From positions 1 to 33,668 of the forward strand of contig NZ_JAUVWH010000017.1 in assembly GCF_030604225.1 (NCBI RefSeq): DNA of 33,668 nucleotides, read 5' to 3'. Under the pieces are notes generated by a model. That model did no database searches, was not told the DNA's origin, and worked only from the letters and a program-made list of their open reading frames with translations. This document shows, piece by piece, positions 1-33,668 of this stretch (positions within the stretch are counted from its first letter, which is position 1; the number at the start of each line of letters is the position of its first letter). Source of the stretch: Geoalkalibacter sp. GTDB taxonomy: Bacteria; Desulfobacterota; Desulfuromonadia; Desulfuromonadales; Geoalkalibacteraceae. The position numbers and the translations under genes are program-made.

Positions 1-496
1 CGCAGCCGATGCACCAGGAATTGTCCACCAGCACCACGCCGTCGTCGGTCTTGTAGGTGGCGCCCACCGGGCACACCTGGGTGCAGGGCGGGGTCAGGCA
101 GTGGTTGCACAGCTTGGGCACGAAAAACGCCTTGCCCACGTTGTCCGGATCGATCTCCTTGAAGCCCGCCCCGCCCTGATCGATGCGCGGGTCGATGAAG
201 CCGTGCAGAGCGCCCTTGGGGCTGTCGATGTAGCGCCGATCATCCTTGGTGAAGACATAGCGCTCGACCCAGGTGCGGGTGACGTTGGCTTCCATGGGAA
301 TGTCGTTTTCGGTTTTGCAGGCCTTTACGCAGAAGCCGCAGCCGACGCACTTGTGGGTATCCATGAGAAACGCCCAGTGAATGTCGGGGTTGGCCGCCAG
401 CACCTGCTTGGCGTCGATGAATTCCAGTGCCGAGAGCGGGACCGAGGCGCCGGCGATGACCATGATGCTGTTTTTCAAAAAATCACGCCTTTGCAT
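1..496 (-). CDS. TAT-exported 4Fe-4S dicluster electron-transfer protein (partial, C-terminus beyond the window)
   Basis: Only the first 165 or so residues are inside the window. The protein opens with a twin-arginine signal (RRDFLKN at residues 3-9, then a hydrophobic stretch), so it should be exported folded with its clusters. Visible cluster motifs are CVGCGFCVKAC near residue 50, CNHC...PPCTQVCPVG near 130-145, and CIGC at the window edge. This is the PsrB/DmsB/NrfC-type ferredoxin pattern with four [4Fe-4S] sites expected. The ATG at 494-496 follows directly on the stop codon of the upstream tetraheme cytochrome, so the two are co-transcribed. By analogy with the first module of this cluster, an NrfD-type membrane gene should follow beyond position 1. 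Family role: relays electrons between the membrane quinone subunit and the cytochrome. The substrate cannot be read from the sequence. Confidence 0.85.
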   Translation of the reverse strand, partial: MQRRDFLKNSIMVIAGASVPLSALEFIDAKQVLAANPDIHWAFLMDTHKCVGCGFCVKACKTENDIPMEANVTRTWVERYVFTKDDRRYIDSPKGALHGFIDPRIDQGGAGFKEIDPDNVGKAFFVPKLCNHCLTPPCTQVCPVGATYKTDDGVVLVDNSWCIGC

Positions 497-985
497 TTAC
501 ATGTCCTCCAGTCTCGGGTTGTGCGGGTTGTGACAGTCCACGCAGGCCAGCCCGGGGTTGTGTTCCTCGGGCTCGATGCCGGGAATGCGCTTGCGGTCGC
601 TGGTGGGGTAGATGAGGTTGGTGTGGCAGCGCAGACAGACATCGCGGCTGCGGTCGATCAGGAGTTTTTCCGGAGCTTCGGGGTGCTGGAGCGCCGGTCC
701 ATGGCAGTTTTCGCAGGAGATGGTGCCGTGCATGTCCTCGGTGCGGATCGAGACGATGTCGCCGTGGCACTCCATGCAGAACTCTTGCAGGTGATGCGCG
801 CCGGTGTCGCGGTACTTGGGTTCCTTGGCTTTCCATTCGTCCTGATTCGACAGCCGGTGGAAGCTGTACATGAAGCCGTACGCGCCGGAGGCGAAATCAT
901 TCGGCACATAAAAGAACCGGAACGTCAAGATCGCCAGCACCAGCCCTATGACCACGAACAGTGGTCGCCAAACATGATTTTTCAC
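497..985 (-). CDS. Membrane-anchored tetraheme cytochrome c (second module)
   Basis: This 162-residue protein starts with GTG at 983-985, preceded by an AAGGGGA-type ribosome site about 8 bases away. One N-terminal hydrophobic segment (about residues 8-26) has no obvious cleavage site and probably anchors the protein with its haem domain in the periplasm. Four CxxCH motifs lie at residues 70-74, 91-95, 117-121 and 148-152. The C-terminal CxDCHNPHNPR matches CxHCHNPHDPR of the tetraheme cytochrome at 3443-4060, so the two are probably paralogues from a module duplication. It sits 167 bases after the NrfD-like gene and directly before the TAT FeS gene. Likely role: electron carrier of a menaquinol:cytochrome c complex like the Geobacter Cbc complexes. 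Assignment to a named Cbc complex is not attempted. Confidence 0.85.
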   Translation of the reverse strand: MKNHVWRPLFVVIGLVLAILTFRFFYVPNDFASGAYGFMYSFHRLSNQDEWKAKEPKYRDTGAHHLQEFCMECHGDIVSIRTEDMHGTISCENCHGPALQHPEAPEKLLIDRSRDVCLRCHTNLIYPTSDRKRIPGIEPEEHNPGLACVDCHNPHNPRLEDM

Positions 986-1152
986 AAGTGTCCCCTTTTG
1001 TTTCGTGATGTCGTAAAACGCTTTGCTTGCTTGGGCGAAGCTGCGGGAGAACGCGCCGGAGGCCGCTCCCGAGCGGGAAGTTCCCCTAAGTATTGAGGTT
1101 ATTTTCCCGCTGTCAAGAACTCTGCGGGAAGGTTTCGGGGCGCCGGCGCGAT

Positions 1153-2472
1153 TTAAGGATCGCTGCGCGCACTGGCCGCGGTGCTTTGTTCGGCGTCCTC
1201 CCCGGGATCGGCGGCCTTGGCTTGGACCAGGAACAGGTGGTCGCCGATGTGGGAGCCGCGCCCGTCCGGCGCGATGTGAAAGTCGCCGTTGAGGATGGGA
1301 ATGGCGACGCGCAGCGACAGGGTGAAGAGAAACAGTCCCGTCGCCCAGATGCCCAGACTGATCATGACTTCGATGCCGGTCGGCTTGTATTCGTAGATTT
1401 CATGCAGCACGTCGGGCACGAAGCCGGGAATCACCAGGCCCATGCCCTTTTCGATATAGACGCCGATGAAGATCAGCACGCAGCCGATGACCAGCATGAA
1501 ATGGTTCTTGCGCACGCTGGGAGCGAGAAAGATGAAGAAGGCGGTGAGGTTGAAGAGCATCGCCGTCCAGATCCAGGGTACCAGGGCGGTGTGGCCGTCG
1601 ATGCCGAAGAACAGGTATTTCATCGGCACCAGATGGGCGCTGGCGGTGTAAAACTCCTTGAACACCTCGGCGCCCAGCAGGAACAGGTTGATGAACATGG
1701 CATAGGCGATGAGCTCGGCGATCTTGTGGATGGCCGCGTCCTTGATCTGAAACTTGGTGTAGCGGCGCACCAGCAGAAAGACCAGGATCATGAACGCCGG
1801 TCCCGAGCAGAAGGCCGAGGCGAGAAAGCGCGGGGCGAGAATCGAGGCGTTCCAGAAAATGCGCGCCCCCATGCCGCTATAGAGAAAGGCGGTGACGGTA
1901 TGGATGGAGATGGCCGCCGGGATGGAAAACAGCAGCAGCGGGGTGATGAAGGATTTCTTCGGCTCGCGCCGGTGGTAGAGGCTGTAGAGCATGTAGCCGG
2001 CGATGACCAGGTTGAGCGTCAGGTAGAGATTGAGGACGAAGACGTCCCATGCGAGCAGGCTCTGGGGAAAATTGAGCAGGCCGATCACCGGGATCAGGTG
2101 CCAGAAGCGATCCGGGCGGCCCAGGTCGGCGGTAACGAAGAGCAGGCACATGATGATCGCCGAAACCGCCAGCAATTCGCCGAGGATGGCGATCTCCTTG
2201 ATGGGCTTCCAGTGATAGACATAGGCGGGGATGACGAGCAGCACCGCCGCCGCCGCCACCCCGACGATGAAGGTGAAGTTGGAGATGTAGAAACCCCAGG
2301 ACACCTGATCGCGCATGGCCGTGACGATGAGGCCGTTTTGCAGCTGATGGATGTAGGCGAGCACGCCCATGCTGATCAGGGCGAGCAGGCTGAACACCCA
2401 GATGTAGTAGGCCCGGCTGCCCTTGCTGATCAGCACCAGGCTACCCCTGGCGAAGGCGAGGATGTTTCGCAT
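1153..2472 (-). CDS. NrfD/PsrC-family quinone-interacting integral membrane subunit
   Basis: This is a 439-residue, very hydrophobic protein with about ten predicted membrane segments and a short polar tail, fitting the longer NrfD/ActC/HybB-type subunits. In this family the protein binds menaquinol and hands electrons to a partner FeS protein. The ATG at 2470-2472 is chosen because it has a GGGGGAA ribosome site 8 bases upstream and gives MRNILAFARG directly before the first membrane segments. A longer open frame runs upstream through the FeS gene but is only a shadow. It follows the FeS gene by 17 bases and completes a cytochrome/FeS/NrfD set. No haem-binding motif is seen, as expected for NrfD. 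Whether it pumps protons, as proposed for ActC-like proteins, cannot be told here. Confidence 0.85.
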   Translation of the reverse strand: MRNILAFARGSLVLISKGSRAYYIWVFSLLALISMGVLAYIHQLQNGLIVTAMRDQVSWGFYISNFTFIVGVAAAAVLLVIPAYVYHWKPIKEIAILGELLAVSAIIMCLLFVTADLGRPDRFWHLIPVIGLLNFPQSLLAWDVFVLNLYLTLNLVIAGYMLYSLYHRREPKKSFITPLLLFSIPAAISIHTVTAFLYSGMGARIFWNASILAPRFLASAFCSGPAFMILVFLLVRRYTKFQIKDAAIHKIAELIAYAMFINLFLLGAEVFKEFYTASAHLVPMKYLFFGIDGHTALVPWIWTAMLFNLTAFFIFLAPSVRKNHFMLVIGCVLIFIGVYIEKGMGLVIPGFVPDVLHEIYEYKPTGIEVMISLGIWATGLFLFTLSLRVAIPILNGDFHIAPDGRGSHIGDHLFLVQAKAADPGEDAEQSTAASARSDP

Positions 2473-2489
2473 GGCGTGTTCCCCCGGCG

Positions 2490-3446
2490 TCAAAAAAAGT
2501 AGAAAAACTTGGGCTGGGTGTTCAGCTCTTCCTTCAGCAGATAGACCCGCTTGTTCTCGATGAGCTTGCGGATTTCGCTCTCGGGGTCGAGCAGGTTGCC
2601 GAACTTGCGCGCGCCCACCGGGCAGGCTTCGAGGCAGGCCGGATAGCGGCCCGGCTGTTGGCGGGTGCGCTGGATGCAAAAGGTGCATTTTTCCACCACC
2701 CCCACCGGGCGGGGGCGGTTGCCCAGGTAATGGGTTTGCGGGTTGAGGGACTCGTTGGGGATTTGCGGCTTGGCCCAGTTGAAATGGCGCGCGCCGTAGG
2801 GGCAGGCGGCCATGCAGTAGCGGCAGCCGATGCACCAGTTGTAATCCACCACCACGATGCCATCCTTTTCCGTCCAGGTGGCCTGGACCGGGCAGACCTT
2901 GGTGCAGGGCGGCTTCTCGCACTGCTGACATTGGATGGGCATGTAGAAATGGCCGGGTTCGGGAACCTGGTTGGGATTGTAGTAATGCTCGGCGTAATGC
3001 AGGTCGGTGCCCTTTTCCTTTTTCAGGCGCACCACGCGGATCCAGTGGATCTGCGGATCGCGGGACTGATTGTTTTCCTCAACGCAGCCATAGACGCAGC
3101 GCCGACAGCCGATGCAGCGCGACAGGTCCAGCCCGTAGCCGTATTTCACCCCCTCGATTGGGGGCGTGGCCCCCACCTTGACCTCTTGGGAGAATTCGCT
3201 GCTGTATTCGCGTTCGAGGCGCGCCAGGACCCGCTCCAGGTCGGACTTGGTCATGCGCCGGAAGTGTTTCTGGAAAAAGGCGTCCCACACCGAGGCCGCC
3301 GCGTCGCGCGACGGCAGGGCCAGGACCGAGGCACCGGCGGCCAGCCCCTTGAGCGCCTTTCGCCGGGTCAATTGAAATACCTTCGCGTCGCGTTTTTTCT
3401 TGTCACTCATAGGGCAGTCTCCCCGAGGCGTCTGTGGAGTGGTCAT
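2490..3446 (-). CDS. TAT-exported protein with four 4Fe-4S motifs (first module)
   Basis: This 318-residue electron-transfer protein has four cysteine groups: CIGCRRCVYGC (about 110-120), CQQCEKPPCTKVCPV (about 173-187), CIGCRYCMAACPYG (about 206-219), and CTFCIQRT followed by CLEACPVG (about 252-277). This is the DmsB/PsrB/HybA layout. A TAT-like signal (TRRKALKG, then a hydrophobic run) indicates export with clusters in place. The ATG at 3444-3446 overlaps the stop of the preceding cytochrome gene by four bases (ATGA), suggesting translational coupling. An alternative ATG at 3408-3410 gives a more usual signal length and has a GGGGAG site, so the true start could be 12 codons further in. 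Likely role: relay between the NrfD-like subunit and the tetraheme cytochrome. Confidence 0.88.
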   Translation of the reverse strand: MTTPQTPRGDCPMSDKKKRDAKVFQLTRRKALKGLAAGASVLALPSRDAAASVWDAFFQKHFRRMTKSDLERVLARLEREYSSEFSQEVKVGATPPIEGVKYGYGLDLSRCIGCRRCVYGCVEENNQSRDPQIHWIRVVRLKKEKGTDLHYAEHYYNPNQVPEPGHFYMPIQCQQCEKPPCTKVCPVQATWTEKDGIVVVDYNWCIGCRYCMAACPYGARHFNWAKPQIPNESLNPQTHYLGNRPRPVGVVEKCTFCIQRTRQQPGRYPACLEACPVGARKFGNLLDPESEIRKLIENKRVYLLKEELNTQPKFFYFF

Positions 3447-4060
3447 CGCCTGATTTCCCCTGGTCGCTGGGGCGGCGGCATCGGTGTCAGCGGCTTGAAG
3501 CGCGGGTCATGGGGGTTATGGCAGTGGGCGCACAGCAGGTACTGCTTGTCCCCGTTCCAATAGCCGGTGCGCTTGCCGTGCAGGCCTTGGCGCCAGTCGC
3601 GGTATTTGTCGCCATGGCACTGCCCGCATAGGCGATATGACTCGTCAAAGCCGATCACTTCCCCGGACACCAGGCGCAGGGTGTCGCGATCCTCGGGATT
3701 GTGGCAGTCCAGGCACCAGCGCTGGCCCTCGGCGTGATTCAGGATGATGTCCGTATGTTCGTCGGTCAGTTGCCGCCGCTCGAGGTTGGGTGTCATCTCG
3801 GCATGGCAGTCGGAGCAGGGAAAGATGCCCTCGGAAAAGGGCGGCGGCGGCACGGGAAAAGTTTCTCCCGGGGGCAGGTTCTTGACCTCGTAGGCCCGGA
3901 GCAATTCGGCGGCGGGCGTTTCAATGACCACCAGGGTTCCCGAGCGATCGAAATATTTTTCCTTGGCGGCCTGGGCGGCAACCGCGCCGGCCAGGAGAAC
4001 GGCCAGCAGAACCAGGACGCCGGGGCGCATATTGCGTGACAGTTTCTTCCAGGGGCTCAT
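3443..4060 (-). CDS. Periplasmic tetraheme cytochrome c, first gene of the cytochrome/FeS/NrfD cluster
   Basis: With the start at 4058-4060 the protein has 205 residues: a signal peptide or anchor (hydrophobic residues 14-29, AQA-type end), then four CxxCH haem sites at 82-86, 116-120, 145-149 and 177-181. A proline-rich stretch (PPPP near residue 72) precedes the haem domain. This start is preferred because GGACGAGG lies just upstream and the signal is then N-terminal. A start 19 codons earlier (4117) would bury the signal. A near-consensus promoter lies about 100 bases upstream. The last motif, CAHCHNPHDPR, resembles the end of the cytochrome at 497-985. Expected role: accept electrons from the FeS/NrfD partners and pass them to periplasmic cytochromes. 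Confidence 0.85.
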   Translation of the reverse strand: MSPWKKLSRNMRPGVLVLLAVLLAGAVAAQAAKEKYFDRSGTLVVIETPAAELLRAYEVKNLPPGETFPVPPPPFSEGIFPCSDCHAEMTPNLERRQLTDEHTDIILNHAEGQRWCLDCHNPEDRDTLRLVSGEVIGFDESYRLCGQCHGDKYRDWRQGLHGKRTGYWNGDKQYLLCAHCHNPHDPRFKPLTPMPPPQRPGEIRR

Positions 4061-4158
4061 GTCGACCTCGTCCTTGTTGATACAGGTTGCGCAAGGCAGT
4101 TGCCTGGGTTTGAGCATTTTGACCCGGCGGGCGCGAAAAGCATAAAACAGTGTTTCGG

Positions 4159-4188
4159 ATTATAGGGTCCGCTATTTTAATCTGTCAA
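4159..4188 (-). promoter_or_regulatory. Near-consensus sigma-70 promoter of the cytochrome cluster
   Basis: Read on the minus strand, TTGACA (4183-4188) and TATAAT (4159-4164) both match consensus fully and are separated by 18 bases. The start point should fall near 4152, leaving a leader of about 90 bases before the cytochrome start at 4060. No other promoter in the window is closer to consensus. Three repeats further upstream (4251-4322) may bind a regulator. Confidence 0.7.
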
Positions 4189-4612
4189 TAGATTAGCCAT
4201 CTCCTGATGCCGGCGATGGCGCCCCCAACGTGAAAAACCATGGAAAAAGCACTGCGCAAAAAGTGTTTAGGCCTTGTTTGGACTGTGCAAAACCTCAGGC
4301 CGCATTGACCAACCGCGCAAAATTTACTGCTCCCGGTTGTTACGGCTATTCAGTAAGTCCGCGCAAGGACAAGGGTTTAGACCCTTGGTCCGGGCAGGTT
4401 TGTTTGGTCCGGCGCCGCGCCGGATTTACCGCCCTATGAAAAAAAATAAAAAGATGTTATAAAGAAAAACAGCATAAAAACATATGGTTGGGAAGAGAAA
4501 ATAAAAACCTGCTGGGAAAAACAAACATATTTTGTGCGACAGGGGTCACCCTGGCTTCTCGGCGCAAGGACGCCGGACATGGGCCGACCCGAGGACGGGG
4601 AGGAGATCGGGA
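4189..4612. other. Divergent intergenic region with strong hairpins, no supported gene
   Basis: This stretch separates the leftward cytochrome promoter from the rightward membrane-protein gene. It holds the phased repeats at 4251-4322. A hairpin at 4367-4391 has arms GGACAAGGGT and ACCCTTGGTCC with loop TTAG and one bulge. A perfect 7-bp hairpin lies at 4408-4424 (TCCGGCG/CGCCGGA). An A-rich stretch runs from about 4439 to 4530. Two further small hairpins lie at 4541-4552 and 4560-4575 in the presumed leader of the next gene. The 69-codon open frame at 4230-4439 has no ribosome site and no recognisable content. Confidence 0.6.
4251..4322. repeat. Three phased copies of ACYGYGCAAAA upstream of the cytochrome promoter
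   Basis: Copies lie at 4251-4261 (ACTGCGCAAAA), 4282-4292 (ACTGTGCAAAA) and 4312-4322 (ACCGCGCAAAA), starting 31 and 30 bases apart, which is about three DNA turns. A weaker match (CCGCGCAAGG) follows near 4359. On the minus strand they read TTTTGCRCRGT and lie about 60-135 bases upstream of the -35 box. This arrangement suits binding of a regulator to one face of the helix, but no regulator is identified. Confidence 0.5.
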
Positions 4613-6472
4613 ATGAGGGAAAAGCTAGCGGAAGAGGGATCCACGCTGGAAGAACGGGTCGAGTTCCTGGCGGCGCAGGTGCGCCAGCTCAGCGCGCGGG
4701 TCGATGAACTCAGCGGCGGTGCGGTCCAAACTCGGGTCGAACTGCGCCAGGAGCGGGTTGCGCCAGATCAGGAGCCTCCGGCAGGCGCGGAGGCCTCCGA
4801 GGCATTTTTTTCTTGGGTCGGGCGCTCGGCGCTACTGCAGCGCGTATCGGCGGTCTGTTTCCTGATGGTGGTCGCGCTGGTGCTGCGCACCCTCACCGAC
4901 AGCCATCTGCTTGATACGCGGGTCGGTTCGCTCCTTGGCCTGTTTTATGCCACTCTGCTCATGGGCGCGGGCGGCTATCTCTATTTTCGCGGCAAGCCCC
5001 TTGCTCCGGTGTTTGCCCTGTGCGGCGCCATCCTCATGTTCCTCATTGTCAGCGAGGCCTATACCCGCTTTACCGTCCTTCCCGTGGCCCTGGCCTACCT
5101 GCTGGTGATCGGCACCGGCGCGCTGATGGCGGGCATCAGCTATCTCGGGCGCTCGGCGCTGCCGATCCTGGTCGGCACCTTGGGGATGTGCGTTGCCGGA
5201 GTGGCCATCGACTATCCCAATCCCGCCTATCCCGCCCTGGTCGTGCTGCTATTCAGCGCCAACGCCCTGGGGTTTGTCGCTTCGCGCCTGCAGCGCTGTT
5301 CCTGGCTGCGCTGGACCCTGTTCATTGTCACGGCCATTCTGGTCCAGGTCTGGGGGTATAAACTGGGGCTGACCCTGCAGGGGATCGCCCATCCGGCCGG
5401 GGATCTGGCACAGTTCTGGTATCTGCCGGTGGTGGCGGTGTTTTTCCTGGGCTATTTCGCGACGGCGGTGTTCGGTTTGCTGCGTCCGGTGGGGGAGCGC
5501 GTAACCCGGTTTGATCAGGCCCTGCCCGCCGTTGCCGGGGCCTGGGCCTTTACCGCGGCCGGCCACGTGGTGGAACCCTGGTGGGGTACCCTGGCGGGCT
5601 TGGGGTCCCTCGGCCTGCTGGTCGCGGCCGCCTATCTGGGTCTGGCCTGGTGGCTGGGGCAGCGCGGCGGCTTGTCCGCGGTCGGCTCCCTAGGCCTCTT
5701 CCTGGGCGGAGCTGCCCTGGCCTGGCTATCCCTGGGCGCCTTCAGCGACCGGCCCCTGGTTGGGCTGGCCGTGCTTGGCGGCCTCGGTTTTTGGGCCGCG
5801 CAGCTTTCCAAGCGTTGGCAGCAAGGCGGCCTGCGTCTGCTGTCCTACCTTGTGCAGTTTTATGTCTGCTTTGAGCTCGGTCGCTGGCTGCTCGCCGATG
5901 CCGGCCGGGCCACCCATGGCGGCGGATTGCTGCTCGCCGTCCTGCTCTGCGCCCTGAGTCTCTGGCATTATCGCTGGGCACTGCTGCATCGGCCCCCGGC
6001 GCACTCCCGATTCTTCTCCCGCCTCGATGAGGGCAATCGCCTCTGCGTGTTCTTGCTGCTCGCCGGCCTGGTGCATGGTTTTTATGGGGCGCGAGGGCTC
6101 TATGCCCTGGTCATGCCCCAGTACGCGGGCGCCGATCTCGCCGGTTTCATGGGCATGCAGTCGGTTCTGATCAACGGCGGCGCGGTGCTGGTCATGATCA
6201 TCGCCCTGGTGCGTCGTGACCGCGAGGTGCGCAATCTCGCCGTGCTGATCACGCTCATCGGCGCGCTCAAGGTGTTTCTCTTCGACCTGCTTGGCGCCGC
6301 CGGTCAGGGGATCACCGGCGTGCCCCTGGTGCTCAGCGTGTTTTCCTTTGGCGCCGCCGTCGCCGTCGAATCCCTGCTGCTCGGGCGTTGGCCCAAGGAA
6401 TCCCGCCAGACCGAATGTCCCGAGCGGGTTGGCACGCCCCAGCTCATGGAGTCGCCTTCCGCCCGGCATTGA
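4613..6472 (+). CDS. Large polytopic membrane protein, DUF2339-like, function unknown
   Basis: With the start at 4613 the protein has 619 residues. The N-terminus is cytoplasmic-looking and heptad-like (EERVEFLAAQVRQLSARVDEL, about residues 11-31), so a short coiled coil is likely. From about residue 70 to the end it is almost entirely hydrophobic, with well over ten membrane segments. The general look (coiled coil plus many helices, little else) fits the DUF2339 group of predicted membrane proteins, which has no established activity. The start is chosen from AGGAG 8 bases upstream; the frame stays open 27 codons further up but without a better site. It is transcribed alone, divergently from the cytochrome cluster, and ends before a bidirectional terminator. 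No transporter motif was recognised. Confidence 0.7.
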   Translation: MREKLAEEGSTLEERVEFLAAQVRQLSARVDELSGGAVQTRVELRQERVAPDQEPPAGAEASEAFFSWVGRSALLQRVSAVCFLMVVALVLRTLTDSHLLDTRVGSLLGLFYATLLMGAGGYLYFRGKPLAPVFALCGAILMFLIVSEAYTRFTVLPVALAYLLVIGTGALMAGISYLGRSALPILVGTLGMCVAGVAIDYPNPAYPALVVLLFSANALGFVASRLQRCSWLRWTLFIVTAILVQVWGYKLGLTLQGIAHPAGDLAQFWYLPVVAVFFLGYFATAVFGLLRPVGERVTRFDQALPAVAGAWAFTAAGHVVEPWWGTLAGLGSLGLLVAAAYLGLAWWLGQRGGLSAVGSLGLFLGGAALAWLSLGAFSDRPLVGLAVLGGLGFWAAQLSKRWQQGGLRLLSYLVQFYVCFELGRWLLADAGRATHGGGLLLAVLLCALSLWHYRWALLHRPPAHSRFFSRLDEGNRLCVFLLLAGLVHGFYGARGLYALVMPQYAGADLAGFMGMQSVLINGGAVLVMIIALVRRDREVRNLAVLITLIGALKVFLFDLLGAAGQGITGVPLVLSVFSFGAAVAVESLLLGRWPKESRQTECPERVGTPQLMESPSARH

Positions 6473-6491
6473 ATAACAAGGCGCGAGGTTG

Positions 6492-6530
6492 CAAAAAAAA
6501 AAGGCTGCCCGAGGGGCAGCCTTTTTTTTG
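6492..6530. terminator. Bidirectional rho-independent terminator
   Basis: A perfect 10-bp stem, AAGGCTGCCC (6501-6510) and GGGCAGCCTT (6514-6523), with loop GAG, is flanked by an A-run before it (6493-6502) and a T-run after it (6522-6529). It therefore works on both strands. It lies between the ends of the convergent membrane-protein gene and the cbcL-like gene. Confidence 0.92.
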
Positions 6531-6555
6531 GTCGGCAAGAATGCCGCGTGCGTGC

Positions 6556-8418
6556 TTAGTGCAGACCACCATGCATGAAGGCGTAGATCATCAGCACTAC
6601 CAGGCTCAGACCGGTGATCACGGCGAGGAAGCCGAAGGTCTTGAGGATGAAGTCATAGAGCACGCCCGAGGGCTTGGGCTTGACGAACTGCTCGGTGATG
6701 CCGAGCTCCTCGTAGCGCTTCCACTGATCGCCGCGCTCCTCGATGAATTCCTCCTTGTTCATTTCGCCGTTGAAGATGACGAAGTCCATGGGGAATTTCT
6801 CGGGGCGACCGTGAGTGTTGAAGAAGTGCACGGTGAAGATGAAGCCCGTCGCCAGCAACGCCTCGTCCGAGTGGATGATGGTCGCGACGTTAAAGGCCCA
6901 GCCGGGCAGGAAGCCGCCGAAGAACTCGGGGAACCAGAGCATCAGGCCCGAGCCGCCGATGGCGATCATACCCCAGAAGACGGCGAGGAAGTCGAACTTT
7001 TCCCAGTAGGTCCAGCGCTCGAAGGTCGGCTTGGGCCCCAGGAACAGGAACCAGCGGAACATCCCCGCGATATCATTGATGTCGCGCAGGTTGGGGAACA
7101 GGGAATCCGGGCCGAACAGGCGTTGGATAGGGTTGCCCGGAAGATCCTTGCGCACGAAGAGGAAGTTGTAGCTCATCACCACCGCCGCGCCGAAATAGAC
7201 GAAGGTGATGACCGCGCAGGCGCGGTGGATGAGGGCGGCATTGTGCGCGCCGCCGAAGAAATCCATGAGGATCTTCGCCCAGGGCTGGCTGGCGAACTTG
7301 AGCGGCAGGCCGGTGAGGGACAGGCCGAGGAAGCTGATGATCACCAGCAGGTGCAGGAAGATGTGTAGCCGGTTGAAGCGGCGATAGATCTTGTAGGCAT
7401 CGGGAATGTGGTGATGGCCCTCGCCGCGGATCAGGGCGGCGCGCTTTTCGCGGTTTTCCACGAAGCCGCGGAACATCCACAGCAGGGTGTGCACCCAGAA
7501 CACCGCGAAGACCGAGACCAGCAGGGTGGTCATGCTGACGAAGGTCCAATAGAGAATCGGATAGTTCTCGCGGTCGCTGTAGTCGCCGTGGGAATAAAAC
7601 TTGACGAACAGAGGCGTGGCGCCGGGGTGGCAGGCGCCGCAGGTGGCCACGAGGTTGGCCGAGTTGGTGCTGGCGCGGGGATCGTCATGCTGAAACACGG
7701 CGTGAGAGGTGTGGCAGTCGGCGCAGCCGGCCACCAGCTCGGGATAGCCGAGGCGATAGCTCTTGCCGTGGTAGCTGTCCATGTAGGTGGAGACGGCCAC
7801 GCTGGTCACGTTGTTGCGTGCCATCATCTCCTTGTCGGCGTGGCAGTCGAGACAGACCCGGGTGTGGAACTCGCGGGTCTCGAAAGCGTCGGGATCGCCG
7901 ACTTCCTGAATCTGGTGGAGATTATGGCAGTCGAAGCAGGCGGCCGAATCCATGTTGCCGGCGGCCACGGCCTGGCCGTGAATCGATTCGTGATAGACCT
8001 CGAAAGAGTCGGCGTGACATTCGGTGCACTTGGCCACGGCGATGCGCTTGTCGCCCTGCCAGTAGGTGTGGCTGTGAATATCATGGTGACAGGCGGAACA
8101 GGTAATGTCGTTGAGCATGTGCACCGAGGCGTAGTGCTCGGCGGTTTCCTGCTTGTGGCAGCGCACGCATTGGGGCGGGCCGGGCATCTGCTCGCCGATC
8201 ATGTGGGCGTCAAGATCGGTGATGTCGGTGTGGCAGCTGGTGCAGGCGTTGCGACCGTGCACCGAAGCGGCGAATTCCTCGGCGGAAACAACGTCCGAAT
8301 GGCATTCGAGGCAGGTCATGGGGTCGATGGCCAGGCTGTTTTCCGCCGCCGAGGCGTTGAAGCACAAGGGTAGCAGGAACAACAGCGCAAGCGTCAACCG
8401 GGAAAAAATCTTCGACAT
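6556..8418 (-). CDS. cbcL: CbcL-like inner-membrane quinol dehydrogenase: nine-haem cytochrome c fused to a b-type membrane domain
   Basis: With the start at 8416-8418 (AGGAGGAG four bases upstream) the protein has 620 residues. A signal peptide (residues 1-25) is followed by nine CxxCH sites at 36, 59, 84, 107, 131, 161, 189, 232 and 260. From about residue 285 there is a HydC/FdnI-like membrane domain with several helices and candidate haem-b histidines (for example in HIFLHLL, LIHRACAV and TVHFFNTH). A nine-haem c domain joined to a di-haem b domain is the described plan of Geobacter CbcL, which is needed for respiration of low-potential Fe(III) and electrodes. Expected role here: oxidise menaquinol and pass electrons to periplasmic cytochromes. 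It lies just downstream of the Fo operon but is separated from it by a terminator. The symbol rests on architecture; related fusions in other Cbc complexes cannot be excluded. Confidence 0.8.
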   Translation of the reverse strand: MSKIFSRLTLALLFLLPLCFNASAAENSLAIDPMTCLECHSDVVSAEEFAASVHGRNACTSCHTDITDLDAHMIGEQMPGPPQCVRCHKQETAEHYASVHMLNDITCSACHHDIHSHTYWQGDKRIAVAKCTECHADSFEVYHESIHGQAVAAGNMDSAACFDCHNLHQIQEVGDPDAFETREFHTRVCLDCHADKEMMARNNVTSVAVSTYMDSYHGKSYRLGYPELVAGCADCHTSHAVFQHDDPRASTNSANLVATCGACHPGATPLFVKFYSHGDYSDRENYPILYWTFVSMTTLLVSVFAVFWVHTLLWMFRGFVENREKRAALIRGEGHHHIPDAYKIYRRFNRLHIFLHLLVIISFLGLSLTGLPLKFASQPWAKILMDFFGGAHNAALIHRACAVITFVYFGAAVVMSYNFLFVRKDLPGNPIQRLFGPDSLFPNLRDINDIAGMFRWFLFLGPKPTFERWTYWEKFDFLAVFWGMIAIGGSGLMLWFPEFFGGFLPGWAFNVATIIHSDEALLATGFIFTVHFFNTHGRPEKFPMDFVIFNGEMNKEEFIEERGDQWKRYEELGITEQFVKPKPSGVLYDFILKTFGFLAVITGLSLVVLMIYAFMHGGLH

Positions 8419-8524
8419 TGTACTCCTCCTGGCGTGGTTACTCCCTAAAAACACAACGTACAAAACGGTGGAACGTGGCAGTGTACAAAAATAAAAGACA
8501 AGGTGAACTGGTGGGGTTTGCCTG

Positions 8525-8562
8525 GAAAAAAAGAGGGTGTGCCCCTGCTGGAGCACACCCTC
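8525..8562 (-). terminator. Rho-independent terminator of the Fo operon
   Basis: On the minus strand a perfect 10-bp stem (8553-8562 with 8533-8542, GAGGGTGTGC/GCACACCCTC) with a 10-base loop is followed directly by a run of seven or more T. It begins 13 bases after the atpE stop codon and should isolate atpZ-I-B-E from the cbcL-like gene. Confidence 0.9.
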
Positions 8563-8574
8563 CTCGGTTTGTCC

Positions 8575-8841
8575 TTACCGGCCGGCCAAGGCGATGACCT
8601 GCTCGGCGAAGGGGTTGGCGAAGAGAATGATCATCGCCACGACGAACACGTAGATGGCAAGGGACTCGATCATGGCCAGACCGATCATCAGGGTGGTCAG
8701 AACCTTGCCGCTGGCGCCGGGGTTGCGCGCCACGCCTTCGACGGCGCTGCGGATGGCGTTACCCATACCCAGACCGGTTCCCAGGGAACCCAGAGCCATT
8801 GCGAAACCTGCCGAAATCATGCACCAAGTGAAAAAATCCAT
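8575..8841 (-). CDS. atpE: ATP synthase Fo subunit c (rotor ring)
   Basis: This 88-residue proteolipid has two membrane helices joined by the polar loop RNPG (residues 39-42). The ion-binding glutamate is E59 in helix 2 (MIESLAIY). Helix 1 carries the glycine-rich packing motif ([10 protein letters not shown]). In known sodium-type rings a Gln sits in helix 1 and Ser-Thr follow the Glu. Here the helix 1 position appears to be Met26 and Glu is followed by Ser60-Leu61, so protons are the more likely coupling ion, though Ser60 leaves some doubt. It lies 79 bases after atpB and is the last gene before the terminator. Confidence 0.95.
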
Positions 8842-8872
8842 GTTCCTTTTCTCCTTTTTCCTGTGTGATTTT

Positions 8873-8888
8873 CCTATATGTATATAGG
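8873..8888. repeat. Short inverted repeat between atpB and atpE
   Basis: CCTATAT and ATATAGG are perfectly complementary arms separated by two bases. The repeat sits in the 79-base gap between atpB and atpE, upstream of the atpE ribosome site. It could be a protein site, or a small RNA hairpin affecting the high translation that subunit c needs. The sequence alone does not decide. Confidence 0.4.
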
Positions 8889-8920
8889 ACCGGGGACATA
8901 ACTCTGTGAGCCGTGGTTGA

Positions 8921-9595
8921 TTAGTGTGCTTCTTCCAGGGAGCCGGCCAGGTAGATCATGGCCAGCAGGGTGAAGACGAAGGTCTGGATGAAGCAGATCA
9001 GGATGCCGAGCAGCATCATCGGCACCGGCAGCAGGAAGGGCACCAGGGTCATGAAGATCATGAGCACGACTTCCTTGCCGAACATGTTGCCGAAAAGACG
9101 CAGGGTGAGGGACACCAGGCGGGCGATGTGGCCGATGACCTCGATGGGGATCATGATCGGCGCAAGCCACCAGACGGGGCCGACGAAATGCTTGAAGTAG
9201 TGCAGGCCGTGCTCCTTGAGCCCGATGACGTGGGTCAGCACCACCACGGTCAGCGCCATGGCGACATTGGTGTTGACGTTGGCGGTGGGGGGAAAGAAGC
9301 TGGGCACCAGGCCGAAGAGGTTGCAGACCAGGATGAACAGGGCGAGGGTGCCGATCAGCGGGAAATAGGGGCGGCCCTTGGGGCCCATGATCTGTTCCAT
9401 CAGGTCGAGAATGGCGCCGGCGATGACTTCCATGAAATTCTGCAGACCCTGGGGCACCATTTTCAGGTTGCGGCCGGTGAGAAAGGCCAGCAGGGTCAGC
9501 ACCGCCATGGCCAGCCAGGCATAAAGAACATGGGGTCCGACGTGGAGGTTGATCTGTTCGGCCAACCACTGCAGAAAGAGAAAAGGATGAATCAT
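8921..9595 (-). CDS. atpB: ATP synthase Fo subunit a (ion channel stator)
   Basis: With the start at 9593-9595 (AAGGAGA 9 bases upstream) the protein has 224 residues. The key arginine of the ion channel is R166 in SLTLRLFGN, the equivalent of the essential Arg in E. coli subunit a, followed by the conserved NMFGKE. The rest is five or six membrane helices. Together with the c ring it forms the two half-channels that drive rotation. The frame extends 18 codons further upstream, but that part lacks a ribosome site and looks untranslated. It is preceded by atpI and followed by atpE in one operon. Confidence 0.95.
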
Positions 9596-9623
9596 GAGCG
9601 ATAAATCTCCTTGGAATATCCTC

Positions 9624-9998
9624 TCACCTGTGCCGGACGATCCGAACAAGTGCGGTGCAGAAAATGTTGATGACCACCACGGAAAGCCCCAGGGCCAGAC
9701 CTACGGGATGCACGCCGAGGCGGCCGATGAGCACATAGAGAATCAGGCCGAGTCCGGCCAGGCGCAGAAAGTAGCGCACCTGAAATCCCCGCGCCGCCTG
9801 TGGCGTCGGTTCCTCGAGCACCCGTCTCAGGGTGCGCTGCTGCCACCAGAAGCCGCCGAGGGCGAGCAACCCCCCGGTCAGGATGCCCAGGCTCAGGGGC
9901 GCGGAGCCCCAGATCAGGCTCACGACCAGGAGCGCGGCCAGAATGATCAGGTTGCGCCGGGCAATCCGATCCAGGAAGGATTGGTCGGCGTCGCTCAC
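9624..9998 (-). CDS. atpI: ATP synthase-associated membrane protein, AtpI/subunit I family
   Basis: A 124-residue protein starts at GTG 9996-9998, overlapping the stop of the preceding gene by four bases (GTGA). It has four hydrophobic segments, a size and position (directly before atpB) typical of the ATP synthase I chain. In other bacteria AtpI and AtpZ assist c-ring assembly or Mg/Ca supply to the synthase. The assignment rests on position and hydrophobic pattern, as the family is poorly conserved. A longer frame to 10295 exists, but its upstream part is the shadow of the preceding gene. Confidence 0.75.
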   Translation of the reverse strand: MSDADQSFLDRIARRNLIILAALLVVSLIWGSAPLSLGILTGGLLALGGFWWQQRTLRRVLEEPTPQAARGFQVRYFLRLAGLGLILYVLIGRLGVHPVGLALGLSVVVINIFCTALVRIVRHR

Positions 9999-10243
9999 TG
10001 CTTGTCTTCGCTGTTTTCCTGCTGCTGGCGCTTCAACTCGCGATCGGTGAGGATGAAGATGTTGCGGAAACCGGCCACAATGCCGAACAGCAGAAATATG
10101 AGGGTCAGCCAGGGTGAGGTGCCCAGCCATTTGTCGAGATAATAGCCCATGGCCAGCCCGATCAGGGTCGCGGTCACCATGGAGATGCCGACGCTGGACA
10201 AAAAGCCCAATGACTTGATCAGTTGGCGATTGTTTTGGGCCAT
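9995..10243 (-). CDS. atpZ: AtpZ-like small membrane protein heading the Fo operon
   Basis: With the start at 10241-10243 this is an 82-residue protein with two membrane helices (about residues 14-33 and 38-58) joined by DKWLGTSPW, and a charged glutamine-rich C-terminus. The motif YxLDKWLG...PWLTLIFLLFGIVAGFRN is typical of the 'ATPase gene 1' (AtpZ) family at the head of atp operons. Neither this ATG nor the one at 10259-10261 has a good ribosome site, so the start may lie 6 codons upstream. AtpZ and AtpI together have been linked to Mg/Ca uptake for ATP synthase in bacilli; the role in this lineage is inferred. The atp promoter region lies between this gene and hemL. Confidence 0.75.
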   Translation of the reverse strand: MAQNNRQLIKSLGFLSSVGISMVTATLIGLAMGYYLDKWLGTSPWLTLIFLLFGIVAGFRNIFILTDRELKRQQQENSEDKQ

Positions 10244-10247
10244 GGTT

Positions 10248-10265
10248 TTTGTATACAGCATACAG
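10248..10265. promoter_or_regulatory. ATACAG half-sites in front of the Fo operon
   Basis: GTATACAGCATACAG holds two ATACAG units seven bases apart and a GTATAC palindrome, 5-22 bases upstream of the chosen atpZ start and overlapping the alternative start. The same half-site forms the perfect palindrome at 18517-18532 ahead of nuoA. A TTGACA-like -35 (minus strand, 10309-10314) lies upstream with candidate -10 boxes at 10288-10296, so the element would lie in or near the start of transcription. Confidence 0.35.
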
Positions 10266-10350
10266 GCTTCGGAAAAAACCCGTCCTAAGTATCATAGGGG
10301 GTGCGGGATGTCAATGGCTTTTTCCGCGCCGTCCGCGGGTTCACGCGACC

Positions 10351-11634
10351 TCAGAGGCGGGCGAAAACCCGGGCCGCGGCCTCGATGGTGCGGTCGAGAT
10401 CCGCGCGGCTGTGGGCGATGCTCATGAAGCCGGCCTCGAACTGGGAGGGCGCGATGTACACCCCCTCGTCGAGCAGCCCGCGGAAGAAACGGCCGAAGGC
10501 CTGAGTGTCGCTTTGGGCGGCCTGGGCGAAGTTGTCGACGGGGCCGGCGTGAAAATAGGTGCAGAACATGCCGCCCACCCGCTGCAGACAAGTTTTCAAC
10601 GCGCAGGCGGCGGCCGCTTGGCGCAGGCCTTCCTCGAGGTAGGCGCTTTTTTCCTCGATCTGCTGGTAGAAGCCTTCTTCCTTGAGCAGCGCGAGGGTGG
10701 CCAGTCCGGCACTCATGGCCAGGGGGTTGCCCGAGAGGGTGCCCGCCTGGTAGACGCCGCCCTGGGGCGAGAGCAGATCCATGATCTCGGCCTTGCCGCC
10801 GAAGGCGCCGACAGGCATGCCGCCGCCGATGATCTTGCCCAGGCACACCAGGTCGCCGTACACGCCGAAGCGCTCCTGGGCGCCACCGTAGGCGAGGCGA
10901 AAACCGGTCATGACTTCGTCGATGATGAGCACGATGCCCTCGGCGCTGCACAGGGCCCGCAAACCTTCCAGGAACCCGGGACGCGGGATGACGCAGCCCA
11001 TGTTGCCGGCCACCGGTTCGAGGATGACGCAGGCAATTTCTCCCTGGTTGGCCGTAACCAGCGCCTGGACCTCGGCGAGGTCGTTGTAGGTGGCGGTGAG
11101 GGTGTGCTTGGCGAAATCGGCCGGCACGCCGGGGGAAGTGGGCACGCCGAATGTGGCGGCGCCGCTGCCCGCCTTGACCAGCAGGCTGTCGGCGTGGCCG
11201 TGGTAGCAGCCGTCGAATTTGAGGATCTTGTCGCGGTTCGTGTAGCCGCGTGCCAGGCGGATGGCGCTCATGGTCGCCTCGGTGCCCGAGGACACCATGC
11301 GCACCTTTTCCATGTTGGGATAGGCCTCGCAGACGCGCTCGGCCAATTGCGTCTCCAGGGGCGTGGGCGCGCCGAAGGAGGTGCCGTCGGCGGCGGTCTG
11401 GCGAATGGCCTCGATGACCTTGGGATGGGCATGACCGAGGATCATCGGCCCCCAGGAGCCCACGTAATCGATGTAGGTGTTGCCGTCGACGTCATGCACC
11501 TGGGCGCCCTGGGCGCGGGCGATGAACACCGGATCGCAGCCCACCGACTTGAAGGCGCGCACCGGGCTGTTGACCCCGCCCGGAATAAAGCGTTTGGCCT
11601 GTGCGAAGAGCTTTGCCGATTCCTTGTGCTCCAT
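10351..11634 (-). CDS. hemL: Glutamate-1-semialdehyde 2,1-aminomutase
   Basis: This PLP enzyme converts glutamate-1-semialdehyde to 5-aminolevulinate, the second step of the C5 route to haem, in the cytoplasm. With the start at 11632-11634 it has 427 residues, the usual family length. The N-terminal [18 protein letters not shown] near 115-120, DEVMTGFR near 239-246 and the PLP lysine K267 in CLGKIIGGG are all present. Starts at 11643 or further up are possible but less like the family. It follows a divergent promoter region shared with rnf. Haem supply suits the many cytochromes nearby, which may explain its place in this locus (inference). Confidence 0.96.
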
Positions 11635-11722
11635 GGCGTGCATACCCTTTGTGCGGTTGGGGCCCAAGGCCCGGGTTGGCGAGTGGCGCCGCGGCGCGGC
11701 GGGCCGGCGGCAAGTGAGGGTC

Positions 11723-11751
11723 TGCTTAGCATGGGCGGCGCGGGTTGTCAA
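11723..11751 (-). promoter_or_regulatory. Candidate hemL promoter
   Basis: On the minus strand a perfect TTGACA (11746-11751) is followed after 17 bases by TAAGCA (11723-11728), preceded by TGC, which would make an extended -10. The -10 itself is a poor match. The start would be near 11716, about 80 bases ahead of hemL. Confidence 0.45.
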
Positions 11752-11782
11752 GCTGTGGCGCGTGGGCGGTTGTCGTTAGCGT

Positions 11783-11811
11783 TTGACAGGGGCGCGGCAC
11801 TCCTTTACATT
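11783..11811 (+). promoter_or_regulatory. Candidate promoter of the rnf operon
   Basis: TTGACA (11783-11788) and TACATT (11806-11811) are 17 bases apart, with full and 4/6 agreement to consensus. The expected start near 11818 leaves a leader of about 45 bases before the rnfA GTG codon. The hemL promoter points the other way about 30 bases to the left. Confidence 0.55.
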
Positions 11812-11863
11812 ATTCAGCCTGATCCAAATTGCGCTTTTTGGGATAAAGCCGCGGGAGCCCGTA

Positions 11864-12445
11864 GTGACCGAACTGTTCCTCATCTTCATCAGCGCCGCTT
11901 TCGTCAACAACTTCGTGCTCGCCCGCTTTCTCGGCATCTGCCCCTTCATGGGGGTGTCCAAGAAGGTGGAGACGGCCCTCGGCATGGGCATGGCGGTCAC
12001 CTTCGTCATGACCGTCGCCACGGTCACCACCTGGTTCATCCAGTATTTCATCCTCACCCCCTTCAATATCGAATATCTTCAGACCATTGCGTTCATTCTG
12101 GTCATCGCCTCCCTGGTGCAGCTGGTGGAGATGGTCATTCAGAAAACCAGTCCGGTGCTCTACCAGTCCCTGGGCATCTTCCTGCCGCTGATCACCACCA
12201 ACTGCGCCGTGCTCGGCCTGGCGGTGCTGAGCATCCAGAAGGGCTACTCGTTTCTTGAGGCGGTGGTTTTCGCCATCGGCGCGGCGGCCGGCTTTACCCT
12301 GGCCCTGGTGCTCTTTGCCGGGTTGCGCGAGCGTGTCGAACTCTCCGCCGTGCCGCGCGCCTTTCAGGGCGCGGCCATCGGTTTCGTGACCGCCGGCTTG
12401 CTGGCCCTGGCCTTCATGGGCTTCGCCGGATTGGTCAAGGGGTAG
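11864..12445 (+). CDS. rnfA: Rnf complex membrane subunit RnfA
   Basis: With the GTG start at 11864-11866 (GGGAG 6 bases upstream) the protein has 193 residues, exactly the usual RnfA size, and begins [23 protein letters not shown], here split as [12 protein letters not shown] and [11 protein letters not shown]. Six membrane helices carry the conserved LGICPFMG and TNCAVLG cysteine-containing motifs. RnfA and RnfE face each other in the membrane with inverted topology and bind a cluster between them. A longer ATG frame from 11783 overlaps the promoter and is rejected. It is the first gene of an rnfABCDGE operon, the order seen in proteobacteria; clostridia have CDGEAB. Confidence 0.95.
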
Positions 12446-12473
12446 GCGCGTGTAATGCACGAGGACGGTTCCC

Positions 12474-13322
12474 ATGCTTGAAGCCATATTGAGTATCGGC
12501 GGCATCGGCCTGACGGCGGCGGTGGCCCTCGGCCTGGCGGCGAAGAAATTCGCCGTGGAGGTCGATCCGCGCGAACTGGCGGTGCTGGAAGCCTTGCCCG
12601 GGGCCAATTGCGGTGCCTGCGGCTTTCCCGGCTGCGGCGGCTTCGCCAAGGCGCTGGTGGAGGGCAAGGCCAACCCCAATGCCTGCACGCCCGGCGGCCA
12701 GGCGACGGTGGAGAGAATCGCCCATATTCTCGGCGTCGCGGCGACGGCCGCCGACCCTCAGGTGGCGGTGGTGCTGTGCCAGGGCGACAACCCGCGCGCC
12801 GCGCTCAAGTACCGTTATCTGGGGATGGCCGATTGCAATGCCGCGCAACGCATCGCCGAGGGGCCGAAACAATGTCCGGGTGGCTGCCTGGGGCTGGGCA
12901 GCTGCGTGCGGGCCTGTCCCTTCAGCGCCATCGAAATCACCGGCGAGGGGCTGGCGGTGATCAGCCGCGAGCTCTGCACCGGCTGCACCAGGTGTGTCGC
13001 CGCCTGCCCGCGCGGCGTGATCCGCATGACGCCGCTCGCGGCCACTGTGCATGTGCTGTGCAACAGCCACGATAAGGGCGCCCAGGTGCGCAAGTACTGC
13101 GCGGTGGGCTGCATCGCCTGTCACATCTGCGCCAAGACCGTGCCCGGGGCCTATGTGGTCGAGGACTTTCTCGCCCGGGTGGACTATGAGCACCGGGACC
13201 AGGCGGGGGCGGCGGTGGAGAAGTGCCCGACACACTGCATCCGCGATTTTGCCCAGGGCTATCCGCCGGGCAGCAGCTTTGCCGCGCCGACCGTGCCGGT
13301 TGCCGGAAAAAGCGCGGCCTGA
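12474..13322 (+). CDS. rnfB: Rnf complex ferredoxin-interacting subunit RnfB, with one FeS site missing in the C-terminal domain
   Basis: This 282-residue protein has an N-terminal membrane helix (residues 4-22), then the four-Cys Fes domain C46/C49/C54/C71, which ends before NACTPGG. A two-cluster ferredoxin domain follows (C134, C138, C144, C148 and C168, C171, C174, C178), then a second ferredoxin-like domain (C196, C209, C213, C216, C219, C251, C255). In that last domain the first CxxCxxC (213/216/219) and the distant Cys (251) remain. The fourth Cys of the first motif is Val223, and the second CxxCxxC is Arg241/Ala244/Ala247. Thus exactly the four ligands of one [4Fe-4S] cluster are gone and the other cluster is complete. 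RnfB accepts electrons from ferredoxin for the Rnf ion pump. Start ATG with GAGGACGG upstream; 28 bases after rnfA. Confidence 0.94.
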   Translation: MLEAILSIGGIGLTAAVALGLAAKKFAVEVDPRELAVLEALPGANCGACGFPGCGGFAKALVEGKANPNACTPGGQATVERIAHILGVAATAADPQVAVVLCQGDNPRAALKYRYLGMADCNAAQRIAEGPKQCPGGCLGLGSCVRACPFSAIEITGEGLAVISRELCTGCTRCVAACPRGVIRMTPLAATVHVLCNSHDKGAQVRKYCAVGCIACHICAKTVPGAYVVEDFLARVDYEHRDQAGAAVEKCPTHCIRDFAQGYPPGSSFAAPTVPVAGKSAA

Positions 13323-13336
13323 GGTCGCGATCAGGA

Positions 13337-14674
13337 ATGTCTCGTTTTATGATGAAAAAGCTCAAAACCTTCCGCGGCGGCCTGCATCCCTCCGAGCACA
13401 AGGAGCAAACCGCCCATTTGGCCATCGAGGACTGCCCGCTGCCCGAGGAGCTGGTGATTCCGCTCTCGCAGCACATCGGCGCGCCGGCCGAGGCCTGCGT
13501 GGCCAAGGGCGAGCGGGTGGCCAAGGGGCAGCTCATCGGCCGGGCGCGTGGCTTTGTCTCGGTGCCGGTGCATGCCTCGACCTCGGGCGAGGTGTTGGCC
13601 GTCGAAGCCCGTCCCCATCCCTCGGGCAAGCTGTTGCCCGCAGTGGTGCTGCGCCCCGACGGCGAGGATGCCTGGGGCGAAGCGCCCGCGTCCGTCGCCG
13701 ACTACCGCGAGCTTGGCGCCGAGGAGTTGTGCGAGCGGATTCGCGCCGCCGGCGTGGTCGGCCTGGGCGGCGCGGCTTTTCCCACCCACGTCAAGCTCTC
13801 GCCGCCCCCGGAAAAACCCATTCACACCCTGCTCATCAACGGGGTGGAATGCGAACCCTACCTGACGGCCGATCATCGCCTGATGCTCGAGGAGACCGCG
13901 CGCCTTCTTGCCGGCATCGACATTTTGCGCCGCGCCCTGGGCGCGCGGCGGGTGTGCATCGGCATCGAGGCCAACAAGCCCGACGCCATCGCCCGGCTGG
14001 AAGAAGCCTGTCGCGGCACCGATGTCGAAGTGGCGACCCTGGCCGTGAAGTATCCCCAGGGCGCGGAAAAACAGCTGATTTCGGCCCTGGTCGGCCGCGA
14101 GGTGCCCTCCGGCGGCCTGCCCATGGATCTCGGCGTGGTGGTGCAGAATGTGGGCACGGCGGCGGCGGTGGCCGATGCGGTTTTGGCGGGCAAGCCCTTG
14201 ATCGAGCGTGTCACCACCCTGACCGGCTCCGCCCTGGCCCGGCCCGGGAACCTGCGGGTGCGCATCGGCACGCCCTTGCGCCATCTGGTGGCCTGGCGCG
14301 GCGGCCTGACGGGCGAATTGGCGAAAATCCTGTGCGGCGGGCCGATGATGGGCGCCGCCCAACTGAGTCTCGACGTTCCCGTGGTGCGTGGCACCAGCGG
14401 CGTGCTGCTGTTGCGCGAGGGCGACGTCGAACTGCGTCGCGAGAGCGCCTGCATCCGCTGCGGTCGCTGCGTGCGCGCCTGCCCGAGCTTTCTGATGCCG
14501 ACCACCATCGCCGCCTATGCCCGCCTCGAGCGCTTCGAGGCGGCCGAGCAGTTCCGCGCCATGGATTGCATCGAGTGCGGCTGTTGCACCTACATTTGTC
14601 CGGCCGCCATTCCCCTGGTGCAGGCCGTGCGTCACGCCAAGCTGGCCATTCTGGCCCGCAGAAGGAAACTCTGA
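13337..14674 (+). CDS. rnfC: Rnf complex NADH/FMN-binding subunit RnfC
   Basis: This peripheral subunit exchanges electrons with NAD(H). From 13337 it has 445 residues. TFRGGLHPSEHKE near the N-terminus is the RnfC signature. GLGGAAFPTH (about residues 132-141) is the nucleotide/FMN motif shared with NuoF. Two ferredoxin motifs close the protein, at C372/C375/C378/C382 and C411/C414/C417/C421. Starts at 13349 and 13352 are equally possible and would give MKKLKTFRGG, the more typical beginning; no start has an ideal ribosome site. It lies 14 bases after rnfB and 1 base before rnfD. No N-terminal or C-terminal extension like the long E. coli RsxC repeat region is present. Confidence 0.94.
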   Translation: MSRFMMKKLKTFRGGLHPSEHKEQTAHLAIEDCPLPEELVIPLSQHIGAPAEACVAKGERVAKGQLIGRARGFVSVPVHASTSGEVLAVEARPHPSGKLLPAVVLRPDGEDAWGEAPASVADYRELGAEELCERIRAAGVVGLGGAAFPTHVKLSPPPEKPIHTLLINGVECEPYLTADHRLMLEETARLLAGIDILRRALGARRVCIGIEANKPDAIARLEEACRGTDVEVATLAVKYPQGAEKQLISALVGREVPSGGLPMDLGVVVQNVGTAAAVADAVLAGKPLIERVTTLTGSALARPGNLRVRIGTPLRHLVAWRGGLTGELAKILCGGPMMGAAQLSLDVPVVRGTSGVLLLREGDVELRRESACIRCGRCVRACPSFLMPTTIAAYARLERFEAAEQFRAMDCIECGCCTYICPAAIPLVQAVRHAKLAILARRRKL

Positions 14675-14675
14675 C

Positions 14676-15686
14676 GTGGAGCAGAAACTCATCCTTTCAC
14701 CCGCGCCCCATCTGCACGGCGAGCAGAGCACCGAGCAGATCATGCGCGCGGTCATCTACGCCCTGCTGCCGGCCTGCGCGGTGTCGATCTATTTCTTCGG
14801 TCTGCCGGCCCTGCGGGTGCTGGTGCTATGCACCCTGGGGTGCGTGCTGGCCGAGATCGGCTGTCAGAAGCTCATGCGCCGCCCCGCGGCCTGGCGCGAC
14901 GGCAGCGCCGCCCTGACCGGCGTGCTGCTCGCGCTGAACCTGCCGCCCGCCAGCCCCTGGTGGCTAGCGCTGCTTGGCGCGGCCGTCGCCATCGTCGTCG
15001 GCAAGCAGGTCTACGGCGGCCTGGGGCACAATCCCTTCAACCCCGCGCTGGTGGCGCGGGTGGTCCTGCTGATCTCCTTTCCCGTGCAGATGACCACCTG
15101 GAGCGCGCCGACGCCCCTGGGCGCGGGCCTGGACCTGGTGACCACCGCCACCCCCCTGGGCGAGGCGAAGAACGCGGTGATGCTTAGCGGCCGCTTGCCC
15201 GAGGCGCTGCAAAACAGCAGCTGGGATTATTTCATCGGCAACATGGGCGGCTGTCTCGGCGAGGTGTCGGCCCTGGCGCTGCTGCTCGGGGCGGCCTATC
15301 TGTTCTGGAAGCGCATTCTCACCTGGCACATTCCCCTGAGCTATCTGGGCAGCGTGGTGGTGATCGCCGGCATCTTCTGGCTGGTGGATCCCAGCCGCTA
15401 TCCCAGCCCGCTGTTTCATCTGCTCACCGGCGGCCTGATGCTGGGCGTGTTCTTCATGGCCACCGACATGGTCACCTCGCCCGTCACGCCGCGCGGCATG
15501 TTGGTTTTCGGCGTCGGCTGCGGCCTGCTCACCGTGCTTATCCGCCTCTTCGGCGGCTATCCCGAGGGGGTGTCCTTCGCCATCCTGCTGATGAACGCCG
15601 CCACGCCCCTGATCGACCGCTTCACCCGGCCGCGCGCTTTCGGTGAGGCACCCGCCCGGGTCTCGGGCCGGCAGGGGGCGCCATGA
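14676..15686 (+). CDS. rnfD: Rnf complex membrane flavoprotein RnfD
   Basis: With the GTG start at 14676-14678 (AAGGAAA about 9 bases upstream) the protein has 336 residues, a normal RnfD size. It is largely hydrophobic, with the conserved GLGHNPFNPA (about residues 115-124). The covalent FMN site is the threonine-rich motif LVTTATPLG, with T159 as the expected attachment residue (family pattern S/T-G/T-A-T). RnfD and RnfG carry electrons across the membrane and may form the ion channel. The upstream part of the frame (14517-14675) overlaps rnfC and is not used. The stop overlaps the rnfG start by four bases. Confidence 0.94.
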   Translation: MEQKLILSPAPHLHGEQSTEQIMRAVIYALLPACAVSIYFFGLPALRVLVLCTLGCVLAEIGCQKLMRRPAAWRDGSAALTGVLLALNLPPASPWWLALLGAAVAIVVGKQVYGGLGHNPFNPALVARVVLLISFPVQMTTWSAPTPLGAGLDLVTTATPLGEAKNAVMLSGRLPEALQNSSWDYFIGNMGGCLGEVSALALLLGAAYLFWKRILTWHIPLSYLGSVVVIAGIFWLVDPSRYPSPLFHLLTGGLMLGVFFMATDMVTSPVTPRGMLVFGVGCGLLTVLIRLFGGYPEGVSFAILLMNAATPLIDRFTRPRAFGEAPARVSGRQGAP

Positions 15687-16294
15687 AAGATATCCGTCGC
15701 CTGGCCCTGGTCCTGACCCTTATCGCCGCGACCGCCGGCCTGGTGCTGTCCCTGGTCGAGCAGGTGACGCGCGCCCCCATCGCCGAGCAGCGCCGCCAGG
15801 AAACCCTGCGCGCCTTGAGCGCGGTGCTCCCGGCCTTCGACAATCAGCCCGACGCCGACACCCTGACCCTGGTGGTCGGTTCGGATCGCAAGGGCAAGCC
15901 CATCGAGCGCACCTTCTATCGCGGCCGTCTCGCCGGTGAGCTGAGCGGGGTGGCCTTCGCCGTGACGGCCCCGGACGGCTACAGCGGGGACATCGTGGTG
16001 ATGGTGGGGGCCGATCCGCAAGGCACGGTGACCGGCATGGCCATTTTGCGCCACGCGGAGACGCCGGGGCTCGGTGATAAGATCGAGGATGACTGGTTCC
16101 GCGCGCAATTCCCGGGCAAGAATCTCGACAATGCCGATTGGCGGGTGAAAAAGGACGGCGGGGGCTTCGACGAAATCACCGGCGCCACCATCTCGCCGCG
16201 CGCGGTGGTTGGGGCCATGCGCCAGGGACTCGAGTTCTTTCGCGCGCAAAAAACGCAGATTCTGTCCGCGCCGGCCGAGGGAGGATCGCCATGA
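15683..16294 (+). CDS. rnfG: Rnf complex periplasm-facing flavoprotein RnfG
   Basis: This 203-residue protein has one N-terminal membrane helix (about residues 6-25) and a periplasmic FMN_bind domain. The covalent FMN threonine is T169 in EITGATISPRAV, matching the S/T-G-A-T motif recognised by the ApbE flavin transferase. HAETPGLGDKI (about 124-134) is the second family signature. The start overlaps the rnfD stop (ATGA), and the stop overlaps the rnfE start in the same way, so translation is probably coupled along D-G-E. No apbE gene is seen in the window. Confidence 0.94.
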   Translation: MKDIRRLALVLTLIAATAGLVLSLVEQVTRAPIAEQRRQETLRALSAVLPAFDNQPDADTLTLVVGSDRKGKPIERTFYRGRLAGELSGVAFAVTAPDGYSGDIVVMVGADPQGTVTGMAILRHAETPGLGDKIEDDWFRAQFPGKNLDNADWRVKKDGGGFDEITGATISPRAVVGAMRQGLEFFRAQKTQILSAPAEGGSP

Positions 16295-16884
16295 ACCTGC
16301 AGGATGAATTCACCAAGGGCCTGTGGCGCGACAATCCGGTCTTCAAGCTGCTGCTGGGGCTTTGTCCGGTGCTGGCGGTCACGACCAGCGCCGAGAACGG
16401 CCTGGGCATGGGCCTGGCCACGACCTTCGTGCTGCTCTGCTCGAATATCGTCGTGTCCTTGCTGCGCAAGGTAATCCCGAGCAAGGTGCGCATTCCCTCC
16501 TTCATCGTCATCATCGCCTCCTTTGTGACCGTGGTGCAGTTGACCATGGAGGCCTATCTCTACGATTTGCACAAGGCGCTGGGGATTTTCATTCCCCTGA
16601 TCGTGGTCAATTGCCTGATCCTCGGCCGTGCCGAGGCTTTTGCCTCCAAGCAGCCCCTGCGCGGCGCCCTGATCGACGGCCTCGGCATGGGACTCGGCTT
16701 CACCCTGGCGCTGTTCGTGCTGGGCGGCGTGCGGGAGATCTTCGGCGCCGGAACCCTGCTTGGCGTCAGTCTCTTCGGCGGCGCCTATCAGCCCTTCCTG
16801 CTCATGATTCTGCCCCCCGGCGCCTTTATCACCCTGGGTTTTCTGCTGGCGGGCATGAACCGCATCGAGAGCGCCCGCCGTTAA
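16291..16884 (+). CDS. rnfE: Rnf complex membrane subunit RnfE
   Basis: This 197-residue protein has six membrane helices. The N-terminal FTKGLWRDNPVFKLLLGLCP and the central IVVNCLILGRAEAFAS are typical RnfE, carrying the two cysteines that share a cluster with RnfA. The start codon overlaps the rnfG stop by four bases (ATGA). It is the last gene of the operon; a GC-rich hairpin follows. A longer plus-strand frame across this gene (16138-16884) is the same frame extended upstream through rnfG without a ribosome site. Confidence 0.94.
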   Translation: MNLQDEFTKGLWRDNPVFKLLLGLCPVLAVTTSAENGLGMGLATTFVLLCSNIVVSLLRKVIPSKVRIPSFIVIIASFVTVVQLTMEAYLYDLHKALGIFIPLIVVNCLILGRAEAFASKQPLRGALIDGLGMGLGFTLALFVLGGVREIFGAGTLLGVSLFGGAYQPFLLMILPPGAFITLGFLLAGMNRIESARR

Positions 16885-16889
16885 AATTG

Positions 16890-16951
16890 TTCGGGGGGCA
16901 GCCCGCTTGGTCTGCCCCCCCGAATCCGCTTCCCTCTCTTTTGTTTTTTTT
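16890..16951. terminator. Terminator-like hairpin between rnfE and moeA
   Basis: TTCGGGGGGCAG (16890-16901) pairs with CTGCCCCCCCGAA (16912-16924) apart from one bulged C, with a loop of 10 bases. A pyrimidine stretch and T-run follow on the plus strand (16939-16951). The T-run begins about 14 bases after the stem, so it is not a textbook case. It lies between convergent genes and has no equivalent T-run for moeA on the minus side. Confidence 0.65.
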
Positions 16952-16953
16952 CC

Positions 16954-18168
16954 TCACTCCTCGCGCATTTCCGCCTGCCGCCCCAGCAGGTGAAGGTCGA
17001 CGACGGCCCCCGCCGGCAGATCCCCGGCCTCGGGGGGCAGATAGACCAGCCCATCGGCACTCACCAGGGTGCGCAGAATCCCCGTCTGCTGATCGCCGCT
17101 GGTGCTGACGAGAAAGCGCCCGTCGCGTACGCTGAGGCGCACCCGCAGGAATTGGCCGCGTCCGGGTTTCTTGCGCACCGCTTCCTGCAGAATGCCCTGG
17201 ACGAAAGGCTGAATCACCCTGCGGTGGCCCATCATCCTGAGAATCGCAGGCTTGACCAGCTCCTCGAAGGTGATCAGGGTGGCCACGGGATTGCCCGGCA
17301 GACAGAAAATCGGACGATTTTCCGCACGCAAGAACGCCATGGGCCGGCCGGGCTTGATGTCGATTTTCCAGAAAATTTCCTCGGCGCCGAGTTCCAGGAG
17401 GATCTCGCGCACCAGGTCGCGATCGCCGGTGGAGATGCCGGCCGAGGTGATCAGGCCATCCGCCCGCAGACCTTCGCGCAGCAGCGCCAAGTGGCTTTCC
17501 CGTGTGTCGCGGGCAATCCCGAGCAGAATGGGCTCGGCGCCGATTTCCTGGAGGGCCGCGGCCAGGGCGAAGGCGTTGCTGTTGACGATGCGTCCGTCGC
17601 TCAGGGGCTCGCCCGGCTCCACCAACTCGTCGCCGGTGGAGAGTACGGCAATGCGCGCCCGTCGAAAGACCGGAATCACGACCTTGCCAAAGGAGGCGAG
17701 CATGCCGATTTCGGCGGGGCGCAACAGCGTGCCCGCGGGGATGACCAGCTCGCCGGCGCGCACGTCCTCCGCCTGGCGGCGCACATGGGCGCCTGAGACG
17801 GGTCGCTTGGTGAGGCTCACCCGGCCGGCCTCCTCGCGCGCCTCCTCCATGGGAACCACCGTGTCGGCGCCGATGGGCAACGGAGCGCCGGTCATGATTT
17901 TCATGGCCGTGCCGGGCGCCAGTCCGGCTCCCGGCAGGACGCCCGCCGGCAGATACCCTTCGATGGGCAGGCTGAGCGTGGCGGACAGATCCTCGTGACG
18001 CAGCGCGAACCCGTCCATGGCGGAATTATTCCAGCGGGGCAGATCCCAGGGCGCGTGAACCTCATCGGCCAGAACGCGACCGCAGGCCGCCGACAGGCTG
18101 ATGCGTTCGGAGCCCAGGGGCGAGCAATGATGAAGGATCAGGCGGCGAGCATCCTCAAAGCGCAACAT
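16954..18168 (-). CDS. moeA: Molybdopterin molybdenumtransferase MoeA
   Basis: MoeA inserts molybdate into adenylylated molybdopterin in the last step of Mo-cofactor synthesis (cytoplasm). The 404 residues match the family. The N-terminal domain has RWNNSAMDGFAL (about 45-56), followed by MKIMTGAPLPIGADTVVPME (about 89-108). The MogA-like domain has VLSTGDELVEPG (about 185-196), SNAF, and SAGISTGDRD (about 242-251), then IKPGRPMAF and LPGNPVA. The C-terminal domain IV is complete. It stands alone on the minus strand between rnf and nuo and converges with rnf. A 7-bp GC hairpin (18192-18212) lies in its leader, and no Mo-cofactor riboswitch was recognised. Possible users of its product (formate dehydrogenase, nitrate reductase) are not in the window. 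Confidence 0.95.
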   Translation of the reverse strand: MLRFEDARRLILHHCSPLGSERISLSAACGRVLADEVHAPWDLPRWNNSAMDGFALRHEDLSATLSLPIEGYLPAGVLPGAGLAPGTAMKIMTGAPLPIGADTVVPMEEAREEAGRVSLTKRPVSGAHVRRQAEDVRAGELVIPAGTLLRPAEIGMLASFGKVVIPVFRRARIAVLSTGDELVEPGEPLSDGRIVNSNAFALAAALQEIGAEPILLGIARDTRESHLALLREGLRADGLITSAGISTGDRDLVREILLELGAEEIFWKIDIKPGRPMAFLRAENRPIFCLPGNPVATLITFEELVKPAILRMMGHRRVIQPFVQGILQEAVRKKPGRGQFLRVRLSVRDGRFLVSTSGDQQTGILRTLVSADGLVYLPPEAGDLPAGAVVDLHLLGRQAEMREE

Positions 18169-18516
18169 AGAACTCTCTTCATGGCCTGGGGGGCCGGGCG
18201 GAAAACCCGGCCGCGGTCAACGGATGATCTGGCGATTGTGCCAGTGCGGCGGACCAAAGATCAAGGATGTTCGCGGTCCTCCGGGTCCTGGGGGCAGGAA
18301 GAGACACTGGAATTTCCCGCATCCCGCGACGACCTTGGCGTGATGTGGTTTCAAGGGTCCGCGGTTGCTAGGGATAGTGATGAAAATACAGCAAGTTGGG
18401 CCGGCGTGGACAGCTCTTCGGGACCAAGCCCAACCGGCCGCCGAGGATCTTCTCCGGCCTGCTTAAAAATCAGGATAAACCGCTGTTTTGACAGGCATAT
18501 TCATCGCTAAAAGTGC

Positions 18517-18532
18517 ATACAGTATACTGTAT
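18517..18532. promoter_or_regulatory. Perfect 16-bp palindrome upstream of nuoA, probable operator
   Basis: ATACAGTATACTGTAT is identical on both strands. It consists of half-sites ATACAG and CTGTAT with TATA between. It contains TATACT (18523-18528), a 5/6 match to a -10 box with a weak -35 (TTCATC) 17 bases upstream, and ends 8 bases before the TTGACA at 18540. A protein bound here would block or affect either promoter. The regulator is unknown; GntR-type repressors and Geobacter HgtR, which acts on central-metabolism and energy genes, are candidates by inference only. Confidence 0.65.
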
Positions 18533-18539
18533 TTTTTCC

Positions 18540-18568
18540 TTGACAATGAACGGCATTTATCCTAACTT
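18540..18568 (+). promoter_or_regulatory. Candidate nuo promoter
   Basis: TTGACA (18540-18545) is followed after 17 bases by TAACTT (18563-18568), a full -35 match and a weak -10. An alternative promoter uses TATACT inside the palindrome (18523-18528). Either would leave a leader of 70-115 bases before nuoA. Confidence 0.45.
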
Positions 18569-18647
18569 GCCTTGGCCTGAGACCACCTTGGGCATCTAAG
18601 GGTGTTAGAAGATAGCAATAAAACATCGTTGGGAGGAGACGCTTTCT

Positions 18648-19004
18648 ATGCTTGACATCTATTTGCCGATTCTCGTCCTTATCGGAATTGCCGTGGCGTT
18701 CGCCATTGGTTCGGTGGTTTTCTCCGGCCTGATCGGCATGAAAAAGCCGAGCGCCGTCAAGCTCTCTCCCTACGAGTGCGGTCTGCCGCCCGTCGGCAGT
18801 GCGCGCGAACGGGTGTCCGTCAAGTTCTATCTTGTTGCGGTCGCCTTCATTGTGTTCGACATCGAGGTGGTCTTTCTCTATCCCTGGGCGGTGGTTTTTA
18901 AGACGCTTGGTTGGTATGGCGCCGCTGTCATGGGGGTTTTTCTTTTTGTTCTCATTATCGGCTTCATTTATGACTGGAAAAAAGGAGCACTGGAATGGGA
19001 GTAG
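18648..19004 (+). CDS. nuoA: Complex I membrane subunit NuoA
   Basis: This is a 118-residue subunit with three membrane helices, at the junction of the hydrophilic and membrane arms of NADH:quinone oxidoreductase. The family signatures are present: [11 protein letters not shown] in the loop after helix 1, with the conserved Cys, then [24 protein letters not shown] in helix 2 with its acidic residues. The first gene of the nuo operon, with GGGAGGAG upstream. Its stop lies inside nuoB (10-base overlap), suggesting coupled translation. Confidence 0.96.
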
Positions 19005-19504
19005 ATCAGCCTCTGGGAAGTAATTTCGTCACCACCAGCCTGGACAAGCTTGTCAACTGGTCCCGGTCCCGCTCTCTCTGGCCTATGACGTTCGGTCTGG
19101 CCTGCTGCGCCATTGAAATGATGGCCACCGGCGCCGCCCGCTTTGACCTTGACCGTTTTGGTGTGTTGTTCCGCGCCTCGCCCCGTCAGGCCGACCTGAT
19201 CGTTATTGCCGGCACCGTGACCAAGAAAATGCTGCCGGTCATTCAGACGGTTTACGAGCAGATGCCCGAGCCCCGCTATGTCATCGCCATGGGCGCCTGC
19301 GCCTGCTCCGGCGGCGTTTTTGATACCTACAGCACGGTGCAGGGCATTGACGAGGCGCTGCCCGTGGACGTTTACATCCCCGGTTGTCCTCCGCGCCCCG
19401 AAGGTCTGCTCTACGGTCTGCTCAAGCTTCAGGAGAAGATCATGAAGGAGCGCAATACCTTCGGCGCCGCCATCGGGCTTGGCGAGGTGGTCAGGGAGGT
19501 CTGA
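18995..19504 (+). CDS. nuoB: Complex I subunit NuoB, ligand of the terminal cluster N2
   Basis: This 169-residue subunit passes electrons to quinone through cluster N2. The four ligands are present: adjacent C37 and C38 ([10 protein letters not shown]), C102 (GACACSGG) and C131 (IPGCPPRPE). The N-terminus and length fit bacterial NuoB. The start ATG at 18995 lies inside the end of nuoA. An extra cysteine, C104, sits where many NuoB proteins have Asn (GSCANSGG), with no known effect. Confidence 0.96.
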
Positions 19505-19552
19505 TCCCTGGCCTTGTGTTGATTCGAATACCTTGTGGATGAGGATAGTAGG

Positions 19553-20044
19553 ATGACCGATCAGGCTGCAGTCGAAAAGCTCAAGGCCAAGTTTCCCGGA
19601 TCCGTGCTCGAAGTCAAGGAGTTTCGCGGGGAGTTGACCCTTACCGTTAAGGCCGAGGACATCGTGGCCATCTGCACCTTCTGCAAGAAGGAGCTTGGCT
19701 ACACCATGCTGGCCGATCTGGCCGGTTTGGATCTGTCGGCCATGGGTGTGGCGGGGCCGCGCTTTCAGGTGGTCTACAACATTTACAACATCAAGGCCAA
19801 GCAGCGCCTGCGTCTCAAGGCGCCCGTCGAGGAGCGCGGTCCGCGCATCGACACGGTGAGCGGCGTCTGGGGCTCGGCCAACTGGCTGGAGCGCGAGTGC
19901 TGGGACCTGATGGGGATTTCCTTCAACAACCATCCCGATCTGCGTCGCATTCTCATGCCCGACGATTGGGTCGGTCACCCGTTGCGCAAGGATTATCCGG
20001 TTCAGGGTCCGGACCGTGAGCCCTATCAGGGCCGCCAGATCTGA
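19553..20044 (+). CDS. nuoC: Complex I subunit NuoC (30-kDa)
   Basis: With the ATG at 19553 (GAGGA 7 bases upstream) the protein has 163 residues. WLERECWDLMGISFNNHPDLRRILMPDDW is the core family signature, here cited as WLERECWDLMGI and FNNHPDLRRILMPDDW, followed by HPLRKDYPV. NuoC binds NuoD and helps shape the connecting arm. It is not fused to NuoD, unlike in E. coli. A GTG 6 codons upstream would leave no room for a ribosome site. Confidence 0.95.
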   Translation: MTDQAAVEKLKAKFPGSVLEVKEFRGELTLTVKAEDIVAICTFCKKELGYTMLADLAGLDLSAMGVAGPRFQVVYNIYNIKAKQRLRLKAPVEERGPRIDTVSGVWGSANWLERECWDLMGISFNNHPDLRRILMPDDWVGHPLRKDYPVQGPDREPYQGRQI

Positions 20045-20086
20045 CCGGAATGAATTCGTAAAACTCCAAAGGAACGAGGAAACGCC

Positions 20087-21268
20087 ATGGCAGCGATGAC
20101 CGAAACCATGACTATCAATATGGGGCCCCAGCATCCTTCCACGCACGGGGTGTTGCGGCTTGTTCTGGAGCTTGACGGCGAAAACGTCGTCAAGGCCACT
20201 CCGCATATCGGCTTTCTCCACCGCGGCGTGGAAAAGCTCTCCGAGTACCGCACCTACCATCAGGTTATTCCTCTGACCGATCGTCTCGATTACCTGGCGC
20301 CCATGAGCAACAACCTCGGCTATGTGCTGGCCGTGGAAAAGCTCCTGGGGATCACCGACCAGATTCCCGAGCGCGCCAAGGTCATTCGCGTGATGCTCGC
20401 CGAGCTGACCCGTATCAAGAGCCATCTGGTGTGGCTCGCCTGTCACGCCCTCGATATCGGCGCCATGACCGTGTTCATCTACTGCTTCCGCGAGCGCGAG
20501 CACATCATGGAGATGTACGAGAAGATCTCCGGCGCGCGCATGACCTCCAACTATTTCCGCGTCGGCGGTCTCTCCGCCGATCTGCCCGCCGGCTTCGAGA
20601 AGGAAGTGCGCGAATTTATCGATGCAATGCCTGGCCATATCGAAACCTATGAGGGTCTGCTGACGGGCAACAAGATCTGGCAGAAGCGCATCGTGGGCGT
20701 CGGCGTCATCAGCGGCGAGGACGCGCTGGATATCGGCATCACCGGCGGCAGTCTGCGGGGTTCCGGCATCGACTGGGATCTGCGACGCGACCACCCCTAC
20801 AGCGGCTACGAGGATTACGATTTCAAGGTTCCGGTCGACGACGGCTGCGATACCTGGGCGCGCTACAAGGTGCGCCTTGATGAAATGCGCGAATCCTGCA
20901 AGATCGTGCGTCAGGCCTTGGATAAACTCAAGCCCGGCCCGATTCTGGCCGACGTTCCCAAGGTCTGTCTGCCGCCCAAGCAGGACGTGGTCAATACCAT
21001 CGAAGGTTTGATCCATCATTTCAAGATCATCACCGAGGGCTTCAAGCCCGAAGCCGGCGAGATTTATCAGAGCGTCGAGGCCCCCAAGGGCGAATTGGGT
21101 TTCTATCTGGTGTCCGATGGCTCCGCCCGTCCCTATCGCATGAAGATTCGTCCTCCCTCCTTTCTCAACCTGCAGGCATTGCCGCAGATGGTGGAGGGCA
21201 GGCTGATCGCCGACGTCGTCGCGGTCATTGGAACTCTCGACATCGTGCTTGGCGACATCGACCGTTAA
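20087..21268 (+). CDS. nuoD: Complex I subunit NuoD (49-kDa), quinone-site subunit
   Basis: The 393-residue protein starts MAAMTETMTINMGPQHPSTHG, here shortened: NMGPQHPSTHGVLR near residues 11-24 is the hallmark, with the quinone-contacting His. HIGFLHRGVEKL, RLDYLAPMSNN and the C-terminal DIVLGDIDR end complete the family match. Together with NuoB it forms the menaquinone pocket near N2. As in other Nuo complexes, the NiFe ligands of the hydrogenase relatives are missing. It is preceded by AGGAACGAGG and lies 42 bases after nuoC. Confidence 0.96.
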   Translation: MAAMTETMTINMGPQHPSTHGVLRLVLELDGENVVKATPHIGFLHRGVEKLSEYRTYHQVIPLTDRLDYLAPMSNNLGYVLAVEKLLGITDQIPERAKVIRVMLAELTRIKSHLVWLACHALDIGAMTVFIYCFREREHIMEMYEKISGARMTSNYFRVGGLSADLPAGFEKEVREFIDAMPGHIETYEGLLTGNKIWQKRIVGVGVISGEDALDIGITGGSLRGSGIDWDLRRDHPYSGYEDYDFKVPVDDGCDTWARYKVRLDEMRESCKIVRQALDKLKPGPILADVPKVCLPPKQDVVNTIEGLIHHFKIITEGFKPEAGEIYQSVEAPKGELGFYLVSDGSARPYRMKIRPPSFLNLQALPQMVEGRLIADVVAVIGTLDIVLGDIDR

Positions 21269-21294
21269 CCTAACGCCGTAGAGAGGTGTTCTTC

Positions 21295-21792
21295 ATGAGC
21301 AACGCGGAAGCGCAGGTGGTCCAGGAAGAAATCGACCTTGGCCCGGCCAACAAGGTGATCGACAAGTATCTCAACATGAAGGGCGCGCTCATGCCTGTTC
21401 TGCAGGAGGTGCAGGATGCCTACGGCTATCTGCCCGAGCCGTGCATTCATCTGATTTCCGAGCGCCTCAATGTCTACTTGAGCCAAATTTACGGGGTGCT
21501 GACCTTTTACGCTCAATTTCACCTGGAGCCGCGCGGCAAATACATCGTGCGTGTCTGCATGGGGACGGCCTGTCACGTCAAGGGCGCCGGCCGCATCGGC
21601 GATACTCTGAGCGAATTGCTCGGCATCGGCCATGCCGAAACGACCGAGGATCTGAAGTTTACGGTTGAGCATGTGGCCTGCATCGGGGCTTGCGGCATGG
21701 CACCGGTCATCATGGTCAATGAGGCGACCTACGGGAGCATGTCCGTGCAGAAAATGGGCGAAATCGTCGCCAAATACCGGGCGATGGACTAG
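21295..21792 (+). CDS. nuoE: Complex I subunit NuoE (24-kDa), [2Fe-2S] protein
   Basis: The ATG at 21295 (GAGAGG upstream) gives 165 residues; a GTG three codons earlier is less likely. Ligands of the [2Fe-2S] cluster N1a are C88 and C93 (CMGTACHVKG) and C129 and C133 (CIGACGMAPVI). The thioredoxin-like fold and length are normal. It works with NuoF and NuoG in NADH oxidation. It stands as a separate gene, although the next gene, nuoF, carries a second domain of similar fold at its N-terminus. Confidence 0.96.
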   Translation: MSNAEAQVVQEEIDLGPANKVIDKYLNMKGALMPVLQEVQDAYGYLPEPCIHLISERLNVYLSQIYGVLTFYAQFHLEPRGKYIVRVCMGTACHVKGAGRIGDTLSELLGIGHAETTEDLKFTVEHVACIGACGMAPVIMVNEATYGSMSVQKMGEIVAKYRAMD

Positions 21793-21840
21793 CAGGCGTC
21801 TCTCTCAAGCCAAACCATTCAAGCGTTGGGGAATTGACAT

Positions 21841-23622
21841 ATGGCCGCGATCGAAGAGCAAATCAGGATTCTTATCTGCCAAGGCACGGGTGGCTTGGCT
21901 TCGGGTGCCAGGGAGGTGGAAGAGGCCTTTCGGGCGGAATTCGAAAAGCATGGTGTCGATGCCAAGGTCGGCAAGCGCTGCACGGTGGTCGGAACCGGCT
22001 GTCGCGGCCTGTGCGCCAATGACGTGCTGGTGGATATTGTCATCCCCGGGCAGGAAGCCGTGACCTACGACTTTGTCAAGCCCGAGTTGGTGCCGCAACT
22101 TGTCGAGGAACACATTCTTACCGGGCAGGTCGTCGAAAAGAAGAAGGCCGGCCCCTACTATCAGAAGTTCCTGGAAAAACAGATGCGCGTGGTGTTTTCG
22201 CGCTGCGGCACCATCGACGCAGAGAGCCTCGAGGATTTTCTGGCGCACGACGGCTTTGTCGGCATCCGCAAGGCCGTGACCATGAAGCCCCAGGAAGTCA
22301 TCGAGGAAGTCAAGAAGTCCGGTCTGCGCGGCCGTGGGGGCGGTGGTTTTCCCACCGGCGTCAAGTGGAGCTTCTGCGCGGCCTCGCCGGGTACCGACAA
22401 ATACCTGATCTGCAACGCCGACGAAGGTGACCCGGGGGCCTTCATGGACCGCTCGATTCTCGAGGGCGACCCCTACGGCCTCATCGAGGGGATGATGATC
22501 GCCTCCTACGCCATCGGCGCCAAATACGGTTATGTCTATGTGCGCGCCGAGTATCCCTTGGCCATCAAGCGTCTGCAAAAGGCCATCGATACCTGCTACG
22601 AAAAAGGGTTCCTGGGGAAAAATTGTCTCGGCCTGGGGTTTGATTTCGATCTGCGCATCAAGGCCGGCGCCGGTGCCTTTGTCTGCGGCGAGGAAACCGC
22701 GCTCATGGCCTCCATCGAGGGCGAACGCGGCATGCCTCGCCCCCGCCCGCCATTTCCCGCGGTGCGCGGTCTCTGGACCAAGCCGACCAACATCAACAAC
22801 GTCGAAACCTTCGCCAACGTTTCCTATATCTTCTATCGCGGCGCCGACTGGTTTGCTTCCATCGGCACGGACGGCACCAAGGGTACCAAGATTTTCGCCC
22901 TCACCGGCAAAATCAAGCATACCGGCCTGGTCGAGGTTCCCGCCGGCATCACCATGCGCGAGGTTATTTACGACGTTTGCGGCGGCATTCTCAACAACCG
23001 CAAATTCAAGGCGGTGCAGGCGGGCGGTCCCTCGGGCGGTTGCCTGCCCGGCGAGGCTATCGACGCCCAGGTCGACTATGACTCGCTGATCAAGGCCGGG
23101 GCGATGATGGGTTCGGGCGGTCTGGTCGTCATGGACGAAACCACCTGCATGGTGGACATCGCGCGCTTCTTCCTCAACTTCACGCGCATGGAATCCTGCG
23201 GCAAATGCGTTCCTTGCCGCATCGGCCTCAAGATCATGCTCGACATTCTGGAGCGCATCACCGAGGGCAAGGGCCATCCTGGTGACATCGAACTGCTTCA
23301 GGACATGTGTTACGACATCAAGAAAGCCTCTCTCTGCGGTCTCGGCCAGACGGCGCCCAATCCGGTGCTTTCAACCATCCGTTATTTCCGCCACGAATAC
23401 GAGGCGCATATCGAGCATCAGCGCTGCCCGTCCAATTCCTGCAAGGCGCTGTTGAAGTTCGAGGTCGTCGAGGCGGCCTGCAAGAAGTGTGGACTCTGTT
23501 TCAAGGTCTGTCCGGTGGATGCTGTCCGGTGGGAGAAGGGACAGCTTGCCATCATCGACAAGGAGAAATGCACCAAGTGCACCTCCTGCTACGATGCCTG
23601 CCGCTTCATGGCCATCGAATAG
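21841..23622 (+). CDS. nuoF: Complex I NADH-binding subunit NuoF with HydB/HndC-type extra domains
   Basis: At 593 residues it is about 150 longer than E. coli NuoF. The domains are: a thioredoxin-like ferredoxin domain (1-about 90); the NuoF core with GRGGGGFPTG (164-173, NADH/FMN), CNADEGDPGA (191-200) and GAGAFVCGEETALM (276-289); cluster N3 ligands C453, C456, C459 and C499; and a C-terminal two-cluster ferredoxin (C547/C550/C553/C557 and C577/C580/C583/C587). This plan is that of HndC and of HydB from bifurcating hydrogenases. In the first domain the usual four Cys (CxGTGC...GCxGxC) are C13, C54 and C58, with Gly18 in place of the second. C47 is nearby. Role: NADH oxidation at FMN; a ferredoxin-linked role is possible but unproven. 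GGGGAA lies 8 bases before the ATG. Confidence 0.95.
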   Translation: MAAIEEQIRILICQGTGGLASGAREVEEAFRAEFEKHGVDAKVGKRCTVVGTGCRGLCANDVLVDIVIPGQEAVTYDFVKPELVPQLVEEHILTGQVVEKKKAGPYYQKFLEKQMRVVFSRCGTIDAESLEDFLAHDGFVGIRKAVTMKPQEVIEEVKKSGLRGRGGGGFPTGVKWSFCAASPGTDKYLICNADEGDPGAFMDRSILEGDPYGLIEGMMIASYAIGAKYGYVYVRAEYPLAIKRLQKAIDTCYEKGFLGKNCLGLGFDFDLRIKAGAGAFVCGEETALMASIEGERGMPRPRPPFPAVRGLWTKPTNINNVETFANVSYIFYRGADWFASIGTDGTKGTKIFALTGKIKHTGLVEVPAGITMREVIYDVCGGILNNRKFKAVQAGGPSGGCLPGEAIDAQVDYDSLIKAGAMMGSGGLVVMDETTCMVDIARFFLNFTRMESCGKCVPCRIGLKIMLDILERITEGKGHPGDIELLQDMCYDIKKASLCGLGQTAPNPVLSTIRYFRHEYEAHIEHQRCPSNSCKALLKFEVVEAACKKCGLCFKVCPVDAVRWEKGQLAIIDKEKCTKCTSCYDACRFMAIE

Positions 23623-23655
23623 CCGAACCCCCAGACGATCAAGGACGAGGTCAAG

Positions 23656-26139
23656 ATGGTTACTCTGACGATAGATGGAAAACAGGTCCAGGCGAGCAAG
23701 GCCGCTACCATTCTGGACGCGGCCATGGGGGCGGGCATTACGATTCCCGTGCTCTGTCACGCCAAGAAGCTTCTCCCCTACGGCGCCTGCCGGGTTTGCC
23801 TGGTGGAAGTCGAGCAGATGAAGGGGCGCTTGATTCCGGCCTGCACCACCCCGGTGACCGAAGGCATGGTCGTGACCACCATGTCGCCTGAAATCAAGAA
23901 GGTCCGCAAAACGGTGCTCGAATTCCTGCTGGTCAACCATGTGGTGGATTGCCCGGTGTGCGACAAGGGCGGGGAGTGCGATCTGCAGGATCTGACCTAC
24001 GAATACGAAGTCACCACCAATCGTTTCAAGGACGCCAAGTTCAATCTGGAAACCGATGAACGCAATCCCTTCATCGAGCGCAACATGAACCGCTGCGTGC
24101 TCTGTGGCAAGTGCGTGCGGGTTTGCGATGAAATTGTGTCCTATGGTTCCTACAGCTTCATCAATCGCGGTTTCGACACCAAGGTGGCGACGGCTTACGA
24201 CCGGGGCCTGGATTGCGAATTCTGCGGCCAGTGCGTCTCCATGTGTCCGGTGGGCGCATTGCTGCCCCGGCCGTTCAAGTTCAAGGCGCGCCCCTGGCAG
24301 CTCAAGGAAGTCGACACGGTGTGCGGCTATTGCGGCAACGGCTGCACCGTGACCTTGGGCGTGCTGGACAATAAGGTGGAAACCATCCGCTTCAACGACA
24401 AGATCGGCGTCAACGACGGCAATCTCTGCGTGCGCGGGCGGTTCGGTTATTCCTATATCAATGCCGAGGAGCGGCTCAAGCGCCCCTTGGTTCGCAAGAA
24501 CGGCCGCCTGGAACCCGCTACCTGGAGTGAAGCCATGGAGGCCGTGGCGGCTGGTTTCGAGAAGGCGCGCGCGGAGAAGGGGCTCGGCATCCTCAGCGGC
24601 GGCCGACTGACCAATGAGGAATATTTTTATCTTGGGCATCTCGCCGACAAGGTGCTCAAGACGCCTCATCTCGATCACAGCGGTGGTGAATGCTACAAGG
24701 GCCTGAGCCAGGGACTGGCTGAAACCCTAGGCATCAAGGCCTCCACCGGCACCTTCCCCCAGGTGGAGGGATGCGATGCGATTCTTGCCATCCGCTCGGA
24801 TTTCTACGAAACGCACCCGGTTTTCGGCATGGTGGTCAACCAGGCGGTGAAGCGCCATGATGCCAAACTGGCGATCATCAGTGACAAAAAAGGTAAGTTC
24901 ACCAAATTGCCCGGCGCCAAGACCCTGCTGACCAAACCTGGAACCGAAGTCGCCATCCTCAATGCCATGGCCCAGGTTCTGCTGACCGAGGGGCTGGCCG
25001 TCACCGAAGGGGTCACCGGTGTCGAGGGCTTGCGCGCAGCTCTGGCCGATTACGCCCCCCAGGCGGTCGCCGCCAAAACCGGCGTGCCCGCCGAAGCCAT
25101 CGAGGCGGCGGCACGTGCCTTCGCCAAAGGAAAAAATAAAGCCATTCTCATGGCTTATGGTCTTCCCTACAGTGCCCAATCCCGCGAGCTCGGTGTTGCC
25201 GCCGCCAACCTGGCCATTCTGGCGGGCGTCTTTGACGGCGAGAAAGGCGGCCTGTACCTTTGCGGGGAAAAAGCCAACAGTCAGGGTGCCATCGATCAGT
25301 GGATCCTGCCGCGTCCCAATGGGATGGGAGCTCAGGCGATGCTGCAAGCGGCCGCCGAAGGCAACCTCTCTGCCCTCTATGTCATCGGCGAGGATCCGCT
25401 GTTGAGCTATCCGGACCGGGCCAAGGTCGCGGCGGCACTGGACAAGATTCCCTTCCTGGTCGTCCAGGATCTGTTCATGACCGACACCGCGCGTGAAGCC
25501 GATGTGATTCTTCCGGCGGTGTCCTTCGCGGAAAAGAACGGTACCTTCACCAACGCGGAGCGGCGCGTGCAGCGCCTGCGGCCCGGCGTGAAGAGCCCCG
25601 GCGAGGCACGCAGCGACCTGTCTATCTTCGCCCTGCTCGCGGCGCGCATGAAGGATCCCCTGGTCTTCACCGGTCCGGAGGCTGTTTTCGCCGAAATCGC
25701 TCAGACCGTGCCGGAATACGCGGGGCTTTCCTTCAATGCCATTGGACCCGAGGGCGTGGTCTGGGGGGGCGAGCATCTGGCGACCAAGACCCGCAACCTG
25801 GTGGCGGTCAAGGGCGGCGAACCCCTGGCCGCGCGCTTCCAAATGGTGACGGGGAGCGCCCTCTTCCACAGTGGTACCCTGTCGGTCAGATCCAAGGGGC
25901 CCATGTCCGCCCTTCCCGAGCCCTATGCCGAATTCTGTCTCGAGGATGCCGCGGAACTCGGCCTCGCCGAAGCGCAAACGGTTTGCCTCAAGGGCAACGG
26001 CGAGGAATTGCGCCTCAAGGTGAAGGTCGGTAAGCGCATGCCGCGAGGGGTCATCTTCGTGCCTTATCATTTCGGCAGCGCCGGGGTTAATCGCGTATAT
26101 CGCGGGGAAACTTCGGTAACCGTGGAAGTCAGCAAGTAG
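23656..26139 (+). CDS. nuoG: Complex I subunit NuoG (75-kDa) with an FdhF-like domain
   Basis: This 827-residue protein has FeS ligands for [2Fe-2S] N1b at C34, C45, C48 and C63; N5 with His95, C99, C102 and C108; two ferredoxin clusters at C147/C150/C153/C157 and C187/C190/C193/C197; and the extra distal cluster N7 at C223, C226, C230 and C258. The remainder is a molybdopterin-oxidoreductase fold without a recognisable metal-ligand residue. It wires electrons from NuoF toward NuoI and NuoB. The ferredoxin pair after the N5 motif is the arrangement of HydA/NuoG-type proteins. It starts 33 bases after nuoF. Confidence 0.95.
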   Translation: MVTLTIDGKQVQASKAATILDAAMGAGITIPVLCHAKKLLPYGACRVCLVEVEQMKGRLIPACTTPVTEGMVVTTMSPEIKKVRKTVLEFLLVNHVVDCPVCDKGGECDLQDLTYEYEVTTNRFKDAKFNLETDERNPFIERNMNRCVLCGKCVRVCDEIVSYGSYSFINRGFDTKVATAYDRGLDCEFCGQCVSMCPVGALLPRPFKFKARPWQLKEVDTVCGYCGNGCTVTLGVLDNKVETIRFNDKIGVNDGNLCVRGRFGYSYINAEERLKRPLVRKNGRLEPATWSEAMEAVAAGFEKARAEKGLGILSGGRLTNEEYFYLGHLADKVLKTPHLDHSGGECYKGLSQGLAETLGIKASTGTFPQVEGCDAILAIRSDFYETHPVFGMVVNQAVKRHDAKLAIISDKKGKFTKLPGAKTLLTKPGTEVAILNAMAQVLLTEGLAVTEGVTGVEGLRAALADYAPQAVAAKTGVPAEAIEAAARAFAKGKNKAILMAYGLPYSAQSRELGVAAANLAILAGVFDGEKGGLYLCGEKANSQGAIDQWILPRPNGMGAQAMLQAAAEGNLSALYVIGEDPLLSYPDRAKVAAALDKIPFLVVQDLFMTDTAREADVILPAVSFAEKNGTFTNAERRVQRLRPGVKSPGEARSDLSIFALLAARMKDPLVFTGPEAVFAEIAQTVPEYAGLSFNAIGPEGVVWGGEHLATKTRNLVAVKGGEPLAARFQMVTGSALFHSGTLSVRSKGPMSALPEPYAEFCLEDAAELGLAEAQTVCLKGNGEELRLKVKVGKRMPRGVIFVPYHFGSAGVNRVYRGETSVTVEVSK

Positions 26140-26161
26140 GGGACCTTACGAGGAGCGCGCC

Positions 26162-27124
26162 ATGCAATGTTCCAAGTGTAACGCGTCCGTTTCCGTCCAG
26201 GCCAAATTCTGCGATCAGTGCGGGGCCAGTCTCGCCAGCGACGCGGACTTCGTGCATGCCCGGGCCCTGGATCTTTTTCATCGTGGAATGATCGAGGAAG
26301 CGGTTCGCAACTGGGACGAGGTACTGCGGATGAATCCTGCTTCCGGTTCGGCCCATTATTACAAGGGGTTGGCCCTTTACGACCAAGGCGATCTGGAAGG
26401 CGCCGTGGGGTGTTTCACCCAAGCCTTGGTCGGGGAGAAGGAGCGTTTTCGCGTTTACTTTAAGCTCGGCATGGCTCAATACGGCCTTGGTGATCTCAAT
26501 GCCAGCATCGAGAGTTTCCGCAAGGCCGTGGAGCTCAATCCCAAAAGCGCGGAAACCCATTATCGCCTCGGGCTCTCCTATCTGCGCAATACAGATCTGG
26601 CCAAGGCCGAGGAGGCCCTGCGGGAAGCGGCGCGCATCAACCCCAGCTATACCCGCGTGCTCTACATGCTCGGCATGGTGTATTCCCAGAAAGGGGACTA
26701 CCGTTCCGCCATCGACCAGTTTCGACGGGTGGTGGAATTGAGCCCGACCTACACGGCGGCACGCTTCGAACTGGGGATGGCCTATTTCAAGGAAGGCATG
26801 CTAGCCGAAGCGGCGGAGCAATTCACCCAGGCCGGCGAAACCAATGCCCGTTTTGCTCCGGCCTTCTATATGCAGGGCGAGGCGCGGCGCCGGATGGGAG
26901 AGTTTTCCGAGGCCATCAGCGCCTACGGCAAGGTTTTGGAGGTTAATCCCAAGGATGCCGACGCCTTGGTGCGGATCGCCGAATGCAACATGCAGCTCGA
27001 TTTCCTGGACGAAGCGCGCAAGGCCATCCACAAGGCCCTCGCTCTCAACCCCAACCATCGCGAGGCGCAATATCTCAGCAAGCATCTTGGGGAAATGGCT
27101 ACTCCCCACAAGCCTGGATTTTGA
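26162..27124 (+). CDS. Zinc-ribbon and TPR-repeat protein inside the nuo operon, function unknown
   Basis: This 320-residue protein is not a complex I subunit. The N-terminus is a small zinc ribbon (C3, C6, C17, C20; CSKC...CDQC). From about residue 30 to 301 there are about eight tetratricopeptide repeats of 34 residues (for example FHRGMIEEAVRNWDEVLRMNP and AVELNPKSAETHYRLG). There is no signal or membrane segment, so it is cytoplasmic. It sits 22 bases after nuoG and 34 before nuoH on the same strand, with GAGGAGCG as ribosome site, and so is part of the operon. TPR proteins commonly act as assembly or scaffold factors, so a role in building complex I is plausible but unproven. In the nuo operons I know, nuoG is followed directly by nuoH. 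Confidence 0.8.
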   Translation: MQCSKCNASVSVQAKFCDQCGASLASDADFVHARALDLFHRGMIEEAVRNWDEVLRMNPASGSAHYYKGLALYDQGDLEGAVGCFTQALVGEKERFRVYFKLGMAQYGLGDLNASIESFRKAVELNPKSAETHYRLGLSYLRNTDLAKAEEALREAARINPSYTRVLYMLGMVYSQKGDYRSAIDQFRRVVELSPTYTAARFELGMAYFKEGMLAEAAEQFTQAGETNARFAPAFYMQGEARRRMGEFSEAISAYGKVLEVNPKDADALVRIAECNMQLDFLDEARKAIHKALALNPNHREAQYLSKHLGEMATPHKPGF

Positions 27125-27158
27125 TGAGATCATTTAAAACTTTGCAGAGAGGATTGCC

Positions 27159-28202
27159 ATGACGCCCGAGTTTGTGAGTCTCTCCAACAACTGGCCCTTG
27201 TATCTGACCACGATGATCGTGAAGATTTTGGTGGTCTTCGTGGTCGTTATTCTGATCGTTGCCTACGCGACCTGGCTGGAGCGCAAGGTCATCGGTCACA
27301 TGCAAACCCGCCTCGGGCCCATGGAAACGGGATGGCACGGGCTTTTGCAGCCGATCGCCGATGGTCTCAAGCTGTTCTTCAAGGAAGACATCATCCCGGA
27401 AAAGGCAGCCAAGTTCACTTTCCTGCTTGCCCCGATGATGCTGCTGGTGCCCGCGTTCATCACCTTCGCGGTGGTGCCTTTCGGTCCCGATAAGGTAATC
27501 GGCGGCTACCTGGTGCCCATGCAGATCACCGACCTCAACGTCGGCGTGCTCTACGTGCTGGCCATGGCCGGGCTCGGCGCCTACGGGATCGTGCTCGCCG
27601 GATGGTCGTCCAACTCCAAGTATTCCCTGATGGGCGGCATCCGTTCCACCGCGCAGATGATCTCCTACGAACTCGCCGCCGGTCTGTCCATCGTGGCCGT
27701 GTTCATGCTGGCGGAAACCCTGAGCCTGCGGCAGATCGTCGCCCTGCAGATGGAACCGCTCTGGGGCACCATCAGCTTTCTGCCCAACTGGTACGTCTTC
27801 AGCCAGCCCTTGGCCTTCGGTCTGTTCATCCTGACCTCGTTGGCGGAGATCAACCGCACGCCCTTCGACCTTCCCGAGGCGGAATCGGAACTGGTGTCGG
27901 GTTTCTGCACGGAATATTCCTCCATGAAGTACGCCCTGTTCTTCATGGCCGAATATGCCAACATGGTGGTCATCGCCGCGATTGCCGCCACCCTGTTCCT
28001 CGGCGGCTGGTCCGGCCCCTTCTTTGGCCCCATCAACCTTCTGCTCAAGATCCTGGCGTTCATGTTCTTCGCCATCTGGCTGCGCGCCACCATGCCGCGT
28101 GTCCGTTATGACCAGTTGATGACCATGGGCTGGAAGGTTCTCATTCCGCTGGCACTCGCCAATGTGATTGTCACCGGCGTGGTCGTCCTCCTGATGCAAT
28201 AA
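27159..28202 (+). CDS. nuoH: Complex I membrane subunit NuoH
   Basis: This 347-residue subunit has about eight membrane helices and links the quinone site to the membrane arm. Recognised are ATWLERKVIGHMQTRLGPM (about residues 37-55), GLLQPIADGLKLFFKED near 63-79, EINRTPFDLPEAESELVSGF near 230-249 with its conserved acidic chain, and RATMPRVRYDQLM near the C-terminus. The ATG has GAGAGGA upstream. It follows the TPR gene by 34 bases. Confidence 0.95.
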   Translation: MTPEFVSLSNNWPLYLTTMIVKILVVFVVVILIVAYATWLERKVIGHMQTRLGPMETGWHGLLQPIADGLKLFFKEDIIPEKAAKFTFLLAPMMLLVPAFITFAVVPFGPDKVIGGYLVPMQITDLNVGVLYVLAMAGLGAYGIVLAGWSSNSKYSLMGGIRSTAQMISYELAAGLSIVAVFMLAETLSLRQIVALQMEPLWGTISFLPNWYVFSQPLAFGLFILTSLAEINRTPFDLPEAESELVSGFCTEYSSMKYALFFMAEYANMVVIAAIAATLFLGGWSGPFFGPINLLLKILAFMFFAIWLRATMPRVRYDQLMTMGWKVLIPLALANVIVTGVVVLLMQ

Positions 28203-28232
28203 AACCTGTTCGAGGAGAAGAGGGATATAACC

Positions 28233-28628
28233 ATGTTCAAAGAATTCGCCAAAGGGTTGAGCATCACCTTCAAGCATCTGCTGCCGGGCCACAGCACAAC
28301 GGTGCAGTACCCCCACGTCAAGTTGACGCCTTCGGATCGTTTCCGCGGCCTGCATCGCCTGGTGCCGACCCAGGATCGGGAAAAATGCGTGGCCTGTTAC
28401 CTGTGCCCCACGGTCTGTCCGGCCAAGTGCATCACGGTGGAATCCGCCGAAAATGAAAAAGGCGAGAAGTATCCCCGGGTGTACCAGATCGATCTGCTGC
28501 GCTGTATCTTCTGTGGTTACTGCGTCGAAGCCTGTCCGGTGGAAGCGATTGAAATGACCGGCGAATACGAGTTGGCCAACTACAGGCGGTCTGATTTCGA
28601 TTTCACCAAGCAGCGCTTGCTGCGCTAA
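28233..28628 (+). CDS. nuoI: Complex I subunit NuoI (two 4Fe-4S clusters)
   Basis: This 131-residue ferredoxin-type subunit carries clusters N6a and N6b: C52, C55, C58 and C62 in the first motif, and C91, C94, C97 and C101 in the second (each motif also supplies the fourth Cys of the other cluster). It bridges NuoG and NuoB. An additional Cys66 follows the first motif. GAGGAG lies upstream of the ATG, with another purine run (GAGGGAT) closer in. Confidence 0.95.
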   Translation: MFKEFAKGLSITFKHLLPGHSTTVQYPHVKLTPSDRFRGLHRLVPTQDREKCVACYLCPTVCPAKCITVESAENEKGEKYPRVYQIDLLRCIFCGYCVEACPVEAIEMTGEYELANYRRSDFDFTKQRLLR

Positions 28629-28648
28629 GGGGAAAGGAGCAAAGCCTC

Positions 28649-29152
28649 ATGGAATTGTTGTTCTTTTATCTGGTTGCACTGGTGGCGATCCTTTCCGCCT
28701 TCATGGTGGTCAAGTGCAAGAACCCGGTCAACAGCGCCATCTCGCTGGTGATGACCTTCTTCTGCCTGGCCATTCTCTATGTCATGCTCTATGCCCCCTT
28801 CATGGCGGCGGTTCAAGTCCTGGTCTACGCCGGGGCGATCATGGTTCTGATCCTGTTCGTCATCATGCTCCTTAATCTCGGCCCCGAGATGATGGAGCGC
28901 TTTCAGCACGGAGTGGTGGGCGGTGCCATCGTTGCGGGCATCGTCATGATTCAAGCCGTGATGTTCGTCAATCGCGGCGAGATGGCGGGTATCTCCGGTG
29001 ACGTCACCCGCGATCAGGTGCTTGAAGTAGGCCACATGGAACTGATCGGCATGAAGCTCTTCACGGAATTCATGCTGCCTTTCCAGATTGCCGGGATCTT
29101 GTTGCTGATCGCCATCGTGGGCGCCCTTGTGCTGGCTAAAAAAGAAGTCTAA
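28649..29152 (+). CDS. nuoJ: Complex I membrane subunit NuoJ
   Basis: This 167-residue protein has about five membrane helices. The third helix holds [20 protein letters not shown] (about residues 52-71), the family core with its pi-bulge region. [11 protein letters not shown] is the most conserved part. The ATG is preceded by AAAGGAGC. It stands in the standard nuoI-J-K order, 20 bases after nuoI. Confidence 0.94.
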
Positions 29153-29175
29153 ACGGGAACGGACAGGAGTCGATC

Positions 29176-29478
29176 ATGCTTACCGTTTATCATTATCTGG
29201 GTCTCAGCGCCATTCTCTTTGCCCTGGGCACCTACGGGGTTCTGACCCGGCGCAATGCAATTGTCATCTTCATGTGCATCGAGCTTATGCTCAACGCCGT
29301 GAACCTTACCTTCATCTCTCTTTCGAGCTATCTGAACAATCTCGACGGGCAGATCTTCGTCTTCTTCGTCATGTCGGTAGCAGCGGCCGAGGCCGCGGTC
29401 GGACTCGCCCTGATGATCGCTTTCTTCCGCAATAAAGAGTCCGTGGAAGTCGAAGATTTCAACCTGCTCAAATGGTGA
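29176..29478 (+). CDS. nuoK: Complex I membrane subunit NuoK
   Basis: This 100-residue protein has three membrane helices. The conserved acidic residues involved in proton transfer are in [13 protein letters not shown] (Glu36 of IELM) and [12 protein letters not shown] (Glu in helix 3). Length and pattern are typical. It lies 23 bases after nuoJ, with ACAGGAG upstream. Confidence 0.95.
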
Positions 29479-29522
29479 CAGATTTCTGATTCGATCCGAT
29501 CTAATCGACAGAGGAGATGGAA

Positions 29523-31493
29523 ATGTACGACAAGCTATGGCTCATTCCGTTCTTTCCCTTGCTCGGCAGCATCATCAACGGGCTGCTGGGCAAGAAGATC
29601 AAAAACGAGACAATCATCGGGGGTATCGGTACCCTGGCGATTTTCTCCTCCTTCATCGTGTCGGTGCTGTGCTTCATGGAGTTGCGCCTCGACACGGTGA
29701 AATCCCATCAGCAAGTGATTGCCTCCTGGATGTCGGTGGGCAATCTGCAGATCGAGTGGGGTTTTCTTCTTGATCCCCTTTCCGCGGTGATGCTGCTGGT
29801 GGTGACCGGCGTCGGCTCGCTGATCCACCTCTACTCCATCGGTTACATGCATGGCGAGGAAGGGTTCTATCGCTACTTCTCCTACCTCAACCTGTTCGCC
29901 TTCTCCATGCTCATGCTGGTGCTGGGCAACAACGCCATGGTCATGTTCGTGGGCTGGGAAGGCGTGGGTCTGTGCTCCTACCTGCTGATCGGTTACTACT
30001 TTCACAAGCAGAGCGCCGGCGACGCCGCCAAGAAAGCCTTCGTCGTCAACCGCATCGGCGACTTCGGCTTTCTCCTCGGAATTTTCCTGCTGTTCTGGAC
30101 CCTCGGCAGCGAGCACGGCATCTGGACCCTCAATTTCGTCGAAATCGCTCAGCACGGTCATCTGCTTGGCGCGGGCAGCGTGGTGGTGACGATCATTACC
30201 CTGTGCTTTTTCCTCGGCGCCACCGGCAAGTCGGCGCAGATTCCCCTCTACACCTGGTTGCCTGACGCCATGGAAGGCCCCACACCGGTTTCGGCGCTCA
30301 TCCATGCCGCCACCATGGTCACCGCCGGCGTCTATATGATCGGACGCATGAACGGTCTGTTCGCCATGGCGCCCGACACCATGCTGGTGATCGCCATCGT
30401 CGGCGCCGCCACAGCGATCTTCGCCGCTTCCATCGGCCTGGCGCAGAACGACATCAAGCGCGTACTGGCCTATTCGACGGTCTCCCAGCTTGGCTACATG
30501 TTCCTGGCCATGGGCGTCGGTGCTTTTACCGCCGGTATCTTCCACCTCATGACCCACGCGTTCTTCAAGGCCTGTCTGTTCCTCGGCTCCGGCTCGGTTA
30601 TCCACGCCATGCATCACGCCTTGCACAAGGCTCATGCCCATGACGATCCTCAGGACATGCGCAACATGGGCGGGCTGCGCAAGCATATGCCCATCACTTT
30701 CCTGACCTTCCTGATCTCGACCATCGCCATAGCCGGTCTGCCGGGTCTGTCGGGCTTTTTCTCCAAGGACGAAATTCTGCTCTGGTCCCTGGCCGGAAAC
30801 CGCGGGCACTGGTTGCTGTGGCTGGTCGCCTCGCTGGCCGCGGGCATGACCGCCTTCTACATGTTCCGCCTGGTGTTCATGACCTTCTTCGGCAAGGAGC
30901 GCATCGCCGAAAAAGCCAAGAGCTATCTCCATGAGTCGCCCCTGGTCATCACCATTCCGCTGATCGTCCTGGCGGTGCTGGCGGTGTTTGGCGGCTATCT
31001 CAACGTTCCCGCGGTCCTGGGTGGAGCTCATCGCCTGGAGACCTTCCTCAGCCCAGTCTTCGGGGCCGCGCAACAGGCCTACGGCATCGAGCCGCCGCAC
31101 ATGAGCCATGCCGCCGAATACGGCCTCATGGGCCTGGCGGTCGGTATCGCGCTGGTCGGTATCGGCCTGGCCTACCTCATGTATGTCAAGAATCCCGAGA
31201 TGCCTGCCCAACTGGTGGCCAAGGCGCAGGGACTCTACCGCGCCATCTTCAACAAATGGTATGTGGACGAAATTTACGACGCCTTGTTCGTGAATCCCAC
31301 CAAGAAGGCTGGCACCTTCCTGTGGAAAGGCTTCGACGTGGTCGTGGTCGACGGCATCGTCAACGGTGTGGGCTATATCGTCAAAGGGTTTTCCGGGGCT
31401 CTGCGCCTCACCCAGTCCGGTCTGGTGCATAACTATGCGCTGGCCATGGTGGTCGGGGTGATTGTCATGGTGGCTTACTACGTCTTCGGCTAA
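29523..31493 (+). CDS. nuoL: Complex I antiporter-like subunit NuoL
   Basis: This 656-residue membrane protein forms one of the proton channels and ends with the long lateral helix and anchor segments. Essential residues are E146 in FVGWEGVGL and K236 in ATGKSAQIPLYTWLPDAMEGPTP. The His-rich HAMHHALHKAHAH near residue 364 is common in NuoL. The start is set at the second ATG (29523), because the first (29517) directly abuts the GAGGAG ribosome site, leaving no spacing. Confidence 0.95.
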   Translation: MYDKLWLIPFFPLLGSIINGLLGKKIKNETIIGGIGTLAIFSSFIVSVLCFMELRLDTVKSHQQVIASWMSVGNLQIEWGFLLDPLSAVMLLVVTGVGSLIHLYSIGYMHGEEGFYRYFSYLNLFAFSMLMLVLGNNAMVMFVGWEGVGLCSYLLIGYYFHKQSAGDAAKKAFVVNRIGDFGFLLGIFLLFWTLGSEHGIWTLNFVEIAQHGHLLGAGSVVVTIITLCFFLGATGKSAQIPLYTWLPDAMEGPTPVSALIHAATMVTAGVYMIGRMNGLFAMAPDTMLVIAIVGAATAIFAASIGLAQNDIKRVLAYSTVSQLGYMFLAMGVGAFTAGIFHLMTHAFFKACLFLGSGSVIHAMHHALHKAHAHDDPQDMRNMGGLRKHMPITFLTFLISTIAIAGLPGLSGFFSKDEILLWSLAGNRGHWLLWLVASLAAGMTAFYMFRLVFMTFFGKERIAEKAKSYLHESPLVITIPLIVLAVLAVFGGYLNVPAVLGGAHRLETFLSPVFGAAQQAYGIEPPHMSHAAEYGLMGLAVGIALVGIGLAYLMYVKNPEMPAQLVAKAQGLYRAIFNKWYVDEIYDALFVNPTKKAGTFLWKGFDVVVVDGIVNGVGYIVKGFSGALRLTQSGLVHNYALAMVVGVIVMVAYYVFG

Positions 31494-31535
31494 GAGCGCC
31501 CAACCCCTGTTAAGTTGAGATAAGGAGTGATTTCC

Positions 31536-33098
31536 ATGACCGACCACCTGTTGAGCCTGATGACATTCTTCCCGATTCTCGGGATGGTTTTGCTGCTGTT
31601 TATCCCCCGGGATAACCATGGTCTGCTCAAAAGCTTCACCCTGGTCGTGACCCTCGTCACTTTCGTCATTAGCCTCCCCCTGGCTTTTGATGATGTATTC
31701 AAGACTTCGGCGGCCTTTCACTACACGGAATTCGCTCGCTGGATCAGCGTGGGCGATTACTTCCAGATGAATTACAACATCGGTGTCGACGGGATCAGCC
31801 TCTGGTTGGTGTTGCTGACCACCTTCATCATGCCGGTGACGGTTCTCTCGACCTGGAAGGCGGTGGACAAGAACGTCAAAGGGTTCATGGCGTTGATGCT
31901 GCTGCTGGAAACGGCCATGCTCGGGGCCTTCATCTCCCTTGATTTGTTCCTGTTCTACATCTTCTGGGAACTGATGCTGATTCCCATGTACTTCATGATC
32001 GGCATCTGGGGCGGCAAGAACCGTATCTACGCAGCGGTCAAGTTCTTCATCTACACCGCCGTGGGTTCGTTGCTGATGCTGGTGGCCATCATCTACGTCT
32101 ACTATCTGTCGCTGCAGTCCGGCGTCGCCTTCGAGAACGGCTTCAGCATCCTGCACTTCTATCGTCTTGATATCCCTCTGGATTTGCAGATCTGGCTGTT
32201 CCTGGCCTTTGCCTTCAGCTTCGCCATCAAGGTGCCCATGTTCCCGGTGCACACCTGGTTGCCCGATGCCCACACCGAAGCGCCGACGGCCGGTTCCGTG
32301 ATCCTGGCGGCCATCCTGCTGAAGATGGGAACCTACGGCTACCTGCGTTTCGCCATGCCCCTGTTTCCCGACGCCACCTTCAAGTTCATTCCCTTCCTGT
32401 CGGTGCTGGCGGTTATCGGCATCATCTACGGCGCCCTGGTCGCCATGATGCAGGATGACGTGAAGAAACTGGTGGCCTACTCCTCCGTTTCGCACCTGGG
32501 CTTCGTCATGCTGGGCCTGTTCGCCCTTAACCTGCAGGGCTTTGCCGGCGGCATGATTCAAATGATCAACCATGGTATTTCCACCGGCGCGCTGTTCCTT
32601 ATCGTCGGCTTTATCTATGAACGGCGTCACACCCGCCTGATCGCCGACTTCGGCGGCCTCGCCAAGCAGATGCCGGTGTTCGCCACCATCTTCATGATCG
32701 TGACCTTCTCATCCATCGGCCTGCCCGGCACCAACGGCTTCGTCGGCGAATTTCTCATCCTCATGGGCGCCTTCGAGAGCGATCTCCGCTGGTTTGCCGT
32801 GATCGCCACCACCGGGGTTATCTTCGCCGCCGTCTACATGTTGTGGATGTTCCAGAGGGTGATGTTCGGCGAATTGAAAAACCCCGCCAATCAGAAACTG
32901 CAGGATCTCAACGCCCGCGAAGTCGCGCTGATGATGCCCCTGCTGCTGTTCGTTTTCTGGATCGGTTTGTACCCCAACACCTTTTTCGAGAAAATGAATC
33001 CGGCCCTGGAAAACATGGTGCAGCAGATCAAGGGCCGCCAGATGGCTCAGGTTGAGGTGGTCGACACGCTCGCCCATCATGACGCGCTGCTGAAGTAA
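31536..33098 (+). CDS. nuoM: Complex I antiporter-like subunit NuoM
   Basis: This 520-residue proton channel subunit has about 14 helices. The conserved glutamate lies in FYIFWELMLIPMYF and the lysine in FAIKVPMFPVHTWLPDAHTEAPT. It starts at ATG 31536 with AAGGAG 8 bases upstream; an in-frame GTG at 31527 overlaps the ribosome site and is rejected. It lies 42 bases after nuoL and 46 before nuoN. Confidence 0.95.
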   Translation: MTDHLLSLMTFFPILGMVLLLFIPRDNHGLLKSFTLVVTLVTFVISLPLAFDDVFKTSAAFHYTEFARWISVGDYFQMNYNIGVDGISLWLVLLTTFIMPVTVLSTWKAVDKNVKGFMALMLLLETAMLGAFISLDLFLFYIFWELMLIPMYFMIGIWGGKNRIYAAVKFFIYTAVGSLLMLVAIIYVYYLSLQSGVAFENGFSILHFYRLDIPLDLQIWLFLAFAFSFAIKVPMFPVHTWLPDAHTEAPTAGSVILAAILLKMGTYGYLRFAMPLFPDATFKFIPFLSVLAVIGIIYGALVAMMQDDVKKLVAYSSVSHLGFVMLGLFALNLQGFAGGMIQMINHGISTGALFLIVGFIYERRHTRLIADFGGLAKQMPVFATIFMIVTFSSIGLPGTNGFVGEFLILMGAFESDLRWFAVIATTGVIFAAVYMLWMFQRVMFGELKNPANQKLQDLNAREVALMMPLLLFVFWIGLYPNTFFEKMNPALENMVQQIKGRQMAQVEVVDTLAHHDALLK

Positions 33099-33144
33099 TA
33101 CCGCGATAGATTTGGCATAACACCGCATCCGGAGGAGCGTTTCA

Positions 33145-33668
33145 ATGGAAAACCTGGTGCAAGATGCAATCCAGAATGTCAATTTGGCGGCCGTCATGCC
33201 GTCCCTGGTCCTGTGCTGTTTCGGCCTGGCGATTCTGATGGTCTCCGTCTTCTCGCCCAAGGGTAAGACCACCCACGTCGCCTGGCTGAGCTTCGCAGCG
33301 CTGATCGTGACCGGGGCCGTGGCCCTGATGGGCTGGAACGACCGGCAGGTCGGCTTTTACGGTGCGGTGGAGCTTGACAATTTCGCCACCTTCTTCAACA
33401 TCACCTTTATCGTCGCCGCGGCCCTGACCATCCTCATGTCCGACGACTATCTCAAGCGTGAGGACTATCCCATTGGGGAATACTACCCCCTGATCCTGTT
33501 CACCACCGCTGGGGCCATGTGGATGGCGTCGGGCACCGACATGATGACCATCTTCCTCGGCCTGGAAGTCCTGTCCATCAGCCTCTATGTGCTCGCGGGC
33601 CTGTTCCGTAACCAGCTGCGTTCCAACGAGGCCGGCCTGAAGTATTTCCTGCTCGGCTCCTTTTCCAC
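33145..33668 (+). CDS. nuoN: Complex I antiporter-like subunit NuoN (partial, C-terminus beyond the window)
   Basis: The first 174 residues are present, with a GGAGGAG ribosome site 8 bases upstream. Several membrane helices are visible, including SGTDMMTIFLGLEVLSISLYVLAGL, which holds the conserved glutamate of NuoN, and GLKYFLLGSFS at the window edge. By family the complete protein should have around 480 residues. It follows nuoM in the standard nuoL-M-N order. Confidence 0.94.
   Translation, partial: MENLVQDAIQNVNLAAVMPSLVLCCFGLAILMVSVFSPKGKTTHVAWLSFAALIVTGAVALMGWNDRQVGFYGAVELDNFATFFNITFIVAAALTILMSDDYLKREDYPIGEYYPLILFTTAGAMWMASGTDMMTIFLGLEVLSISLYVLAGLFRNQLRSNEAGLKYFLLGSFS

Follow-up and report, generated by a model that had tools for sequence, protein, structure and literature searches.

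A zinc-ribbon TPR gene between nuoG and nuoH in Desulfuromonadales: a possible soluble adaptor linked to complex I

In the nuo operon of Geoalkalibacter sp., a gene for a tetratricopeptide repeat (TPR) protein with an N-terminal zinc ribbon separates nuoG from nuoH, which raises the question of what such a gene may contribute to complex I. To our knowledge, bacterial complex I is usually regarded as a 14-subunit machine without a dedicated helper encoded in its operon, and a literature search found no paper on a TPR gene within nuo. The window, i.e., the whole stretch of DNA analysed, comprises 33,668 nucleotides and contains the following features at this locus:

23656..26139, + strand: nuoG, upstream neighbour (ORF; Pfam Fer2_4, NADH-G_4Fe-4S_3, Molybdopterin)
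26150..26155, + strand: GAGGAG, likely ribosome-binding site of the TPR gene (sequence reading)
26162..27124, + strand: zinc-ribbon/TPR gene, ATG start, 320 aa (ORF, Pfam, AlphaFold2)
26162..26233, + strand: N-terminal zinc ribbon, residues 1-24, CxxC...FCxQCG (Pfam DZR, Zn_Ribbon_1; Cys invariance)
26243..27094, + strand: eight TPRs and a cap helix, residues 28-311 (Pfam, AlphaFold2, repeat register)
27101..27121, + strand: C-terminal tail TPHKPGF, residues 314-320 (C-termini of nuo-linked copies; pLDDT; synonymous codon changes)
27159..28202, + strand: nuoH, downstream neighbour (ORF; Pfam NADHdh, E=3.5e-125)

The TPR gene starts 22 nt behind the end of nuoG and ends 34 nt ahead of nuoH, and these gaps, the open reading frame and the Pfam assignments of its neighbours confirmed the initial description of a TPR gene with a C2C2 zinc ribbon packed between the two. 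Scanning positions 18000-33668 for promoters and terminators revealed no promoter-like site; a terminator-like stem at 26042-26061, within nuoG, was dismissed as noise (19 such sites found vs 14.2 expected). As judged by eye from the open reading frames, genes resembling an rnf cluster (11783-16884) closely precede nuo, separated from it by a moeA-like gene on the opposite strand. Furthermore, the minus strand at 497-4117 and 6556-8556 appears to encode CxxCH haem-motif proteins together with a ferredoxin-like protein and membrane proteins that resemble cytochrome and quinol-linked redox modules.

Based on Pfam TPR_2 (181.3 bits, cut-off 27, E=1.4e-55), the encoded protein belongs to the TPR repeat proteins. 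The ribbon cysteines C3-C6-C17-C20 are invariant in 39/39 aligned sequences, and the ribbon itself scores barely above the cut-offs of Zn_Ribbon_1 (26.4 bits, cut-off 25) and DZR (27.4, cut-off 27.3). By this motif the window protein has the CxxC...CxxC arrangement of zinc-ribbon proteins, zinc binding itself being predicted. No hydrophobic stretch was found in it (highest 19-residue Kyte-Doolittle mean 0.53; pI 6.5). An AlphaFold2 model calculated with 39 orthologues as input (mean pLDDT 94.7) comprises the ribbon and 17 helices, with values below 50 solely at residues 316-320.

Closest solved structures in a fold search were a consensus TPR superhelix (8chy) and the TPR domain of O-GlcNAc transferase (1w3b), a likeness that is generic for TPR superhelices and uninformative on function. 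Among NCBIfam models, the best matches were the bacterial multi-TPR proteins MamA (144.5 of 200 bits), PrsT (120.2 of 312.2) and PilW (91.6 of 154), all below the curated cut-offs; they have the TPR superhelix in common with the window protein, and we know of neither a zinc ribbon nor a TPHKPGF tail in them. Ycf3 (NF002725) reached 59.7 of the 143 bits required. It is the TPR protein of photosystem I assembly and hence tied to a bioenergetic complex; unlike in that comparison, the TPR gene of nuo persists without its supposed complex, as described below. By these scores, the window protein does not fall within the MamA, PilW or Ycf3 equivalogs.

Within the order, the gene represents a single-copy family present in 40 of 136 genomes (E<=1e-40), i.e., with orthologues in 39 further genomes. 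One of these orthologues (G117), a 199-residue fragment lying at a contig end, was omitted from the alignment and the TPR tree, yet its C-terminus entered the tail counts. A profile search of the order returned the identical 40 genomes down to 3.2e-91 (a fragment), followed by generic TPR matches from 1.6e-32. This gap, together with the next match in the own genome being only 27% identical, excluded a paralogue of another TPR gene. Searching the class (277 genomes, E<=1e-30) recovered the same 40 genomes, every one of this order, and all five carriers in a sample of the phylum (395 genomes, E<=1e-35) likewise belong to it; neither search found the family outside the order. In a pattern-seeded contig scan with 80 loci kept, six Desulfuromonadales MAG loci showed 56-64% identity, all within nuo, and the other loci 34% or less. 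The six (L038-L043) were taken to be the already counted genomes G102, G124, G095, G100, G123 and G101 and were not added again. The restriction to this lineage that had been presumed at first reading was thus upheld, the gene being found in one order only.

In order to evaluate the link to nuo, junctions were surveyed across the order. A nuoH of this operon's class (>400 bits) occurs in 100 of the 136 genomes, 28 of which carry the TPR gene. In these, nuoH directly follows the gene in 28/28 cases and nuoG directly precedes it in 27/28, the exception (G123) being a contig end; intergenic distances are 9-26 nt on the nuoG side and -4 to 67 nt on the nuoH side. Because of this constancy, the gene is, on the evidence of gene order, truly nuo-linked. 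Among the 72 nuoH genomes without the TPR gene, nuoG and nuoH are joined in 47, with an estimated gap of 49-107 nt (42 of 47 junctions), nuoD and nuoH are joined in 24, and one (G009) lies at a contig edge. A motif search of the 72 non-carrier stretches detected no remnant of the TPR gene or its tail.

None of the 24 nuoD-nuoH operons contains the TPR gene. They belong to family f7 (13 genomes) and genus g20 of family f8 (11), where a full NuoG of this class is absent genome-wide (loci L188, L192, L195, L200, L202, L203, L206-L208, L211, L213-L218, L220, L221, L274, L277, L278, L281-L283). These operons seem to be devoid of nuoE-F-G, whereas others in the order retain these genes.

The remaining 12 carriers come from a single family, f17 (14 genomes searched), which keeps the gene elsewhere in the genome and without this nuo operon. 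The survey therefore gave a divided answer: the strong nuo link stood (28/28 in the same slot), but occurrence is scattered and the link is broken in f17. Neither a nuoH nor a full NuoG of this class was found in the 14 f17 genomes, the best NuoG matches reaching about 40% identity over residues 1-553. An NADHdh-family protein is still present in 9 of the 12 f17 carriers. In G109, G110 and G111 (100, 89 and 99% complete), no match to NADHdh (PF00146) was found, nor one to Complex1_49kDa (PF00346; seven f17 genomes tested). Since NuoG-like matches remain in G109 (about 39% identity, residues 1-553), some NuoG-related enzyme exists there. A published comparison (PMC2669807) describes Pelobacter carbinolicus as lacking the 14-subunit complex I and retaining a 12-subunit one; the words tetratricopeptide and TPR are absent from the main text of its genome paper (PMC3543383).

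The relocated gene is found directly behind pcnB in 10 f17 genomes, and the contig ends at this point in G122 and G117. A UbiD-family gene follows downstream in 11/11 stretches read, and in seven f17 genomes hydantoinase/oxoprolinase A and B genes lie between the TPR gene and UbiD (L152, L153, L148-L150, L151, L155). pcnB was located in 50/51 stretches, with L151 and G122 named as exceptions. The pcnB site was rejected as a shared ancestral place: 0/40 pcnB stretches outside f17, of unequal reach, show the gene.

Values of dN/dS ranged from 0.04 to 0.12 in seven of eight pairs, f17 pairs included, the eighth being saturated. Judged by these ratios, the TPR gene is under purifying selection, also in f17; the low values and the orthologues excluded a chance reading frame or a pseudogene.

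By our own count, 58 columns are invariant across the 39 aligned sequences. TPR positions 2, 5, 9, 12 and 13, which we take to be the usual ligand-facing ones, are invariant at 17/40 sites compared with 22/168 other non-structural sites (Fisher p=7.5e-5, relatedness ignored); structural TPR positions are invariant at 13/64. Invariant residues of the groove include H32, H40, Y66, Y73, D74, R97, E131, Y134, R142, R165, Q176 and E240. These residues and the zinc ribbon are kept in f17 copies as in nuo-linked ones, the ribbon of one f17 copy (L153) scoring slightly under the Pfam cut-off. Because the same groove residues are kept in f17, the pattern suggests one shared groove ligand that would be independent of this nuo operon.

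The C-terminal end behaves differently in the two settings. The sequence TPHKPG[F/Y] forms the exact C-terminus of 23/28 nuo-linked copies and of 0/12 f17 copies. With a threshold of 85%, just four positions set the 28 nuo-linked copies apart from the 11 full-length f17 copies: residues 168 and 280, and columns 318 and 319 of the tail. Five of the 28 (G003, G090, G093, G094, G123) lack the exact tail while nuo is kept: G003 ends in TPHKPG plus four further residues, G090 has an altered, extended form, and G093, G094 and G123 have no tail at the C-terminus. In G090 (L033), the TPR gene has a longer reading frame, which shares four bases with nuoH. The tail is predicted to be disordered in the window protein (AlphaFold2, pLDDT <50 at 316-320). 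Its codons vary synonymously among copies, which implies that selection acts on the protein and not on the DNA. A degenerate 21-base tail pattern matched 25/136 genomes, 23 of these matches being the tails described here; the reversed-letter control gave 0. Of the two extra matches (G008, G112), the one in G008 was read and proved not to be the end of an open reading frame in that frame, so that it does not point to a second tail-bearing protein.

Since the tail-less f17 copies form one clade in the TPR tree, tail loss together with nuo loss counts as one event, not 12. In this tree, the f17 copies constitute one side of a well-supported branch (100/97) and join the f3 copies at 94/91, below starred support; a single-gene pcnB tree places f17 among carrier families. 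A NuoG+NuoH tree was built from 69 rows, namely 42 non-carriers and 27/28 carriers (the contig of G123 has no nuoG); five later nuoG junctions of the 47 lie outside it. On this tree, the distribution of the gene requires a minimum of seven changes, four of them forced by well-supported branches. Judged from these trees, the simplest account would be that the gene entered nuo once, long ago, and was later lost several times, and that f17 lost the operon while the gene moved elsewhere. The trees being unrooted, the reverse direction, from elsewhere into nuo, is possible.

Based on these results, a soluble two-ended adaptor, with the groove at one end and the tail at the other, is tentatively proposed as the function of the TPR protein (probability about 0.4). 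The groove would bind a partner other than complex I, given that groove and ribbon are retained in genomes devoid of this nuo operon, including three with neither a NuoH- nor a NuoD-family match. The tail, as the chief feature by which nuo-linked copies consistently differ from relocated ones, may serve as a tether to complex I or to a component working with it. Being translated from the same message as the nuo subunits, the protein would be made in proportion to complex I; overall, it would recruit the groove partner to the enzyme, be it for regulation, for quality control or as a metabolic link. The protein would accordingly not be needed for complex I as such. This explanation is favoured because a dedicated factor is at odds with the presence and absence of the gene, and a pure passenger leaves the exact slot and the gene's own tail unexplained. 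Against it speak the five nuo-linked copies that have nuo but not the exact tail, the single event behind tail loss in f17, the NuoG-related enzyme of G109, and the fact that the analysis turned up neither a partner nor a binding site for the tail.

A possible alternative is a general cytoplasmic TPR adaptor or co-chaperone without any physical tie to complex I, located in nuo for co-expression with respiration, the tail having a function of its own. Retention without this operon in 12 genomes, without NuoH- or NuoD-family matches in three, a groove with the same invariant residues in both settings and the existence of 47 nuoG-nuoH operons without the gene are all in line with such a protein. 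However, all 28 nuo copies, from many families, occupy one exact place even though other locations are evidently open to the gene, and the tail is confined to them.

The first-pass annotation had proposed an accessory factor that joins the two arms or aids cluster insertion into NuoG. The exact slot between the NuoG and NuoH genes, the tight spacing and the occurrence of nuo-linked copies only beside nuoG-containing operons (0/24 nuoD-nuoH operons) speak for a dedicated assembly or stability factor of this kind. On gene content, it is nevertheless unlikely, since 47 sister operons do without the gene and 12 f17 genomes keep it without the operon. The gene is not present wherever complex I is, being missing from these 47 operons and from the same genomes altogether; nor is it absent where complex I is absent, as f17 and in particular G109, G110 and G111 illustrate. 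What stands of the proposal is a real, conserved and lineage-limited gene at an exact slot; the arm-joining or NuoG cluster-insertion role is not supported. A proteolysis or quality-control adaptor, in which ribbon and groove deliver a client protein to a chaperone or protease and the flexible tail acts as the delivery signal, would fit the conserved groove and disordered tail but is improbable, as no protease-specific feature was found and the tail is limited to nuo-linked copies.

Regarding the two-ended adaptor, Rv3143 of Mycobacterium tuberculosis offers a partial parallel: it is proposed (PMC9274095) as a component of Nuo modulating its activity through NuoD, and it is likewise lineage-specific and soluble; unlike the TPR protein, it is a response regulator.

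In a more specific and rather speculative version, the tail would dock on the 14-subunit complex I and the groove would bring in an older partner, coupling another cytoplasmic process to the enzyme by a tethering adaptor of an undescribed kind; in fermentative relatives, loss of the enzyme would have been accompanied by loss of the tail, with the older function retained. If the TPR protein is instead a mere passenger, an exact operon slot common to many families need not imply a dedicated function. The natural series of genomes with tail and enzyme, with enzyme but no tail, and with no enzyme would allow a tether to be told apart from the function of the groove. If the adaptor reading is true, a soluble, operon-encoded adaptor would be added to bacterial complex I, and the coupling would be a trait of a single order of bacteria that reduce metals and sulfur.
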